Below, one piece after another: positions 1 to 64,000 of a DNA stretch of 64,000 bases (positions within the stretch are counted from its first letter, which is position 1; every line of letters begins with the position of its first letter). This stretch comes from Olivibacter sp. SDN3 (GTDB lineage: Bacteria > Bacteroidota > Bacteroidia > Sphingobacteriales > Sphingobacteriaceae): NCBI RefSeq assembly GCF_014334135.1, contig NZ_CP060497.1, positions 682,001-746,000 on the forward strand, read 5' to 3'. A program made the position numbers and the translations under genes. The notes under the pieces are model-generated. The model saw nothing but the letters and a program-made list of their open reading frames with translations. It made no database searches and was not told where the DNA came from.

Positions 1-1496
1 TCATTTATTTCTTCACCGTTTAGCTGTAATTTCGCTTCATTGCACCAAGCGGGGATACGTAGGTAGTAGGGAAAATGTACACCCCCATCAGTATGCAACT
101 TAAAGACAATCTGATCCTCAAATGGATAGTTACTAACCGTTTCAACACGTATTTCCTTTCCATCTGCAACCTTTGCAGTTACCTCGGCAGCACTATATAG
201 TAAGGCTGCAATGCCGTTGTCGGGTGTTGCCATAAACAGATGCTCTGCATAGTACGGCCAGCCTTGCGTATGGTTATGCTGACAGCATCTGGAGCTAAAG
301 GGGTTCATCATCAGAAAAGGGCCGTTATTATCGATACCCGGGTGATGGTTTTTGCTATCGCTGATGGCCATATTCGGACTGGTGATATAACGCAGCGCTT
401 TAAAGTCGGGCATAACTGCCGCGGGGTAGGTATTAAAAGCCACTTCTTCCGTATGGTCAGCCCAAAACGGGTCGCCTGTAATTCCCATAAGTATTTCATT
501 AGAAGCCATCTGTTCAACCATGCCGCAGGTTTCAACGCCTTGCCTTGGATCAGTATACCCTTCCCTGGCATTTTCATCGGCACCGAACATTCCGCCCGGT
601 ACATTTCCGTAACGTTCGCGGATTAAATGGAAATTATGATAAGTTGCGTCTACATCTGCCGGGTTACCCGTTTGCAGGAAGTAGGTGGCAGGCTCTCTAA
701 AACACTGGGCAATATTCACGTTATGCCAATTCGGGAGATTATCTTTTTGTCGCCAATCAGCTGTATTCTTATGGATCTTATGCGCCAGGTCAAGCAACCA
801 ATCCTTACCTTTTGTGCGGTTATACAACCAATAAATGCTATACAGATTGTCTCCCCCTCTACTATTCTCCCAATAATCTTTCAGCAATTGTTCGTCTGGT
901 AATTTATACTGCCAATCAAAATATTTTTCCATCAAGGTCAAAACCCTTTCATCCTGACTGTGCTCATAATAAGATTGTAAGCACCAAAGCATAATCATGT
1001 TCCCCCAAAGATCAGGCTTTCCTTCTTTTATAACCATCGGGCCGAAGTAGCCGTCTTCCCGTTGACTCTCGATAGCAGCGTCTAACCATACTTTTGCTTC
1101 TTCTATTATTGCTTTATCTTCCAGAATATAGCCTAAATTGGCATATCCTTTCAGCCAATAAGGCACTTCCTCCCAGCCATGATCACCACTACCGTCTTTA
1201 CTCAACCAAGCGTTATTCTCCTTAGCAAGCCAGGCACTTATCTCTCCTAGCTGACCAGATAAGCCCTCACGCTGCAGCTCCAAATATTTAAGTAACCAGC
1301 CTTGGGGTTTGATACTTCCCACAGGTAGCTTGACGAAGTTTAGCGCTTGTAACGGTTTCCTATTAGACACATAATGTTGATTGACTGTTGTCGTATCGGG
1401 CCGTTCAACACTGCTTATCGTTTCCGTTGTTTTGTTGTTGCAGGCCGTAATAAAAAACAAGCCTGTCACATAGGGTATATATTGCTTTAACGTCAT
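1..1496 (-). CDS. GH127-family (DUF1680) beta-L-arabinofuranosidase-like lipoprotein, C-terminus cut by window edge
   Basis: The reading frame runs from ATG at 1496 off the left edge, giving about 498 visible codons. The N-terminus is a lipoprotein signal (hydrophobic run, then FITAC with the Cys at about residue 18), so the enzyme is probably membrane-anchored in the periplasm or at the surface. The body is an alpha/alpha-barrel with YWLKGYANLGY, GYFGP and MVEQM blocks. The GH127 zinc and catalytic residues are visible: Glu322 and Cys324 in VETCGM, and Cys404-Cys405 in SRCCQHNH, matching the Glu-x-Cys and Cys-Cys set of the characterised beta-L-arabinofuranosidase family. It lies 16 bp after the DUF3823 gene and is the last visible gene of the first susC-susD operon. 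Beta-L-arabinofuranoside is the family's best-known substrate; the actual substrate here is inferred. Confidence 0.88.
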   Translation of the reverse strand, partial: MTLKQYIPYVTGLFFITACNNKTTETISSVERPDTTTVNQHYVSNRKPLQALNFVKLPVGSIKPQGWLLKYLELQREGLSGQLGEISAWLAKENNAWLSKDGSGDHGWEEVPYWLKGYANLGYILEDKAIIEEAKVWLDAAIESQREDGYFGPMVIKEGKPDLWGNMIMLWCLQSYYEHSQDERVLTLMEKYFDWQYKLPDEQLLKDYWENSRGGDNLYSIYWLYNRTKGKDWLLDLAHKIHKNTADWRQKDNLPNWHNVNIAQCFREPATYFLQTGNPADVDATYHNFHLIRERYGNVPGGMFGADENAREGYTDPRQGVETCGMVEQMASNEILMGITGDPFWADHTEEVAFNTYPAAVMPDFKALRYITSPNMAISDSKNHHPGIDNNGPFLMMNPFSSRCCQHNHTQGWPYYAEHLFMATPDNGIAALLYSAAEVTAKVADGKEIRVETVSNYPFEDQIVFKLHTDGGVHFPYYLRIPAWCNEAKLQLNGEEIN

Positions 1497-1512
1497 ATTA
1501 AAAATTAAACGA

Positions 1513-2193
1513 TTACAATTCCAAACGTTGTACTGGTGTAAAGATCATATCTTCTACGCCTGCTATTTTAAGTCCGACCCGTGCAAAAATATAATTTTGC
1601 TCAGGCGTGAGCGATGGTACAGTAACTTGAAGAGAAACATTATCAAGCGATTCGATTTCACTACCGCTCAGCTCCTCATGCGCAACAGCTGTTCGCGTAT
1701 CCGTAAATAGGGTTTTCCCTACATAGAGTGTGATATGTTCGATATCCCGTGCGCGGTCATCGGTAATAACCTGTTCGACATTCAAGGTGGCATTTAGTTC
1801 TCGCCCATTTACGGATAGATTGGGATTTCGGAGCATATAGTATGGAAGCACTTCGATATCGAAGGTCGTATTTCCACGAACGGTAATATTTATGCTATCA
1901 CTTGGTGCTAGAAAGGGACCTTGATTAGCCTGAAATAAGGCTTTGTAATCCGCATCAAATAACAATGCGGCATAGGATCCATCCTGATCCACCGTTACGG
2001 TGATCGGGTCACGCAACTGCCAACCCGGCTCAAAAAGTTCAAAAATCACATCGTTGTAACTTACCGGGATAGCTTCTCCCTGATAGCTGATTATCCCGGT
2101 CAATTCGGATTGAGGCGCATCGTAATTATCCTTTTCACATGCGTGTAGCAGTAAGGTAAAAAGTACGACGCTATATATAATGATTTTCTTCAT
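1513..2193 (-). CDS. DUF3823 domain lipoprotein (SusE/F position), copy 1
   Basis: A 226-residue protein with a lipoprotein signal (LLLHAC, Cys19) followed by the EKDNYDAP-x-SxLTGxI block typical of DUF3823 proteins. These are two-beta-domain lipoproteins found directly after susD in many Bacteroidota polysaccharide loci, where they are assumed to be surface glycan-binding accessories. It starts 20 bp after the susD stop and ends 16 bp before the GH127 gene, so all four genes look co-transcribed. A homologous copy sits at 7739-8416 in the same relative position. No catalytic motif is visible, and binding specificity cannot be read from the sequence. Confidence 0.85.
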   Translation of the reverse strand: MKKIIIYSVVLFTLLLHACEKDNYDAPQSELTGIISYQGEAIPVSYNDVIFELFEPGWQLRDPITVTVDQDGSYAALLFDADYKALFQANQGPFLAPSDSINITVRGNTTFDIEVLPYYMLRNPNLSVNGRELNATLNVEQVITDDRARDIEHITLYVGKTLFTDTRTAVAHEELSGSEIESLDNVSLQVTVPSLTPEQNYIFARVGLKIAGVEDMIFTPVQRLEL

Positions 2194-2213
2194 GACTAGT
2201 ATTGTTTGATGAA

Positions 2214-4142
2214 TTATTGATTAGGATTTCGGACAATCAGTGGATTACGATTTCTGATATCATCACTGATAAACGAATAATAATTTCCCAAGCGGAAACG
2301 ATCTGGGTTGGTCACCTCACGCGGGATAATTTGTCGGAACACCCATTTACCGTCGTTTTCATTTCCCGGATCATAAATTTGATACGGCCACACACCGAAA
2401 GGGCGTGTGCTCGGTTCAGCTGCTCTGCCAATGTTTGCTGTCAGTGCATGATTGGCACCGTTCCATACCAGGTGAGCCAAACGCCAGCGTTTCATATCCC
2501 ATAGCTGGTGCCCTTCAAACGCCAATTCAACTTTACGTTCATGTACCAAGCGATCAAAACTAAGTTGCGCAGGCGTGAGTGGCGTCTCAAAACCAGCCCT
2601 TCTTCTCACTTGATTCATATAACCAGCCGCTTTTGCCGCATCGCCCAGTTCAAAGGCCGCTTCAGCCGCGTTCAGTAATACTTCCCCATAGCGGAAACGG
2701 ATCCACCACACCTCACTTTGGGTACCGATCTGCCCTGCACCTGGAGTAGGATCAACATATTTCCGTAGATAAAACCCGGTCTGTGCAGTCCATTCAAAAC
2801 CGTCGATTGGCCCATCGAAACCGACCACCTGTTGGCTCGCGCTTTGGCCGGGTAGTTGCCCTCTGCCTCCCGGATCACTGGATGTTACGATATTACCGTT
2901 ACCCAACATATATCCCGCCCAGATATCTACCGATTCCCCCTTAAAAGTAGATCCCGGAATCATTACTGTACCCGCCAAACGGGCATCCCTATTGGCAAAT
3001 AAATCTTCAGGATTATCATAATAAAGGAAATCGCCGCCACCTGACTGAATGGCAAGAGGTGCATAAGTATTATCTAGTAATTCAAAAGATTGCACCAAAT
3101 TTAGGGAGGGATTTATTCGACCACCTTCTACCTCTTCAGATAGGGAGCGCGGTTGATTCGCTAGGGTAAAGCCATGCACTTTTCCGCTCTGTAATTTAAA
3201 ATCCTTAACAAAGATCACCTCCGGATTGGCGCTTTTATCCAAAAACAAGTCGGCAAAATTGGCCGAAAGATCCTGCGCATTCCGCTCGTAAAGGGCATAT
3301 GTCCCGCTATTGATGATACGCTCTGCAGCACTTAGTGCCTTTTGGTAATAATCGTTTGCCTGACCGGCAGAGATGCCCACTTCTTCTCCCGGCAAACTTA
3401 CCTGTGGTGTATTGACGCCGTATTTGGCAATCGAGGCTGCATACACTGCAGCCCGCGCTTCCAAAGCCAATGCTGCTGCCTGTGTGGCACGTGATTTGGT
3501 ATTTGCCTCGTCTGGCAAATCGTCAAAGATCGCTTCTAGCTCCGCAATTACAAAATCATAGACTTCATGTTCCTTCAACCGAGGTTGTTGCAGATATGAA
3601 GGATCACCACTGTCGTCATATTCAAGTGGTTCTAACACGATGGGCACACCACCGACGCGCTTTACCAATTCAAAGTAAGCTATTGCCCGAATAAACTTTG
3701 CTTCCGCCATAAAGCGGTTTTTCAAAGCAATTTCATTTTCGTTGGTTTGCATTTGGTCTGTTTCTTCACCCGATCTTATAAAGAGATTAATGTCTCGAAT
3801 AAAGCTGTAGGCATCTTGCCAGTATTGAGACTCGTTATCTGTTCCCCAAAAATCCAAAATATTGTCATTGTAATCGTACTGTTGATTCTTATGCCGGAAG
3901 TAATCACCAAAATTTGACGCAAAGGCTTCATCGAAATTGGTGAATCGCGCCCATGATTCAACGGTTTGATAGTCTGGTATGCGATCATACAGATCGGCTA
4001 CTGCAGCCAATGCTAATCGTTCATCTGTCCACACCTCTTCGTATTCTAAAAGATCTGTCGGCCGCCTTGTAAGAAAATCGCTGTCCTTTTGGCAGGAGAA
4101 CACTGTGAGTAACAGGAAAAATATATAGCTGTATTTTTTCAT
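2214..4142 (-). CDS. SusD/RagB-family nutrient-binding outer-membrane lipoprotein, copy 1
   Basis: A 642-residue protein with a lipobox at TVFSC (Cys17). The N-terminal half carries TPR-like helices (FIRAIAYFELVKRVGGVPIV). The C-terminal hallmark VHERKVELAFEGHQLWDMKRWR is present and is typical of SusD proteins. SusD caps the SusC beta-barrel at the cell surface and captures oligosaccharides. It follows susC by 25 bp and precedes DUF3823 by 20 bp. It is homologous to the SusD at 8439-10283, including the KGES or AGTE segment after PGSTF and the QIGTQSEVWWIRFRYGE region near the C-terminus, which supports duplication of the whole triplet. The glycan ligand cannot be predicted with confidence. 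Confidence 0.95.
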   Translation of the reverse strand: MKKYSYIFFLLLTVFSCQKDSDFLTRRPTDLLEYEEVWTDERLALAAVADLYDRIPDYQTVESWARFTNFDEAFASNFGDYFRHKNQQYDYNDNILDFWGTDNESQYWQDAYSFIRDINLFIRSGEETDQMQTNENEIALKNRFMAEAKFIRAIAYFELVKRVGGVPIVLEPLEYDDSGDPSYLQQPRLKEHEVYDFVIAELEAIFDDLPDEANTKSRATQAAALALEARAAVYAASIAKYGVNTPQVSLPGEEVGISAGQANDYYQKALSAAERIINSGTYALYERNAQDLSANFADLFLDKSANPEVIFVKDFKLQSGKVHGFTLANQPRSLSEEVEGGRINPSLNLVQSFELLDNTYAPLAIQSGGGDFLYYDNPEDLFANRDARLAGTVMIPGSTFKGESVDIWAGYMLGNGNIVTSSDPGGRGQLPGQSASQQVVGFDGPIDGFEWTAQTGFYLRKYVDPTPGAGQIGTQSEVWWIRFRYGEVLLNAAEAAFELGDAAKAAGYMNQVRRRAGFETPLTPAQLSFDRLVHERKVELAFEGHQLWDMKRWRLAHLVWNGANHALTANIGRAAEPSTRPFGVWPYQIYDPGNENDGKWVFRQIIPREVTNPDRFRLGNYYSFISDDIRNRNPLIVRNPNQ

Positions 4143-4167
4143 GGTTTCTTTCTCTTAACAATTAATA

Positions 4168-7100
4168 CTAGAATGAAATATTAGCTCCAATATTGAAGAA
4201 TTTATTCTGCGGATACTGCAGGCCATTATCATCCTGAATTTCCGGGTCGATCCCTATGCTCTTTAGGTTATCTATGGAAAATAAGTTATAGGTATTAAAG
4301 AATACACGCAATCGTTGAATCCGCGCCTTTTCGATCCACGCTTTGGGTAAGGAATAGCCTACTTCCAGAGTCCGCAAGCGGATATAGCGCACGTTATGCA
4401 GCCACCAGTCTGAATTTTCACTGTAATTGCTGTGTTGTCCCTGATTGAACCTCAAGGGCGGATTTTCTCCCGGTATCCATGGACTGTTCACATCAAAAGG
4501 ATCCTCCCGGCGCCAACGATCGTTATACATCGCTTCTAATAAATTTCCTGTGTTTTGATAAGGCCAGCGCATTTCCCAGTTTTGATTGTAAGAGTAGAAG
4601 CCACCCCCGGAAAAATCGGCACTGAGATCAAAGCCCTTATAATTGGCAGAAAGATTCAAACCAAAAGTTAACAAAGGTAGCTGTCCCGCGGGATAACCTA
4701 TAGGCCGCTCGTCATATTCATCGATGACACCATCGCCATTAACATCTTCATAAATAAAGTCGCCCGGTAATAAAGTACGGTTACCTTCTCCATCAATGTT
4801 TACCGGATAGTTATTAATCTCTTCCTGCGATTGAAACTGTCCTACCACTTGGTAACCCCAGAAAATATCCCTCCAACGATCCTCTAGGGAATTTCGGTAA
4901 TGGTCCCAAGAATTTGCGAAGCGTGGTAAGTAAGACTGTAAGAAACGGGTTCTACCGTACATCGCGTTAGCTCCAATACGATAATTGAATTCTCCGGAAC
5001 TGCCATTATAAAAGATCGATCCATCGAAACCCACCTGCGCATCACTTTCCACATTCGCTTCCGGTAAATCGTAACCTATTTCCGCGGGCACCAATATATC
5101 CCATCGTGTACCTCGTAAACCGGTACGTTTTCTTCTGAAATAATCGATAGATCCGCTAATTTTTCCATTCCACAAAGAAAAGTCTGCTCCAATGTCAAGT
5201 GTAGTAGTTGTAAACCAGGAAATGGTGTTGATAGGCACACCTCTATCTCTGATACCCCGTACTACCTGTCCATCAATAATCACCGTAGAGGTACCATAAC
5301 TATAGCCGGGTAAATACGCGTAATCGCCCAACCATCTCGGATCATTTTCATCATTGATACCCCAATTAATATTATCGTCGCCCATCTGTCCGTAGGACGC
5401 ACGGAATTTAAGATCGCTTAATACCTGGCTGTTTAAATTCTTAAGAAAGGGTTCCTCGGTAATCCGCCATCCTGCGGAAACAGAAGGGAAAAAGCCCCAA
5501 CGTCTGTCGGGCGCAAACCGCCAGGATCCATCGTATCGGCCAGCCAATTCCACATAATATTTCCCTGCAAAGTCGTAATTAAAACGACCGACATAACCCA
5601 ATCGTGCCTGTTCAAAATCCAAATCGTCATATTGATCCATATCGGCGAATTGCAGGATAGGCAATATGTCCGTTTTCGGTACAGTATGTACAAATTGTTC
5701 TATTTCCCTCCGCTGTATCCGTTCAGCTACCAGTGTTGCTCCGAGTGTATGTTTATCATTGAACACCTTATTATAGTTCAGCTGCGCCTGGAAAACCTGG
5801 TTAAAATTCTTTCGTGTAATACGTTCCCGATAAGGATTGGAGCTACCGCCCGTTGCTTCATAGGTGTCCGTCCCTGGTCGATAGGTATACACATCAAAGG
5901 TATATTCGTGCCCATTAACCAAGCGATCCGCCAAAAAATAAGAATACAAAACTTTTGCCGATAACCCTTCAACCGGAATATCATAGTCGATATTAAAGTT
6001 GGTTTGTAAGACCCGCCAATCTTCCCGCCAATAGCCGGAGATCTCCTTATTCAACAATGCCCAGTTAGTTTGGATATTACTCAGCTGTGCTGGGTATAAA
6101 GGGTTATCATTGGCAAAAGGCCTTTCGGTTGGACGATTTCTGAACAGCGCAAAACGCGGCAACCAATAATCATCACCTCCGGGAACGCCAGGGTTATCAC
6201 GCGTTTCAATGCGACCATTGATCTGTACGCCCACTTTGAGACGTTCGGCAATCTGCGCATCAACGTTACTTTGAAGGTTTGTACGATTAAAGTTAAACTC
6301 ACCATCGCCAAACACCGCATCCTGATCCAAGCGCGTTAAGGAAAGGTAATAATTGATCTTATCCGAACCACCCGTAGCGTTCAAGTTCACCGAACTTTGC
6401 GGCGCTTTTCCCGAGATAATGTAATCGTACCAATCAAAACTTTGATAACCGGGTTCCGTTCCCACACGCCAACGTTCGATTTCTTCAGGTGTAACCCCTG
6501 TCTCCGGATTTACCGCATTCATTTCAGCGTCAGCACGTCCCAACATCCAATCGTAGGCGCTCACCCCTTTCGGGAAGCGGGTCCAATCCTGCCAACCGTA
6601 ATAGGTATCTAAGTTAATGGTATTGCGACTCCCGGCCTTTCCCCGTTTGGTGGTTACCAGCACGACCCCATTAGCTGCCTGCACCCCATAAATAGCTGCA
6701 GAAGCATCTTTTAATACCGTAATACTTTCAATGTCATTAGGTGCTAAATTGTTGAATTGCCCCGCATCCTGCTGAATGCCGTCAATCACGTACAGCGGAT
6801 TCCCCATATTACGGATGGAAATATTTGCGCCGGCCCCTGGTCTACCGTCAGGCATACGAAAAGACAAACCCGGTATTTTCCCTGCCAAAGCACCACTTAC
6901 TGTAGGTGCCCTGACCATCTCAATATCTTCACTGGTCACACCGGATATCGCCCCGGTAAGTGAAGACTTTTTCTGTTGACCATATCCTACCACAACGACT
7001 TCATCCAGTTTTGCTTCATCATTTTGAAGTATAATATCCAAAACTCTATTGTTAGCCGTTACATTTACTTCTTGGCTGACGTAGCCAATGTAACTAACCA

Positions 7101-7380
7101 CGAGAACAATATTATCTTCAGTAACTTCCAATTGGAATTTCCCCTCCTCATCCGTCCCGGTGCCCCGTGTGGGCGAATCTTTAACGGCCACCGATACTCC
7201 CGGTAAAGGATTACCTTCGGCATCCTTAACCGTTCCTGTAATTGGACCATCTTGCATCAGATAGTTTCCCGCGTAACTAGCGGTATTGCCAATCATTAGC
7301 CCCAATAAGACCAACAATCCCAAAGCAAAACACCTCCCCGTAAAGCATCTAAAGATGGGTTTTAATTTAATCATAATCAT
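4168..7380 (-). CDS. SusC/RagA TonB-linked outer-membrane transporter, copy 1
   Basis: A 1070-residue TonB-dependent transporter. It has a signal peptide (FALGLLVLLGLMIGNTASYAG), a carboxypeptidase-regulatory-like domain (about residues 45-125, ITGTVKDAEGNPLPGVSV), the DEVVVVGYG TonB-box region, a plug domain (GALAGKIPGL, IRNMGNPLYVIDG, IESITVLKDASAAIYG) and a C-terminal 22-strand barrel ending in NIGANISF. Length is usual for SusC. It is the first gene of a susC-susD-DUF3823-GH127 operon. It is clearly homologous to the SusC at 10287-13517; both share VPGGDDYWLPRFA. ATG at 7380 is used, with an alternative in-frame Met two codons in. The roughly 350-bp leader upstream has operator-like repeats. 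Confidence 0.96.
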   Translation of the reverse strand: MIMIKLKPIFRCFTGRCFALGLLVLLGLMIGNTASYAGNYLMQDGPITGTVKDAEGNPLPGVSVAVKDSPTRGTGTDEEGKFQLEVTEDNIVLVVSYIGYVSQEVNVTANNRVLDIILQNDEAKLDEVVVVGYGQQKKSSLTGAISGVTSEDIEMVRAPTVSGALAGKIPGLSFRMPDGRPGAGANISIRNMGNPLYVIDGIQQDAGQFNNLAPNDIESITVLKDASAAIYGVQAANGVVLVTTKRGKAGSRNTINLDTYYGWQDWTRFPKGVSAYDWMLGRADAEMNAVNPETGVTPEEIERWRVGTEPGYQSFDWYDYIISGKAPQSSVNLNATGGSDKINYYLSLTRLDQDAVFGDGEFNFNRTNLQSNVDAQIAERLKVGVQINGRIETRDNPGVPGGDDYWLPRFALFRNRPTERPFANDNPLYPAQLSNIQTNWALLNKEISGYWREDWRVLQTNFNIDYDIPVEGLSAKVLYSYFLADRLVNGHEYTFDVYTYRPGTDTYEATGGSSNPYRERITRKNFNQVFQAQLNYNKVFNDKHTLGATLVAERIQRREIEQFVHTVPKTDILPILQFADMDQYDDLDFEQARLGYVGRFNYDFAGKYYVELAGRYDGSWRFAPDRRWGFFPSVSAGWRITEEPFLKNLNSQVLSDLKFRASYGQMGDDNINWGINDENDPRWLGDYAYLPGYSYGTSTVIIDGQVVRGIRDRGVPINTISWFTTTTLDIGADFSLWNGKISGSIDYFRRKRTGLRGTRWDILVPAEIGYDLPEANVESDAQVGFDGSIFYNGSSGEFNYRIGANAMYGRTRFLQSYLPRFANSWDHYRNSLEDRWRDIFWGYQVVGQFQSQEEINNYPVNIDGEGNRTLLPGDFIYEDVNGDGVIDEYDERPIGYPAGQLPLLTFGLNLSANYKGFDLSADFSGGGFYSYNQNWEMRWPYQNTGNLLEAMYNDRWRREDPFDVNSPWIPGENPPLRFNQGQHSNYSENSDWWLHNVRYIRLRTLEVGYSLPKAWIEKARIQRLRVFFNTYNLFSIDNLKSIGIDPEIQDDNGLQYPQNKFFNIGANISF

Positions 7381-7738
7381 ACAGCATTTTAGGTTTACAC
7401 TCTCATTTTAGTTATTATTTAGGCACATCTCACCTAAAAACATACAGCTAAAAGGTATTAGCAATCCAAACGAAATTCAGAAAAAAGTGAACTCAATCAT
7501 ATTTTAACTGCTTAAAGGTTTAATAAAAAATAGTTAGTTGCTTAACAAAAAGCTTAATGATTCAAAGTAAGGGAATAATTTAAGGAAAAGATATGTTGAT
7601 TTGTATCAAAAGCTCAACGTTTTGTATCAAGGTATAGCACTTCAATCTTAGTAGACAAGCTAAGTACTTTTATAGTCGGCTACAGATAGCGGTTACCTGC
7701 AGCCGATTTATTTTTGGCGATGGGCCTTATAACTACGT
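7381..7738. promoter_or_regulatory. Intergenic leader of the first susC, with operator-like repeats
   Basis: This 358-bp AT-rich gap lies between the end of one susCD triplet and the start of the next. I see no gene in it. Near-palindromic motifs resembling LacI-family operators occur at 7447-7462 (gctaaaaggtattagc, outer arms GCTAA/TTAGC) and 7510-7524 (gcttaaaggtttaat). GCTTAA half-sites recur at 7540-7545 and 7552-7557. Related GCTTAA/TTTAGC half-sites lie upstream of the other susC genes in the window, so the region probably holds the promoter and regulator site for the 7380 operon. The assignment is by pattern only. Confidence 0.4.
7676..7706 (-). terminator. Possible hairpin terminator after the second DUF3823 gene
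   Basis: Arms tcggct (7676-7681) and agccga (7701-7706) are perfectly complementary, with an additional cag/ctg pairing inside after a one-base mismatch. The hairpin lies 33 bp beyond the stop of the DUF3823 gene at 7739. A T-rich run is present only on the plus-strand side, so it is a weak candidate for minus-strand transcription. Confidence 0.35.
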
Positions 7739-8416
7739 TTATTTCAAACGAACAACCGGTGAGAAGATTCCCTGGTCGGCACCGCTCGGCCAAACGCAGA
7801 TACGCCCGAAGAGTGCACGGGCATTCACGGCTTCTGTTTCTTCAGAGAAATCGACATCTAAAGTTACTTGGCCGGGTGTAAAATCATCGCCCGGGAATTC
7901 ACTCCGCATGACATTTGCTACTTCGTCTACAAAAGTTGTGGTATTCAACAACAACATCACCCGATCAATTGTAGCATCTTCCACAATTTGATTGACAGTA
8001 AAGGATGTTTGCATCACATTTTCATCGAGTGCAATAGATGCATCAGAAATTGTAAAGTATGGCGTGACCTCAAAGTCCAATGTTGCATTTCCTCTAAGCT
8101 CCACCTCAGTGGTATCCCGACTGTTCACCCAAGGGCCGTTACCATCGCGCGTCACAATTTTATAGTGCCCATCGAAAAGTGTAGCGGAGAAACTTCCGTC
8201 TTGTGTAACGAAGATATCAAATGGCGTTCTGAAGTCATAACCATCCTGAAACAATTGCAACCGAACGCTTTGATTACTACCTTTTAATTGCAAGGGTTGC
8301 CCTTGGTAAACGATACGTCCTGTCAGCGTTGACGTCGGTTCATCATAATTATCCTTCCCGCAACCTGTGATTGTTGCCACCAAGATCAATAAACAATATA
8401 TCCAATAATTTTTCAT
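7739..8416 (-). CDS. DUF3823 domain lipoprotein (SusE/F position), copy 2
   Basis: A 225-residue lipoprotein with its lipobox at TITGC (Cys19), then GKDNYDEPTSTLTGRIVYQG, the same opening block as the protein at 1513-2193. The downstream strands align with that copy (RDTTEVELRGNATLDFEVTPYF against SDSINITVRGNTTFDIEVLPYY), so the two are paralogues. It follows susD by 22 bp and is the last gene of the second triplet; no hydrolase follows it here. It is probably an outer-membrane glycan-binding accessory, inferred from position and family. Confidence 0.84.
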   Translation of the reverse strand: MKNYWIYCLLILVATITGCGKDNYDEPTSTLTGRIVYQGQPLQLKGSNQSVRLQLFQDGYDFRTPFDIFVTQDGSFSATLFDGHYKIVTRDGNGPWVNSRDTTEVELRGNATLDFEVTPYFTISDASIALDENVMQTSFTVNQIVEDATIDRVMLLLNTTTFVDEVANVMRSEFPGDDFTPGQVTLDVDFSEETEAVNARALFGRICVWPSGADQGIFSPVVRLK

Positions 8417-8438
8417 ATTCGTACCTGTTAAACTTATA

Positions 8439-10283
8439 CTATTGATAAGGATTTCTCACTAGTTTTGGATTATTATTCAGCCAACCATTATCCAGTTCAC
8501 TGTAATAGTGACGAAGCTCGAAATACAAGGGGTTAGGGTAAATAAAATCCATACTCCGCACCTCGAAAGCCCATTTACCATCGTTCGGATCACCGGCCGC
8601 CACTACGCGGTAGGGCCACAATCCTCTTCGGGTAGCATGCTCATTGCTGGAGTTCCCGTTCCAAGTGGTGTGGGCGCGGCGCCAACGTAGCATGTCCCAG
8701 TAGCGATGATCCTCAAAGGCAAATTCGACACGCCTTTCGTGCACAATATTTTCGAAAGTGAGCGATTGCAAGGGCTGTACCCCGGCACGGGTGCGTACTG
8801 CATTGATATTGGCCAATGCCACCGCGTTATTACCGCCATTTAATTCAAAGGCAGCTTCTGCCGCGATCAGGTAAGCCTCTGCTATGCGAAAACGAGGTTC
8901 CCACATTTCCGACCCCCTCCCTTGTGTTCCTGCAGCAGGCGTTTCATCAAGAAATTTACGGATACCAAAACCTGTTTTATTAATTAACCGCAAAGAAGAA
9001 CTGTAAATCGGTCCATTTTCAGAAGTCAACAACTGGCCATTTGCATTACTATTGGCACCACCTTCGCGTCTAACCCAAGCACCACCCTGCCTATTCAGTT
9101 GACCCGCCTGATAAACCACTTCAGTACCGGCAAATGTGGAGCCCGGATATAGTACAGTGCCCCCTAGACGAGGGTCCCTTTCTTCGAACAACTCGGTTGC
9201 AGTTTCAAAAAATTGCGGTGTACCGCCAAAACTTCCCACGTCAAATTTACTACCTTGACCGGGCGTAGAAGTATTAATCGGTTCAAACTCCTCCACGAGA
9301 TTCAACAGTAAAGATAAGTAACTGGTATTCGCGTCCTGCGCCATCGATGTCGGGAGATTACCTCCCGTAAAACCATGCGTTTGTCCGGGAAAGATATAGT
9401 CGCGTGCCCAGATGACTTCGGTATTCGCTTCTTTGATACATACGGCTTCATAGAAATTAAGCGCCTTATCTTCGGGCCGCCGATCCTGTAGTTCATACGG
9501 ACTTTGCTCAACAACTTCTGTGGCTGCAGCAAGCGCAGTCTCGTAATAACCAGTGGCCCTCGCAGCTTCAATCCCCACTTCTCTACCCGATGTCTGTATA
9601 GGCGACGCCATCAGGTTATTGTATTTTGCTAAGGATGCAGCATATAATGCAGCCCGGGCAGCTAGCATTTTCGCCGTCCACTTATTCGCCCGCGCATTAT
9701 TAGTGTTTTTTTGATCACTCATCAACTCGGCGCTTGCCTGGCACTCACTAATGATATAATCGTACATTTCCGCTTCCGTTGCTCTCGGATATTGCAAAGC
9801 GGTAATGTCTGCGCCAGGCACGTAATCAAAAACCTCATCGCCCACAATAGGCATACCGCCCAGCGTTCTACAGGTATTGAAATAGCACCAAGCCCGTAAT
9901 AACTTTACCTCTCCAATCAAGGGCGCTTTTTCTGTTTCTGTAAGCGCATCTGTTTCGTTCAATCCCTGTAAGAACTGATTAAAGCTACGGATGAGTCCAT
10001 AATCGTAAACGCGCCAACGGTTACGATCGAAACTATTGAATTGGTCGAAATCATACTTAATCGCTTCATCTAAAACCGTATAATCATACTGCCCACCTCC
10101 CGGCCGTTGCCCCCAGCTGATTCTATCATAGAAATCGGCAAGTGCCGACCGAACTAAATTAGGATCACCAAAAACCTGATCGTTTGTTAAGATCGTATCC
10201 GGTTCTTGATCGAGAAAATTTTTACAAGAGCTGGTCAGCAAGGTTCCAGCAAATACCGCTATATAAAAAAATCGCTTATTCAT
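8439..10283 (-). CDS. SusD/RagB-family nutrient-binding outer-membrane lipoprotein, copy 2
   Basis: A 614-residue protein with a lipobox at LLTSSC (Cys20), a DQEPDTILTNDQVF opening typical of SusD, TPR-like helices (LRAWCYFNTCRTLGGMPIV) and the C-terminal VHERRVEFAFEDHRYWDMLRWR signature. Its start lies 3 bp beyond the susC stop, an arrangement that favours translational coupling with SusC. It is paralogous to the SusD at 2214-4142, with divergence concentrated in surface-loop segments such as the GGANSNANGQLL insert. This may mean the two systems capture related but distinct ligands. Confidence 0.95.
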   Translation of the reverse strand: MNKRFFYIAVFAGTLLTSSCKNFLDQEPDTILTNDQVFGDPNLVRSALADFYDRISWGQRPGGGQYDYTVLDEAIKYDFDQFNSFDRNRWRVYDYGLIRSFNQFLQGLNETDALTETEKAPLIGEVKLLRAWCYFNTCRTLGGMPIVGDEVFDYVPGADITALQYPRATEAEMYDYIISECQASAELMSDQKNTNNARANKWTAKMLAARAALYAASLAKYNNLMASPIQTSGREVGIEAARATGYYETALAAATEVVEQSPYELQDRRPEDKALNFYEAVCIKEANTEVIWARDYIFPGQTHGFTGGNLPTSMAQDANTSYLSLLLNLVEEFEPINTSTPGQGSKFDVGSFGGTPQFFETATELFEERDPRLGGTVLYPGSTFAGTEVVYQAGQLNRQGGAWVRREGGANSNANGQLLTSENGPIYSSSLRLINKTGFGIRKFLDETPAAGTQGRGSEMWEPRFRIAEAYLIAAEAAFELNGGNNAVALANINAVRTRAGVQPLQSLTFENIVHERRVEFAFEDHRYWDMLRWRRAHTTWNGNSSNEHATRRGLWPYRVVAAGDPNDGKWAFEVRSMDFIYPNPLYFELRHYYSELDNGWLNNNPKLVRNPYQ

Positions 10284-10286
10284 GTG

Positions 10287-13200
10287 TTAGAATTGAAGGT
10301 TTAAACCAAAATTATACATGCGCATGGTAGGGTAGCCCAAGCCGTTCTCCGACTCTTGTTCTGGGTCAACACCTTGCACATTGGTGAGCGCAAATAGGTT
10401 CTGCCCCATCATGTAGACCCGTACACCAGAAATTTTTGCTTTACTCAGCCAAGTCTTCGGCAGGTTATAGCCGAACTCCAGATTACGTAATTTCACATAC
10501 CTCACATTATGCTTCCAGAACGTACTCCCCCAATAATTACTATGATCTTGTTGGTTTAGCCGTGCTACAGGAAATTTACCGGGGATCAATTCGCTATTCG
10601 CATCCCAAACATCGGCTAGATGCCAAGCATCATCAAAAATAAATTTCGGATTGTTTCCATTGTTTTGGAAAGGCACGGCCTGTTCGTGTCGTTGGTACCA
10701 AGACGAAAAAGCACTGCCCGTGAAATCAAAGGCTAAATCAAATCCTTTATAGCTAAAGGCAAAGTTTAATCCAAAGTTCAAAATAGGCGTAGCATCCTGC
10801 CGATAACCAATTGGTCGTTCGTCTAGTTCATTAATTACGCCGTCACCATTGATATCTCGGTATTTAATATCACCAGGCATCAGTGTCGTATTTCCCTGTC
10901 TGTCATTATCAATCGGATAAGTCTCGATTTCCTCCCAACTTTGGAATTGTCCGATCGCTTCATAGCCCCAGTTCAGGTGTCCGAAACGTTTGTAAATGCT
11001 ATTTCGATACATTTCCCAGGAGTTACTCCTTCTATTATCGTATTGTTCCCAATCGTAAAAGCGTGCGTAACTGAAGTTACCGCCGACACTATAGTTAAAC
11101 TCATTGATGTTATCGGCCCATCGTACCATTCCATCGACCCCTCTGACTACGTTTGAGTTCAGGTTTTCATTGGGCAAACCAAAGCCAAGCTCCGAAGGTA
11201 GCTGAATGTCATAACGCGCAGCCGGCAAACCTGTTGTCAATCGATTAAAGTAGGAGAATGTAGCCATCAGTCGACTTTTTAAGGTCTCCAGTTCAAAACC
11301 GACGTCTAAGATATTAGAACGGGTCCAGGAAAGGGTTGTTACTGGTAATCCTCTCGGGCGAGAACCGATCACATATTGACCATCAATTACTGAAGCCCCC
11401 GCGTTATCCCTGTAATTGTATCCTGCGAGAAAATCAAAAGGGCCATAACCGTCAACATCGTCGTTTCCGACACTACCATAGGATCCTCTGATTTTCAGAT
11501 TATTGATAATATCGTGAATCGCGTGACCTTTCCAGAAATTCTCTTCAGAAATGCGCCATCCCGCAGAGGCTGAAGGAAAGAAGCCCCAACGCTGACCCGG
11601 AGGATACTTCCAGGAACCATCGTATCGGCCAGATAGTTCCAAGAGGTATTTACCTTCATAATCGTAATTGAAACGCCCTAAGACGCCCATGCGCGCCTGC
11701 GTATTATTCCCTCGGTCGTTAAAGGACCGAAAATCATCGGTAAAAATTAATCCCAAATTGTTGGCTGCAGGCCTACTGACGATCTGACCTTCTGGATCAC
11801 TGCGCTGTATGGTTTCAAACCCCACAATACCATTAATGTTATGGCCACCAAAAGTTTTCTTATAGTCCAGTTGCACATTGGAAGTAACCTCTTCCACCTG
11901 CCCATAAACCCTTTCCCGGTAGGGGTCGTCCATCGAATAGTCCACTGGATAGGTGTCGGTATCCGGATCATAACGATAGAGTTGATAGGTATATTCCTGG
12001 TTATCATATTTACGGTTGCCATAATAATAGCCTCCTAACAATTTAGCACTAAGTCCGTCCATAATTTCATATTCCGCATTGGCCTGCAACTGGATCGTCC
12101 GCCAGGTTTCCGTCATTTTACCCGAAAGATCATAGTTCAGTACGGCAAAATTGGTCTGTGGGTCGTCACCCGGGCGTTGCGGATATAACGGATTATCATT
12201 GGCGTAAGGTCTACGCGTAGGTAGATTCCGGAGGACTGCAAATCGCGGCAACCAGTAGTCGTCCCCTCCCGGAACACCGGGGTTGACCCGCTCCTCCAAG
12301 CGTCCGTTCATACGAAAACCTACCTTCAAGCGGTCGTTGATTTTGCTATCCAGATTCATTTGGAGATTGGTACGTTCGAAACCTCCATAATTTTTGATGG
12401 TGGCGTCCTGTTGCAAGCGACCAACAGAGACGTAATAATTCGATTTATCTGTTCCTCCGCTGAAATTAGCATTCAGGTAATATTGCGGCGCGCTTTCCCA
12501 GATATAATCTAGCCAGTTAAACCCCTGATAAGCGGTCTCTGTACCGGCCATCCACCTATCGTATTCTTCACGCGGGTACAATCTATCCGTACCACGCAAC
12601 GTTTCCCCCTGTACAAAATTATGTACATAGGTTTTGGCATCCGCTGGGTCTACGAAACGGAAATTGTCCTGCATACCAAAATAGCTATTAACAGAAACCG
12701 TATTTTTCGAGTTATTAGCCCCCCTTTTTGTGGTCACTACAATCACACCATTGGCAGCCCTTACCCCGTAGATAGATGCTGACGCATCTTTCAGCACCGA
12801 AATCGATTCAATATCATTAAAGTCCAGATTGTTGAACTGCCCGCCATCCGATTGAATACCATCGATCACATAAAGGGGATTTCCCATATTACGGATTCGA
12901 ATCTGGGTAGTTCCTCCCGGTCGTCCGTCTGTCTGTCGGGTGTTTAAACCCGGGATCTTACCAACCAAAGCCCCCGAAACATTGGGAGCCGAAGAACGTG
13001 CGATATCTTTTGAACCGATCGTGGAAATTGCCCCGGTTACCGAAGCCTTCTTTTGCGATAAACCGAAGCCGGTAACCACGACCTCTTCCAATGATTGGGC
13101 ATCAGGCTTTAACATTACCCGTATTTGCTCATCATCTCCTATTGTGATAGTTTGGGAAACATAACCAATAAAAGACACCTCAATCACCTGATGTTCCTGT

Positions 13201-13517
13201 AGCATTAAGCGAAAGACACCATTCTCGTCAGTAGAGGTACCATTGTTTGTTCCCTGTTCTTTAATACTAACACCTGGTAAGGGTATGTCAGACTCATCTA
13301 CTATTGTTCCAGTAATTTCGCGTTGTTGTTTTGATGAGGTTTGCTGCCCGTGGCTAGTTGTTAGTAGAGAATTAGCGTAAATGGCATCCATTTGGCTAAT
13401 AAAAAATAAACATAAGCATGCCATTAACTTTTTGTTACTGGCGTTGAGGGATTGCTTCCATGCGTTAAGCCATTTATAACGCAGACGCCATCCATGGTCA
13501 TAATTAGTTCTTATCAT
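10287..13517 (-). CDS. SusC/RagA TonB-linked outer-membrane transporter, copy 2
   Basis: A 1076-residue SusC. The N-terminus is unusually long and basic before the hydrophobic signal (LMACLCLFFISQMDAIYA, about residues 32-49), so a later start is possible although no good alternative ATG is obvious. It then shows the carboxypeptidase-regulatory-like domain (REITGTIVDESDIPLPGVSI), the EEVVVTGFG TonB-box region, a plug with GALVGKIPGLNTR and VLKDASASIYGVRAANG, and a barrel ending in NFGLNLQF. It heads a three-gene operon with susD and DUF3823. Plug and barrel align closely with the SusC at 4168-7380. Confidence 0.95.
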   Translation of the reverse strand: MIRTNYDHGWRLRYKWLNAWKQSLNASNKKLMACLCLFFISQMDAIYANSLLTTSHGQQTSSKQQREITGTIVDESDIPLPGVSIKEQGTNNGTSTDENGVFRLMLQEHQVIEVSFIGYVSQTITIGDDEQIRVMLKPDAQSLEEVVVTGFGLSQKKASVTGAISTIGSKDIARSSAPNVSGALVGKIPGLNTRQTDGRPGGTTQIRIRNMGNPLYVIDGIQSDGGQFNNLDFNDIESISVLKDASASIYGVRAANGVIVVTTKRGANNSKNTVSVNSYFGMQDNFRFVDPADAKTYVHNFVQGETLRGTDRLYPREEYDRWMAGTETAYQGFNWLDYIWESAPQYYLNANFSGGTDKSNYYVSVGRLQQDATIKNYGGFERTNLQMNLDSKINDRLKVGFRMNGRLEERVNPGVPGGDDYWLPRFAVLRNLPTRRPYANDNPLYPQRPGDDPQTNFAVLNYDLSGKMTETWRTIQLQANAEYEIMDGLSAKLLGGYYYGNRKYDNQEYTYQLYRYDPDTDTYPVDYSMDDPYRERVYGQVEEVTSNVQLDYKKTFGGHNINGIVGFETIQRSDPEGQIVSRPAANNLGLIFTDDFRSFNDRGNNTQARMGVLGRFNYDYEGKYLLELSGRYDGSWKYPPGQRWGFFPSASAGWRISEENFWKGHAIHDIINNLKIRGSYGSVGNDDVDGYGPFDFLAGYNYRDNAGASVIDGQYVIGSRPRGLPVTTLSWTRSNILDVGFELETLKSRLMATFSYFNRLTTGLPAARYDIQLPSELGFGLPNENLNSNVVRGVDGMVRWADNINEFNYSVGGNFSYARFYDWEQYDNRRSNSWEMYRNSIYKRFGHLNWGYEAIGQFQSWEEIETYPIDNDRQGNTTLMPGDIKYRDINGDGVINELDERPIGYRQDATPILNFGLNFAFSYKGFDLAFDFTGSAFSSWYQRHEQAVPFQNNGNNPKFIFDDAWHLADVWDANSELIPGKFPVARLNQQDHSNYWGSTFWKHNVRYVKLRNLEFGYNLPKTWLSKAKISGVRVYMMGQNLFALTNVQGVDPEQESENGLGYPTMRMYNFGLNLQF

Positions 13518-13863
13518 AAATTACATCAGTCTATCGGTTTCAAATAATTAGCTCGCTGGCTATTAGTTTAATAAACAAAATCGTTTTAGCAAACTAGGTC
13601 ATATACGAGGTTATTTAGGGTTAAACGTTATAGCAAGCAAAGAAAACGATTTAGCAATATGAAAAAACAACTTTTTATATCAAAAATTCGCCAATTTGTC
13701 TCAATGACTTTTATTACGCACTGATTTAGTGCACGCTCAACAAGCCGATAAATACGATGAGATGCTTCGCAATAATACGTAAAGCCCCCATATCAGATCG
13801 TTCTATGCTTAGCTGATATGAGGGCTATAATAAATTTAGTAAATGGCCGACGGCCAAATTTTA
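13518..13863. promoter_or_regulatory. Intergenic leader of the second susC, with LacI-operator-like sites
   Basis: A 346-bp gap with no gene. Three related motifs centred on CG lie close to the susC start: 13575-13590 (acaaaatcgttttagc), 13621-13634 (ttaaacgttatagc) and 13642-13655 (gaaaacgatttagc). The central CG flanked by A/T-rich half-sites and TTTAGC ends resembles LacI-family operators. The far end of the gap holds the hairpin described separately. Which of the three LacI proteins in the window would bind is unknown. Confidence 0.42.
13783..13826 (-). terminator. Hairpin terminator after the Gfo/Idh gene
   Basis: Arms agcccccatatcag (13783-13796) and ctgatatgagggct (13813-13826) pair over 14 bp. 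The single mismatch becomes a G-U wobble on the minus-strand transcript, which favours that strand. It sits 37 bp beyond the stop of the oxidoreductase at 13864 and separates that operon from the susC promoter. There is no long U tract. Confidence 0.55.
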
Positions 13864-15288
13864 TCAGGCTTTCACATGTTCTGTTCCATAAGGAAATCGC
13901 TGAGGTCTAGACAAGGTCTTATTTGCTTCATCATCATCAAATTGTTCCTTTTCTGCGTCCCACTTTAACTTTTTCCCCAGTTTCATTGCGGTATGTGCTA
14001 CCAAGCATGCAGAACCGGAACGATGGGCAACTTCAACCGGACTGATATTTTCTTTTCCGTCCCGGATGCATTCCAGCCAATTGGTGTGTTGCTCCGGACT
14101 ATCATATAAATGAATTTCGTTTGGTTCAATGACAGAGGTAAGTATTTTTTTATCGCTTGCTTTAAAAGCATCATTCTCATCTGCGTCGCCAGCGGCTACG
14201 GGATCTGAAGCGGTCATACCTACATTACCTCTTGATACGAATATCCACCCCTCAGTTCCTTCAAAGCGTACACCATTAGGGTTGGTACCGCTGATTTCCA
14301 TGATGACGTCATTTGGATACCATGCACGTACTTGGAAATCTCCATGTACATCCCAAAGCCCTTCGGTAGGGAAACTAGCCCGGCCTTCTACGGCCAGCGG
14401 GCCCGAAAGTTCTGTTCCCATTCCCCAATGTGCAATGTCAATATGATGCGAACCCCAGCCGGTGATCATACCTGCGCCAAACTGTTCACAGCGCAGCCAT
14501 CCCGGACGTTCGCCGTTGATCTCCTCCGGAGAGTGTACCCGATCTTTCGTATAATACACTTCCGGCGTTGAGCCTAACCACATATCATAGTTAAAACCAC
14601 CGGGTACCGGCATCTCTTCAGCACGACCTCCAGCGGGGTCACCTGGAAGTCCGATAATCACTTTTTTTAATTCACCGATGCGCCCGTTACGCACCAATTC
14701 ACAAGCTCGTTTAAACTGGGGCCAAGGACTGGTAGAACGCTGTTGGCTGCCTAACTGAAACACCACACCGGTTTTTTTTACCGCATCTGCCATGGTACGC
14801 CCTTCCCGAATGGTTAATGACGTTGGTTTTTGGAGATAAATATGTTTACCCGCAAATGCGGCTTCCATAGCTGGTTGTGCATGCCAGTGATCGGGCGTAC
14901 TAATGATCACGGCATCAATTTCTTTATTCGCCAGAAGGTCATGATAGTCGTCATAAGTTTTGACATCAATATAATTTGATTTTCCGGTTTTTTCGGCATA
15001 ACGCTTTTCAAGCCACGCTTTTCCTTGCGCTAAACGATTCTTATCCAGATCGGCTACCGCCATTACATGTGCGTATTCATGCTTGATCACCTCGGGTAAA
15101 TCATGTGTCATCCCGATACGACCGAAACCGATCTGCCCAATATTAATGCGATTGCTAGGGGCATTTTTACCGAATACAGATGCAGGTACAATGCTTGGGA
15201 AAGCAATACCCGCCAACACGGTTGCTGATCCAATGGCTGTCTGTTTTATAAAACCCCGTCTATCTAATTGTTCTTTCATCTTGCTCAT
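13864..15288 (-). CDS. Exported Gfo/Idh/MocA-family NAD(P)-dependent oxidoreductase
   Basis: A 474-residue protein with a twin-arginine-type signal (DRRGFIKQTAIG, then a hydrophobic stretch to VPASVFG), so it is probably exported folded with its cofactor. The Rossmann motif is IGQIGFGRIG. The EKP-like motif appears as LQKPTSLT (Gln in place of Glu). The sugar-binding motif HHxDxxxW is present as SHHIDIAHW. Members oxidise or isomerise sugars, often at C3. It is 35 bp downstream of the thuA-like gene and probably shares its transcript. ThuB-type partners of ThuA are also Gfo/Idh proteins, which suggests 3-keto-sugar chemistry; the substrate is inferred only. Confidence 0.88.
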   Translation of the reverse strand: MSKMKEQLDRRGFIKQTAIGSATVLAGIAFPSIVPASVFGKNAPSNRINIGQIGFGRIGMTHDLPEVIKHEYAHVMAVADLDKNRLAQGKAWLEKRYAEKTGKSNYIDVKTYDDYHDLLANKEIDAVIISTPDHWHAQPAMEAAFAGKHIYLQKPTSLTIREGRTMADAVKKTGVVFQLGSQQRSTSPWPQFKRACELVRNGRIGELKKVIIGLPGDPAGGRAEEMPVPGGFNYDMWLGSTPEVYYTKDRVHSPEEINGERPGWLRCEQFGAGMITGWGSHHIDIAHWGMGTELSGPLAVEGRASFPTEGLWDVHGDFQVRAWYPNDVIMEISGTNPNGVRFEGTEGWIFVSRGNVGMTASDPVAAGDADENDAFKASDKKILTSVIEPNEIHLYDSPEQHTNWLECIRDGKENISPVEVAHRSGSACLVAHTAMKLGKKLKWDAEKEQFDDDEANKTLSRPQRFPYGTEHVKA

Positions 15289-15323
15289 AATTAAAATAGT
15301 ATCTTATAATTTGGTAATATTAA

Positions 15324-16178
15324 CTAGTACTTTGTTTGTTTTACTTCATCTTGGGGGCTTTTTGCGTAAGCTTTACCATAATCCCGCCCCTTCTGCTTGC
15401 CAATAACCCAGGAGATTCCGCCCAGTATATGCGTTCGAAGATCTTCCTTTTCATAGTCTTCCTTATTATGACCTAGAGAAGTATACCATGACCGCCCGCC
15501 ATCAAACTTCTGACACCATACCGAGGGAAAAACGTCACCGAAGGTATCCAGCCGCTTATCATTATCACCTTCCAATGTAGTAGCATCATTCACGGCAATC
15601 ACATGCAAGTTTACGTTCATTTCTTTCAAATAATAAAATTCATCTCCTCCGGATCTTTCCCATTTTTGAGGCAAGTGGGCAACAGAAAGGTGGCTACTGT
15701 CTACAATATTCACGGTAAAAGGTTGGTTTTTGTCATGCCAATAAAAAGTAGCACCTAAAAGCTGTTTAAACCATTTCCAGTTCCGCTCGGTTCCAGACGC
15801 CGAATGCAGCCCGACGAACCCTCCTCCGGCCTGTATATAACGCATAAGTGCAACACGCTGTTCATCCGTGTCAAAAACGTCATTATTTGTATTGGAAAAC
15901 ACCAATGCGTCATACTGTTTTAGTTCGTCATCGTTAAATAAAGCCGGGTCTTCACTTACCGTTACTTCAAAGCCATGCGTTTGTCCTAATTCCTGTATAG
16001 CTTTCACGGAACTACCAATGTTGTCATGTACATAGCCTTCGCCATTTTTTGTATAAACCAAAATCTTTACTTTTTCCCAATTTGTCTTTTGTGCATAAGC
16101 ATTCTGTAGCGATAAACTGATGCAAAAACATAAACTTATCAACGATTTTATCCAGTTGGTTTTGATTTGCTTCTTCAT
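15324..16178 (-). CDS. ThuA-like domain secreted protein
   Basis: The start is placed at the internal Met of MKKQIKTNW because a clean signal peptide follows (SLISLCFCISLSLQNAYAQ); an upstream in-frame ATG at 16199 is possible. The mature part is a ThuA-fold (class I glutamine-amidotransferase-like) domain: KVKILVYTKNGEGYVH, DALVFSNTNNDVF, GGGFVGLHSASG and RSWYTSLGHNKEDY. ThuA proteins act with ThuB-type Gfo/Idh dehydrogenases in 3-ketotrehalose metabolism in rhizobia; in Bacteroidota such secreted homologues are common but mostly uncharacterised. It is first in a two-gene operon with the oxidoreductase at 13864 and divergent from the LacI gene at 16368. Confidence 0.87.
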   Translation of the reverse strand: MKKQIKTNWIKSLISLCFCISLSLQNAYAQKTNWEKVKILVYTKNGEGYVHDNIGSSVKAIQELGQTHGFEVTVSEDPALFNDDELKQYDALVFSNTNNDVFDTDEQRVALMRYIQAGGGFVGLHSASGTERNWKWFKQLLGATFYWHDKNQPFTVNIVDSSHLSVAHLPQKWERSGGDEFYYLKEMNVNLHVIAVNDATTLEGDNDKRLDTFGDVFPSVWCQKFDGGRSWYTSLGHNKEDYEKEDLRTHILGGISWVIGKQKGRDYGKAYAKSPQDEVKQTKY

Positions 16179-16260
16179 TATTTGTAAGTGCTTCATCATT
16201 TACGGTTATATCAATTTAAGGTTTATTTCATTGTATTAATCTTCTTTAAATTTAGATAGA

Positions 16261-16302
16261 TCACTTTTATATGCAATATAATCGCGTCGCATATAAAAGT
16301 GA
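16261..16302. promoter_or_regulatory. Perfect 14-bp inverted repeat in the divergent thuA/lacI promoter region
   Basis: Arms tcacttttatatgc (16261-16274) and gcatataaaagtga (16289-16302) are exact reverse complements separated by 14 bp that contain a CG-rich centre (atcgcgtc). The element sits between the divergent starts of the thuA-like gene and the LacI gene, 65 bp upstream of the latter. This suggests an operator, possibly autoregulatory, rather than a terminator. Confidence 0.55.
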
Positions 16303-16367
16303 CTTATTGGTCTCTCCTCTGCCATTGAATATTTATTTAATAGAGGAAATATACGTAACTTAGCAGG

Positions 16368-17378
16368 ATGTCAAACCAAGTGATTACACTTAAGGATATG
16401 GCAAAACAGCTCCGCCTTTCCGTATCTACTGTTTCTAAAGCATTAAATGATCATCCCCGTATCGGAGAAGTAACCAAAGATCGTGTCAAGAAACTGGCGA
16501 AGCAGCTAAATTATGTTCCCAATCAGGCCGCTATACACTTTAAACAACGAAAAACATTCACACTAGGTATCATTCTGCCCAGCTTGATGGACCATTTTTA
16601 TACCTTGGCGGTAAACGGGTTTGACGACTATGCTTCAGCAAAAGGGTATCATGTTATTATCGGTCAAAATCATGAAAGTTTACAGCGGGAAAAGCAATTG
16701 GTGTCGCTGATGCAAAGTAGCCGTATTGACGGTCTCCTTATATCGGTTTCAAAAGAGACACAGGATATCAGCCATCTCCGAAAACTGGAACAAGCTGGAA
16801 TCCCGGTTATATATTTCGCCCGGAAACCGATCGACATCAACTGTAATTATATTGTCAGCAATGTGTACGATGCTTCCATAAAAGCAGTTTCTTTTCTCCT
16901 ATCTAGGGGCCATAAACGTATAGCATTTATCAATGGACCATCTTATTGGAGTACCAGCAAACAACGTTTTGTGGGTTACCGCGATGGTTTGATACAAAAC
17001 GGTCTTAAGTTTGATCCCACTCTAGTCGACGAAACGAACTTAAGTACGGAAAGCACGCATAAAGCCGTTCGAAAACTCATGCAACATCCAGCTCCTCCAA
17101 CGGCCATTCTCTGCTTCAAAGACTACATGATGCTTGATGTCATGAAATGTATCCGCACTGAATATTCTTCCATGGCCAAATCTATCGAATTGATAGGCTA
17201 CGGGGCGCTTCCACTCTTTGAAAAAATTGAAAATCCGCCGCTTGCTTCTATGCAGGAACAGCCTTATAAAATTGGCCAACAAGCTGCCGAAACCATCCTA
17301 AAGCTAATCGATCATCCTGAAAAAGAACGTATTGTGCAACAAACATCCCTGCCTTGCACGCTTAAAATATTTCAATAG
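16368..17378 (+). CDS. LacI-family transcriptional regulator (paralogue A)
   Basis: A 336-residue regulator. The N-terminal HTH is ITLKDMAKQLRLSVSTVSKALNDH, with the hinge NYVPNQAAIHFKQ, then a periplasmic-binding-protein-like effector domain starting at TFTLGIILPS. It is divergently transcribed from the thuA-Gfo/Idh operon across a 14-bp inverted repeat, the classic layout for a local repressor. It is a close full-length paralogue of the regulator at 52498-53505, with about two thirds of the first 150 residues identical by eye and shared stretches such as SVSKALNDHP-like recognition helices and IGQNxESLQRE. Recognition-helix residues are nearly the same in both, so they may bind overlapping sites. 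The effector is probably a sugar. Confidence 0.93.
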   Translation: MSNQVITLKDMAKQLRLSVSTVSKALNDHPRIGEVTKDRVKKLAKQLNYVPNQAAIHFKQRKTFTLGIILPSLMDHFYTLAVNGFDDYASAKGYHVIIGQNHESLQREKQLVSLMQSSRIDGLLISVSKETQDISHLRKLEQAGIPVIYFARKPIDINCNYIVSNVYDASIKAVSFLLSRGHKRIAFINGPSYWSTSKQRFVGYRDGLIQNGLKFDPTLVDETNLSTESTHKAVRKLMQHPAPPTAILCFKDYMMLDVMKCIRTEYSSMAKSIELIGYGALPLFEKIENPPLASMQEQPYKIGQQAAETILKLIDHPEKERIVQQTSLPCTLKIFQ

Positions 17379-17835
17379 CAAATTCATTTTTCTCGTATCC
17401 GTGCAAAAAAAGCCTTTTATGATCTTCGGAATAGACCCATATAGCCTCATGTATGGCGGCGTTTCTCCTATCAAAGAGATTACACTTCAATTTAAACAGC
17501 TAATTTTTTGATACCTAAAGATTGGTCTCTAACCGGTGCTATCTTTACGCTTTTATACCGCTTATAATTGTGGCGGAAATATATTCTTCTTTTGTGCATA
17601 TATAAATCCGCTCATCAAAGGTATAAAAGCTTTTACTAGGTTTTATAAAAAATTCTGCTGCGGCATAGATACTACTGCAAAAAAAACTGTTTTTGGCAGG
17701 TTCAATCGATACACCATTTTTCCTACATATTATAAATACGGCACTAATTATTGTGGCAGCACAATCTAAAGGGCATGATCTACCTGAAGCGTTAACAGAT
17801 GAGGATTGCGGTAATATGGGAAGACTCTTCAGCTT
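17379..17835. other. Intergenic gap between convergent genes, no supported gene
   Basis: This 457-bp AT-rich gap lies between the 3' ends of the LacI gene and the GH29 gene, so no promoter is expected. The short open frames in it have no recognisable domain. A fragment near 17419-17470 translates to GIDPYSLMYGGVS, faintly like the start of RuvC, but the rest does not align convincingly. I see no clear terminator apart from the tiny palindrome gaagactcttc near 17820. It may be decayed coding DNA. Confidence 0.4.
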
Positions 17836-19224
17836 TTATTTCAGAATCAATTCAATAACCGGAATTTCGACATTGGGCTTAACAACAGGTAACTCCACAA
17901 TCAGGTCGTCGGCTCCAGCGGTAATAGTCATGTGTGAACCTGGCTCGGTGCGGGCTGTATATTTTATCTCTGACCCGTCATGTAAAAACTGCGCGTATTT
18001 CACTTTATCTTTAAACCCGGGAAGATATAGTGTTTTAAACGGCCATTGCAATACATGTACATATAGCCTTTTTGTTTCAGCGTTATAGGTCAAAAAACAA
18101 TTGTCGGGTTTCTGGAATTCTTCAGGAGCCGCAGTACATCCGTAGATTGCCCGACTATTAACCTTCATCCAGTTCCCCATGCCTTCCAAACGATCGGTCG
18201 CCCTATCGTCAAAATGCCCTCTTGCCGTAGGTCCTACATTTAATAGAAGATTTCCTCCTTTACTTACCACTTCAATTAACATCGCTATCAATTGATTGGT
18301 ACTTTTCCAGGTGTTTTCGTCGCGATGGTAACCCCACGAGCCCGAAAAAGTCTGACAGGTTTCCCAAGCTACTTTCTGGCCATTTTCTTCCGGCCATTTA
18401 TTCGGCATAAATTGTTCCGGTGTTCGGTAGTCCCAACCCCAGGCCCCATCGTTCAGATCCAGTCGATCGTTCACGATAATCTCTGGTTGCAATTCGCGTG
18501 TTAACTTCAACAAACCCTCGCTATCCCAATCCTCATGTCCTTTACCGTCTTCTCCCGGGTAAGAAAAATCGTAGAATAATAGATCAATCTTTCCATAGTC
18601 TGTTAGCAGCTCACGTACCTGATCTTTCATAAACTGGCGGTATTTATTCATATCGCGCTTGCTGTTCGATGCCCTGGCCTCTTGATCATTACGCAAGGCA
18701 TGTGTACCGTCGATCGTAAAATCGGGATGGTGCCAGTCTATTAACGAATAATAAAAGCCTATTTTTAGGCCGGCGTCCCGGCATGCTTCTACAAAAGGTT
18801 TAAGAAGATCTCTACCAGCCGGTGTATTAGGTGCCTTATAGTCGCTTACCTTAGTGTCCCAAAGACTGAAGCCTTCATGATGACGTGCAGTGATAACTAC
18901 GTATTTCATACCTGCTTTCTTCGCATATTCAGCCCATTCTACAGGATTATAAAGATCTGGATTAAACAAATCAAAATAGCGCTCTTGATAGTCTTCTGTA
19001 CTTATCTGTTCTCTCTGCTGCACCCACTCGTGCCTCGCAGGCACGGCATATAAACCCCAATGAATAAACATTCCAAAGCGGTCATGTTTCCACCAGGCCA
19101 TCCGCTTTTCTTTTTGCTGAGCACTTTCTTCTGCCCATGTAGGAGCGTTAGTAGATTGCTGTGCATTTACTTGGAATGAACACAACAGACTGACAAATAA
19201 TAAGCTTAAAATGTGGGGTCTCAT
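17836..19224 (-). CDS. Secreted GH29 alpha-L-fucosidase
   Basis: A 462-residue enzyme with a signal peptide (LSLLFVSLLCSFQVNAQ). GH29 blocks are WWKHDRFGMFIHWGLY (about 44-59), VVITARHHEGFSLWD (109-123), the Y-rich FYYSLIDWHHPDF segment, and DLLFYDFSYPG with Asp219 at the usual nucleophile position. It hydrolyses terminal alpha-L-fucosides in the periplasm. It is the last gene of the large minus-strand locus, 89 bp after a LacI gene. Free L-fucose would be a substrate for the FucP/FucI pair and for the dehydrogenase pathway elsewhere in the window. The acid/base residue varies in GH29 and I cannot assign it by eye. Confidence 0.93.
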   Translation of the reverse strand: MRPHILSLLFVSLLCSFQVNAQQSTNAPTWAEESAQQKEKRMAWWKHDRFGMFIHWGLYAVPARHEWVQQREQISTEDYQERYFDLFNPDLYNPVEWAEYAKKAGMKYVVITARHHEGFSLWDTKVSDYKAPNTPAGRDLLKPFVEACRDAGLKIGFYYSLIDWHHPDFTIDGTHALRNDQEARASNSKRDMNKYRQFMKDQVRELLTDYGKIDLLFYDFSYPGEDGKGHEDWDSEGLLKLTRELQPEIIVNDRLDLNDGAWGWDYRTPEQFMPNKWPEENGQKVAWETCQTFSGSWGYHRDENTWKSTNQLIAMLIEVVSKGGNLLLNVGPTARGHFDDRATDRLEGMGNWMKVNSRAIYGCTAAPEEFQKPDNCFLTYNAETKRLYVHVLQWPFKTLYLPGFKDKVKYAQFLHDGSEIKYTARTEPGSHMTITAGADDLIVELPVVKPNVEIPVIELILK

Positions 19225-19313
19225 AATACAACTATTGGTTGGTACATAATTACGAATACCTCACTATTTTATATATAACAATTTTGGCATTGTATTGAGT
19301 TATATTAGCAAAG

Positions 19314-20333
19314 TTACTTTGTTCTAACGCTCGACGCCCTTACAACTAGTCTCGATGCCAAAGCAAGCTGTTTTTTCTCCGTTACGTGATCATTAATCTG
19401 TTCAATTAATAAGCCAACCGCCTCTTTACCTACACGTATCAGTGGTTGTTCAACATAAGTTAACGGGCAATAAAAAAAATCGAAGGCGTCGCCCTCATCA
19501 AAGCAAACAACGGCCACATCGCCCGGCACCTTCCATTGCTTTTTGTTCAAATACTTCAAGCCATGGATAGATAGGGTGTTGGTTGCAAAAAAGAGGGCAT
19601 CTATTTTTTGACGTGCATGAATAAGTTCTGCAATCTTTTTTTCTACATCGAGGCTAACGTTATTATAGTCGACTTCTTTTAATAAAGAAGCTCCGGCCTT
19701 AGCGTCTTTTAGTGCTGTTGTATAGCCCCTTACCCGTTCTTGCATATGAATAAGACCACTTTTATAAGCTATCATACCAATATGTTTGTAGCCATTGTTT
19801 ATCAAATGGGTAGTAGCTTCATAGGCCGCCGAAAAATTATCTGTAGCAACATAGTTTGTTTCTACTTTCGGAAAGTATCGGTCAATTAAAACGAAAGGGA
19901 TATTCGATTCAGTCAAGTAATTGATCTGTGGTTCAGAATGTTCGGTAGGAGCGATAATAAAACCGTCGACCTGTCGCTTTACCAATACATTAATTAAATC
20001 GAGGGATTTTTCGGCATTTTCATCTGAGCTACCAAAGATCACGGTATAGTTATGTTTCTTTGCTTCGTCTTCTATGGTACGTGCTATATTGGCAAAAAAA
20101 GGATTAGATATATCTGCGACGATCAGCCCGATGGTAAACGATTTGCCACTTTTTAAGCTTTTAGCTATTTGGTTTGGTTGATAGTTTAACTCGGCTGCTT
20201 TTTTTCTGATTACTTCGGCTATTTCTTTTCCGACACGTGCCTCCTTCTCCTTATTGTTAAGCACATAAGACACCAATGCCGTAGATACACCAACGGCTTT
20301 TGCGATATCTTTCAGAGAAACCTTTTTATTCAT
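19314..20333 (-). CDS. LacI-family transcriptional regulator (C), distinct from the A/B pair
   Basis: A 339-residue regulator with HTH VSLKDIAKAVGVSTALVSYVLNNK and hinge ELNYQPNQIAKSLKSG, then a sugar-binding-protein-like domain (TIGLIVADISNPFF). The recognition helix (STALVSYVLNNK) differs from the STVSKALNDH of the two paralogues at 16368 and 52498, so it should read a different operator. It is embedded on the same strand within the locus, 28 bp after the 375-residue orphan protein and upstream of GH29. It is therefore likely to be co-expressed with what it regulates. Candidate targets are the GCTTAATCG-type sites near 35949 and 41468-41706, by inference. Confidence 0.93.
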   Translation of the reverse strand: MNKKVSLKDIAKAVGVSTALVSYVLNNKEKEARVGKEIAEVIRKKAAELNYQPNQIAKSLKSGKSFTIGLIVADISNPFFANIARTIEDEAKKHNYTVIFGSSDENAEKSLDLINVLVKRQVDGFIIAPTEHSEPQINYLTESNIPFVLIDRYFPKVETNYVATDNFSAAYEATTHLINNGYKHIGMIAYKSGLIHMQERVRGYTTALKDAKAGASLLKEVDYNNVSLDVEKKIAELIHARQKIDALFFATNTLSIHGLKYLNKKQWKVPGDVAVVCFDEGDAFDFFYCPLTYVEQPLIRVGKEAVGLLIEQINDHVTEKKQLALASRLVVRASSVRTK

Positions 20334-20361
20334 TTTGCAAGATAAGTGTTAAACAATTAAT

Positions 20362-21489
20362 TTAATGGTGTTTTGCATTAAAATTATCTAATATCTGAGC
20401 AGGCATATCCTTTGAAATACCATAATATAACTTTTGACCCTGATGGTATTTTTCCTGTAGTTCGAAGTTCTCGAAGGAAGCTCCGCCGGGAATCTCCATA
20501 TAAAGGCTTTCGTCTCTACTTCCACCGCTCCAATATCTGTATCTTCCATTTACCCGTAGGTGTAAATTATTTTTGGGGTTCGGGTTTTCCTTTCTCCAAT
20601 ATTGTGTTAATTTGACAGATGGGCGATACCTCCAGCTTCTTCTGCGTTCGGCCAACGAATCCGTCGGCCAGTCCATCAATTCCTCCAATGATTCATTTGT
20701 TGTGGCAAAGGCAAAATAATCTCCACCCTTACTTTGTATGAGTGCATCGGCGGCATAGCTTTCTTTCTCAACAAAATCAATTCCTTTGTAATCGGTATAA
20801 AGCTTTCGGGCATCAATGATTTTATTTTTCAGATGTATCTGCCTTAATCTCGAATAGTTACCCATGGTTGCCGTAATATTACAGAAGTCCATTAACTCAC
20901 TATCTTCCCTATTAAATACTTCAACACAAATTTCCTCCGGTCGATCATTACGGATAGATAATCTTAAATAAGGGTGCGCTCCGGAAATAAACTTTTCCAA
21001 AAAAACATATACCGAAAGTTCTTCAATAGCCGGATTTTTAGGATCGGGACGAGAAATCACACCTCTACTATTCGCCATTGGCGAAAAACTTGTAGACGCT
21101 TCTTCATCACTCGCCCACATCAGTTTACCCCATTTCCCATCTACCATTGACGGAGAAATCTCACTAAACTCTATTTTTCCTTTTACTATGGGCTCAATAG
21201 CTAAAAAATTCAACAGGTATTTTTTCCCGTCGCGTTCAAAACCCATTCTTACCAATCCTCTAGGACCTCCACCATACCTGCTCTTTTCTGTCTCGATACC
21301 ATATGGCCATAAGGCAAATACAATCCCATTACGGATACCCCAAAGCGCGGCATCTTCAGCACTTTCCGGCCGAATCCACTGATTTGAAATTTCATGGTTT
21401 TGACCATAAATAGCTGTATTTGAAAACAACAATAGAACAACTATTGCATATGATCGAAAAAACCATTTCAACTTATAAAAATGCTGCAT
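20362..21489 (-). CDS. Secreted protein of unknown function (375 aa), glycan-locus orphan
   Basis: I do not recognise a named family. The N-terminus is a signal peptide (YAIVVLLLFSNTAIYGQ). The mature part is rich in beta-strand-like alternation and aromatic residues, with blocks GGPRGLVRMGFERDGKKYLLNFLAIEP, KLMWASDEEAS, HPYLRLSIRNDRPEEICVEVFNRED, and a C-terminal RVNGRYRYWSGGSRDESLYMEIPGG. The last block resembles a beta-sandwich glycan-binding edge. It lies 105 bp downstream of the 687-residue glycosidase-like gene and just upstream of a LacI gene. It is probably a periplasmic glycan-active or glycan-binding protein; this is inferred from context alone. Confidence 0.72.
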   Translation of the reverse strand: MQHFYKLKWFFRSYAIVVLLLFSNTAIYGQNHEISNQWIRPESAEDAALWGIRNGIVFALWPYGIETEKSRYGGGPRGLVRMGFERDGKKYLLNFLAIEPIVKGKIEFSEISPSMVDGKWGKLMWASDEEASTSFSPMANSRGVISRPDPKNPAIEELSVYVFLEKFISGAHPYLRLSIRNDRPEEICVEVFNREDSELMDFCNITATMGNYSRLRQIHLKNKIIDARKLYTDYKGIDFVEKESYAADALIQSKGGDYFAFATTNESLEELMDWPTDSLAERRRSWRYRPSVKLTQYWRKENPNPKNNLHLRVNGRYRYWSGGSRDESLYMEIPGGASFENFELQEKYHQGQKLYYGISKDMPAQILDNFNAKHH

Positions 21490-21594
21490 ATCGTTATGAT
21501 TAGATTTCTTTTATAAAAACAAGTTTTCACTTTTAAAAATTCCCAAAGGTGTTACGAAATCTGTTTATCTAATTTTATTTTTATCTAGCTTCGA

Positions 21595-23658
21595 TTAATC
21601 TTCTTTCAGAAAAGCCTCTCCATAATGATCGAATATTCGATTGTAGGCTTCAGCCGCCGCTCCGTTCCCCCAATCGTAAATCGTAAACTCACCAATCCCG
21701 AGACCATCTACGCTTGTCACCCCGGTATGCCCATAGTTTTCCATCATAAAACCATAATCCTGCTTATCAAAAAAATCCCAAACTTTTTCCCATTGTTCGC
21801 TTGTGCGTGGATTTTCAGGACAGTACATCATCACGAAAGATGCTCGTAAAGCGGCCAGTCCTCTTTGCGTATATTCTTTACTATTTAATATTTTCCCGTA
21901 ATCTAAAATAAGTTCGGCAAATAAACTCTGTCGCGAATCATTCCATTCCCCGTCAGCATTCATCACGCCGAATCCACCCAATGCACGTACATGAATAAAT
22001 GGGGGTTGCCAAATCGCCTGTGCCATCAAAAGCTCATCTAAGGTCTTTCTACCAATGTCCAGGTATTTTTGATCTTGTGTAAGTTCGTAGCAGGCCAATA
22101 AGGCCTGAGCTGTCCAATACATGCTGAAGGTATTTTGTTTATATAAATTGTTTCTAGCAACCTTTTTGCCGACCAGGTCTTCCGCACCATAGCGGCTGCA
22201 TGACCAATAGGTTTCGAAATCTTCCCACCTCCCCTCGGGAATGACGGTGTCCATGAGGACATGCATCGCTTTCAGTGCTGCCTGTTGATAGGAACTTTCA
22301 TTTGTCAGTTCAAATAATTTTAGAAGAAACGTGATCGACATAGCCGTTTCGGGCGATTGCCTGAGGTAATCTATTGGTTCTAGTGACTCTTTATCGAGCC
22401 AAGCCGGAAAGAATCCCTGTGCATCTTGAAGTGTTATCAAGCTATTGGCATAGTTTACAGCATACGACAATAGTCTTTCATCTTTCTCCAATTCATCATA
22501 CCAAGTTAACATTAACCAAGCGGTATAACTCATATCCAAGATATGATAAGGGGCCTGCTTCGGGTCACCTGTTAATGGATTTCTGTTAGAATTCCCAAAA
22601 TAGGCGGTATTCCAGCCCTTTGATCGGTTATACGTCTCTCCATCCTCTTCTTGCATCGTCATTTCGGTGGCAATCAAAGCGGAAAAAAAACCATCTTGCT
22701 GAGGAAAAGCGAGTGTCAGTTCTTTCGTTTTTAACGCATACTTTAGCAATTGTTCATCGTTCGTTCTCTTCGCATAGCGATAAACGCCCTGTGCCGATCG
22801 TAAAGCATTAAACCAAGCTTGGTTCCAAATAGAGCGGAACTCCCGTTCATTCACGGGCCCGGGGTAGTTGGGACTTTGCGTAACATTGACGATAAAGACG
22901 GGAGCGCCTACCACTTTTCCCTTTAATTCAAATTCTTGCCATACTTGCTCCTTCCAGTTATTAAATGCCCAATTATAGGTATGCTGAACATATGGTTGAA
23001 GCTCCTTTGTTTGGAGTGGTTCATTGGACGCATACAAGGGTTGACCCCACTTTTCCCAAAGGAAGGCATTGACCTTCCTCCAAGGATTAATAGGTTTTTG
23101 GATTCCACTTTCCATCAGTATATAAAATCCGAAACGAAGCTCCCCCTCGGGATAGACGCCTCCCGGTTTTCTATGGTATAAGACGTGTTCTTTAACTTCA
23201 GTGTGACTCATGCCAAGTGTTAGCCGATTGCCAATCGCATCAAGGTCCATATACCAATCGACCGCAGAATTTTCATTTAAGATATCGAGATCCGGTATGA
23301 TGGAAACTTGTTTACCCTCCCCAACCATTATGAGGGCCGGAGCTCTGAATACGTGCTGTGCGATAACATGCTCACTTGTAGGCGCTAAGTGTGGTGCCCA
23401 GTGGAAGTCTGGTGTAAATGCCGGAGTAAGGTTCACCTGCCAGTCGTCCTGAAAAACAGTATCAGCTAGCGTAAAACTGATGGAGACCTTTATCATTCCA
23501 TCATTTATTTTACGGTAATTTATGTTAGGTTTTACTCCTCCTATTTCACCAGCTTGAATACTTGCCACAAACGGACGGATAAGCTCCTTATCGTCTACAG
23601 CTCCATAAAGTGGGAAGTAAAATATAAAAACCGTAAATAATAAAATTGAAGTTTTCAT
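21595..23658 (-). CDS. Secreted six-hairpin (alpha/alpha-toroid) glycosidase-like protein, family unassigned
   Basis: A 687-residue protein with a signal peptide (SILLFTVFIFYFPLYGA). Residues about 25-240 look like a beta-sandwich. From about 290 onward the sequence has repeating helical hairpins typical of an (alpha/alpha)6 barrel: GVYRYAKRTNDEQLLKYALK, SYTAWLMLTWYDELEKDERLLSYA, TAMSITFLLKLFELTNESSYQQAA and YWTAQALLACYELTQDQKYLDIG. Conserved-looking acidic sites include MNADGEWNDSRQ and IYDWGNGAAAEAYN. I cannot place it in a specific GH or PL family. It begins 57 bp after the SlyD-like gene and precedes the 375-residue orphan, in a locus with GH116, GH172 and GH29 enzymes. It is a candidate novel glycoside hydrolase or lyase. 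Confidence 0.7.
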   Translation of the reverse strand: MKTSILLFTVFIFYFPLYGAVDDKELIRPFVASIQAGEIGGVKPNINYRKINDGMIKVSISFTLADTVFQDDWQVNLTPAFTPDFHWAPHLAPTSEHVIAQHVFRAPALIMVGEGKQVSIIPDLDILNENSAVDWYMDLDAIGNRLTLGMSHTEVKEHVLYHRKPGGVYPEGELRFGFYILMESGIQKPINPWRKVNAFLWEKWGQPLYASNEPLQTKELQPYVQHTYNWAFNNWKEQVWQEFELKGKVVGAPVFIVNVTQSPNYPGPVNEREFRSIWNQAWFNALRSAQGVYRYAKRTNDEQLLKYALKTKELTLAFPQQDGFFSALIATEMTMQEEDGETYNRSKGWNTAYFGNSNRNPLTGDPKQAPYHILDMSYTAWLMLTWYDELEKDERLLSYAVNYANSLITLQDAQGFFPAWLDKESLEPIDYLRQSPETAMSITFLLKLFELTNESSYQQAALKAMHVLMDTVIPEGRWEDFETYWSCSRYGAEDLVGKKVARNNLYKQNTFSMYWTAQALLACYELTQDQKYLDIGRKTLDELLMAQAIWQPPFIHVRALGGFGVMNADGEWNDSRQSLFAELILDYGKILNSKEYTQRGLAALRASFVMMYCPENPRTSEQWEKVWDFFDKQDYGFMMENYGHTGVTSVDGLGIGEFTIYDWGNGAAAEAYNRIFDHYGEAFLKED

Positions 23659-23715
23659 CTGTAAATATTATTTATCTAGCGTAAGGTTTCATCGACATCA
23701 ATGAGCTCGTTACAT

Positions 23716-24048
23716 TTAACACACACATCCCGGGCCGCACTGATCAGGCTCAGGTAATACCAGACCATGCTTCAGTTCATCAGCGCTAGCTGTCCGCACA
23801 TCGTCAATAAGTACTTCCACTTCAAAGTCATCGTCCAGTCCTTCACAACCATTGGCCAAGGATAGCTGGAGCACTTTCCGTTCACCCTTTTTCAGTCCTT
23901 CAACAGCTGCTTCCAAGTATGCTAATATTTTCCCTAAACCATGGATATATTGTATAGGCGGTCCATCCATTATATTCTCCAATATTTGTCCGGCGCTATT
24001 TTTCATACAATAACGTAAAGTCACTACGCATGCCGATTGTATCGTCAT
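23716..24048 (-). CDS. Miniature SlyD-like FKBP peptidyl-prolyl isomerase with Cys-rich tail
   Basis: A 110-residue cytoplasmic protein. It opens like SlyD (VVTLRYCMKNSAGQILENIMDGPPIQYIHG, then LEAAVEGLKKGERKVLQLS). It then jumps from the ANGCEGLDDD turn straight to FEVEVLIDDVRTASADELKHG, which matches the last strand and ATEEELAHG end of SlyD. The roughly 50-60-residue insert-in-flap chaperone domain is therefore missing. The tail PEPDQCGPGCVC keeps a short Cys motif in place of the His/Cys-rich nickel-binding tail. Its start overlaps the aquaporin stop (ATGA), and it follows the CobW-like GTPase and aquaporin in one coupled operon. A metal-handling role is inferred from that pairing. Confidence 0.8.
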   Translation of the reverse strand: MTIQSACVVTLRYCMKNSAGQILENIMDGPPIQYIHGLGKILAYLEAAVEGLKKGERKVLQLSLANGCEGLDDDFEVEVLIDDVRTASADELKHGLVLPEPDQCGPGCVC

Positions 24049-24767
24049 TTCAACACCTCCTCTTTCAGTAACCTTTTATTATGGTTAATTTTTTCGCTGA
24101 ATCCAATCTTATGAAAGAAATGGGCCGTTGGCACGGCTAATGACGCTCCGATTACCGGAGCCGATAAATAAACCCATAACGTGTTCCATTCACCTGACAC
24201 AACCGCCGGTCCAAAAGATCGCGCCGGGTTCATAGAAGCTCCGCTTATCGGTCCGGCAAACATGGCTTCAAGTCCCACAACGGCTCCGACAACAACACCA
24301 ATAAAATCGAGTTTTTTAGATTCCTTCTGTAGTAAGTGTAGTACCGTAAGCATCAAAAAAAAGGTAAGTATGATTTCTAAGTAAAAAGACTGCATCACCG
24401 CACCTCGTGGAATAGTAGCTCCCAGTAGTTCATTTGCCGGGAACATGCCTTTTAAAAATATGCTCGCGGAAAGTGCTCCCAGTAATTGACTACCAACATA
24501 AGGAAGCAGCATTTTTTTCGGTAATTGTCTCGTCAGCACAAAAGCTATACTTACTGCCGGATTCATGTGTGCACCTGAAATATGGCCAAAAACATATATT
24601 AAACACATCACAACTAAACCAAATGTCATGGCAATACCTAAGTGACTAATTGTCCCTCCTGTTTCATCATTGATAACGATTGCGCCCGTTCCACAAAAAA
24701 CCAAAATAAAAGTGGCGAGGAATTCGGCTATGCATTGTTTGGACAAGCGAATTTGGTTCATCTTCAT
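24045..24767 (-). CDS. MIP-family channel (aquaporin), NIP-like solute-permeable selectivity filter
   Basis: A 240-residue, six-helix channel with both NPA boxes: HMNPAVS (Asn69) and SMNPARS (Asn180). Hand alignment to E. coli AqpZ gives an aromatic/arginine filter of Phe49, Ala168, Ala177 and Arg183. The helix-5 histidine that defines water-selective AqpZ is replaced by alanine and the loop-E threonine by alanine, so the pore should be wider, as in NIP-type channels for glycerol, boric acid or arsenite. The start overlaps the GTPase stop (ATGA at 24764-24767) and the stop overlaps the slyD-like start (ATGA at 24045-24048), so the three genes are translationally coupled. Substrate is unknown. 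Confidence 0.9.
   Translation of the reverse strand: MKMNQIRLSKQCIAEFLATFILVFCGTGAIVINDETGGTISHLGIAMTFGLVVMCLIYVFGHISGAHMNPAVSIAFVLTRQLPKKMLLPYVGSQLLGALSASIFLKGMFPANELLGATIPRGAVMQSFYLEIILTFFLMLTVLHLLQKESKKLDFIGVVVGAVVGLEAMFAGPISGASMNPARSFGPAVVSGEWNTLWVYLSAPVIGASLAVPTAHFFHKIGFSEKINHNKRLLKEEVLK
24054..24061 (-). promoter_or_regulatory. Strong Shine-Dalgarno inside the aquaporin end, driving the SlyD-like gene
   Basis: On the minus strand the last aquaporin codons read AGAGGAGGTGTTGAAATGA. The AGGAGGTG sits about 5 bases before the SlyD-like ATG. Such perfect Shine-Dalgarno sites are rare in this window and in Bacteroidota generally. This one fixes the start at 24048. Confidence 0.7.
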
Positions 24768-25840
24768 TTATTTAATATGCGATATGTGGGTTTCGGGAAT
24801 CCGGGAACAAAAGCCTCATTGTTTAAAACAATTAGCTGACTTCCTGTGGTATTTTCGATTTCAGCTACCGATTCACCTAATAAACTCAATAATGTCTCCG
24901 GATCTGTCTGTACCCGGGCATTAATCAAAAGGTCCACTTTTTCCAAGGCTAGATCCGGAAAATCCAGGTAACTCCGGTGTTCATCGGAGCTGGTATAACT
25001 TACTTTTTTCATTAGATTTTCACCCGTGCACATAAATTTTAGGTGTCCGATGGGAAGTGCTGCTGTTCTGACTGCCTGATGGAAACGATCGATCAACGAT
25101 TTGGCCGCTTGTAAAGCGAAGCACTTTTCATTGCGTATCGATAGCCGCTGGTTCAACCAGGCGAGCTCGGCTTCACCTGCACCGTATAGGTTATAGTCTA
25201 TATGAAGTGCTTGCCCAGTCTTATCTGGAAACGATGCGGCCTCCGCCAACCATCGCTCAATGTGGTCTGTGTCATAAGAGTTTTGAAAAAGTACCCTTTT
25301 ATGTCCATAGCGTTCGCTAATAAATTCCTTTAATGATTTCTTTTGCATTTCTGACAGTAGATCATATTTACTGAGTACGAGCAGGTCAGCTTCTTCCAAC
25401 TGTTGCTGATAAATATAATGAACATTATCTGCAAACAAACGAGACCCGCCAACTAATACTGGCAGTACCTGTGCATCGGCAAAAACAGATAATATCATTT
25501 TTTTTTCTGGATGAAATCGTTCCAAAGGCCGAATAATCGTAGCGACGAGATCGGTACATGAACCAACCGCTTCTGCGAAAACGATATCGGGAAGCACTTC
25601 TTGCTCAAACTGTTTAATGTGTGCTTCAAAGGCATCGTAATTGCAGCAAAAACAGCTGCCTGTTACCTCCTTCGTGAGCATGCCTACTTCTGCCAGAAAT
25701 TGTGTATCTACTAATTGGCTACCTTGATCATTCGTGATAACAGCAACTTTTTTTCCTTGTAAAAGCAAGGTTTTACAAGCCTGCCGAATAGCCGTTGTTT
25801 TTCCACTACCGAGAAAACCACCTATTAAATGAATACGCAT
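24764..25840 (-). CDS. CobW/COG0523-family GTPase (putative metallochaperone)
   Basis: A 358-residue G3E-type GTPase. Walker A is GGFLGSGKTT (residues 7-16). The COG0523 metal-binding CxCC motif is present as CFCC (Cys63, Cys65, Cys66). The Walker B/G3 region is FAEAVGSCTD (89-97) and the G4 base-recognition motif is SKYD (157-160) in place of NKxD. The C-terminal half lacks an obvious CobW_C domain or His-rich loop, so it belongs to a divergent branch. Family members hydrolyse GTP to deliver Zn, Co, Ni or Fe to target proteins. It starts 10 bp after the GH116 gene and overlaps the aquaporin by 4 bp. The metal and client are not evident. Confidence 0.88.
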   Translation of the reverse strand: MRIHLIGGFLGSGKTTAIRQACKTLLLQGKKVAVITNDQGSQLVDTQFLAEVGMLTKEVTGSCFCCNYDAFEAHIKQFEQEVLPDIVFAEAVGSCTDLVATIIRPLERFHPEKKMILSVFADAQVLPVLVGGSRLFADNVHYIYQQQLEEADLLVLSKYDLLSEMQKKSLKEFISERYGHKRVLFQNSYDTDHIERWLAEAASFPDKTGQALHIDYNLYGAGEAELAWLNQRLSIRNEKCFALQAAKSLIDRFHQAVRTAALPIGHLKFMCTGENLMKKVSYTSSDEHRSYLDFPDLALEKVDLLINARVQTDPETLLSLLGESVAEIENTTGSQLIVLNNEAFVPGFPKPTYRILNK

Positions 25841-25850
25841 GGCCTGATAT

Positions 25851-28472
25851 TTATGATATTAAATTCATTGGTTTACCGGACACGATTATCCGGGTCACGG
25901 GTATTTCTCCATGAAACACCTCCAGCTTTGGCCCATCTGCAGTTAAATGAACCGTTCCAAAACCTCCAGCCGTGGAGATAAACGATTTGAAATCACCCAC
26001 TTTGGAGTCGATATATAGTGTCTGATCAACTGCGTCGTAACGGATACCCGTTAAGCCTTGGATTAACCCATAACTAGACAAAGCTCTACCGTACCAGCTC
26101 CCACATTCATATTCGTTGAAAGGATTTCTTATCCGGCCATCATATCGATCTCGACAAGTACGCACAATTTCTAAACCCTGAGCTACTTCGCCTACCAATA
26201 ATAGATGGGACGCCACTTGATATTCAATACCTGTCCATACCTCGTCGCTATATACAAAGGGCAGAGAAAGTTTTCCTCCCTTTGGCCAGGTACACAACAG
26301 CAAACCTCCTTCTTTCCCCGCAGCGTAGGCAGGTCGTTGTGGGTTTGGATGATTAGAAAGATCTTTCTTCAAATTATACTGATGTATGGATAAGAGATGG
26401 CTTTTTACTTTTTCAGTTGACAAAATCTCCGGTAGGCCACAGACCTCTGCGATCCAAGCGCCTAAAACACCGTCAGACAGACAACCTTTGCCATATTGAT
26501 ATTTTGGCCCTTCTTTCTCCAGCAATTCCCGTGCTTCCGGGGAATATTCACCTCCATACGACTGTGCTTTGGCAGGATTTTCAGCATGCAAGTCCTTATA
26601 TTTTATTTCCTGTATGAAATACTCTCCATCGAAAAGCTTAGTTTCCATATAAACACGGCCTTTTTTATACAGTTTTCGATAAGCAGATACATTCTCCTTG
26701 AGATACTTCCCCATCTCTTGCGTAGCTACAAGCGCCCCTAAATAGAAAGAGGTACACATCCCATCAGGACCCCAAAATTCGATATCATAGGTATTATGAT
26801 GAGGCTCTTCCAATACTCCTTTTTCATCTGGATCCCAAGTGCGTATACAATAGTCCATACTTTTCTTCACCAATGGATACATATCCTTTAACCAGCCATC
26901 ATCTCCACTGATTCTCCATTCGCGATATACCTTCATGATGCCTCCCAACTGACCATCGGCTGCCGCATGGAAATCATGAATAGTAGGACTAATTGGAATA
27001 TTGGCGCGAAAATTCTGGTGGCCATCACTACTTTGGTTCTCACAAAATTCGGTATATCGGAGACTACGCTCCAATCTGGGAAACAGATGCGGAATCGCTT
27101 GTGCATAATTCCACACGTGGGTGCAGGATCCATGGCAGCAACCTGCCTCATCACTGCATCCTTCCCAATTCCATAATCTACCATCGTATTGACGCATCAC
27201 CGTTGGTGATTTTAGGATACTCAGATTCGCCGCGACCGCTTCCAACACTTCAGCCGGCAAACTACTTAAAAAAAAGGCTTCTTTAAAATTACGGGAAGAT
27301 TTTTGCAACTCTTCATAACTTGTTTGCCAATATTTTGCTACGTCTTGAACATCATCAAATTTGCTCGCATACCACGGTTTATAATAATAAAACGCTTCAT
27401 CTTTATTATTGCTATACTGTATTTGACCGGTATCACAAGATGGAGCAGCATCTTCAGCAGATTCGATCTTACCGATTTGTAACTTACTCTGTGGTACGTA
27501 CCAAGAAAAATAAACGCGTATAGTCTTACTCTCCTGAGCACCAAGGGTAAACGGAACATACAAAGATGCTCCCGGAGCGCCCTTTTCAATAGGATCGGTC
27601 TTTCTTGTTTTCCCGGCGCTTACCGTGTTCCAGGTAATGGTCACAGGGTCCCACCAACCACCTTGAAACCAGCAATAATCTACAATAGTTTTTGCTTCAT
27701 CTGTGTATACGGCAAAGTCTGCCTGCTCTTCTTTCTTGTCATCAGCCCCCGGCTGCCAAAGTATAAAACCATTATTCATGGCCTTCACAGATGCATGCTC
27801 GTTTGCGGCGAGAAAATTTTTGGCATGATAAGAAAATACCGCTTCTAAAGGCTGCGCTTGCGTATTGTGAAAGGTATATTCTATCGCACCTACAGGGAGG
27901 CTCGAATTATCCTCATCGTTCGGTATGAACGGGCTCCAGGCCGAAAGTCCCACAGCTAAAGGCCAGTCATCATCTGTTAATTCGGTAGTGCAAAAAGGAA
28001 AGCGTGCTTCGAAGGTAGCCTTTTTGAAACGTGGCAGGCCATAGGTGGCTCCAGAAGCGCCATTACCCGTTCCCCGTTGACCGAACAGCTTCCATTCAGG
28101 AACAGGCCCTTCTAATACTTTAGCACCATTTTGCATACCCTTTATCGCTACTGCGGCGAAAACATGCGGCTCATGAAACATTTGTGGTTTGTTCTGAACC
28201 GACATATGTGATATTGCCCCTGTACCTTCCAAACAGAACATCCCTGCTCCTATACCACCAATAGGGAATGCGATCCTATTCAGATGATTCCCTTTATAAG
28301 GAGCGTTGAAAGCCCTTTTATCAGTTTTGGGGTCTTCTGAATGGTCTAACGTTTGTTCGTCAAGATCCTTCTTAGGTTTGGAGGATGCAAAAAGTAAAGA
28401 CGGACTGGCCGTAGCTGCTGTACCAGCCAAGGTTAGGTTCCGAAGAAAGGCTCTTCTGGTATTGTTGTTCAT
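25851..28472 (-). CDS. Exported GH116-family (DUF608) glycoside hydrolase
   Basis: An 873-residue enzyme with a twin-arginine-like signal (NTRRAFLRNLTLAGTAATASPSL). The N-terminal beta-sandwich (FPIGGIGAGMFCLEGTGAIS, about 65-85) and the C-terminal catalytic alpha/alpha-barrel (CTHVWNYAQAIPHLFPRLERS; HNTYDIEFWGPDG with the likely acid/base Asp; YGKGCLSDGVLGAW; DEVWTGIEYQVASHLL) are those of GH116, the GBA2-related family. Known activities are beta-glucosidase, beta-xylosidase, N-acetylglucosaminidase and, in actinobacteria, exo-beta-D-arabinofuranosidase. It is flanked by an AraB-like kinase 34 bp upstream and the CobW-like gene 10 bp downstream. Context with GH172, FucI and AraB makes a D-arabinan-type substrate worth testing. 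Confidence 0.88.
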   Translation of the reverse strand: MNNNTRRAFLRNLTLAGTAATASPSLLFASSKPKKDLDEQTLDHSEDPKTDKRAFNAPYKGNHLNRIAFPIGGIGAGMFCLEGTGAISHMSVQNKPQMFHEPHVFAAVAIKGMQNGAKVLEGPVPEWKLFGQRGTGNGASGATYGLPRFKKATFEARFPFCTTELTDDDWPLAVGLSAWSPFIPNDEDNSSLPVGAIEYTFHNTQAQPLEAVFSYHAKNFLAANEHASVKAMNNGFILWQPGADDKKEEQADFAVYTDEAKTIVDYCWFQGGWWDPVTITWNTVSAGKTRKTDPIEKGAPGASLYVPFTLGAQESKTIRVYFSWYVPQSKLQIGKIESAEDAAPSCDTGQIQYSNNKDEAFYYYKPWYASKFDDVQDVAKYWQTSYEELQKSSRNFKEAFFLSSLPAEVLEAVAANLSILKSPTVMRQYDGRLWNWEGCSDEAGCCHGSCTHVWNYAQAIPHLFPRLERSLRYTEFCENQSSDGHQNFRANIPISPTIHDFHAAADGQLGGIMKVYREWRISGDDGWLKDMYPLVKKSMDYCIRTWDPDEKGVLEEPHHNTYDIEFWGPDGMCTSFYLGALVATQEMGKYLKENVSAYRKLYKKGRVYMETKLFDGEYFIQEIKYKDLHAENPAKAQSYGGEYSPEARELLEKEGPKYQYGKGCLSDGVLGAWIAEVCGLPEILSTEKVKSHLLSIHQYNLKKDLSNHPNPQRPAYAAGKEGGLLLCTWPKGGKLSLPFVYSDEVWTGIEYQVASHLLLVGEVAQGLEIVRTCRDRYDGRIRNPFNEYECGSWYGRALSSYGLIQGLTGIRYDAVDQTLYIDSKVGDFKSFISTAGGFGTVHLTADGPKLEVFHGEIPVTRIIVSGKPMNLIS

Positions 28473-28506
28473 AACGATTCATATTTAGGTTCAATCGTTT
28501 ATCTGG

Positions 28507-30177
28507 TTATATTGAACTGGTTTCTAAAAAATCACCTAATTTTAAATATTGTTGATATCTTTTATCGTAATAAGCGGCCTTGCTTTTATCTGGAACATAA
28601 GACCGATCAAAACCGGTTCCCATGGCTTTCATCGCTTCTTCAACAGTTGGGTAAATACCTGCTACCGTTGCAGCAAACATGGCAGCACCCAAAGCGCAGG
28701 TTTGTTCCGATCGGTGTATTTTTAGCGGCATCTGCATAACATCTGCCAGCATCTGCATCACGAACGGTGATTTTTGGGCGATTCCTCCCACCCCTATCAG
28801 TCCTTTGATGGGCACTCCTTCTTCCTGAAAGCGTTCAACAATTTTACGAGCTCCAAAACACGTTGATTCCACAAGCGAACGAAATATCCGTGGAGCATCA
28901 CTGGCCAGTGTTAATCCACTAATTGCTCCTTTAAGCGACTGATCTGCATCCGGTGTTCTTCTGCCATTTAACCAGTCCAAGGCCAGCTCGTCGTGTTCTG
29001 ACGGGGCGATTGCGGCGGCCTGCTTGCTTAATTCATGCAACATGCGGTCACTGATATCTTTAAATAAGGCCCTGGATGCTTCATGATCAGTTTTATCGGA
29101 CTGCATCATAAGGTGTTGCAAGGGCCAAGAAAGCAATTGTTTAAACCATGCATATATATCACCAAAAGCGGATTGGCCTGCTTCCAACCCAATCATTCCC
29201 GGGATGATGGAGCCATCCACTTGTCCACAAATGCCTTTCACTATTTTTCCTTCAAATTCTTTTTTCGGAATGACCAGCATATCACAGGTAGATGTCCCCA
29301 TCACCTTACTTAAATAGTAAGGTTCAATCTGTCCGCCAACGGCTCCCATGTGGGCATCCATAGCCCCCACGCCAATCACTACATTGTCAGGCAAACCCAA
29401 CCTTTCCGCCCATTCTTTACTGAGGTAACCAGCCTGTTGATCAGCCGTGTACACCTGCTCCGGAAAAGTATCGTACACACTGGCTAATAAAGGGTCTAAA
29501 GAAGAGAAAAAATTCTTTGGAGGCAATCCATCGAAAGCCGTTGCCCATAAGCCCTTATGTCCGGCCGTACAAACGCTTCGCTTGAGTTCACGGACATGGC
29601 CACCACCTGTTAAGAGAAATGGGATCCAATCGCAATGCTCTACCCAGCTGTAACAAGCCTTCCGCACCTGCTGATCGTTCTTTAAGATATGAAGTAACTT
29701 TGCCCAATACCACTCTGATGAATAAATTCCCCCCACATATTTCAAGTAATCTTCACCAAATGCAGCAGCATGTTGATTGATCGCTGTTGCTTCCGGGACA
29801 GCAGTATGATCTTTCCACAGGACGAACATCGCATTCGGGTTAGCTTCAAATCCGGGCAATAAAGCCAACGGTGTTCCCGTTTCATCTACCGCTACCGGAG
29901 TCGACCCAGTGGTATCGACAGAGATGGCTTTGATATTCGTTCTAACAGCATTTCCTACTTGCGATAGGCATTTCTTTATGGTCTGTTCAAGCCCGTCTAT
30001 ATAATCCAACGGATGCTGTCTGAACTGGTTCTTATTGGGGTCACAGTATAGTCCGTCATTCCAACGGCTATACAGATGTACCGCAGCAGCTACCTCTTCT
30101 CCGGTATATGCATCAACGATGATCGACCGAACGGAATCTGTACCGAAATCTATTCCTATGCAATAATTAGTGTTCAT
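28507..30177 (-). CDS. araB: Ribulokinase (AraB-type FGGY kinase)
   Basis: A 556-residue FGGY sugar kinase that matches E. coli AraB along its length: IGIDFGTDSVRSIIVD, NPNAMFVLWKDHTAV, GGIYSSEWYWAKLLHI, GTSTCDMLV, VKGICGQVDGSIIPGMIGLEAGQSAFGDIYAWF, LDWLNGRRTPDADQ and GVGGIAQKSP. AraB phosphorylates L-ribulose and also D-ribulose. No araA or araD is in the window; instead the gene lies 36 bp after fucP and the FucI gene. FucI enzymes also interconvert D-arabinose and D-ribulose, so the pair could turn D-arabinose into D-ribulose-5-phosphate. A fuculokinase role is possible, but FucK is a different FGGY subgroup. Confidence 0.9.
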   Translation of the reverse strand: MNTNYCIGIDFGTDSVRSIIVDAYTGEEVAAAVHLYSRWNDGLYCDPNKNQFRQHPLDYIDGLEQTIKKCLSQVGNAVRTNIKAISVDTTGSTPVAVDETGTPLALLPGFEANPNAMFVLWKDHTAVPEATAINQHAAAFGEDYLKYVGGIYSSEWYWAKLLHILKNDQQVRKACYSWVEHCDWIPFLLTGGGHVRELKRSVCTAGHKGLWATAFDGLPPKNFFSSLDPLLASVYDTFPEQVYTADQQAGYLSKEWAERLGLPDNVVIGVGAMDAHMGAVGGQIEPYYLSKVMGTSTCDMLVIPKKEFEGKIVKGICGQVDGSIIPGMIGLEAGQSAFGDIYAWFKQLLSWPLQHLMMQSDKTDHEASRALFKDISDRMLHELSKQAAAIAPSEHDELALDWLNGRRTPDADQSLKGAISGLTLASDAPRIFRSLVESTCFGARKIVERFQEEGVPIKGLIGVGGIAQKSPFVMQMLADVMQMPLKIHRSEQTCALGAAMFAATVAGIYPTVEEAMKAMGTGFDRSYVPDKSKAAYYDKRYQQYLKLGDFLETSSI

Positions 30178-30213
30178 CTTGTTAATCGTTGTATTTAACT
30201 ACTATACTACTCA

Positions 30214-31560
30214 TCAATGATGATGTAAAACAATTTCATTTCCTGCGGCGGCTTTGCCTACGCCCCATATCGCATACCATGCAATGAAAGCAAAACATAG
30301 CATTGGGATGAAGAAAGCTACCGACATACTGGAATGATCCGCAATGACGCCCATGACCGGTGGACAAAATGCTCCTCCAGCTACTGCCATCACTAAAAAG
30401 GAAGATGCTTTCTTCGTCAGCGAACCCAATCCATGGATACCGAGAGCAAAAATTGTTGGGAACATGATCGACATAAAGAAATAGCATACAAATAACGCAA
30501 CCACAGACCCCCAACCGAGGGCCATAAATACAATTGCCATTAGCAATGTGTTTACTATAGCATATATAGCCAATAAGCGATGGGGACGGAAAAACTTCAT
30601 CATGTAAGCGCCCGATAAACGCCCTACCCAAAACAATCCCATTCCTCCTATGGCTAAAATTACAGATGCCGCCTGTTCTCCATTTTTGGGCATAAACACG
30701 GTTCCAAAATAACCCAGATGTTGCATCAGGTTGGCCACAGGCCCAGTCACATCAGGAATTTCTTCCGTCACATAATTAATAAAGAAGGAATTCACTCCGG
30801 TTTGTGCAGCAACGTAAAGAAACTGCGCAATCACTGCGGCTATGAATGCGGGGTGTTTCAGCAATCTACTCATTTTAGGATCGTCTTCCGATTCCTCCAC
30901 ACTTTTTTCTTCGATATCAGGTAGCTTTATTAACATGAATATAATCGCTACCACTACTACGATACATCCAACCCCCATATAAGGTTTAACTAAAGAATCG
31001 AACTTCTCTGCCCCTTCCTGCTGCTCCGCACCAAAAATAAATAACCCTCCCATTAAAGGCCCCAATATCCATCCTAACCCGTTAAATGACTGCGAGATAT
31101 TAATTCTTCTCGCTGCATATCGCCGCTCCTGCGATCCCAAAACCGTAGAATACGGATTCGCGGCCGTTTCCAGACATGCGAGACCACAGGCGATGACAAA
31201 CAAAGCCAGTAAAAAGGGAATAAATGCTTCAAACTTAGCTGCTGGATAAAACAGAAAAGAGCCTATGCTAAACAAGATCAATCCCAAGATAATTCCTTTC
31301 TGATACCCATAACGCTTCATAAAGAGCCCTGCCGGCACGGCCATGGCCAAATAACCGATATATAGGGAAAATTGCACAAAGCCCGACTGCGCTTTAGATA
31401 CACCCAGCGTGTCTTGAAAATGTTTATCAAGCACATCTAACAGACCATGTGCGAAGCCCCATAGCAAAAACAGGCTACAGATGAAAATAAAAGGGACGAT
31501 GTAATTCGTTCCATCCGCCGTTCTAAACAGCGATCCCGTTTTCTTTTTACTCATGAACAC
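30214..31560 (-). CDS. fucP: FucP-type L-fucose:proton symporter (MFS), copy 1
   Basis: A 448-residue, 12-helix MFS transporter of the FucP family. Marks are FLLWGFAHGLLDVLDKHFQ in helix 1 (Asp in the proton/sugar site region), GLACLETAANPYSTVLG in helix 4 (conserved Glu), INISQSFNGLGWILGP, and FMSIMFPTIFALGIHGLG. FucP imports L-fucose and, in E. coli, also D-arabinose and related sugars. The ORF begins MFMSKK; the third-codon Met is an equally good start. It begins 2 bp after the fucI stop and precedes araB, so isomerase, permease and kinase form one unit. A second FucP-type permease with the same MFMSKK start is at 47431-48699. Confidence 0.93.
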   Translation of the reverse strand: MFMSKKKTGSLFRTADGTNYIVPFIFICSLFLLWGFAHGLLDVLDKHFQDTLGVSKAQSGFVQFSLYIGYLAMAVPAGLFMKRYGYQKGIILGLILFSIGSFLFYPAAKFEAFIPFLLALFVIACGLACLETAANPYSTVLGSQERRYAARRINISQSFNGLGWILGPLMGGLFIFGAEQQEGAEKFDSLVKPYMGVGCIVVVVAIIFMLIKLPDIEEKSVEESEDDPKMSRLLKHPAFIAAVIAQFLYVAAQTGVNSFFINYVTEEIPDVTGPVANLMQHLGYFGTVFMPKNGEQAASVILAIGGMGLFWVGRLSGAYMMKFFRPHRLLAIYAIVNTLLMAIVFMALGWGSVVALFVCYFFMSIMFPTIFALGIHGLGSLTKKASSFLVMAVAGGAFCPPVMGVIADHSSMSVAFFIPMLCFAFIAWYAIWGVGKAAAGNEIVLHHH

Positions 31561-31562
31561 AT

Positions 31563-33326
31563 TTATTTATATATAGGTCCGTAACTTTCACAGGCACGAT
31601 AATCTGCTCCTTCACTGTCCATACCAAAAGCATTCCAAGCTGATGGTCTAAAAATGCGTTCTTCTTCTACATTATGCATGCAGATCGGGATGCGCAACAT
31701 TGCTGCCAGTGTGATTAAATCTCCTCCAATATGACCATAACTAATAGCGCCATGATTTGACCCCCAGGCGCCCATTACCGAGTAAACGTCGCGGAAGGGG
31801 CCTTCTCCCGTCACTTTAGGCACAAACCAAGTGGTGGGCCAAGTAGGATCCGTACGCTCGTCCAATAGCTTATTCACTTCTTCAGGAAGCTCCACTGTCC
31901 AGCCTTCAGCTAGCTGCAAAACCGGTCCTACCCCTTTTATCAGATTTATTCGGCACATCGTTACAGGCAGTCCTCCTGCTGTTAGAAATTTAGAAGAATA
32001 CCCTCCCCCACGGAAATAATCCAGGTTTGCGGGATGCCAACTGGTAGCGCCTAAACACGACCCCACTTCGCTATCTGTTATTTCCCAAAAGGGTTTCATG
32101 GCCGGTTCTCCTTCCTGCTGTTGTCTGCCCGTGCCATCCAAGGTAGCGGCGCCCGAATTGATTAAGTGGATAAATCCATTCTGAGCGATTCCTTCAGGTT
32201 TCCACCCAGAAACCCGTTCAACCGCATCAGGGCTCCAAAAAGTACGTACATCTGCAAAAATCTGTGCAGTATTTGTCAGTAAATAGTTGAATAACATGGA
32301 TACCCCATTCAATGAATCATTTTCAGTGGCCACGATATAAGGTGCCCGTTTACCATTCCAATCGAATGAAGAGTTTAATATAGCTTCGGAGAAATCGCCG
32401 TTAGGGAGAAAGTCAGTCCACTGCCGCTGGCCTTGAAAGCCAGAAACGAGGGCATGGTGTCCATACGCCTCCTCAGCGTAACCCATATCTTTCAATTTTT
32501 TATTCCCGATCATGAGATCACGGATAATGATGGTCATTTTTACCACAAACTCCCAGTCTTTATCTTTATCTGCTCTCGACTTTATTTTTGCTGACGCGTT
32601 GTAGTCCTTCCCTTCCTTACAATGTTTTTTCACCCAAGCGTGCGCCTTTTCATATTCTTCCTGATCATAGATTCCCAATTGAATACGCCTCAGCACCTCA
32701 GAAGAATCTACATATTCATTACGCATCCCCAAGTAAGTCTGGAAAAAATCGGCATCCACAATAGAGCCTACAATGCCCATGGATACCGAACCAATTGCTA
32801 AATACGATTGTCCACGCATGATGGCTACAGCCAGTCCTGCCCGGGCAAAACGCAACAATTTTCCTTTCACATCGTCTGGAATAGCTCTATCGCCCATATC
32901 CTGTACATCTTCTCCATAGATGCCAAAGGCCGGTAATCCCTTTTGATTATGAGCCGCGAGTGTAGCCGCCAGATAAACAGCTCCCGGCCTTTCGGTTCCA
33001 TTAAATCCCCAAATTGCCTTTGGTATCAACGGGTTCATATCCATAGTTTCCGAGCCATAACACCAGCACGGTGTGACGGATAAAGACACCCCTACATTTG
33101 CTGTTTCAAATTTCTCTGCGCAGTCAGCGGCCTCTTTTACACCTCCTATGCAAGTATCGGCAATGACGCACTGTACAGGGCTTCCATCCGGATAACGGAG
33201 GGTTGACTGGAACAATTCGGCTACATCATGGGCCATATTCATGGTCGTTTCTTCCAATGATTCTCTTATTCCGCCTAAGCGCCCATCTATGATCGGCCTA
33301 ATGCCTATTTTAGGATATTTCTTCAT
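31563..33326 (-). CDS. fucI: L-fucose isomerase (also D-arabinose isomerase)
   Basis: A 587-residue cytoplasmic Mn-dependent ketol isomerase, the usual FucI length. The N-terminus [19 protein letters not shown] and [28 protein letters not shown] are characteristic, as are the active-site blocks [17 protein letters not shown] and [13 protein letters not shown] with the metal-ligand Glu and Asp. FucI enzymes convert L-fucose to L-fuculose and D-arabinose to D-ribulose. No fuculose-1-phosphate aldolase gene is visible, but an AraB ribulokinase is two genes downstream. The gene starts 73 bp after the DUF6786-like lipoprotein and runs directly into fucP. Confidence 0.96.
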
Positions 33327-33399
33327 GTATATAAATTTTAGTATGCAGATTTATCGGCAAGCCAAAAGACTCACCCGTTTTTCAATTGACGGTAAGTCA

Positions 33400-34644
33400 C
33401 TATTTAAGCACCACTTCGTCCAACGAAGCTCCCAATACCTGCTGACAGATCTTATCCAAGACGTTTTCATCACCCACGAAATGAAATACGCTATGATGAT
33501 GTACCATTTCTTCCCGAGGTTTCAAAAATGCAGCAGGTGAAACACTTTCTATCTCGTAAAAGGGCCCCATCTGACTGCCATCTGCCAGCGGTCCGTCATT
33601 GTACGCGTTCATGGCATCTCCGGTAAACGGATCCTTTGTAGGTGTCCATTCCTGATTCAGGTAAGTCGCTTTTGGATCCACATCAAACAGTGTTATAGTA
33701 AGCACCTTGGTGTCAGCGGCGTAACTCCCCGCAACAGGTTTTACCCTATTGGGGGGAATCCCCAATTTTCCACGTGATTTGCCGTCCGCTTTGAATAACA
33801 ATGTTCCATTTCTGTAAGTAATACGATCTTCGGGAATTTCACCAAAATAATCTGTCGTTGCCACCTTACCCGATCTATTCTCATGATATGGAACGATAAT
33901 AACCGTTTCCGGAGAAGGAGTAAACATATCCAAACTCCATAAACAAGGCGCACCCGTTTGTTTATCCCACGCTTGTTCACCATTATTCATCAGCGTATTA
34001 ACCGTTCTGAAACCAACGGTTTTTACTTGCCCGTCTAAGTCGATATCGAGTGCCTTTTCAATTTCGTCATTTTCGAGGATTGCTATCTGCCTTTTAAGCC
34101 TGATTTGCAAACGGGTACCGGTATAATTCGTAATTTCAAGTTCTTTACTCAAATTAGCTTGCTTTGCTGTTGCTGAATGCAAGGTCCATTCTTCTGCATC
34201 GATAGCAGGTGGCGTATACCAATTTTCAAACTCCATGGTCGTCCCGGGCTGAAAAAAGAGGGAAAATTTACCCCCTTCCGGCCCTAACCACAGTCGGTCT
34301 TCCCCACCATAAGCGTTCATATGCTCATCCTGCTTATCAAAAGCATCGTAATTAATCCATCCAAAACTCAGCCCCTCCTCACCTTCTGCCGTAGAAGTAA
34401 AAACTTTTGCCTGATATTTAGGCGACACAACAACTTTGCCGTCCCCTTGTGTATTTTGCAATACCACAAGGCTGTCTTTTTTCTTTAAAAAGGCCAAATC
34501 GTAGCCAAAAGAACCTTTATTGTAGCTATCCATTTCCTGACTTTCTTCCTGTTGCGTTACATTTGATCGATCGCTTGCAGATTGGCAACCGCTCCATAAA
34601 ATGGTTGCTATCAAAAACGATCTTATGACATTTGTACTTATCAT
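33400..34644 (-). CDS. DUF6786-like lipoprotein
   Basis: A 414-residue protein with a lipobox at LWSGC (Cys20). The mature sequence has SFGWINYDAF, MNAYGGEDRLWLGPEGGKFSLFF, a segment resembling galactose-mutarotase-like beta-sandwiches (FRTVNTLMNNG), and a C-terminal GPFYEIESVSPA block. I recall this layout from proteins annotated DUF6786; no function is established. The overall look is of an aldose-epimerase-type fold. It sits 40 bp after the GH172 gene and before fucI, so a periplasmic role acting on the released sugar, for example anomer exchange or binding, is possible but speculative. Confidence 0.68.
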   Translation of the reverse strand: MISTNVIRSFLIATILWSGCQSASDRSNVTQQEESQEMDSYNKGSFGYDLAFLKKKDSLVVLQNTQGDGKVVVSPKYQAKVFTSTAEGEEGLSFGWINYDAFDKQDEHMNAYGGEDRLWLGPEGGKFSLFFQPGTTMEFENWYTPPAIDAEEWTLHSATAKQANLSKELEITNYTGTRLQIRLKRQIAILENDEIEKALDIDLDGQVKTVGFRTVNTLMNNGEQAWDKQTGAPCLWSLDMFTPSPETVIIVPYHENRSGKVATTDYFGEIPEDRITYRNGTLLFKADGKSRGKLGIPPNRVKPVAGSYAADTKVLTITLFDVDPKATYLNQEWTPTKDPFTGDAMNAYNDGPLADGSQMGPFYEIESVSPAAFLKPREEMVHHHSVFHFVGDENVLDKICQQVLGASLDEVVLK

Positions 34645-34684
34645 AGCACTCTTTCGTTTTACCTTTTCTTTTTTGGGATCTTAT

Positions 34685-35875
34685 TTAATTCACTTCCAGA
34701 TCATCTTTTTCCGGCAAGGCAGGGAAACGGGCATGTGGCTCACGTTGGTACCAAAAAGCAACCGTGATGATATCCGATTTTTGCGGTAGGTACCTCCCCT
34801 CAGATCGCCATCCCAAATCCTGAATGGTTACCTTCAAATCGCCATCGAAACGAACAGGATCCATGATATGCCAACGATACATGCCGAAGCGCTGCTGCGA
34901 TTGATACACGCCATCTGGCCGAATGACTTGATGCAACCCTGCATAGGCCGTAGAGAACTCTTCGTATTGCCGCGTTTTTTTATTTTCAAAATTGTAGGAT
35001 CCACAGAAATAATCCTCCAGGCCTGTTCCCACGATTGTAGCAAAATCTTTATCGCCATCCATAAAGAATTTTATCTCCCCTTCTCCCCACCAACCCACAT
35101 TATTTACCCCCACTCCCATCATGGTACCTACATAATGGCCTTTTCCTTTTACGCCATCCAGTATCGTATGCAAAGAGGTCGAATTGGGGTTTGATCTTCT
35201 ATATTGCGCATGTAAATAAGCTTCTTCTTCTCCAACCTCCGTTAAGGTATAATCTACCTGATAATAGAGGTTCATAGGTTCTGAGTTTATATTCTCAACA
35301 GTAATTTTACATTTTTTCCGAAAAGGCATCTTCCAATAGCAATTGAAAGCACTCCCCGGATTAACCGTTATTGCCAAAGAGTTAAGAGGCGCATAGTCAT
35401 TCCAAGGCATACCGAAAAACGCACCCACGGGTGCTTCAATGGATGGTTCCGTTTCATCATCCCAATAGAAACGGATAATTGAGTAACTCCAATTGCCCGT
35501 GGGAGTCATCCATATATGCTGAACGGCCCCGGGGCCCTCCATTTCGGCTATGGTAAAAGTCTCCCCGCCTTCAATTGTTATAAATGGATTTACTTTCCAG
35601 CCTACCCCTAAATCTCTGGCAGCATGAGCCGCATTCGCCACATTTCGCTGGTCAGCTTGTTTTGCCGGATCGGCCATGCCGCCTTTTCCTTTCTCTCCGG
35701 TAAAGTTTTCAGGGCTTATCGAGCGGGTTTTGGCATCCGACAGTTTTGAAAGGTTGCCCATATTCATATCTAAGCCGTCGAAAGACCCAGTTTTCTGCGC
35801 ATAAGCAAAGTAGCCAACAAATAGCATCGCGGCCATTGCAATTGTTCTTTTCATCATTTTACTTTTATGGTTCAT
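34685..35875 (-). CDS. Secreted GH172-family (DUF2961) protein
   Basis: A 396-residue protein with a signal peptide (RTIAMAAMLFVGYFAYAQ); ATGs at codons 7 and 8 are alternative starts. The double jelly-roll GH172 core is clear: GAVQHIWMTPTGNWSYSIIRFYWD, FFGMPWNDYAPLNS, and NVGWWGEGEIKFFMDGD with Glu265/Glu267, then GTGLEDYF with Glu287. The paired glutamates match the reported catalytic acids. Characterised members are alpha-D-arabinofuranosidases acting on mycobacterial D-arabinan and difructose-dianhydride enzymes. The gene has its own leader with a perfect copy of the 16-bp operator-like site found before susC at 41417. It precedes DUF6786 and fucI. Confidence 0.88.
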   Translation of the reverse strand: MNHKSKMMKRTIAMAAMLFVGYFAYAQKTGSFDGLDMNMGNLSKLSDAKTRSISPENFTGEKGKGGMADPAKQADQRNVANAAHAARDLGVGWKVNPFITIEGGETFTIAEMEGPGAVQHIWMTPTGNWSYSIIRFYWDDETEPSIEAPVGAFFGMPWNDYAPLNSLAITVNPGSAFNCYWKMPFRKKCKITVENINSEPMNLYYQVDYTLTEVGEEEAYLHAQYRRSNPNSTSLHTILDGVKGKGHYVGTMMGVGVNNVGWWGEGEIKFFMDGDKDFATIVGTGLEDYFCGSYNFENKKTRQYEEFSTAYAGLHQVIRPDGVYQSQQRFGMYRWHIMDPVRFDGDLKVTIQDLGWRSEGRYLPQKSDIITVAFWYQREPHARFPALPEKDDLEVN

Positions 35876-35948
35876 GTTTTTTTAGTTTATAAATCGGCGT
35901 CGCGCACGGTTTCAGGATTGATCCATGCATTTCTTATTACAATGATAC

Positions 35949-35964
35949 GCTTAATCGTTTAAAC
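35949..35964. promoter_or_regulatory. LacI-type operator-like site upstream of GH172
   Basis: The site gcttaatcgtttaaac is identical to the one at 41468-41483 upstream of susC and lies about 75 bp before the GH172 start. The near-symmetrical GCTTAAwCG / TTTAAGC pattern with a central CG resembles LacI-family operators. Confidence 0.6.
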
Positions 35965-36013
35965 AAACAATAATTCCATTTCATTTTTTGTATCATTTCT
36001 TCTACAATCCGTT

Positions 36014-36436
36014 TCATGGGCTCTGATAAACGACCGTTTGACCAAGAGAGTATATGCTACTGGAATAATTCGGGTCTCTCTCTTTCGTTTGACCAAAGAG
36101 CTTAACTGTCAAATGGTATGTTTTATTTTCTTCAGGAACTTCATAAACGAATTCCGTAGGTGCATTAGCCAATGTAGTATTAAAAACCGATGTTGTTCGG
36201 GTTGGACCCAATATTTCCTGTACATCGATGTATATACTAACCGGTTGTTCAATACTTTCCGGTATATTGACTGGGATTTCCCATGTTAACCGAACGGTGG
36301 CCCCATCTTGTTGTACCGACAAGTTATTTACCGTAGGTAAGCTATCGCCTTCTTTACGGTCTATCATTTCTCTGTCTATACAGGCGTGCATTGCCAATAC
36401 GACAGCCAATAGGTATATAAAAGTTATTCTCTTCAT
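36014..36436 (-). CDS. Small fibronectin-III-like lipoprotein (SusE/F position)
   Basis: The start is set at the internal Met of MKRITFIYLL because a lipoprotein signal follows directly (VVLAMHAC, Cys19); a Met six codons earlier is possible. The mature 120 residues look like one fibronectin type III domain: PTVNNLSVQQDGATVRLTWEIP, a middle strand YIDVQEILG, and TYHLTVKLFGQ. Such short lipoproteins after susD are probably surface glycan-binding or assembly partners. It starts 32 bp after susD. It is unrelated to the DUF3823 proteins that fill the same position in the other two triplets. Confidence 0.75.
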   Translation of the reverse strand: MKRITFIYLLAVVLAMHACIDREMIDRKEGDSLPTVNNLSVQQDGATVRLTWEIPVNIPESIEQPVSIYIDVQEILGPTRTTSVFNTTLANAPTEFVYEVPEENKTYHLTVKLFGQTKERDPNYSSSIYSLGQTVVYQSP

Positions 36437-36468
36437 TTGGTTTGTTTTTAACATTACCGATTGATTCT

Positions 36469-38217
36469 CTAGTATCCCGGATTTTGCTGATAAGCCCCTC
36501 TAGACCAGTTCATTTGTGCCTGTGGTATAGGTAAGAATTCATCTCTCCCGGCGGTAAAACGACCTTGGTTATACCAATCAAAGCGCGTCCGCTCTTTATT
36601 GATGAAAGCATTCATTACCGACTCCAGCAATCCCCAACGCATAAGATCAAAAAAGCGTCGACCTTCCATAGCAAACTCCAAGCGGTTCTCCCATATCAAC
36701 GCCTCCCAGGCAAAATCTTTGGTCCAATTACAATTCAATCCAGGTTGATAAGTTTCCGCCCTATAGTCCATCCACAAACTTCCGTCAGGTTTCTGTAATC
36801 GCGGTGTGCTATTGGCAGCACGCGTCCTCACCCGGTTAATCAACGGCAGCGCCTCATTAAACCGATCGAGCTGAATTAATATTTCTGCTTTCCAAAGCAA
36901 CACTTCAGCGTAACGAATAGCCTTTTCATTCAGTGCATTCATTACATAAAAGGGTCGAAAAATACAGTCACAATCGGGATGAACCTGCTCTTTTAATGAG
37001 TTAAAATATCCGTATTGAAAAGGTGCTCGGGATCCCGATTCTTCATATAAAAGATCATTATCATATTTAAAAGGGTAGCCCGGGATAGCTGCCGTATGAC
37101 TTAATCTTGGATCAAATGCATGATCCTGAAAATACGCTTCGTATTGCGAGCCGGTCATTTCTGTATCATTATAATTCACAAAATCTGGCAGCCCGGTTTC
37201 GTCCGTTTTGAAAGCATTGATCATGGTATGCGAAACCTTATTGAAATCGCAACAGGTAAAATAAGGTGACCACCAAGGGGCATTCAGTTCATTTCCACGG
37301 TTAATACGGCCATCGGTTGTGCCGTCATCTATGGAATACTGGATTTCCCAAAGTGACTCCTTGGTATTATTATCAAAATCAATCATGAAATTATCTCCGA
37401 AATCAGGCTGTAAATCAAACTGGGCTCCGTCTTGTGCCATTACTGCATCGACATGGATTAAAGCCCTATTTAATGTTTCCTGGTTGATATTAATCACCTG
37501 ATGTCGGTCGTTCTGTTCATAAGCCCTAAATAGCAAGGCTTTTGCCGCTAAAGCATGCGCTGCATATTTGGTAGGCCGGCCCCTTTCGGCTTGTGTCTCC
37601 GGCAAAGCAGCAGCGGCATCTTCAAAATTTTGGATAATCCAATCCCATATTGGAAGATCATTCGCCATATCATCCGGACGATTAGGGATTTGCTCTACCA
37701 CCGCAGCATCGGTTGGCGTATTTTCGTCAATAATGGGAATATATTTCCACCGAAGTTTCATTCCGAGGTAAATCCATCCTCTTAAAAACTTCATTTCGGC
37801 AATACGTTGTTCTTTCATCGCAAATTCGGCTTCCTCTACCGTATTTAGCAAACGCAAAGCTGTATTGGCTCTACTAATGCCCACATAACCTCTGTACCAA
37901 GGCCCATCATTATTGCCTACATTCGGATTTACCCTTGTAAAGATTTCCATTTCATACCAGGGTGTTTGGTCATTCAAGCCCCCACCTCCTTTATAAGCGT
38001 CATCTGAACGTACACTTTGTATCCATGGATTATGCGTATCGCCAAATCCGAGCGACGGCATATGCGAGTACGCCGCTATTACGAAACTTTCCAACTGTTC
38101 CGGTTCTTCGGCCTGCGATTCGGAGAGCACGCCCTTAGGGTTCACTTCCAAAAAGTTTTGGCACCCTGTGACTAACAATAATAGGAACGATAGGTATTTA
38201 ATCTTATAGCTATTCAT
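36469..38217 (-). CDS. SusD/RagB-family nutrient-binding outer-membrane lipoprotein, copy 3
   Basis: The start is placed at MNSYKIKYLS because a lipobox follows (LLVTGC, Cys19); an ATG three codons earlier also exists. The 582-residue product has SusD helices (MKFLRGWIYLGMKLRWKYIPII) and the C-terminal ENRLEFAMEGRRFFDLMRW signature, ending QMNWSRGAYQQNPGY. It follows susC within about 12 bp and precedes the fibronectin-like lipoprotein. It is not closely similar to the SusD proteins at 2214 and 8439, so this pair probably handles a different glycan. Confidence 0.95.
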   Translation of the reverse strand: MNSYKIKYLSFLLLLVTGCQNFLEVNPKGVLSESQAEEPEQLESFVIAAYSHMPSLGFGDTHNPWIQSVRSDDAYKGGGGLNDQTPWYEMEIFTRVNPNVGNNDGPWYRGYVGISRANTALRLLNTVEEAEFAMKEQRIAEMKFLRGWIYLGMKLRWKYIPIIDENTPTDAAVVEQIPNRPDDMANDLPIWDWIIQNFEDAAAALPETQAERGRPTKYAAHALAAKALLFRAYEQNDRHQVININQETLNRALIHVDAVMAQDGAQFDLQPDFGDNFMIDFDNNTKESLWEIQYSIDDGTTDGRINRGNELNAPWWSPYFTCCDFNKVSHTMINAFKTDETGLPDFVNYNDTEMTGSQYEAYFQDHAFDPRLSHTAAIPGYPFKYDNDLLYEESGSRAPFQYGYFNSLKEQVHPDCDCIFRPFYVMNALNEKAIRYAEVLLWKAEILIQLDRFNEALPLINRVRTRAANSTPRLQKPDGSLWMDYRAETYQPGLNCNWTKDFAWEALIWENRLEFAMEGRRFFDLMRWGLLESVMNAFINKERTRFDWYNQGRFTAGRDEFLPIPQAQMNWSRGAYQQNPGY

Positions 38218-38228
38218 AACGGTCAATT

Positions 38229-41200
38229 TTAAAAAGTTACATTTACTCCTACGAACATTGTCCTGGGCATTGGATATCCTGTCCCTGGGTTTTCAGGGTC
38301 GCCTCCAGTAAACTGATCATCACCCCAGAATTTTTTGATCATAAATAGATTCTGCGCGGAAGCATATAACCTGAGTCGGGTCATCTTCAATCGATCTGCC
38401 AATTGTTGCGGAAAATTATAGCCAATATCCAGTGTACGTAATTTTATATACGAGCCATTTTCAATGAAATAGGTCGATAGCCGCTTTTCGCCATTGGCAT
38501 CACCACGTGACAATGCAGGAATATCAGAATTGGGATTTTGCGGTGTCCAGGCATCCAAAATGCGAGCCGGGTGGTTGCGATCATTCTGCACACCGATATT
38601 CCAAAAATCACTTAACTCCTTCCAGGTATTATGCACCTGATTGCCAAAGACCCCTTGCAAAAAGAACATAATATCAAAATTCTTGTAACGTGCTTCGAAG
38701 TTTAAGCCCGCCATCAGGTCAGGGTCGCTCACCCCTATCCAGGTTCTATCGTATACTTCGTTGATGACACCATCCCCATCTAAATCTTTATAGCGTATAC
38801 GCCCCACCCCCTTTCCCGCTTGTTGGGCTGAATTATCCACTTCCTCCTGAGTTCTAAAAATGCCATCGGCTACTAGTCCATAGAAAGAATTTAGGGGTCG
38901 ACCAATGATATCATCTAACAGCCCGTTACCTCCGTAGTTAAATTTCACATTATCCGGTACCGAGTTGATCTGGTTCTTAAAAGCCGAAAGATTAGTGGTA
39001 ATCGTGTATGAAAAATCGTTTTTGGTATCTCCCCAGGTTAAAAGAAATTCCCAACCTTTATTGGTCATATCCGCCGCGTTCACCCAACGATATCCTCCCT
39101 CTCCAAGTGCAGCAATATATGGCGGTTCAAAGAGCATATCCGTTGTTTTTTTATTGAACCAATCAAAGGATCCCGACAAGCGATTATCCAAGAAAGCAAA
39201 ATCAAGCCCAATGTTAGTCTGTGTCGTGGTTTCCCACCTTAAGTCGGGGTTGCCCAAACTATTTCTTCGATAACCGGATGGAATACTTCCAGATGGATTA
39301 CCTCCTATAGCGTAAGAAGTACCATTAACATCTGGAACGTAGATATTCACCAAGCGGCCGACGTCCAGGGGTGCCGAATTCCCATTCTGTCCCCAGCTTG
39401 CTCTGATTTTTAAGTCGTTCAGGAAATCAACTTCCTTTAAAAAATTCTCCTCTTTTAATCGCCAGCCCGCAGAGAAGGCCGGGAATGTACCAAAGCGATT
39501 GTTTTCTCCAAATACCGAGGCTCCATCCCGACGGAAAGTAGCAGAAAATAAATATTTGGAACCAAAGGAATAGTTGATTTTACCAAAATAAGAAAGTATA
39601 CTGCGTTCATCACCACCTCCGTTTAACTCTCTCCTTTCTCCTGTGGCCGTAGATAGGTAAGCATAGTCGCGATCTTCAAGCAAAATATCTTCCCTATAAG
39701 CGTCGAAGCTCTCATTGATGAAGCGATAAGCCTCCATTCCTCCGAGCATATCAATTTGGTGTTCACCTAGGCGAAGGTTGTATATCAACGTATTGGTCCA
39801 GGTTTGACCGATATCATGCCAGTTGTTCTGTGTTACCCCGTTCAGGCTGTTACTTTTTCCGCCCGCTTCTTCCCATCTACGTTGAATGGTTCGATCATAC
39901 CACATGCTATAGTCAACCCCGTACTGCGTTTTAAAGCTTAGGTTGTCTAAAATTTTCAGATCGGCATAAGCTGTACCCAATACTTTCATGAAATTTGGAA
40001 CATTATCCTTGTTCATCATCAGCCCACGAATAGGGTTATTAAAATCATCCATTCCCAGTGGCATGGCAACACCTCCCCAACCGCCGAGATTGTCATAAAC
40101 CGGAATGTTCGGCGGCATCACCAAAAATTCGTAAGTACTGTTTACGTCGCGCATTCTAAGGTTGGTAAGCGTTAAATTCTCACCAATGGTTAAGCGGCCA
40201 TCAAGCAATTTGTATTCGTTATTAAATCGAGCCGCAAGGCGTCTAAAGAAAGAGGTAATCTGTGTACCTTGATTATTATAATAATTAAGGGAGAATAAAC
40301 TCGTAGATTTCTCCCCTCCACCGGTTATCGTTAACTGGTGATTTTGCTGAATCCCTGTACGGGTTCCCTCCTTAAACCAATTGGTATTGGTTGATGGCAG
40401 CGTTTGTGCATCATTCAGCCACGCTAAAGGGCTCACACTATTGAGCACAGGTACACCATTACTATCATAATTCCAATCGTAATTATAAAAGCGAATGGAC
40501 CCCGGATCATTTCCGTCATTTACCGTAGCCTGCCAAAGTGCACGGCCATAACCTTCGGCATCTAACATGCGGGGAACACCATTGATTTTAGAAGCCCCAA
40601 CATACGCTTCATAAGTTACCTGCGTTCCTCCTTGCCTACCTTTTCTGGTGTTCACCAAGATTACACCACCGGCAGCGCGCGCGCCATATATAGAAGCGGA
40701 CGCCGCATCTTTTAATACTTGAATCGATTCAATATCGTTCGGGTTGATATCCCGTAAATTAATGGTTACCGGTTGACCGTCTAATACAACCAGCGCAGGA
40801 GCCGAATTTAGAGAGGTTACACCTCTTACTTGGATACCTACGTTCTCCGCGGGATTGCCGTCTGTTGTGATTCTAACCCCGGGGATCTTACCTTGCAGGG
40901 AACGCATCACATTGGCGCTGGGATTCTTCACAAAGTCCTCCCGCTTGACCATACTTACGGCTCCCGTAAGATCGGCCTTTTTTTGCGTCATGTACCCCGT
41001 AGAGACCACCACTTCTTCCAGCGCCGTATTGTCGTTTAGCAATTGTACATAATAGGTGTTCGCAGCGGTTAACGGTTGCTCGTTTGTTGCTTTACCTATA
41101 TAGGTAAAAATAATATGGGTTGCAGCGAGGGGCAGCTCCAAAACGAACTGTCCCAAAGAGTCGGTTTGAGCACTATGCGTACCACCCTTTGCTCTAACAC

Positions 41201-41417
41201 TCACTCCATTTAGTTTTTCCCCCAACTCGTCGGTTACTGTACCCGTAATTTTCCTTGTCTGCTGTGATGTCTGTGCCATTGCGGAAGAAGCAGCTAGCAG
41301 ATTATAAATCATAAAAAGGATAAAAGACAAGGCACCAAGCATTTTTGGGATCTTTTTTCTTCCTCTACCGTATCTTTTCCATACTACGTAGAACTTCTTT
41401 AAGAAAGTTGATTTCAT
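38229..41417 (-). CDS. SusC/RagA TonB-linked outer-membrane transporter, copy 3
   Basis: A 1062-residue SusC. After a basic N-terminus, the signal is ALSFILFMIYNLLAASSAMAQ (about residues 29-49). Then come the carboxypeptidase-regulatory-like domain (RKITGTVTDELGEKLNGVSV), EEVVVSTGYMTQKKADLTGA, the plug (LQGKIPGVRITTDGNPAENVGIQVRG, VLKDAASASIYGARAAGG) and the barrel ending TMFVGVNVTF. It heads the large minus-strand locus that includes GH172, FucI, AraB and GH116. Its 450-bp leader carries three LacI-operator-like sites, the densest cluster in the window, so this promoter is probably tightly controlled. Confidence 0.95.
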   Translation of the reverse strand: MKSTFLKKFYVVWKRYGRGRKKIPKMLGALSFILFMIYNLLAASSAMAQTSQQTRKITGTVTDELGEKLNGVSVRAKGGTHSAQTDSLGQFVLELPLAATHIIFTYIGKATNEQPLTAANTYYVQLLNDNTALEEVVVSTGYMTQKKADLTGAVSMVKREDFVKNPSANVMRSLQGKIPGVRITTDGNPAENVGIQVRGVTSLNSAPALVVLDGQPVTINLRDINPNDIESIQVLKDAASASIYGARAAGGVILVNTRKGRQGGTQVTYEAYVGASKINGVPRMLDAEGYGRALWQATVNDGNDPGSIRFYNYDWNYDSNGVPVLNSVSPLAWLNDAQTLPSTNTNWFKEGTRTGIQQNHQLTITGGGEKSTSLFSLNYYNNQGTQITSFFRRLAARFNNEYKLLDGRLTIGENLTLTNLRMRDVNSTYEFLVMPPNIPVYDNLGGWGGVAMPLGMDDFNNPIRGLMMNKDNVPNFMKVLGTAYADLKILDNLSFKTQYGVDYSMWYDRTIQRRWEEAGGKSNSLNGVTQNNWHDIGQTWTNTLIYNLRLGEHQIDMLGGMEAYRFINESFDAYREDILLEDRDYAYLSTATGERRELNGGGDERSILSYFGKINYSFGSKYLFSATFRRDGASVFGENNRFGTFPAFSAGWRLKEENFLKEVDFLNDLKIRASWGQNGNSAPLDVGRLVNIYVPDVNGTSYAIGGNPSGSIPSGYRRNSLGNPDLRWETTTQTNIGLDFAFLDNRLSGSFDWFNKKTTDMLFEPPYIAALGEGGYRWVNAADMTNKGWEFLLTWGDTKNDFSYTITTNLSAFKNQINSVPDNVKFNYGGNGLLDDIIGRPLNSFYGLVADGIFRTQEEVDNSAQQAGKGVGRIRYKDLDGDGVINEVYDRTWIGVSDPDLMAGLNFEARYKNFDIMFFLQGVFGNQVHNTWKELSDFWNIGVQNDRNHPARILDAWTPQNPNSDIPALSRGDANGEKRLSTYFIENGSYIKLRTLDIGYNFPQQLADRLKMTRLRLYASAQNLFMIKKFWGDDQFTGGDPENPGTGYPMPRTMFVGVNVTF

Positions 41418-41467
41418 TTTTCATTTTTTGGTTAATGGTTAGTAATTAGTAACGCGTTACGAAACAC

Positions 41468-41483
41468 GCTTAATCGTTTAAAC
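41468..41483. promoter_or_regulatory. Operator-like site 1 upstream of susC (gcttaatcgtttaaac)
   Basis: A 16-bp near-palindrome with central CG, 51 bp before the susC start and identical to the site at 35949-35964. It is probably a LacI-family binding site. Confidence 0.58.
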
Positions 41484-41597
41484 AATTAGGTTGTAAAAAC
41501 ACTTCATGTCATTTTTTTGATCTTTCTTTTTTTGATTTTGTTGATTTTATGCTAATTTTTAACTATCCTCCACTTGTAAAAGCTTTCGTATTATGTA

Positions 41598-41613
41598 GTT
41601 TAATCGTTTAAGC
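41598..41613. promoter_or_regulatory. Operator-like site 2 upstream of susC (gtttaatcgtttaagc)
   Basis: It differs from site 1 at one base in each flank and keeps the TTAATCGTTTAA core. It lies just downstream of the possible -7 element at 41624-41631, a position suited to repression. Confidence 0.58.
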
Positions 41614-41623
41614 AAGCTGTTTA

Positions 41624-41652
41624 CAAAAATACTGTCTCACAGGATTAGCAAA
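41624..41652 (-). promoter_or_regulatory. Possible Bacteroidota-type promoter of susC
   Basis: On the minus strand TATTTTTG (41631-41624) fits the TAnnTTTG -7 consensus, and TTTG (41652-41649) lies 17 bp further upstream, slightly short for the -33 element. The 5' leader would be about 200 bp. Confidence 0.3.
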
Positions 41653-41690
41653 GAAAAAATTGGTATTGGTTTATAATAGTACAATTATAA

Positions 41691-41706
41691 GCTTAATCGG
41701 TTAAGC
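41691..41706. promoter_or_regulatory. Operator-like site 3 upstream of susC (gcttaatcggttaagc)
   Basis: The most symmetrical copy, with perfect 6-bp arms GCTTAA/TTAAGC around TCGG. With sites at 41468 and 41598 it gives three operators over 240 bp, which could support DNA looping. Confidence 0.6.
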
Positions 41707-41804
41707 AAACAAATTTATCCATCGATTTTTTATATCAAATATTCAACAAATTGTATCACACATGCAGCACACACGTTTAATAGACGATCTTAAAGGGGTT
41801 TGTA

Positions 41805-41852
41805 AAAGAACAGCCCCCAACAAACTCATCGTTTTGTCAGGGGCCGTTCTTT
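41805..41852 (-). terminator. Hairpin terminator after the non-phosphorylative sugar operon
   Basis: Arms aaagaacagcccc (41805-41817) and ggggccgttcttt (41840-41852) pair over 13 bp with one mismatch, a G-U pair on the minus transcript. It lies 16 bp beyond the stop of the SDR gene at 41868 and separates the fucose operon from the susC promoter. Confidence 0.65.
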
Positions 41853-41867
41853 GCGATGCGTTCGGCC

Positions 41868-42659
41868 TTATCGATCAGCCGCAATTGAACGATCTAAATG
41901 TACATACCCGCCATCTACATGTATCAGTTGTCCGGTTGTATGCGATGATTTGCTTGAAAGCAAAAAGGCGGCCGTAGATGCTATTTCTTCCGCACTTGTC
42001 ATCCTTTGACCTAATGGTATCCGGCTGGTTATCTCTTTAAGTGTAGCTTCCGGGTTTGGCAGCGTCTGGATCCAACTATCATATTGTGGTGTAGCACACT
42101 CCGCTACAACGATAGCATTAACCCTGATACCGTAGGGTAATAACTCTACGGCCCATTCACGGGTTAACGCATTTCTGCCGCCATTAGAAGCTGCATAGGC
42201 TGACGTTCCGCCCTGACCGGTTTCGGCCGTTTTTGAAGAGATGTTTAAAATGCTACCCTTTGTTTTCTTTAAAGCAGGTAAGGCAAAATGAGCCATCAAG
42301 TAGTAATGAATAAGACTGTTATGCAGTCCCTTCAGAAAATCTTCGTAATTACCGTTCTCTAAGCTTACCCCATCATTTAGCCCCGCATTATTAACTAATC
42401 CATCGATCTGGCCAAATTTATCCAGTACCTGTTCAACTGCCTGTTGGCAGGCGTCCGGCTCAGTTAATTCTGCCTGTACAGCGAACGCTTTACCTCCACT
42501 TGCTTCAATATCTTTTATCACCAGGGCATTGTCTCGTTCTTTTCTACCGATAATCACCGGCAAAGCCCCCTCTTCTGCCAAGGCAATGGCAATACTCCTT
42601 CCGATGCCTTTCGCGCCTCCGGTAACTATGATTATTTTGTCTTGAAGTTCTAAATTCAT
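41868..42659 (-). CDS. SDR-family dehydrogenase, probable L-fucose (D-arabinose) 1-dehydrogenase
   Basis: A 263-residue short-chain dehydrogenase. The cofactor motif is TGGAKGIG (13-20), NNAG is at 90-93 and the catalytic Ser lies in NISSK (139-143). The catalytic tetrad motif YxxxK reads YAASN, with Tyr155 but Asn159 where Lys is expected. It belongs with L-fucose dehydrogenase-type SDRs by context: lactonase, diketo-acid hydrolase, second SDR, dehydratase and mutarotase genes follow in the same operon. It is the last gene, 81 bp after the lactonase gene. It would oxidise L-fucose to L-fuconolactone. The odd Asn159 leaves activity uncertain. Confidence 0.82.
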   Translation of the reverse strand: MNLELQDKIIIVTGGAKGIGRSIAIALAEEGALPVIIGRKERDNALVIKDIEASGGKAFAVQAELTEPDACQQAVEQVLDKFGQIDGLVNNAGLNDGVSLENGNYEDFLKGLHNSLIHYYLMAHFALPALKKTKGSILNISSKTAETGQGGTSAYAASNGGRNALTREWAVELLPYGIRVNAIVVAECATPQYDSWIQTLPNPEATLKEITSRIPLGQRMTSAEEIASTAAFLLSSKSSHTTGQLIHVDGGYVHLDRSIAADR

Positions 42660-42740
42660 TTATGGTTATTATCTTATGGTATATACCTATTCTCTTATTA
42701 ATGGATATAAAAATATAAACGCACATGAAATACCATCCGT

Positions 42741-43574
42741 TCAAAGTTTATAAAACCTGGTGGCATTTTTACTCCAGATCAGCGCTTGTTCATCTATTGA
42801 TAAGTGTCGGATGTGCTCATCCACTATGGCCACGACCTCATTGTACTGTGCCGCTACTAAACACACCGGCCAATCAGAACCGAACATTAGACGTCGGGGA
42901 CCAAAAGTTTCCAATAGATGATCGATATAAAATGTGAAATCAGCGACTGTCCAATTATGCCAGGAAGCTTCCGTTACCATACCGGATAACTTACAATACA
43001 CGTTTTCATGTTTTGCCAACCGTTCCATCTGCGCGGCCCAAGGCTCCCGCTCCTGTTTGGCGATAAATGGTTTAGCGAGATGATCAATAACAAAACGCTG
43101 TTTGTCCCCAAACCGACTTACAAATTTAACAGTAGCATCCAATTGGTGGGGTTTTATTAAAATATCGTAAGATAAGTCAAGTTTCGACAACACACCGATT
43201 CCGTTAACAAAGGAAGGATTCAGCAAAAAGTTTGGATCGGTTTCTGCCTGAACGATATGCCGCACCCCCTTTAACTTAGATTTGTTATTAAATCGGGCCA
43301 ATTTTTGCCCAACTGCTGGATCCATAAGGTCGACCCATCCAACGACTCCCTGGATAAAGCTTGTTTCTTCTGCCAGTTTTAACAAGAAATCTGTCTCTTC
43401 TTCTGATTGATCGGCCTGCACGGCGACACAAGCTTTCACGTTGTTTTCTTCGAAAACCGACACTAGATCGGCAGGCAGGAAATCGCGCTGGATAGCTGCC
43501 ATCTCATCAGTTATCCACGTGTCCCTTTCTGCATTATATTGCCAAAAATGCTGGTGTGCATCAATGCGATCCAT
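42741..43574 (-). CDS. Amidohydrolase-family sugar lactonase (L-fuconolactonase-like)
   Basis: A 277-residue TIM-barrel amidohydrolase (amidohydrolase 2 family). It opens with the metal HxH motif DAHQHFW (His7, His9) and ends with MFGSDWPVC, the usual Asp near the barrel end, with a VIDHLAKP block before it. This family includes L-fuconolactonase and L-rhamnonolactonase, which open the 1,4- or 1,5-lactone produced by the dehydrogenase. Its start overlaps the stop of the FAH-family gene by 14 bp, indicating coupled translation. Confidence 0.87.
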   Translation of the reverse strand: MDRIDAHQHFWQYNAERDTWITDEMAAIQRDFLPADLVSVFEENNVKACVAVQADQSEEETDFLLKLAEETSFIQGVVGWVDLMDPAVGQKLARFNNKSKLKGVRHIVQAETDPNFLLNPSFVNGIGVLSKLDLSYDILIKPHQLDATVKFVSRFGDKQRFVIDHLAKPFIAKQEREPWAAQMERLAKHENVYCKLSGMVTEASWHNWTVADFTFYIDHLLETFGPRRLMFGSDWPVCLVAAQYNEVVAIVDEHIRHLSIDEQALIWSKNATRFYKL

Positions 43575-44418
43575 ATGCTTTCACTACTTGTTTCGATGTC
43601 CCTAACCCTTCGGCTCCCAATTCCACAACATCTCCAGCTTTCAAATAAACAGGCGGATTAAATCCTAGGCCAACACCTGCCGGCGTACCTGTTGAGATCA
43701 CATCTCCCGGTAAGAGCGTCATAAACTGACTGACGTAGGAAATAATATACGGAACATTAAATATTAGATTTTTAGTATTGCCGTCTTGCATAATCTGCCC
43801 ATTTACGCTTAACCACAAACGCACATTATTGATATCTGCCACCTCATCTTTAGTTGCTAAGAAGGGACCAATAGGTGCAAACGTATCACAGCCCTTCCCT
43901 TTATCCCACGTGCCGCCACGTTCCAACTGATACTCCCTTTCAGACACATCATTATGAAGCACATAACCGGCTACATGTTCCATGGCATCGCGTTCTTCCA
44001 CATAAGTAGCCTTTTTCCCGACAACGATACCAAACTCTACCTCCCAGTCTGTTTTTGTAGATCCTCTAGGAATGATAATATCATCGTTCGGCCCGGCTAA
44101 AGAAGTAGTAGACTTCATAAATATAATAGGCTCCTCCGGTATTTTGGCATTTGTTTCTGCAGCGTGATCGCTATAATTTAACCCTATGCAAACTATTTTA
44201 GACGGACGGGCGATAGGGCTTCCCAGTCGCTCTTCTGCCGAAATTTCGATCAAAGACTCCTGATTTGCCTTTACAAATTCTTCCAGTCGAAGCAGGCCAT
44301 CCTCTTCAAAAAACTGCTCATTATAGTCGCCACCAAAAGCCGCAACGTCATAATTCTTTTCATTGATCTGCACACCTATTTTTTCTTGATTAGGTTTGCC
44401 ATATCTTATTAGTTTCAT
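43561..44418 (-). CDS. FAH-family 2,4-diketo-3-deoxy-sugar-acid hydrolase
   Basis: A 285-residue fumarylacetoacetate-hydrolase-family enzyme. The metal ligands are visible as DWEVEFG (Glu126, Glu128) and HNDVSER (Asp157), with the CIGLNYSDHA and GTPAGVG blocks. Family members cleave 2,4-diketo-3-deoxy-L-fuconate or L-rhamnonate to pyruvate plus lactate; a five-carbon D-arabinose analogue would give pyruvate plus glycolate. This is the last chemical step of the pathway in this operon. It starts 93 bp after the second SDR gene and overlaps the lactonase gene. Confidence 0.88.
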   Translation of the reverse strand: MKLIRYGKPNQEKIGVQINEKNYDVAAFGGDYNEQFFEEDGLLRLEEFVKANQESLIEISAEERLGSPIARPSKIVCIGLNYSDHAAETNAKIPEEPIIFMKSTTSLAGPNDDIIIPRGSTKTDWEVEFGIVVGKKATYVEERDAMEHVAGYVLHNDVSEREYQLERGGTWDKGKGCDTFAPIGPFLATKDEVADINNVRLWLSVNGQIMQDGNTKNLIFNVPYIISYVSQFMTLLPGDVISTGTPAGVGLGFNPPVYLKAGDVVELGAEGLGTSKQVVKAYGSH

Positions 44419-44511
44419 GCCAGTTAAAAATTAAATATTTATAATAGCAGGCCACAAGATAAACCTTTAAAAAGTCATTATTCTTAAATCGGCCAACTAT
44501 TGCTCAAAAAA

Positions 44512-45276
44512 TTAATTATTCAATGTAATAAATCCACCGTCAATAGGATAGTCATTCCCCGTGATAAAGCCAGCCTCGTCTGAACACAAATACAATGCGA
44601 GTGAAGCAATTTCTTCCGGTTTCGCCATCCGACCAATCGGTTGGCTGGCCGCCAGTTTTGCAAACATTTCTTCCTCTTTGCCTGGGTAATTCTTAGCAAT
44701 AAAGCCATCCACGAAAGGGGTATGCACTCGCGCCGGAGAGATACTGTTACAACGTATGCCATCTTTCAGGTAGTCGCGGGCTACGGAAAGCGTCATCGCA
44801 TATATAGCTCCTTTACTCATAGAATAAGCAAAACGATCGGCCAACCCAACATGTGCAGCAATGGAAGCCATATTCAGAATAGCTCCGCCTCCCTGCTCTT
44901 TCATCAATGGTACCACACCGAATAAAGCATTATAAGCTCCCTTAACATTTACGTTGTACACCCGGTCGAAATCAGCCGTACCACAATTTTCCAAATTGCC
45001 CACATGAGCAATACCTGCATTATTTACTAAAACATCAATTCTATCAATACCCTCGATCACCTTAACTACATCCGCTTGTTCACTAACGTCTACACCATGG
45101 GCAAAAGCAGCTCCACCTGCTGCAATAATCTCCTTAGCTACAGCTTCTGCGGCTTCATGATTTAATTCTAAAATATGTACAATTGCTCCGCTTTGCCCAA
45201 ACAATAAACTGATTGCCTTTCCGATCCCACTTCCCCCTCCTGTGATCAGGGCTGTTTTACCTGTTAATTTTAACAT
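44512..45276 (-). CDS. SDR-family dehydrogenase, probable 2-keto-3-deoxy-L-fuconate dehydrogenase
   Basis: A 254-residue short-chain dehydrogenase with complete motifs: TGGGSGIG (12-19), NNAG (85-88), Ser138 in NMASIA, and YSMSK (Tyr151, Lys155). NISPARVHTPF and the C-terminal YPIDGGFI are usual for this group. In the non-phosphorylative L-fucose route an SDR oxidises 2-keto-3-deoxy-L-fuconate at C4 to feed the FAH-family hydrolase encoded next. It lies between the dehydratase and the hydrolase. The two SDRs of the operon could in principle swap roles; the assignment is by gene order and similarity of type only. Confidence 0.85.
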   Translation of the reverse strand: MLKLTGKTALITGGGSGIGKAISLLFGQSGAIVHILELNHEAAEAVAKEIIAAGGAAFAHGVDVSEQADVVKVIEGIDRIDVLVNNAGIAHVGNLENCGTADFDRVYNVNVKGAYNALFGVVPLMKEQGGGAILNMASIAAHVGLADRFAYSMSKGAIYAMTLSVARDYLKDGIRCNSISPARVHTPFVDGFIAKNYPGKEEEMFAKLAASQPIGRMAKPEEIASLALYLCSDEAGFITGNDYPIDGGFITLNN

Positions 45277-45369
45277 ATTTATAAGATTTAGTTATGTTAC
45301 TTTTTTGTAAATGAACATTTCTTATCATGAACTGTTGATACTGTTTACTATTTATACTACAGAACACCA

Positions 45370-47028
45370 TTATAAAGATACACCTCTTCTCCAAGGTATA
45401 AAATCATCTTGCCCTAATTGAACAGCTTTTGGAATGATATTACCGCTGGCCACCTCTATTACATAATCCAAAATGCGCGCAGCATTTTCTTCGATTGTTT
45501 CTTCACCCTCGATGATTGTTCCGCAATTAATATCTATAATATCGGGCATGCGCTCGTAGGTCTTCGTATTTGTAGAAAGCTTAATCACCGGTGTTATGGG
45601 ATTACCCGTTGGTGTGCCGAGCCCTGTTGTGAACAATACCACGTTCGCACCTGCTCCCACTTCAGCCGTTGTGCTTTCTACATCATTACCTGGAGTACAA
45701 AGCAGATTCAAACCCGGCTTATTGGCCAGACCTGGGTAATCTACTACTGCCGTCACTGGAGAAGAGCCTCCTTTTTTGGCTGCTCCAGCAGATTTTATTG
45801 CATCTGTAATCAGTCCGTCACGTATATTCCCGGGTGATGGATTTGCATAAAAACCACTGCCATCTTGTTCTGCCTTTGCATTATAGGTTTGCATAAGCTC
45901 CATAAACCGTAATGCTGTTTTTTCATCAACACATCGATCACTCAACTCTTGTTCTACCCCACACAGCTCCGGAAACTCTGCTAAAATCACTGATCCTCCC
46001 ATTGTTACCAACATATCTGAAACATAACCTAATGCAGGGTTTGCAGATATACCCGAAAAACCATCGGAACCTCCGCATTCCAAACCTATACATAATTTAT
46101 CTAAACCTGCTGGTCTGCGTTCCTGTTTATTTGCCGTCATTAAACCGGTAAAGGTATGTTTGAGTGCTTCCTGTAATAATATGTTCTCCGAACCTATCTT
46201 CTGTTGCTCGAAAATATACAATGGCTTATCAAAGTTTGGATCTCTCCGCATGATTTCCTTCTTTAAAATCGACGCTTGCGCATGCTGGCAACCCAAACTT
46301 AATATCGTAGCTCCAGCTACATTAGGATGCGTAATATATCCGGCCAACAAACCACATAATGCATCAGAATCCATACGCGTGCCACCACAGCCCATATCAT
46401 GGTTTAGAAACTTAATGCCGTCTACATTGGTAAACAGTCTCTCCTGTTCACCGTCCTTATCAGTCGCTTTGAGATCAGCAGAAAGTATTTCCTCCATAGA
46501 GGCACCTGCTCTGTATAGGCTGATCAACTTATCGACCTCCGGCTCATAACTTCTAGCCCTCTTGAAACCTAATTTCTGTTCAAAGGCTTCTTTCATTACC
46601 AACACATTTCTATTCTCACAAAAGACCAAAGGGATTACCAGCCAGTAATTGGCGGTACCAACACTTCCATTACTTCTATGGTAACCCATAAACACTTTAT
46701 CGGTAAAGGACGATACATCCGGTTGGCTCCATTGTATTTTACGTTTACCCAACTTAAAGGTATTAGCTGCATGATAAATGTTTTCGGTCGTAATAACTTC
46801 TCCCTTTTTCAGCGCTCTCTTCGTTTTCCCCACAAGCACACCATACATAAAAATTTCTTGCTCGTCAGCTAACTCACCTATGGTAAACTTATGTTTTGCA
46901 GCAACTGTTCCCGGTAAAACAATTGTTTTACCTTCGAACGTAATATGCTCGCCAGCGGCTAAATCTTGTAAAGCCACCAATACATTATCATTGGGGTGAA
47001 TTTGTAAAATTTTTTGTTTATTGTTCAT
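45370..47028 (-). CDS. UxaA-family (altronate/galactarate dehydratase type) sugar-acid dehydratase
   Basis: A 552-residue protein with an N-terminal SAF domain (about 10-95, HPNDNVLVALQDLAAGEHI) and a large C-terminal UxaA domain with GYHRSNGSVGTANYW, LNHDMGCGGT, GLECGGSDGFSGISANP and FTTGLGTPTGNPITP. Family members dehydrate altronate or galactarate with Fe or Mn; a split UxaA pair is part of the Campylobacter L-fucose locus. Here it should make 2-keto-3-deoxy-L-fuconate from L-fuconate, replacing the enolase-type dehydratase of the Xanthomonas pathway. It follows the mutarotase by 36 bp. Confidence 0.88.
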   Translation of the reverse strand: MNNKQKILQIHPNDNVLVALQDLAAGEHITFEGKTIVLPGTVAAKHKFTIGELADEQEIFMYGVLVGKTKRALKKGEVITTENIYHAANTFKLGKRKIQWSQPDVSSFTDKVFMGYHRSNGSVGTANYWLVIPLVFCENRNVLVMKEAFEQKLGFKRARSYEPEVDKLISLYRAGASMEEILSADLKATDKDGEQERLFTNVDGIKFLNHDMGCGGTRMDSDALCGLLAGYITHPNVAGATILSLGCQHAQASILKKEIMRRDPNFDKPLYIFEQQKIGSENILLQEALKHTFTGLMTANKQERRPAGLDKLCIGLECGGSDGFSGISANPALGYVSDMLVTMGGSVILAEFPELCGVEQELSDRCVDEKTALRFMELMQTYNAKAEQDGSGFYANPSPGNIRDGLITDAIKSAGAAKKGGSSPVTAVVDYPGLANKPGLNLLCTPGNDVESTTAEVGAGANVVLFTTGLGTPTGNPITPVIKLSTNTKTYERMPDIIDINCGTIIEGEETIEENAARILDYVIEVASGNIIPKAVQLGQDDFIPWRRGVSL

Positions 47029-47064
47029 CTGTAAATAATCTTCATATATCGGTCAGATGGAGGC

Positions 47065-47418
47065 CTATCGGATAAACGAACTTTTTTTTGTCAGTTTAAA
47101 GATCTCCTCCATTAGCAGCCATTTTTCTCCCGCTTTCGCTTCCGGTAGCGGCTGTTGAAATTTCCACATCAAAGCCTCCCACTCCTGAACTTTAGCATTT
47201 GCACTGTCTCTCTTTCCTTTTTCCTCGAAACTGAAGTCATCTGCCACATCCATCGTCATAAACAACCTATTGCCTAGTCTATAAATACGCATATCTAGAA
47301 TTCCCGCATCGATAATCGATTGTCTCACCTCCGGCCAAATCTGTTGATGGTAACGCTCGTACTCCGCTATCAAATCAGGATCGTCCTTTAAATCTAGCGT
47401 TAATGCATATGTTTTCAT
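47065..47418 (-). CDS. L-rhamnose/L-fucose mutarotase family protein (RhaM-like)
   Basis: A 117-residue ferredoxin-like mutarotase. The family pattern is seen in ALTLDLKDDPDLIAEYERYHQQIWPEV, with the likely catalytic Tyr and His, and in MRIYRLGNRLFMTMDV and WEALMWKFQQPLP. It interconverts alpha and beta anomers, supplying the anomer preferred by the dehydrogenase. It lies 12 bp after the FucP-type permease and before the dehydratase, so it is probably an L-fucose or D-arabinose mutarotase rather than part of rhamnose catabolism; no rhamnose genes are nearby. Confidence 0.9.
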   Translation of the reverse strand: MKTYALTLDLKDDPDLIAEYERYHQQIWPEVRQSIIDAGILDMRIYRLGNRLFMTMDVADDFSFEEKGKRDSANAKVQEWEALMWKFQQPLPEAKAGEKWLLMEEIFKLTKKSSFIR

Positions 47419-47430
47419 CAGTTATCTTAT

Positions 47431-48699
47431 TTATATTTTTAATTTATACCCCTTCACCCCGTAATATAAAACCACTAAAAAGCACAGCAAAGGAACAATA
47501 TATGCTATTTGTATACTCTGAACAGCCACCGAAACCAACCCCATCAGCACAGGAATAATAGCTCCCCCTATTATAGCCATTACCAAAAATGAAGAAGCTA
47601 TTTTTGTTTCTTCATTGCTTAAGCCTTTTATTCCCAGCGAAAAAATAGTTGGGTACATAATTGACATAAAAAAAGGCACAGCAACCAAAGCGTACAAGGC
47701 AACATCCCCTGAACTAACAACGGCCAGCAAGCAAAGGAGCACACATAACAACCCATATACGGCCAACAAAGAAGCGGGCTTTACGTACTTCATGAGAAAG
47801 GTGCCGCTAAATCTTCCCAACATAAAACCAACCATTGCAACAGATCCGAATAAATATGCCGCGTTTTTTTCGCCCATATTGGCTACGTAATTGGCATATC
47901 GTATAAAGAAGCTACCGACGCCAACCTGGGCGCCTACGTAAAAGAACTGGCTAATTACCGCCCAGGTAAAATGGCTATATTTGAAAACTTTAAAGGAAAA
48001 ATTCACACCAACGGTATGTGCGTCATTCACGCCTTCATCATCATCATTCCCTTCGGGTAGTCGTGTAAAAATAAATAGCAGCAGCAGTAATAATACAACG
48101 GCGGTTATCACCAAATAAGGTATTTTAACCGTATCAGCCTCTGATTGCAAGTAGTTATTCAAGGCCGTATCGCCCATTGCAGCTAATTCATCCGGACTAT
48201 GCTCAATACCGGAAAGAATGAACTTACCCCCTAATATTGGCGCTACAACCGCGCCCAGTCCGTTAAAAGATTGTGCGAAATTTAATCGTTGTGTTGCATT
48301 CTCCTTATCTCCCAATATGGAAATATAGGGATTAGCCACTGTTTCTAAAAAAGTAGCCCCCGCCGCAATAACAAAAATGGCTGCCAAAAAAAACACATAA
48401 CTTCTCTCCGAAGCGGCAGGAATAACCAGTAGAGCACCTAAAGCATACAAAATCAGACCCAATAGAATCCCTCTCTTATAACCATAACGCTGCATGTATA
48501 ACCCGGCAGGAATCGCCACAACAAAATAGCTGATATAAGCAGATGTGTCAATTAACGATGACTGAAAATCGTCCAGTGAAAAAGCTTTTCTTAGATGTGG
48601 TATTAATATCGGGTTAAGATTATGCAACAATGCCCATAAAAAAAATAAGGAGGTTACAAGTATAACAGGTATCAGTGTGCTTTTTTTAGACATAAACAT
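47431..48699 (-). CDS. FucP-type sugar:proton symporter (MFS), copy 2
   Basis: A 422-residue MFS protein of the FucP family: LFFLWALLHNLNPILIPHLRKAF in helix 1, AAGATFLETVANPYISILG with the helix-4 Glu, LNFAQSFNGLGAVVAP, and FFMSIMYPTIFSLGIKGLS. It is shorter than and clearly diverged from the copy at 30214-31560, and it lacks the Asp-containing helix-1 segment of that copy (LNPIL in place of LLDVL). This may change sugar or proton coupling. It is first in the operon with mutarotase, dehydratase and downstream enzymes, and divergent from an AraC regulator. The third-codon Met is an alternative start. Confidence 0.9.
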   Translation of the reverse strand: MFMSKKSTLIPVILVTSLFFLWALLHNLNPILIPHLRKAFSLDDFQSSLIDTSAYISYFVVAIPAGLYMQRYGYKRGILLGLILYALGALLVIPAASERSYVFFLAAIFVIAAGATFLETVANPYISILGDKENATQRLNFAQSFNGLGAVVAPILGGKFILSGIEHSPDELAAMGDTALNNYLQSEADTVKIPYLVITAVVLLLLLLFIFTRLPEGNDDDEGVNDAHTVGVNFSFKVFKYSHFTWAVISQFFYVGAQVGVGSFFIRYANYVANMGEKNAAYLFGSVAMVGFMLGRFSGTFLMKYVKPASLLAVYGLLCVLLCLLAVVSSGDVALYALVAVPFFMSIMYPTIFSLGIKGLSNEETKIASSFLVMAIIGGAIIPVLMGLVSVAVQSIQIAYIVPLLCFLVVLYYGVKGYKLKI

Positions 48700-48736
48700 T
48701 TATTAGGTTTGATTTCAAAGCATAAACTTATTTACA

Positions 48737-48782
48737 TTGGCAAGCCAATACAAAGTAAGGTATTTACGATACTAAATACCTT
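48737..48782. promoter_or_regulatory. Inverted repeats in the fucP2/araC divergent promoter
   Basis: Two elements lie between the divergent genes: ttggcaagccaa (48737-48748, 5-bp perfect arms) and aaggtattt (48757-48765) with aaatacctt (48774-48782), 9-bp perfect arms 8 bp apart. They are candidate binding sites for the AraC-type regulator at 48963. Confidence 0.45.
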
Positions 48783-48962
48783 TGTAATTTTGGCTAATTA
48801 TTCAGCTATTTTAGCATATATAACTTATATTTGCTCTATCGCTTGATTATACAACTTAATAAAGATGAACCGTCCATGTTTGAATTTCATTAGTATCTTA
48901 AAAAATGTAAATTTCAGGCAAGATAAGTTCCAGCTGACAAAAAAACGAATAACCATAAACAA

Positions 48963-49838
48963 ATGAAACCTCAGTTATTAAAACTTAGCACTGCACCGGC
49001 ACAATCATTTAGTGTACGACAGGATTTCGTCCCCTACATCAATAACAGGTGGCATTATCATTCCGAGGTAGAGCTTATTCATTTCTATAAAGGAAAAGGC
49101 ACACAATTTATCGGTGATCAGATTAATCACTTCAATTCGGGAGATATCGTTTTAGTTGGCTCACAGTTACCCCATTATTGGCGTTTTGATGATCACTATT
49201 TCGATGAAAGTAACCAAGAACGGGCTGATGTACGTGTTGCGCATTTCAATGAATGTTTTTGGGGGAAAGAGTTTTTGGAGTTGCCCGAAAACCTGAACAT
49301 CAAGCAACTACTTGATAAAGCACGGCTGGGTGTTCAAGTAACGGGGAGGGCAAAACATAAAGTGGCGGAGATTCTACAAGAATTACTGGATGCTGAAGGA
49401 ACAAGACGGATTCTATTGCTCATTGAAGCATTAAACGCCATTGCTTCAGAATGTACCCATCAACAGATTTCTTCCATAGGTTTTCATCCAAATATGCAAG
49501 ATGAGGAAAAAGGCCGGATCAATACTATTTTCGATTACACCTTAAGCCATTTTAAGCAAAAAATAAGCCTAGAAGACATCTCCGCCGTTGCAGGTATCAG
49601 TTCAAACTCTTTTTGTCGGTATTTTAAATCTAAAACGGGAAAAACCTATTCCAGATTTCTTTTAGAGATCAGGGTAGGTCATGCCTGTAAGCTACTGATA
49701 GAAAACAAGATGAGTGTTAAGCAATTATGTTACGAAAGTGGTTTCAATAATTTTGCCAGCTTCCATAAGTATTTTAAACAAATCACGGGAAAAAGCCCCT
49801 TGACTTATCAAAGGGCTTTCTTAAAAAAAGATAACTAA
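48963..49838 (+). CDS. AraC-family transcriptional regulator
   Basis: A 291-residue regulator. The N-terminal cupin-like effector domain (about 20-90) has RWHYHSEVELIHFYKGKGTQFIG and SGDIVLVGSQLPHYW. The C-terminal double HTH (about 190-288) has ISLEDISAVAGISSNSFCRYFKSKTGKTYSRFL and MSVKQLCYESGFNNFASFHKYFKQITGKSPL. It is divergent from the fucP2-mutarotase-dehydratase operon across 263 bp with inverted repeats, so it probably activates that operon in response to L-fucose, D-arabinose or a pathway intermediate. Confidence 0.93.
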   Translation: MKPQLLKLSTAPAQSFSVRQDFVPYINNRWHYHSEVELIHFYKGKGTQFIGDQINHFNSGDIVLVGSQLPHYWRFDDHYFDESNQERADVRVAHFNECFWGKEFLELPENLNIKQLLDKARLGVQVTGRAKHKVAEILQELLDAEGTRRILLLIEALNAIASECTHQQISSIGFHPNMQDEEKGRINTIFDYTLSHFKQKISLEDISAVAGISSNSFCRYFKSKTGKTYSRFLLEIRVGHACKLLIENKMSVKQLCYESGFNNFASFHKYFKQITGKSPLTYQRAFLKKDN

Positions 49839-49881
49839 ATTGCTTTTTTATGAGCATTTACTTTTGTAGATGAATTTAGTT
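49833..49881. terminator. Bidirectional terminator between convergent genes
   Basis: Arms aactaaatt (49833-49841) and aatttagtt (49873-49881) are perfect complements. The left arm contains the AraC stop codon (TAA 49836-49838) and the right arm abuts the stop of the minus-strand gene at 49882. A run of seven T follows on the minus strand and TTATTTTG on the plus strand. Confidence 0.6.
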
Positions 49882-50733
49882 TTATTTTGTTGCGTCGCAA
49901 ACCCCTCTGAAGTAACCTACAGATTCTGCTATTCCTGCCAAGGGGTCTTTCATATCTTTTTCGTATTCTAAACTACATGAACCCTTGTAGTTTATTTTTC
50001 TAAGCATTTTGACGAATGCAGGTATATCAATTATACCTCGACCCAACTCACAGGTTGTTCCTTCAGCCTTTGCCTCAGTTACGTTCTTTAAATGCAAATC
50101 AAAAATCCGTTTACGATATTTTTGCAGATCTGCCACCGAATCGTGCCCATCGCGCTTATTATGCCCCATATCAAAACATATTCCAACCCGCTCGTCGAGG
50201 TTTTCAATTAGCTTATAAATAACCGACGCATTGGGATAAAGCTTATCCTCGGGGCCGTGATTATGAATCGCATAACGGATATTATGTTCTTTTGCCTTTT
50301 CCGAAACATAGGCCAAATCTTCGTGATTGGGTATACCAACAATTAAATCAACCCCAACCCGTTTGGCATAGTCAAAAGCATTGTCGATTTCTTCCTTGTT
50401 TTTTGTATAAATCGGTCCGACGCCATATCCCGTTACGTTGTATGACTTTAACTTCTCATGAAAAGCAGCTATCTGCTCCGCAGTGCTGTCATAAGGTAAA
50501 TGAAAGTCTTTTATGCAGAGATAACGGACGTCTACCTTCTTCATCATCTCCAATGATTCGTCAAGATTAAAGTTAATAAAACTATACCCTGCGATTCCAA
50601 GCTTAAGGTCGTCTTCTAATGGTTTAGATGATCTATGCTCCGTTTCCTTTGCCAACAAATCAGGAACGTTTAACATGGTGCCAGCCAACGCACCTACTAT
50701 GCTTTTTTGCAGAAAACTTCTTCGTGTGTTCAT
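49882..50733 (-). CDS. Exported sugar-phosphate isomerase/epimerase-like TIM-barrel protein
   Basis: A 283-residue xylose-isomerase-like TIM barrel behind a twin-arginine-type signal (NTRRSFLQKSIVGALAGTML). Metal-site blocks are YAIHNHGPED, VGICFDMGHNKRDG, RIFDLHLKNV and SCSLEYEKD, the usual Glu/Asp/His pattern. The signal argues against a phosphorylated substrate. In Bacteroides, related exported proteins act with Gfo/Idh dehydrogenases on 3-keto-glycosides. Here the partner would be the Gfo/Idh-like lipoprotein directly upstream (22 bp). Confidence 0.87.
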   Translation of the reverse strand: MNTRRSFLQKSIVGALAGTMLNVPDLLAKETEHRSSKPLEDDLKLGIAGYSFINFNLDESLEMMKKVDVRYLCIKDFHLPYDSTAEQIAAFHEKLKSYNVTGYGVGPIYTKNKEEIDNAFDYAKRVGVDLIVGIPNHEDLAYVSEKAKEHNIRYAIHNHGPEDKLYPNASVIYKLIENLDERVGICFDMGHNKRDGHDSVADLQKYRKRIFDLHLKNVTEAKAEGTTCELGRGIIDIPAFVKMLRKINYKGSCSLEYEKDMKDPLAGIAESVGYFRGVCDATK

Positions 50734-50754
50734 TATTGCTATTAATGTTTTTGT

Positions 50755-52158
50755 TTATTTTTCTTTTTTTGCCAAAGACAACGCTTTCGTTGTTATATAG
50801 TATTTGGTCAACATGTTTGGCACTTCCCAATCAGGCAGTTTATTATTTGCTAAATAGGAGAGGAAATTTTCCGTTACCTGTGCAAAGTGTTCTTCATGGC
50901 TAGTGGTTAGTTCCTGCGGGATGATCACTTTGTAGTTACCTTCTTTTAGTTGCTCCACAGCAATACCTTTATATTTTCCTTCGAGTGCCTTCACTGCCTC
51001 CGCCACCTGTAGGTTAAAATCATCACGATCACCGTCCCGGCTTGTTTCAATATACAATACCGGCTTATAATTTTCTTCTGCACCCTGTTTTATCACCAGA
51101 TTCGCTTTCGTTCCACGCATAATAGAATAATGTGTATCACCAGTACCTTCCGGAGCTTCAAAATTCCATTTCACTAAAACCTTGGCATGGACACCTTTAA
51201 TGGTATAATTTATTTCACCATTCGCATAGACACCCAGTTCATTCTTGTCGTTGACATTATTTTGGAATTCATCGGGATAGGTTTCATTGGTAGCTTTCTT
51301 AAACTCATCGGCCTTTAACCAAGTAGCCCATCTCTTTGCATTCAACAGCTCGATATCCTTTTCATAATTAATCACTTGATCAGGGAAACCTTCCCATTGT
51401 ACCAAGTCTACCAAATGTGTAGTTACATCAACAATGCCTTCCCCCTGTTGGCTAACATCAAAAAACCAAGTAGGTCTGATCAACGGCTTGCCGGATACCG
51501 TCTTAAAGAAATGGTGAACACTTTCTTTGGTGATTGCCGGTTCTGCTAACGACCCTTTTTCCAGGGTACCGAAAAGCGATTCGATCTGCGAAAATTCTTT
51601 TTGCAAAGTGGCCGTAATTTCAAAACGTTCTGTCATGATATCGTATAATAACACGCCTTTCTCCTTTGCCTCAGCGAATGATTTTTCTAGTTCCCCAAAC
51701 CCTTCCTCATCAATTGCCATCGGCTTGTCGGCCAAAACATTTAGTCCTGCATCAATTGATTGGTTGATGTAATCAATTTTCCGCTTATTGTTCCCGGCGA
51801 GGACAACCACATTACCCTTTCTATCCTCGAGCATCTTCGCTAAGAAATCATCTCCGGTATACACTTCTTCCTTCCAGTGGGTAGGGTTAGTGGCATCATT
51901 ATTATAACCTTCAATAAGGTTTAGATGCGCTTTTAAATCGTTGTCTTCCGCTGGAGCGTACGCCTGTACCGTACTATTAACGCCAGGATACATTGATTTT
52001 TGCACCAAGGCAGCATGAAAATGACCAGGATCTAACGTGATTAGACTTATTTGTTCGTCCTGTCGACTATCTTCTTCTTTTTCTTGGTTGTTACACGCAG
52101 TCATCATAAGCCCAACTAACAAGGAGGCTGTTGTAATAAATTTGCTTTTAGTTATCAT
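50755..52158 (-). CDS. Gfo/Idh/MocA-type lipoprotein oxidoreductase
   Basis: A 467-residue protein with a lipobox at LMMTAC (Cys22). It has a Gfo/Idh layout with a degenerate nucleotide-binding start (SLITLDPGHFHAALVQ, no GxGxxG), an EKP-like motif as LADKPMAID, and VDVTTHLVDLVQW at the sugar-site position. The C-terminal half resembles the putative oxidoreductase C-terminal domain common in Bacteroidota. It is first in a two-gene operon with the TIM-barrel protein and divergent from LacI paralogue B. A role in oxidising or de-oxidising glycosides in the periplasm is inferred. Confidence 0.82.
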   Translation of the reverse strand: MITKSKFITTASLLVGLMMTACNNQEKEEDSRQDEQISLITLDPGHFHAALVQKSMYPGVNSTVQAYAPAEDNDLKAHLNLIEGYNNDATNPTHWKEEVYTGDDFLAKMLEDRKGNVVVLAGNNKRKIDYINQSIDAGLNVLADKPMAIDEEGFGELEKSFAEAKEKGVLLYDIMTERFEITATLQKEFSQIESLFGTLEKGSLAEPAITKESVHHFFKTVSGKPLIRPTWFFDVSQQGEGIVDVTTHLVDLVQWEGFPDQVINYEKDIELLNAKRWATWLKADEFKKATNETYPDEFQNNVNDKNELGVYANGEINYTIKGVHAKVLVKWNFEAPEGTGDTHYSIMRGTKANLVIKQGAEENYKPVLYIETSRDGDRDDFNLQVAEAVKALEGKYKGIAVEQLKEGNYKVIIPQELTTSHEEHFAQVTENFLSYLANNKLPDWEVPNMLTKYYITTKALSLAKKEK

Positions 52159-52497
52159 ATTTTATTTTTCACATCAAATGCACTGTTTCAATAGGTTAAA
52201 AAATATTATAGGTAAATATTATATTTCCTTTTTAATATTCAGGTTAAATTTACATTTTTTCCGATGTTTCAAACATCAGTTTTCGTATATAACTATATCA
52301 CCAATGCAATATGAGGTATTTTATAACGGTTCTTTTTTATACAATAATAGCCATCTCTCTACAATTTATTAACGGCTTTCCCATAAAAATTAACGACAAC
52401 GATGTCGTAGAAAAATTGAAAAACATTTGCCATAAGTTTAAAAAACATATTAAAACCTCGTTATTTTGAAGCATTATTTACAAACCTATCTGCTACT
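52159..52497. promoter_or_regulatory. Divergent promoter region with two palindromes
   Basis: A 339-bp AT-rich gap between the Gfo/Idh-like gene and LacI paralogue B, with no gene. It contains gatgtttcaaacatc (52263-52277, 7-bp arms around one base) and acgacaacgatgtcgt (52393-52408, 6-bp arms around ACGA). The latter has the central-CG geometry of LacI operators and lies 90 bp before the lacI start. Confidence 0.5.
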
Positions 52498-53505
52498 ATG
52501 TCTAATAGACCTACCACCATAAAGGATATTGCAAAGGCCTTGCGCATTTCGATATCAACCGTGTCCAAGGCACTTAATGACCATCCCAATATAGGTGCAA
52601 CTACCAAGGAACGCGTATTAGCATTGGCTAAAAAATTAGATTACACGCCAAACAAGACGGCTATTCAATTCAAACAACAAAAAACCTTTACATTAGGCAT
52701 TATTATACCCACTTTGCTCGATCACTTTTACACCATTGCTGTTAACGGCTTTGAAAAAATCGCCTCAGAAGCCAAATACAACGTGCTTATCGGTCAAAAT
52801 CAAGAAAGCCTGCAACGCGAGCAAGAGCTGGTTTCTGTAATGCATAGCAACCGCATTGACGGCTTGCTTATCGCCATATCGAAAGAAACCGACAATATAG
52901 ATCACCTGCGAAAACTCGAACGCTCAGGTATTCCTGTCGTCTTTTTTGCACGCAAGCCCGTCAATGAAAGCTTTTCCTGTGTCAGTAGTGACGTGTATCA
53001 TGCAGCGACCGATGCTGTTTCACTCTTTACCGCAAAAGGCCATCACCGTATTGCTTTCATTAATGGCCCCAGTCATTGGGCAACCAGCAGAGATCGCTTT
53101 CTCGGTTATCGGGACGGTCTTTTGCAGCACAAAATCGCCATCGATCAACAACTCATTGAAGAAAGTGATTTGAGTACGCCCAATAACTATCAAGCGATTA
53201 GACGTCTCATGCAACTGTCCAGTCCTCCTACTGCGATACTACTATTCAAGGACTACCTGATGTTGGATGTAATGAGTTGCCTACGAAAGGAATTCCCCGA
53301 ACAATATCCACACATTGAACTGATCGGATACGGTGCGCTGCCGCTATTTAGTCATTTTGAAAAACCGCCTCTGGCCTCTCTCAAAGAACAACCTTTTGAA
53401 ATCGGGGAACAAGCCGGCGCTCTTCTGCTTGAAATGATTCAACATCCAGATCAAACATTTAGGCCTCAGCTTATTTCCCTACCTTGTAAATTACACCACT
53501 TTTAG
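52498..53505 (+). CDS. LacI-family transcriptional regulator (paralogue B)
   Basis: A 335-residue regulator with HTH TTIKDIAKALRISISTVSKALNDH, hinge DYTPNKTAIQFKQQ and effector domain from TFTLGIIIPT. It matches paralogue A at 16368-17378 along its whole length, including HFYTIAVNGF, IGQNQESLQRE, RIDGLLIAISKET, HLRKLE, LIGYGALPLF and the C-terminal PPLASLKEQPF. Like A, it is divergent from genes for a Gfo/Idh-type oxidoreductase and a partner sugar enzyme. Its stop codon is one base from the stop of the convergent DUF6807 gene. Confidence 0.93.
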   Translation: MSNRPTTIKDIAKALRISISTVSKALNDHPNIGATTKERVLALAKKLDYTPNKTAIQFKQQKTFTLGIIIPTLLDHFYTIAVNGFEKIASEAKYNVLIGQNQESLQREQELVSVMHSNRIDGLLIAISKETDNIDHLRKLERSGIPVVFFARKPVNESFSCVSSDVYHAATDAVSLFTAKGHHRIAFINGPSHWATSRDRFLGYRDGLLQHKIAIDQQLIEESDLSTPNNYQAIRRLMQLSSPPTAILLFKDYLMLDVMSCLRKEFPEQYPHIELIGYGALPLFSHFEKPPLASLKEQPFEIGEQAGALLLEMIQHPDQTFRPQLISLPCKLHHF

Positions 53506-53506
53506 T

Positions 53507-54457
53507 TTACTTCTTGCTATATTCCTGCCAATAAGCTTCGGCTTCATCAGCAGACAGCTCGCCGTCGAAAACGATTAACCGGTACTTTAGCTTATAACGC
53601 TGGCCAGGTAGTAGTACCCAATCTTTATTTTTAGACGGAGAGAAATTAAAAAAAACGTCGCCATCGCCATTCGTTCCCGGAGCCCAGATCCGGATAGGCT
53701 CCGGATGATTAAAATTGTCTGGATGAGACAAAAATAGAATCCCGGCATTATCGCCATCTGTCATTCCGGATACAATGGCCCAGCGTTCCAGAGAGCCATC
53801 TGCATCAGCACGTGTCTTCCCTGTAGATGTCAACGTCTTGCTGTTATTGTCATTCCACTGGTTTGTAGCCCGAAACCCTAAGCCTGCATAACGGTATGCT
53901 TTCATGGTAACCGTATCTTCTTCGGGCTTCAAGGTAGAGACTAAATCCAGACAATACCGCTTATCATCAATAGGACTCACCCTTGTTTCCCAATCTTCAT
54001 TAAGAATATTAACTTCCCTATCCGGCTCCGGAATAATCAGATGATGCAAGCGTGCACTAAAGCCAACAGCATTACCCTTTGCTTTTTTCTTATTAAACTT
54101 TACATGATCCACGCGTCCCTTCCGATCGCCGATATTCCAGAGATCGTACATCTTGCCCTGATACTCGACATGTGTCCAGGGATTCCAGAGGCCGTAATGA
54201 TGGTAATGATCTGGAGCCTGAATACGCGTGAGGGTTTTTCCAGCAATCGTATTCAAGGGATGGATAAAGCCACTTTTACCAAATACACTGTCGACTCCGG
54301 CAGGAGGGTATTTCATTTCATATTGGTAACCCAGCAGGTAATGCCCTTGTTTGTCTTGCAGCCTCAGCAGTCCATTTTCCTCTGTCAGCTGTTTTTCCTG
54401 CGCACCTGCATTTAAACACATTGCTAAAATTCCTATTAATATCCACTTGATCTTCAT
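53507..54457 (-). CDS. DUF6807 (PmoA-like, PF14100) secreted protein
   Basis: A 316-residue protein with a signal peptide (WILIGILAMCLNAGAQ). The family blocks are YHHYGLWNPWTHVEYQGKMYDLWNIGD, YRYAGLGFRATNQW, ISGMTDGDN-like VSGMTDGDNAGILFLSHPDN, and the C-terminal FFNFSPSKN. The family name PmoA is historical and does not mean methane oxidation; members are common in glycan loci with Gfo/Idh and TIM-barrel proteins. It follows susD by 75 bp and probably belongs to the 59547 operon. It converges on LacI paralogue B with a one-base gap. Confidence 0.85.
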   Translation of the reverse strand: MKIKWILIGILAMCLNAGAQEKQLTEENGLLRLQDKQGHYLLGYQYEMKYPPAGVDSVFGKSGFIHPLNTIAGKTLTRIQAPDHYHHYGLWNPWTHVEYQGKMYDLWNIGDRKGRVDHVKFNKKKAKGNAVGFSARLHHLIIPEPDREVNILNEDWETRVSPIDDKRYCLDLVSTLKPEEDTVTMKAYRYAGLGFRATNQWNDNNSKTLTSTGKTRADADGSLERWAIVSGMTDGDNAGILFLSHPDNFNHPEPIRIWAPGTNGDGDVFFNFSPSKNKDWVLLPGQRYKLKYRLIVFDGELSADEAEAYWQEYSKK

Positions 54458-54532
54458 GCTTATTTCATTTATTAGGGTTCAAAGCTAAAGTAAAAAATAT
54501 TTTATTCCTCTTCTATCGGTTCTTCAATAATT

Positions 54533-56383
54533 TCAGTCAAAGGGTATGGGTTCTTCGATAATCTCCGTTAAAGCCGGCACATTATTTTCGAAACCGGAGT
54601 ACCCTTCGTTTTGATTGATCACCCCTTGCGTATTTCCATTAATTGCGCCAATCGGTACCGGCCATAGTACATGATACGGACTCATTGTGTAAGGTACACC
54701 GAAATTCGTTCTGACACCCTTATTATAAAAATCACTGACGGCCATTACCCGATCGTAGAAATAATTGTCCTGTGCAAAGGTTTCCATACTATATGATTTA
54801 CCGCTTTCGGCCACTTTACCGGTCATTGCAAAAATGTAGGCGATACGGGTCAGCTCCGATTTACGCGGCTCTTCATAATACAATTCCCGGGTACGTTCAT
54901 CCAATATCATACCCATATTCACATCCGCTGCTGTAATAGGCGTAGCCTGGGCGCGGTTCCGCACCGCATTGATGTCTGCTGCAGCGCTGGCCAGATCGCC
55001 TTTCCAAAAATGCGCTTCTGCACGGAGCAAAAAAGTTTCTGCAACGCGGAAAACATACCAGTCACTATTTCCCCCATCGGCAGGTATACGCTGCGGATCT
55101 TCCACATATAATTTATAATGCGGCCAGCTGAACCAATTCCGGATGGTATCATTCGTCAGTATGGTTCCGCGGTCGTTTCTAAATTGCATAGACTGCCCAT
55201 AATAGGGATCAGTTCCTTTGAGCGAAGGTGCATTATATACCAGATCTTCCATATCCATCCAGTTCCCCGGCGCATGACGCAGATCGGTATCGTCCGTCCA
55301 AACCGTCTTTTGTGTATGCCATACCGGGCGCACACGGGCAATTCCTCTTCCATAAGCAGTTACCTGATCGATTTCTGCACCAGGTTGATCAGAGGTTGCC
55401 CGGTTTCCTGCAGGTGTAACATTACCGGTATTCCCCCAGTTCGGTAGCGCATTACGCATCGATCGGGTACCCCCACTAACATTCCCATCAATATTGATGC
55501 GATCAATGACCAACATCAACGCTTCCCTATTAGCCGACAAGGATTTATTTTCGGGACGATGTAAATCCCATACAATATTTCGTGTTGCATCGCTGGCATA
55601 AGCACCGAAACGTTCGGTCATCAAGGCGTAGGTTCCACCGTCGATCACATTGCTGGCCGACTGTATAGCATCATCAAATAAGCCTAGCGCTAAGTTCACT
55701 TTCGTTAATAAATGGCTCACGGCGCCTTTGGTTACCCTGCCTTTCACACCCCCATCAGGCACCCATTCCTGCGCAAATTCCAGATCTTCTTTCATCTTTT
55801 GCAGAATCACCTCTCGCTTGGTGCTGTAATAATCCAGTTTGGGCTCCTGTGGCTCTTCCAATATCAAAGGAATATCACCAAACTGTTGCGTCAATCGATA
55901 ATAGCGGTAGGCCCGATAAAAATAAGCAGAACCCAATAATTGATTTTTTTCCTCTTCTGAGGCATAATCTTCCGGAAGATCAATATAAGTAATTGTCGTA
56001 TTGGCATAACGAATAGCCCGGTATCCTTCCCGCCAGAACCAACCGATACGGTTTTCAAATTCGATGTTATCTAAATTGGCATCCGGCCGGATCACCAAAT
56101 TTAGATCAATGGCTGGCCCCGGCTTATCCGTACTGCCCGAAACCGCAATATCCGAATATACCATTTCCGTAAGGAGAGGTGCGCCATCGCCATGGGTTTC
56201 AATACGCATATTCCGTTCACAGGCTACCAAGGTAGCCCATAGCCCTTCAGCAGACGAAAAGGTCTGCTCTGGTGTGTAAAAAGATAAGGGTCTGGGATCC
56301 AAAAACTCTCTTTTACAACTTGTTGCAAAGAGCAATAAGCCACTTAATCCGATATATATAATGTTTTTAAATTGTTTTTTCAT
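54533..56383 (-). CDS. SusD/RagB-family nutrient-binding outer-membrane lipoprotein, copy 4
   Basis: The start is placed at MKKQFKNIIY, which gives a normal lipoprotein signal (LLLFATSC, Cys23). An in-frame ATG at 56404 overlaps the susC stop as TAATG, so re-initiation there is possible. The product has SusD helices (LLGSAYFYRAYRYYRLTQQFGDIPLIL) and a divergent C-terminal block LDERTRELYYEEPRKSELTRI, as in the larger RagB-like subgroup. It is paired with the SusC at 56404-59547. Confidence 0.94.
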   Translation of the reverse strand: MKKQFKNIIYIGLSGLLLFATSCKREFLDPRPLSFYTPEQTFSSAEGLWATLVACERNMRIETHGDGAPLLTEMVYSDIAVSGSTDKPGPAIDLNLVIRPDANLDNIEFENRIGWFWREGYRAIRYANTTITYIDLPEDYASEEEKNQLLGSAYFYRAYRYYRLTQQFGDIPLILEEPQEPKLDYYSTKREVILQKMKEDLEFAQEWVPDGGVKGRVTKGAVSHLLTKVNLALGLFDDAIQSASNVIDGGTYALMTERFGAYASDATRNIVWDLHRPENKSLSANREALMLVIDRINIDGNVSGGTRSMRNALPNWGNTGNVTPAGNRATSDQPGAEIDQVTAYGRGIARVRPVWHTQKTVWTDDTDLRHAPGNWMDMEDLVYNAPSLKGTDPYYGQSMQFRNDRGTILTNDTIRNWFSWPHYKLYVEDPQRIPADGGNSDWYVFRVAETFLLRAEAHFWKGDLASAAADINAVRNRAQATPITAADVNMGMILDERTRELYYEEPRKSELTRIAYIFAMTGKVAESGKSYSMETFAQDNYFYDRVMAVSDFYNKGVRTNFGVPYTMSPYHVLWPVPIGAINGNTQGVINQNEGYSGFENNVPALTEIIEEPIPFD

Positions 56384-56403
56384 CAGGATAATTTCTTTAA
56401 TCA

Positions 56404-59400
56404 TTATAATGTTAAATCCAAGCCAAAAGTGAAAAACCGCGGCGTCGGGCCTGCATACTCGTTAGGATCGGAATCATTCCATTCTGGATCCCAGAACTCC
56501 CACTGCTGCGCATACATGGCTGCATTGCGCACATTAAAATACACTCGCAGGTTTTGTACTTTATACCGGCTGATAATACTTTTGGGTAGATTGTACGCTA
56601 TTGAAACATTATCCAAACGGATAAAGGAACGTTTTCGGTACACATTAAAACCTGTAGCACTTCCTTCACTGGAGCTGATCCGAGCCCATTCATTGGATGG
56701 ATTGTCTGGTGTCCAGTATGGGTATTTATAGGAGTTCTGTCTGTCCGGAAAACCATCGCGGCTCTTCAATAAATTGAAGGGTTCAGAATGCCCCCAAAGC
56801 GAATACATCATGAAGGAGAAGGTGAAATTTTTATAGATCTGAAAATCATTCCGTAAAGACCAGCGGAATCGGGGTTCAGCAAAGCCGATAAATTGTTTAT
56901 CGGCATTTGTAAAGCTCCCATCATCGTTCACATCCTCTAACTTATAATCACCGGGCTGCAAGCCGTAACGTGCCGCTTCTTCTTCTTCACCCAGCTGGTA
57001 AACTCCCTGTGCTTTCCAATCCCAGATCACATCGATGGGCTGCCCGATAAACCAACCGTTCTGTATATCATCCAATTCCTGACCGTTGGCATCTAGGTCG
57101 CCGTACAATTCCTGAATAGAGTTCCGATTGACCTGAAAGGTTGCTGTTGTCCGCCAGGAGAAGTTATCGCGTTGCATATTGTTCGAGTTCAAGGTTAATT
57201 CAATACCCCTATTACGCACTCTTCCCATATTACTCATGACCAAGTCAAATCCATTTACGTTGGGCAACCTTCTTTCAACCAATAAGTCAGTCGTGTTGGA
57301 AACGTAAGCCTCTAAGCTACCATCCAATCGGTTATTGAATAAGGCAAAATCTAAACCCAGGTTATAGGAAACGTTCCGCTCCCAACGCAAATTGCGGTTA
57401 CGCATACGGTCTACCCACAACTGATTCACCTGTACCACCGTACCATCCGGCTGTACATGCAGATACTTCCCTGTCGTCAGATTTGCCAGGGCCACATACC
57501 GCCCGATGTCCCGGTTCCCGTTACTTCCCCACGAGAGCCTTAACTTTCCATAATTAAACCAATCGCTGTTGAAAAAGGCTTCATCGGAAAATACCCAACC
57601 TGCTGCTATGGAACCAAAGTTTGCGCGGGGATTGAGCTGTCCAAAGGCGGAATAACCGTCGCGACGGAAGGTACCCGTAAAGATGTAGCGATCTTTTAGC
57701 GTATAAACCAATCTCGCCATTAAAGCGTCTCCTGTGCTGTACTGGTCTCCGGTTCCATCCGGGCCATGGTCTAAAATGGGATTGATTCCTGTCGGCATAC
57801 CGTGATAGCCCAGATCGTCATTCGGATCAAAGTTATCGGCCTGCATCCTACTTTCCCAGCGCTGGAATTTCTCTGCGTTCACCAAAAATGTCGCATCAAA
57901 ACGGTGGATATCGTTAAAGGTCCTATTCCAGCTCAGGATATTATCCAGCTGCCAGTAATAGGTCTGCCGGTTGCGCCGATAGGCGCTTCCCCCAAAAGCG
58001 GCCCAACCTTCATGCGTAGATTTCTGATGGTTGTATTGTTCCAGAACCTCCAATTGCGGCGTAAAATTTGTTCGAAAACTGAACCCGAAGGGTAGATCAA
58101 TTTTGGCAAATAATGTAGTGTTGAGTGAGTTTATCCTAAAAAGGTAGTCGCGATGAAATGCATCGTACCCCGGGTTTACTCCCCCATTTGGCTCCCCATT
58201 TGGTCGCCAGATCAGTTCTCCATCTGCGTTATATTGACTTCCCCAGGGCGATAAATTGGTAATATTGCCCCAGCCATAACCAATGGCACTTTCGTTTCGC
58301 GAAATAAACTGGGTACTCATGCCTACCTGCAAGAAATCCGTAATATTTGCTTCTATATTGGCGCGGGTCCGCAAGGTCTTAAATTGGTCGCCGGTAATAA
58401 TCCCTTCATTATTCATATAACCTGCACCCAGGTAATAAGAAATATCCTTATTCCTGCCAGATACGCTAATGTTGTGATCCTGTCTCAGGCCATTCTGAAA
58501 GGCTACATCATACCAGTCAACCGATCTTCCTGCGAGGTAATTGTCTATTTCTACCGGCTGTAAGTTTAGGCGCCGCAACCAAGCACGTACCGGGTCGCCA
58601 GTGGAACCATCGTAATCCAGCCAATCATCGATGCTAATATCTGCTGGCAAAGTACGCGGATCATCAAAACGATAAGGCTGTGCGTTTCGGTTAATACTTT
58701 TCATGACATCCTGTCGCCAGGGCACAAAGGTCTCGGCGTCATGTACCGGTTGATTCACCGCCATGGTGGCCAAACCAATATTCGTACTGTAATTGATCAT
58801 CGGCTTGCCTTCTTTTCCCTTTTTGGTAGTCACCAAAATCACCCCACTAGCCGATTTCGCACCGAAAACCGCCGCTGCACTGGCGTCTTTCAAGACGTCC
58901 ACCGTTTCGATATCATTGGGATTAATATCCTCCCAGGCGCCGTAATAAATGGCTCCATCCAATACGATTAGCGGACTGGTATTGGCGTTCAAAGAATTTC
59001 GCCCCCTCAACTGCAGACTACCTCCACCTTTCGCATTACGATTGTAGCCTACACTCAAACCAGCCACATTTCCGCGCAGCATATCGCTCATCTGCGCCGG
59101 TGCTTCGTTTTGGATCACTTCACTGCGCACTTGCGATACCGCGCCGGTTAGATCCCGTTTCCGGGAAGTTCCGTATCCTACTACCACTACCTCATCGAGA
59201 TTAGACACCTCGGCGGACAGATACACTTCGACTGAGTTTCGATTTCCCACATTGGCTTCCTGACTAATATAGCCAATAGAGGTGAATACCAGTGTGCCCT
59301 CGGGGTTCACATTGTTCAATACAAAAACACCATCTTCATTGGTGCTCACCCCGTTTTTTGTACCCTTTTCAACTACCCCGACCCCTGGGAGCGGTAGATT

Positions 59401-59547
59401 ATCTGCCTGTGAATACACCACACCTTTGACAGTTATGGTCTGTTGCGCGTAAAGTACTGATGAAGAAAAAATTAGACACAGCATGATCCAAACATACCGT
59501 AGCGCATTTTTTTTCACATACGAAGTACTTCGTGTAGAAATGTTCAT
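56404..59547 (-). CDS. SusC/RagA TonB-linked outer-membrane transporter, copy 4
   Basis: A 1047-residue SusC with a signal peptide (YVWIMLCLIFSSSVLYAQ), carboxypeptidase-regulatory-like domain (ITVKGVVYSQADNLPLPGVGV), LDEVVVVGYGTSRKRDLTGA, a plug with LRGNVAGLSVGYN, LRGRNSLNANTSPLIVLDG and VLKDASAAAVFGAKSASG, and a barrel ending FFTFGLDLTL. It heads a susC-susD-DUF6807 operon. The leader contains an operator-like site at 59665. Confidence 0.95.
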   Translation of the reverse strand: MNISTRSTSYVKKNALRYVWIMLCLIFSSSVLYAQQTITVKGVVYSQADNLPLPGVGVVEKGTKNGVSTNEDGVFVLNNVNPEGTLVFTSIGYISQEANVGNRNSVEVYLSAEVSNLDEVVVVGYGTSRKRDLTGAVSQVRSEVIQNEAPAQMSDMLRGNVAGLSVGYNRNAKGGGSLQLRGRNSLNANTSPLIVLDGAIYYGAWEDINPNDIETVDVLKDASAAAVFGAKSASGVILVTTKKGKEGKPMINYSTNIGLATMAVNQPVHDAETFVPWRQDVMKSINRNAQPYRFDDPRTLPADISIDDWLDYDGSTGDPVRAWLRRLNLQPVEIDNYLAGRSVDWYDVAFQNGLRQDHNISVSGRNKDISYYLGAGYMNNEGIITGDQFKTLRTRANIEANITDFLQVGMSTQFISRNESAIGYGWGNITNLSPWGSQYNADGELIWRPNGEPNGGVNPGYDAFHRDYLFRINSLNTTLFAKIDLPFGFSFRTNFTPQLEVLEQYNHQKSTHEGWAAFGGSAYRRNRQTYYWQLDNILSWNRTFNDIHRFDATFLVNAEKFQRWESRMQADNFDPNDDLGYHGMPTGINPILDHGPDGTGDQYSTGDALMARLVYTLKDRYIFTGTFRRDGYSAFGQLNPRANFGSIAAGWVFSDEAFFNSDWFNYGKLRLSWGSNGNRDIGRYVALANLTTGKYLHVQPDGTVVQVNQLWVDRMRNRNLRWERNVSYNLGLDFALFNNRLDGSLEAYVSNTTDLLVERRLPNVNGFDLVMSNMGRVRNRGIELTLNSNNMQRDNFSWRTTATFQVNRNSIQELYGDLDANGQELDDIQNGWFIGQPIDVIWDWKAQGVYQLGEEEEAARYGLQPGDYKLEDVNDDGSFTNADKQFIGFAEPRFRWSLRNDFQIYKNFTFSFMMYSLWGHSEPFNLLKSRDGFPDRQNSYKYPYWTPDNPSNEWARISSSEGSATGFNVYRKRSFIRLDNVSIAYNLPKSIISRYKVQNLRVYFNVRNAAMYAQQWEFWDPEWNDSDPNEYAGPTPRFFTFGLDLTL

Positions 59548-60069
59548 ATAATTGGTCTCCTTCTTATTTTTACAGGGACATTGTCAGCAGCAATGCCTCC
59601 ATAGGTTTATACTAAACTCATTTGGTTAATTATTCGAGAAGTAAAATTAGGAAGAGAACGTTCAGCTTAATCATTTTAGCTAACAACGTTGTTGTATTTA
59701 GTTAAAAAAGCAGCTTTCTGAACTTGTTCAAACGTTATACTTATTTATGTAAAGGAGATCACATCGAATCTATTGATCATGCCAAAGCTACCAAGTAGGT
59801 ATAGGTTTCGTTCTGATGGAAAAACTATAAATGACTGTTTATTGACTTAGGCTGTGCTTAACCTGTGCTTAGCCGGCAAGTTTGCGGGAAAATTGTGGCA
59901 AAAATGCAGGGTCATTGTTGCAAGTTTCTTGTGTCAGTCTTGCAAGATTGTTAGGTCATCCTTGTGTCGCGCTAGCAAGATCCTTACAAGGAGGTGGCAA
60001 GAAGCTTGTAACACGCCCTTTGCAATTTTATAGTTATTTCAGGAACGATACACAGGGCAATGCAAGTTG
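59548..60069. promoter_or_regulatory. Leader of the fourth susC plus repeat-like spacer
   Basis: A 522-bp gap without a supported gene. Near susC are gcttaatcattttagc (59665-59680), a variant of the operator-like sites elsewhere, and the perfect 12-bp palindrome aacaacgttgtt (59682-59693). The right part (about 59860-60060) has higher GC and many recurring GCAAG/CTTGC words, giving a short open frame with no coding look. It may be a degenerate repeat element. Confidence 0.4.
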
Positions 60070-60430
60070 TTATGAATGATAAGCTTTTAAATACTGTGCT
60101 GCGGTCATAACCGGCAGGCTAGATTTTTTATAATCTTTAATATTTCTGGTGATGATGAACTGGCATTTGTAGGCAAAAGCTATTGCATGTTGTACAGCAT
60201 CTTCGATGTCTGCAAAACCTGATTGCAAAGCAGATGCTATCGCACTCTTTGTTGTATCTGCAACAGTAAGGTTACGCTGCAGTAAGTTAACGGATTTTTT
60301 AGCCGCTGTTTTATCAACGAATTTTTGCGTAACGTAATGTATATTGAGCAAGCTGTGGGCTGAAACAACAAAAGGGTTCTCTCAGCAAGATAGCATCCAG
60401 CAAAATATCTAAATCAATGAATAATATCAT
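60070..60430 (-). pseudogene. PIN-domain (VapC-type) toxin gene inactivated by internal deletion and frameshift
   Basis: ATG at 60430 opens a typical PIN start, MILFIDLDILLD, then LLREPF, in one frame. Around 60370 the frame shifts by one and continues as FVVSAHSLLNIHYVTQKF and on to FADIEDAVQHAIAF and IITRNIKDYK, the normal PIN C-terminus with its acidic and TRN motifs. Compared with intact PIN toxins, about 20 residues between the REPF and VSAHS blocks are missing, so a small deletion probably caused the shift. The start is one base after the stop of the antitoxin-like gene. The product is probably not functional. Confidence 0.72.
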
Positions 60431-60431
60431 T

Positions 60432-60680
60432 TTACTTATACTTATTGATCAGATAATTGTGATAGGCTTCTTTATAATCAAAATCCGCTATAGGCTTCTT
60501 TACTGCTGCCAATTCCCTTACCCAAGGAGAAACCTCCGCATCTGGAACTTTATCTTCCGATAAAGACGCTAAATAATGCTCAACGATCTTCGATAAACTG
60601 GTATGATGTGCTTTGGCATAAGCCTTCGCATTGTTGATAACCCTGTCCCGAATATTTAACGTTAGCTTTGTATTGGCCAT
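60432..60680 (-). CDS. DUF6364-like ribbon-helix-helix antitoxin
   Basis: An 82-residue protein. The start is set at MANTKLTLNIRD, the usual start of this family; the open frame continues upstream without coding character. The N-terminal ribbon-helix-helix (TKLTLNIRDRVINNAKAYAKAHHTSLSKIVEHYLASL) should bind DNA and the charged C-terminus (ADFDYKEAYHNYLINKY) should bind the PIN toxin. Its partner directly downstream is broken, leaving this as a probable orphan antitoxin. Confidence 0.78.
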   Translation of the reverse strand: MANTKLTLNIRDRVINNAKAYAKAHHTSLSKIVEHYLASLSEDKVPDAEVSPWVRELAAVKKPIADFDYKEAYHNYLINKYK

Positions 60681-60836
60681 AAGAAAATATTTTACGTATG
60701 AAAATAATAAAAACTTACGTGTATTACAAAAAGCAACAGACAATATGACATCGAGACTCCCCGTAACTGCACTTGACTGACTTTATTTAACTAACGATTA
60801 CCGCGTCAGCTACGAATTTCTGAGGTAAATGGCCAT

Positions 60837-60965
60837 CGATTCCTTCGGGACCTGTTCGAGACTGTTCTTCGGGTCGGCTTAGAATCGCAGTCGAAGAGTT
60901 CCCGAAGCGGAGTCGAAGCCGACCCAAACAAGTGTCGAGGAATTCCCGAAGCAGGGTCAAACAAA
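60837..60965. repeat. REP-like palindromic repeat cluster
   Basis: The inverted repeat gggtcggctt (60871-60880) / aagccgaccc (60916-60925) is exact. A core ttcccgaagc recurs at 60899-60908 and 60943-60952 inside two similar units (60888-60917 and 60931-60961). The surrounding sequence has further GTCGA and CTTCGGG words in both orientations. The rest of the 60681-61050 gap holds no gene. It resembles extragenic palindromic repeats; the copy number elsewhere in the genome cannot be seen here. Confidence 0.55.
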
Positions 60966-61050
60966 AGTCGAATACTAGTCGATACACCTAGTATAGCTAT
61001 AAGTCAGGAAAAATAGGTATCTTTGGTTTAAAGAACTAAAGGAGGTAGAT

Positions 61051-61287
61051 ATGATATCGGAAACCCGAAAATTACATCTGATTGAAGAGGTGTTAAAAAT
61101 CAAAAGTGAGTCCACATTGGCTGCTCTGGAAGATTTTCTTAAGAAGGCTAAAATAAAGGAGCGCAAAAACAAAAAAACACTGATGTTCCAAGAGTTTTCT
61201 GGAATCTGGAGCAAAGAAGAGGCAGACGAAATTGAAAGGGCAATCGAAGAATCTTGCGAAACGATAAATCCTGATGATTGGAAATAA
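61051..61287 (+). CDS. Antitoxin of an intact PIN toxin module
   Basis: A 78-residue acidic-tailed protein: helix-rich N-terminus TRKLHLIEEVLKIKSESTLAALEDFLKKA and C-terminal EEADEIERAIEESCETINPDDWK. A perfect Shine-Dalgarno (aaaggaggt, 61038-61046) lies 4 bases before the ATG, which fixes the start and is unusual for this window. It overlaps the toxin gene by 14 bp. No clear DNA-binding family is recognised. This antitoxin type is common before PIN toxins in Bacteroidota. Confidence 0.78.
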   Translation: MISETRKLHLIEEVLKIKSESTLAALEDFLKKAKIKERKNKKTLMFQEFSGIWSKEEADEIERAIEESCETINPDDWK

Positions 61288-61666
61288 GATTATTCTCGAC
61301 ACAAATATCATAATCGACTTATTTCGTGGGAATTCGCAGATTCTAAACCTTCTTGACACGCTAGAAAGGATTGATTTGCCGTATGTTGTACTTGCGGAAT
61401 TATTGCTTGGCGCTTATCGATCCTCAAATCGTGAGAAACATTTATCACAAATTAAAGGTTTTCTGAAAAAATGCAAGATCATACATTCTGATACAGACAC
61501 AGCGAATATTTACGCGTTAATAAAAACTGAATTACTGAAAAAAGGAAAACCTATTCCGGAAAATGACATTTGGATCGCAGCGATTGCCCAACGTCATAAT
61601 TTAACCTTGGTAACCAGAGACAAACACTTCAAAGAAGTTTCTGGAATAAAAGTTAAAACCTGGTAA
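61274..61666 (+). CDS. PIN-domain type II toxin (VapC-like ribonuclease)
   Basis: A 130-residue PIN ribonuclease with the full acidic set: ILDTNIIID (Asp9), VVLAELLLGA (Glu42), IPENDIWIAA (Asp98) and VTRDKHF (Asp116). Such toxins cleave tRNA or rRNA unless bound by the antitoxin. It overlaps the antitoxin gene by 14 bp, in the normal antitoxin-toxin order. It appears intact, in contrast to the broken module 600 bp away on the other strand. Confidence 0.9.
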   Translation: MIGNKIILDTNIIIDLFRGNSQILNLLDTLERIDLPYVVLAELLLGAYRSSNREKHLSQIKGFLKKCKIIHSDTDTANIYALIKTELLKKGKPIPENDIWIAAIAQRHNLTLVTRDKHFKEVSGIKVKTW

Positions 61667-61795
61667 ATTCTTTTTTGGAAGCATTATATCTGATTAACAA
61701 ATTTTTATGTGCACTTCCTCATATTGACTGCATTCAAAAATATAATATATCGCTTCCGAACGCCAATAAAGTGTACGGAAGCGACTAGTAATAGC

Positions 61796-63439
61796 CTACG
61801 GATTCTGCTCCAACCCCTCCTGTAACAATAACTGCGCCTCAGGTATAAACTCTATAATAGCTCTATTATCCGGTGCTACCTCTGTAATGGGGTTATTTCC
61901 CAATAGGTGTGCTCCGGGATAACTTCTGTCCATGGTTTGGTCATTCCGGAAAACATCCATTTTACGATGCCCTTCATAAGCAAGTTCCAGCCTACGCTCG
62001 TCGAGCACTGCTTCTAGTACTGTCTTTCCCTGAAGGTTACTTTCACTGTAAAGTCCTTCGGCAGGAATACCAGCTCGCTCCCGAATAAGGTTTATATCTG
62101 CCAAGGCTTGTCCATTATTTCCCAAGTTGGCATGTGCTTCCGCACGATTTAGATACATCTCTGCCAATCGCGATACAACGGGCGACCACAGGTGTGCTTG
62201 CCCTTCCTGTCCGGAACACTTAAGTACATAATATTTAGGAAACCCGTTACGCACGTCCAATTCCCGATCAATTAATACGCGTTTACTACCTTCGGCCGTT
62301 TCAATAAAATAATGGTAGCCCCCATGACCATCGGCCTCTTTCGTTAATGTTATTTGTTGTCCGTTTTCTGTATAGGAATAATCATCGCCATCCTGTACCA
62401 CTTCCTTCCATTGATAAATGGATGAATTGTCTACATATATGGCCCAGTTCACGTCTTCATTTAACACCACCGGTTCAATGAAATCATTGCGTACATCCTC
62501 CGGGTATTCTCTGATGAGCTCCAGGTAACTTCTCGAAGCGTACATTTCGCCCCAGCCCGAGCCCAAAAAGTTGGCATAAAATGACCCCACGGTATACCAG
62601 CCATTATCTGGATAGTCTACATTTGGAATTAGCTTTACAGCAAATATCGTTTCATCGTTATCTTCCGGTTTAAATGTAGGATACGCGGCCAACCTGTCTG
62701 TTGCCAATAGGGCAAATTTTCCAGAGTTAATGACCATATCCGTGTACTCTATTACTTGCTGGTACTGCTCCCTGTACAGATACAATCTCGACAACAGTGC
62801 CCAACAGGCTTCTTTTGACGCAAAGGTATTATCCTTCTCAGCAGTAAAAAGGGTAATTGCCTTTTGTAAATCGGCTTCCACTTGGTCATAAACCTCTCCT
62901 ACACTCGATCTAAGGGGATGGTTGTTTTGATCTGCATCTAACTTCAATGGCACACCTAAATTGTCGGGACCTTGATTATAAGGCCTTCCAAAAATATCCA
63001 CCAACTGAAAATGCATCAAAGCCCTTAGGTAGTAATTTTCCGCTAAAAACTGATCATTAACGGGAGATTCACCTTCGGTAATTGCTTCAATCACTTTGTT
63101 TGCCCCAACAATTATCTCGTATGATTTTGTCCAATAGGTTGTTGTTCTAGAACTATTAGGTACGCGCTGATAGTTATAGGAAAAAAACAGGGGATCTGAA
63201 GTCGTTCCACTGACCGACATGTTATCTCCCGGAAATTCGTGGAGAATATGCCATTCGGTCACCCACGTTTTCATCCGATGATAGTTGCCCAATGTTGCGG
63301 CCTCTAAACCTGTTTCTGAACTATTTAAATCATCGCCCTTAATAGAATCATAAGGCGATTTATCCACGCTACAAGCGTTTATAACTACCGTTATTACAAC
63401 GAGCAGTAACAGTTTATTGATATTTATTTTATGTATCAT
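61796..63439 (-). CDS. SusD/RagB-family nutrient-binding outer-membrane lipoprotein, copy 5
   Basis: A 547-residue lipoprotein with a lipobox at VVINAC (Cys23). SusD features are NYYLRALMHFQLVDIFGRPYNQG, SSVGEVYDQVEADLQKAITLF and a C-terminal LDERRLELAYEGHRKMDVFRND. It is shorter than the other SusD proteins here. It lies 152 bp after the partial susC at the window edge, a wider gap than in the other pairs. Confidence 0.94.
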   Translation of the reverse strand: MIHKININKLLLLVVITVVINACSVDKSPYDSIKGDDLNSSETGLEAATLGNYHRMKTWVTEWHILHEFPGDNMSVSGTTSDPLFFSYNYQRVPNSSRTTTYWTKSYEIIVGANKVIEAITEGESPVNDQFLAENYYLRALMHFQLVDIFGRPYNQGPDNLGVPLKLDADQNNHPLRSSVGEVYDQVEADLQKAITLFTAEKDNTFASKEACWALLSRLYLYREQYQQVIEYTDMVINSGKFALLATDRLAAYPTFKPEDNDETIFAVKLIPNVDYPDNGWYTVGSFYANFLGSGWGEMYASRSYLELIREYPEDVRNDFIEPVVLNEDVNWAIYVDNSSIYQWKEVVQDGDDYSYTENGQQITLTKEADGHGGYHYFIETAEGSKRVLIDRELDVRNGFPKYYVLKCSGQEGQAHLWSPVVSRLAEMYLNRAEAHANLGNNGQALADINLIRERAGIPAEGLYSESNLQGKTVLEAVLDERRLELAYEGHRKMDVFRNDQTMDRSYPGAHLLGNNPITEVAPDNRAIIEFIPEAQLLLQEGLEQNP

Positions 63440-63591
63440 GATTTTTTTTTAATCGCGATTATCTGATTAATTCATTACTTTCTTTTTTCATCAATCTTCC
63501 ATATTCAAAGGCATTCAAGCTTTCCCTAACGGGAAGGTTTGCCACTTAGTCATTATATGCGATAGCCATCTTTATATTAAATCCCTTTTTC

Positions 63592-64000
63592 TTACAAAGA
63601 AACGTTTACGCCAAATGTAAATCTCCTAGGTAAAGGATAAGGTGACGCGTTATCACTTGCCCCTCGAAAGTCCGTTGTATTCTCTGGATTGTCCGCGGGG
63701 AATAACATCGAGCCGTTGATAGCAGCTTCCGGGTCCAGGCCCGAATAGTTGGTGATGGTAAAAAGATTATCTATGGAAACATAAGCATCTAATCCTTTCA
63801 ATCGCAACGCCTTTATGATTCTTTCAGGGAAACGGTAACCTGCCGTGATATTTCGCAGTCTTAAGAAGCTTGCGTCTTCAATGTACCGGGAAGAAACCCT
63901 GTGCGAATTCAGGTTGCCACCGTACACCAATTGCGGATGTGTGGCATTCGGGTTATCGGGTGTCCATCTAGACCAGCCATCCTTCAATACCATTTGGTTA
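63592..64000 (-). CDS. SusC/RagA transporter, C-terminal part (runs off window)
   Basis: The frame is open from the right edge to the stop at 63592, about 136 codons. It has the SusC C-terminal barrel pattern: WSRWTPDNPNATHPQL, YIEDASFLRLRNITAGYRFPE, YVSIDNLFTITNYSGLDPE and the final strand RRFTFGVNVSL. It pairs with the SusD at 61796. Confidence 0.9.
   Translation of the reverse strand, partial: NQMVLKDGWSRWTPDNPNATHPQLVYGGNLNSHRVSSRYIEDASFLRLRNITAGYRFPERIIKALRLKGLDAYVSIDNLFTITNYSGLDPEAAINGSMLFPADNPENTTDFRGASDNASPYPLPRRFTFGVNVSL

Follow-up and report, generated by a model that had tools for sequence, protein, structure and literature searches.

Among described systems, the closest are the local sugar repressors of the LacI/GalR family, which, in the regulons presented in PMC4052901, combine a LacI HTH with a sugar-binding domain and act on local catabolic targets through tandem 16-bp sites, the usual operator being an even palindrome with a central CG. 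Two further systems provide points of comparison: PUL42 of Dysgonomonas gadei, a D-arabinan locus described with GH172 (DUF2961) exo-D-arabinofuranosidases, a fucose isomerase abundant on D-arabinan and a putative GH116 (PMC10115798, PMC10509167), and the L-arabinose regulon of Bacteroides AraR, an NrtR-family regulator with a 21-bp motif (PMC4666351). The locus analysed here lies in a 64,000-nucleotide stretch of the Olivibacter sp. SDN3 chromosome (the window, taken at its full length) and shares with the PMC4052901 regulons the domain pair, the 16-bp even CG palindrome, the local catabolic targets and the tandem sites, but it differs from those described there in its half-site (GCTTAAnC) and in an operator that takes up the space between the -33 and -7 elements of a predicted Bacteroidota promoter. 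With PUL42, as described, it has GH172, a fucose isomerase and GH116 in common, and unlike PUL42 it carries no DUF4185/GH183. The likeness to the AraR regulon presented in PMC4666351, in which comparative genomics identified a sugar-responsive regulator acting locally on a Bacteroidota arabinose locus, bears only on one distant site beside an AraR-like gene. A search of titles and abstract openings of open-access papers returned no literature on this regulon. We consider it likely, from sequence comparison, that the LacI-type protein encoded at 19314 (LacI_B) keeps susC and GH172 repressed by occluding their promoters until a D-arabinose- or L-fucose-type sugar releases it.

The genes of the locus point leftwards, all on the minus strand. 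Specifically, susC (38229..41417), the first gene behind three of the operator-like sites, is followed by susD (36469..38226) and a gene for a DUF4945 protein (36014..36454). Behind the fourth site, at 35949, GH172 (34685..35875; PF11175) comes first, followed by a DUF6786 protein (33400..34644), the L-fucose isomerase FucI (31563..33326; TIGR01089, 1055 bits against a cut-off of 850), a FucP-type sugar:H+ symporter (30214..31560; TIGR00885, 337 bits, cut-off 280), an AraB-type ribulokinase (28507..30177; TIGR01234, 607 bits, cut-off 583) that shares 65% identity with the AraB of the L-arabinose operon, a GH116 glycosidase (25851..28472) and more genes, down to LacI_B (19314..20333) and a GH29 fucosidase. 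FucI enzymes act on D-arabinose as well as L-fucose, as isomerases of both sugars. The same strand encodes, upstream of susC, an oxidative L-fucose-type route (FAA hydrolase, SDR, UxaA-type dehydratase and a second FucP), in which the fucose dehydrogenase scores above its cut-off and the lactonase-like gene below its own. A terminator was searched for before the susC promoter and none was found. Most of the locus is retained in two other genomes of the genus (G001 and G004).

The earlier note had placed two exact copies and two variants of one 16-bp sequence before GH172 and susC, and all four lie where it put them: GCTTAATCGTTTAAAC occurs exactly at 35949-35964 (before GH172) and 41468-41483 (before susC), and variants with two mismatches occur at 41598-41613 and 41691-41706, farther upstream of susC. 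Read on the gene strand as GTTTAAACGATTAAGC (35949 and 41468), GCTTAAACGATTAAAC (41598) and GCTTAACCGATTAAGC (41691), all four are imperfect palindromes of the LacI-operator kind, with the half-site GCTTAAnC arranged around a central CG, and, as even palindromes near the starts of their targets, they have the form expected of LacI/GalR-family operators. We designate them, all as predictions on the minus strand, the GH172 promoter operator (35949..35964), the susC promoter operator O1 (41691..41706) and the auxiliary operators O2 (41598..41613; in the predicted susC leader, 93 bp downstream of O1) and O3 (41468..41483; 223 bp downstream of O1, with 51 bp to the susC ATG). O1 is identical in three Olivibacter genomes and lies within the longest invariant run of their aligned susC promoters; the other three sites have counterparts in G004 and G001, in both of which GH172 and LacI_B are preceded by one site each and susC by three. 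The view of susC as the main target is thus borne out, since it is the most heavily marked gene, with three sites here and likewise in the two other Olivibacter genomes fetched. A separate palindrome, GTAACGCGTTAC at 41449-41460, was not seen in the G004 and G001 promoters and was set aside.

In its strict form the sequence is rare. The window contains eight matches to GCTTAATCGTTTAAAC at up to three mismatches, a count in which some places appear twice, once per strand, against a shuffle mean of 1.06, and none of 100 shuffles reaches eight. Across the 6.12-Mb genome, exact GCTTAATCGTTTAAAC is found in just two places, the sites upstream of GH172 and susC, and the degenerate form RYTTAAHCGDTTAARY, composed after the sites had been seen, matches without mismatch in five places, four of which are the window sites; random scatter over the genome, which the earlier note had named as the outcome that would count against it, is therefore not what the strict form displays. 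Looser searches lose this contrast, with eight matches to GCTTAATCGTTTAAAC at up to two mismatches versus seven for the backward control, and 29 places for RYTTAAHCGDTTAARY at up to one mismatch versus 23, so that the weaker matches are background. Identity of the two GCTTAATCGTTTAAAC copies across all 16 bp might also arise from chance or from a mobile repeat with no regulatory function, an explanation that we hold to be extremely unlikely: when the two promoters are aligned, their flanks diverge while the operator and adjoining boxes are conserved, and the motif recurs beside LacI_B-type genes across many genera, both of which argue against a mere repeat.

This recurrence was assessed in the best 80 of 431 LacI_B-related loci (54-76% identical) from a scan of a genome collection, a set in which some loci share one genome or come from sister strains and which was partly chosen for like DNA reading, one of the two scan patterns being the recognition-helix peptide GVS[TV]ALVSY. 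At up to two mismatches, the motif GCTTAANCGNTTAAGC is present in 78 of these best 80 loci (169 sites, 123 of them no more than 400 bp from the LacI gene), and at up to one mismatch in 65. Two shape controls match at up to two mismatches in four of the 80 loci each, and a third, centre-swapped control, GCTTAANGCNTTAAGC, in 27, a control that is not clean because it stands two letters from the true motif.

A matrix was then trained on the best site of 77 loci outside Olivibacter, that is, the 80 loci minus the two from Olivibacter and one (L124) with no site at two mismatches. Held out in this way, the window sites take the top ranks in the window, with scores of 25.3 each for 41468, 35949 and 41598 and 23.2 for 41691, exceeding the maxima of all 20 first-order random 64-kb sequences (3.4 to 20.1). 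The next-ranked window site, 59665, scores 10.5, a value surpassed in 9 of the 20 random sequences, and was rejected as a LacI_B target, as were 13575 (score -0.8) and 7447 (score -5.2); the weaker members that the earlier note had added to the regulon are thus not supported. The genes at 10287-13517 and 56404-59547 may have other operators in their promoters; none was established there.

The choice of regulator rests on comparison with other genomes. Of the best 80 of 431 LacI_B-related loci, 68 have a site scoring at least 14 no farther than 1.5 kb from the LacI gene (that all 80 hold such a score somewhere is circular, since the matrix was trained on those loci), whereas none of 30 LacI_C/A-type control loci has one (10 with 48% identity or more to LacI_C and 20 distant ones at about 36-40%). 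The same score is reached in none of nine further entries from the LacI_A search, some of which are genes already in the 30, and the plain pattern at up to two mismatches matches in 2 of the 30. Moreover, no homologue of LacI_A or LacI_C at 40% identity or above was found in the 80 LacI_B-related loci. In two genomes of other genera (G041 and G019), LacI_B is kept together with GH172, DUF6786, FucI, FucP and ribulokinase, the stretches fetched contain neither LacI_A nor LacI_C, and sites scoring 18.0-25.5 precede GH172. Counting against the assignment, another LacI_B comparison set has a site scoring at least 14 within 1.5 kb in 4 of the 8 closest loci and 2 of the 22 more distant ones. In the remaining members of the genus examined (G002 and G003), no match to LacI_B exceeds 38%.

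These observations bear on a competing assignment, under which the sites are read by the LacI proteins at 16368 or 52498 (the latter LacI_C) or by the product of some other LacI-type gene among the 17 that the genome holds. LacI_C is closer to the susC sites than LacI_B (about 11 kb vs about 21 kb), LacI-family operators resemble one another as 16-bp sequences with a CG centre, and a related site, ACTTAAACGATTACGT, with a score of 12.7, lies upstream of a further LacI gene of the genome (L014). In addition, the 17 LacI-type genes, LacI_B included, all lack a site scoring at least 14 within 1.5 kb; LacI_B itself has only a degenerate one nearby in this strain (20347-20362, score -4.3), and G004 and G001 do have one. 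Against this stand the empty LacI_C/A-type control loci and LacI_A-search entries, the lack of LacI_A and LacI_C relatives in the LacI_B-related loci and the fact that LacI_C has different palindromes of its own, of the ACGAYAACG type, about 100 bp upstream in four Olivibacter genomes, and we judge the competing assignment highly unlikely. LacI_B is very probably the regulator of the four sites, an assignment that rests on the co-occurrence of sites with LacI_B-type genes in other genomes and not on nearness. The earlier proposal that the LacI gene at 19314 is the nearest candidate was accordingly right about the regulator and wrong about distance as far as susC is concerned; relative to the GH172 site, LacI_B lies at about 15.6 kb and the LacI gene at 52498 at 16.5 kb. 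Taken with the sites and the matrix, the recurrence beside LacI_B-type genes also lends support to the underlying idea of a LacI-type regulon joining GH172 and susC.

LacI_B has the two domains by which LacI/GalR proteins are recognized, a LacI HTH (PF00356, 44.4 bits, cut-off 27) and a periplasmic-binding-protein-like domain (PF00532, 83.8 bits; PF13377, 80.4 bits). All 21 named LacI equivalog families listed (RbsR, CcpA, PurR, Cra and others) fall below cut-off, the best being RbsR (NF047341, 225 bits vs a cut-off of 382). The recognition helix STALVSYV is common to eight of the ten proteins first aligned, and the corresponding helix reads SVSTVSKA in LacI_A and SISTVSKA in LacI_C. By sequence, the closest solved chains are CcpA proteins, followed by RbsR and PurR, which might suggest that LacI_B is an activator or a catabolite-type global regulator. 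We consider this very unlikely indeed, given operators situated either inside the predicted -33/-7 spacer or past the transcription start, as fits repression, and a genome that holds only five strict sites, which argues against a global LacI_B regulator. A tetramerisation tail is a feature of E. coli LacI-type repressors; the alignment of LacI_B reaches the ends of CcpA, RbsR and PurR with just five residues over, so that such a tail seems to be absent and looping is no more than a possibility.

The placement of the operators relative to predicted promoter elements fits repression. The Bacteroidota sigma-ABfr promoter has been described with TAnnTTTG at -7 and TTTG at about -33 (PMC7366714). 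Before GH172, a predicted -7 box, TATCATTG (35940..35947, minus strand), one letter off TAnnTTTG, begins one base past the operator, and a possible -33 element, TTG (35968-35970), lies 20 bases upstream of that box; before susC, the predicted -7 box is TATAATTG (41682..41689, minus strand), also one letter off, with a possible -33 element, TTTG (41710-41713), again 20 bases upstream. The sites at 35949 and 41691 would thus occupy the spacers of predicted Bacteroidota promoters, with transcription starts predicted at about 35935 (GH172) and 41677 (susC). The same geometry is found in other genomes: over the 80 loci, TAnnTTTG stands one base past the operator end, at offset +17 counted from its start, at 51 of 186 sites (a count that takes in both strands), compared with a mean of 0.34 at 44 other offsets and a background expectation of 0.12. 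The window boxes, however, read TAnnATTG, and relaxing the box to TAnnnTTG over the 186 sites gains only a single site (52 vs 51). The relaxed composite TTAANCGNTTAANNNTANNNTTG, composed after the window had been seen, matches without mismatch in two places of the genome, both of them the window promoters, and with one mismatch in three more, whereas the backward control matches once; of 120 relatives, one contains the strict TTTG composite, which no Olivibacter genome has. Neither 41598 nor 41468 has a TAnn-type -7 box at the +17 offset. Promoter operators paired with a further operator downstream are found repeatedly, at spacings of 88-100 bp (Pedobacter and Olivibacter) or 155-197 bp (Dyadobacter), unlike the spacing peaks at 13, 22 and 32 bp given in PMC4052901. 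Helical phasing of the pairs was considered and dropped: 45 neighbouring pairs up to 320 bp apart were listed, of which 35 (78-199 bp; four shorter and six longer excluded) entered the Rayleigh calculation, and R at 10.5 bp is not above that of neighbouring periods, either for distinct distances (0.38 vs 0.40 at 9.5 and 10.75) or for distances below 140 bp (0.76 vs 0.77 at 10.25), and no period is claimed.

The fifth strict site of the genome (G000:1010778, ACTTAATCGTTTAAAC, score 21.7) lies between an AraR-like NrtR regulator and the susC of an L-arabinan/L-arabinose locus, and has no -7 box at its +17 offset. A counterpart is present in G001 and G004 and absent from G003 and G002; the latter two have no comparable susC within 1.5 kb of the AraR-like gene, so that the co-occurrence of this site with LacI_B is confounded. 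A wider reading, which we put forward tentatively and regard as possible rather than probable, is that LacI_B belongs to a phylum-wide Bacteroidota group of D-arabinose/D-arabinonate-type repressors with one operator, fixed in the promoter spacer and often joined by a second operator downstream, and that in Olivibacter the regulon extends through the fifth site into the L-arabinan locus, coupling D- and L-arabinose scavenging.

Under the mechanism that we favour, a LacI_B dimer would bind, when no sugar is present, in the -33/-7 spacers of the susC (O1, 41691) and GH172 (35949) promoters and exclude RNA polymerase, and O2 and O3, downstream of the predicted susC start, may boost repression through cooperative binding, looping or roadblocks. 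The inducer, most likely D-arabinose or the similar L-fucose, or a first intermediate, would free LacI_B from its operators, and the two promoters would then drive outer-membrane uptake (susCD) and breakdown by GH172/GH116, FucP, FucI and ribulokinase, if the genes behind each site are co-transcribed. Induction may also raise the repressor itself, because LacI_B lies on the same strand near the end of the gene run.

As to the sugar, the combination of FucI with an AraB-type kinase, in a window whose scans brought up no fuculose aldolase family, would fit D-arabinose better than L-fucose, and the GH29 fucosidase and fucose dehydrogenase route would speak for L-fucose. D-arabinan was considered as a named substrate and rejected: GH172, GH116, FucI and ribulokinase would fit and are all present, but the GH183 that would complete a D-arabinan locus of GH172, GH183 and GH116 with isomerase and kinase lies elsewhere, the only two DUF4185 matches of the genome being about 1.5 Mb away with no strict operator site near, and the claim is therefore restricted to a D-arabinose- or L-fucose-type sugar. 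In a Chitinophaga locus (L106), LacI_B lies beside GH172, an aldehyde dehydrogenase (scoring far below every named cut-off), a fucose-dehydrogenase-type SDR, a UxaA-type dehydratase and an FAA-hydrolase-family gene, a neighbourhood that would fit oxidative pentose breakdown, and the one Dyadobacter and one Spirosoma locus examined have enolase-superfamily sugar-acid dehydratases among their neighbours. Nine catabolic genes were checked in the 80 loci, and 45 loci contain none of them, so that the inducer may vary from clade to clade.

The LacI_B regulon is a well-supported addition to a familiar class of sugar regulons. With it, a Bacteroidota polysaccharide-utilisation locus gains an assigned repressor and operator as well as predicted promoter positions; the regulon also offers fragments that could be used for testing a sugar-inducible promoter and provides a transferable operator-plus-promoter rule by which targets may be predicted in Pedobacter, Chitinophaga, Dyadobacter, Spirosoma and Olivibacter.

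Beyond the window, the genome of the same strain carries a fifth good site of the LacI_B type (the 16-bp CG-centred imperfect palindrome) at L206:10778-10793 (G000:1010778), flanked by an AraR-like NrtR regulator and the susC of an L-arabinan locus, and this fifth site is also present in two other Olivibacter genomes, G001 and G004. The susC of the L-arabinan locus is itself split in the window strain, where it is held by two overlapping frames (L206:7649-10667); its G001 counterpart is a single frame throughout the portion seen. At a separate locus of the same genome, two DUF4185 (GH183-type) genes lie adjacent to each other (L207:9137-11577).

Within the window, three related CG-centred imperfect sequences with the ends TTAGCAA or ATAGCAA lie at 13573-13665, upstream of the susC-like gene at 10287-13517, and are possibly operators for a different LacI. 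The ThuA and LacI_A genes diverge, and the intergenic DNA separating them contains an inverted repeat (16256-16307) with 19-nt arms that are 89% complementary and spaced by 14 nt. Approximately 100 bp upstream of LacI_C, the palindrome ACGACAACGATGTCGT (52393-52408), similar to palindromes found in three other Olivibacter genomes, may be an operator of LacI_C.
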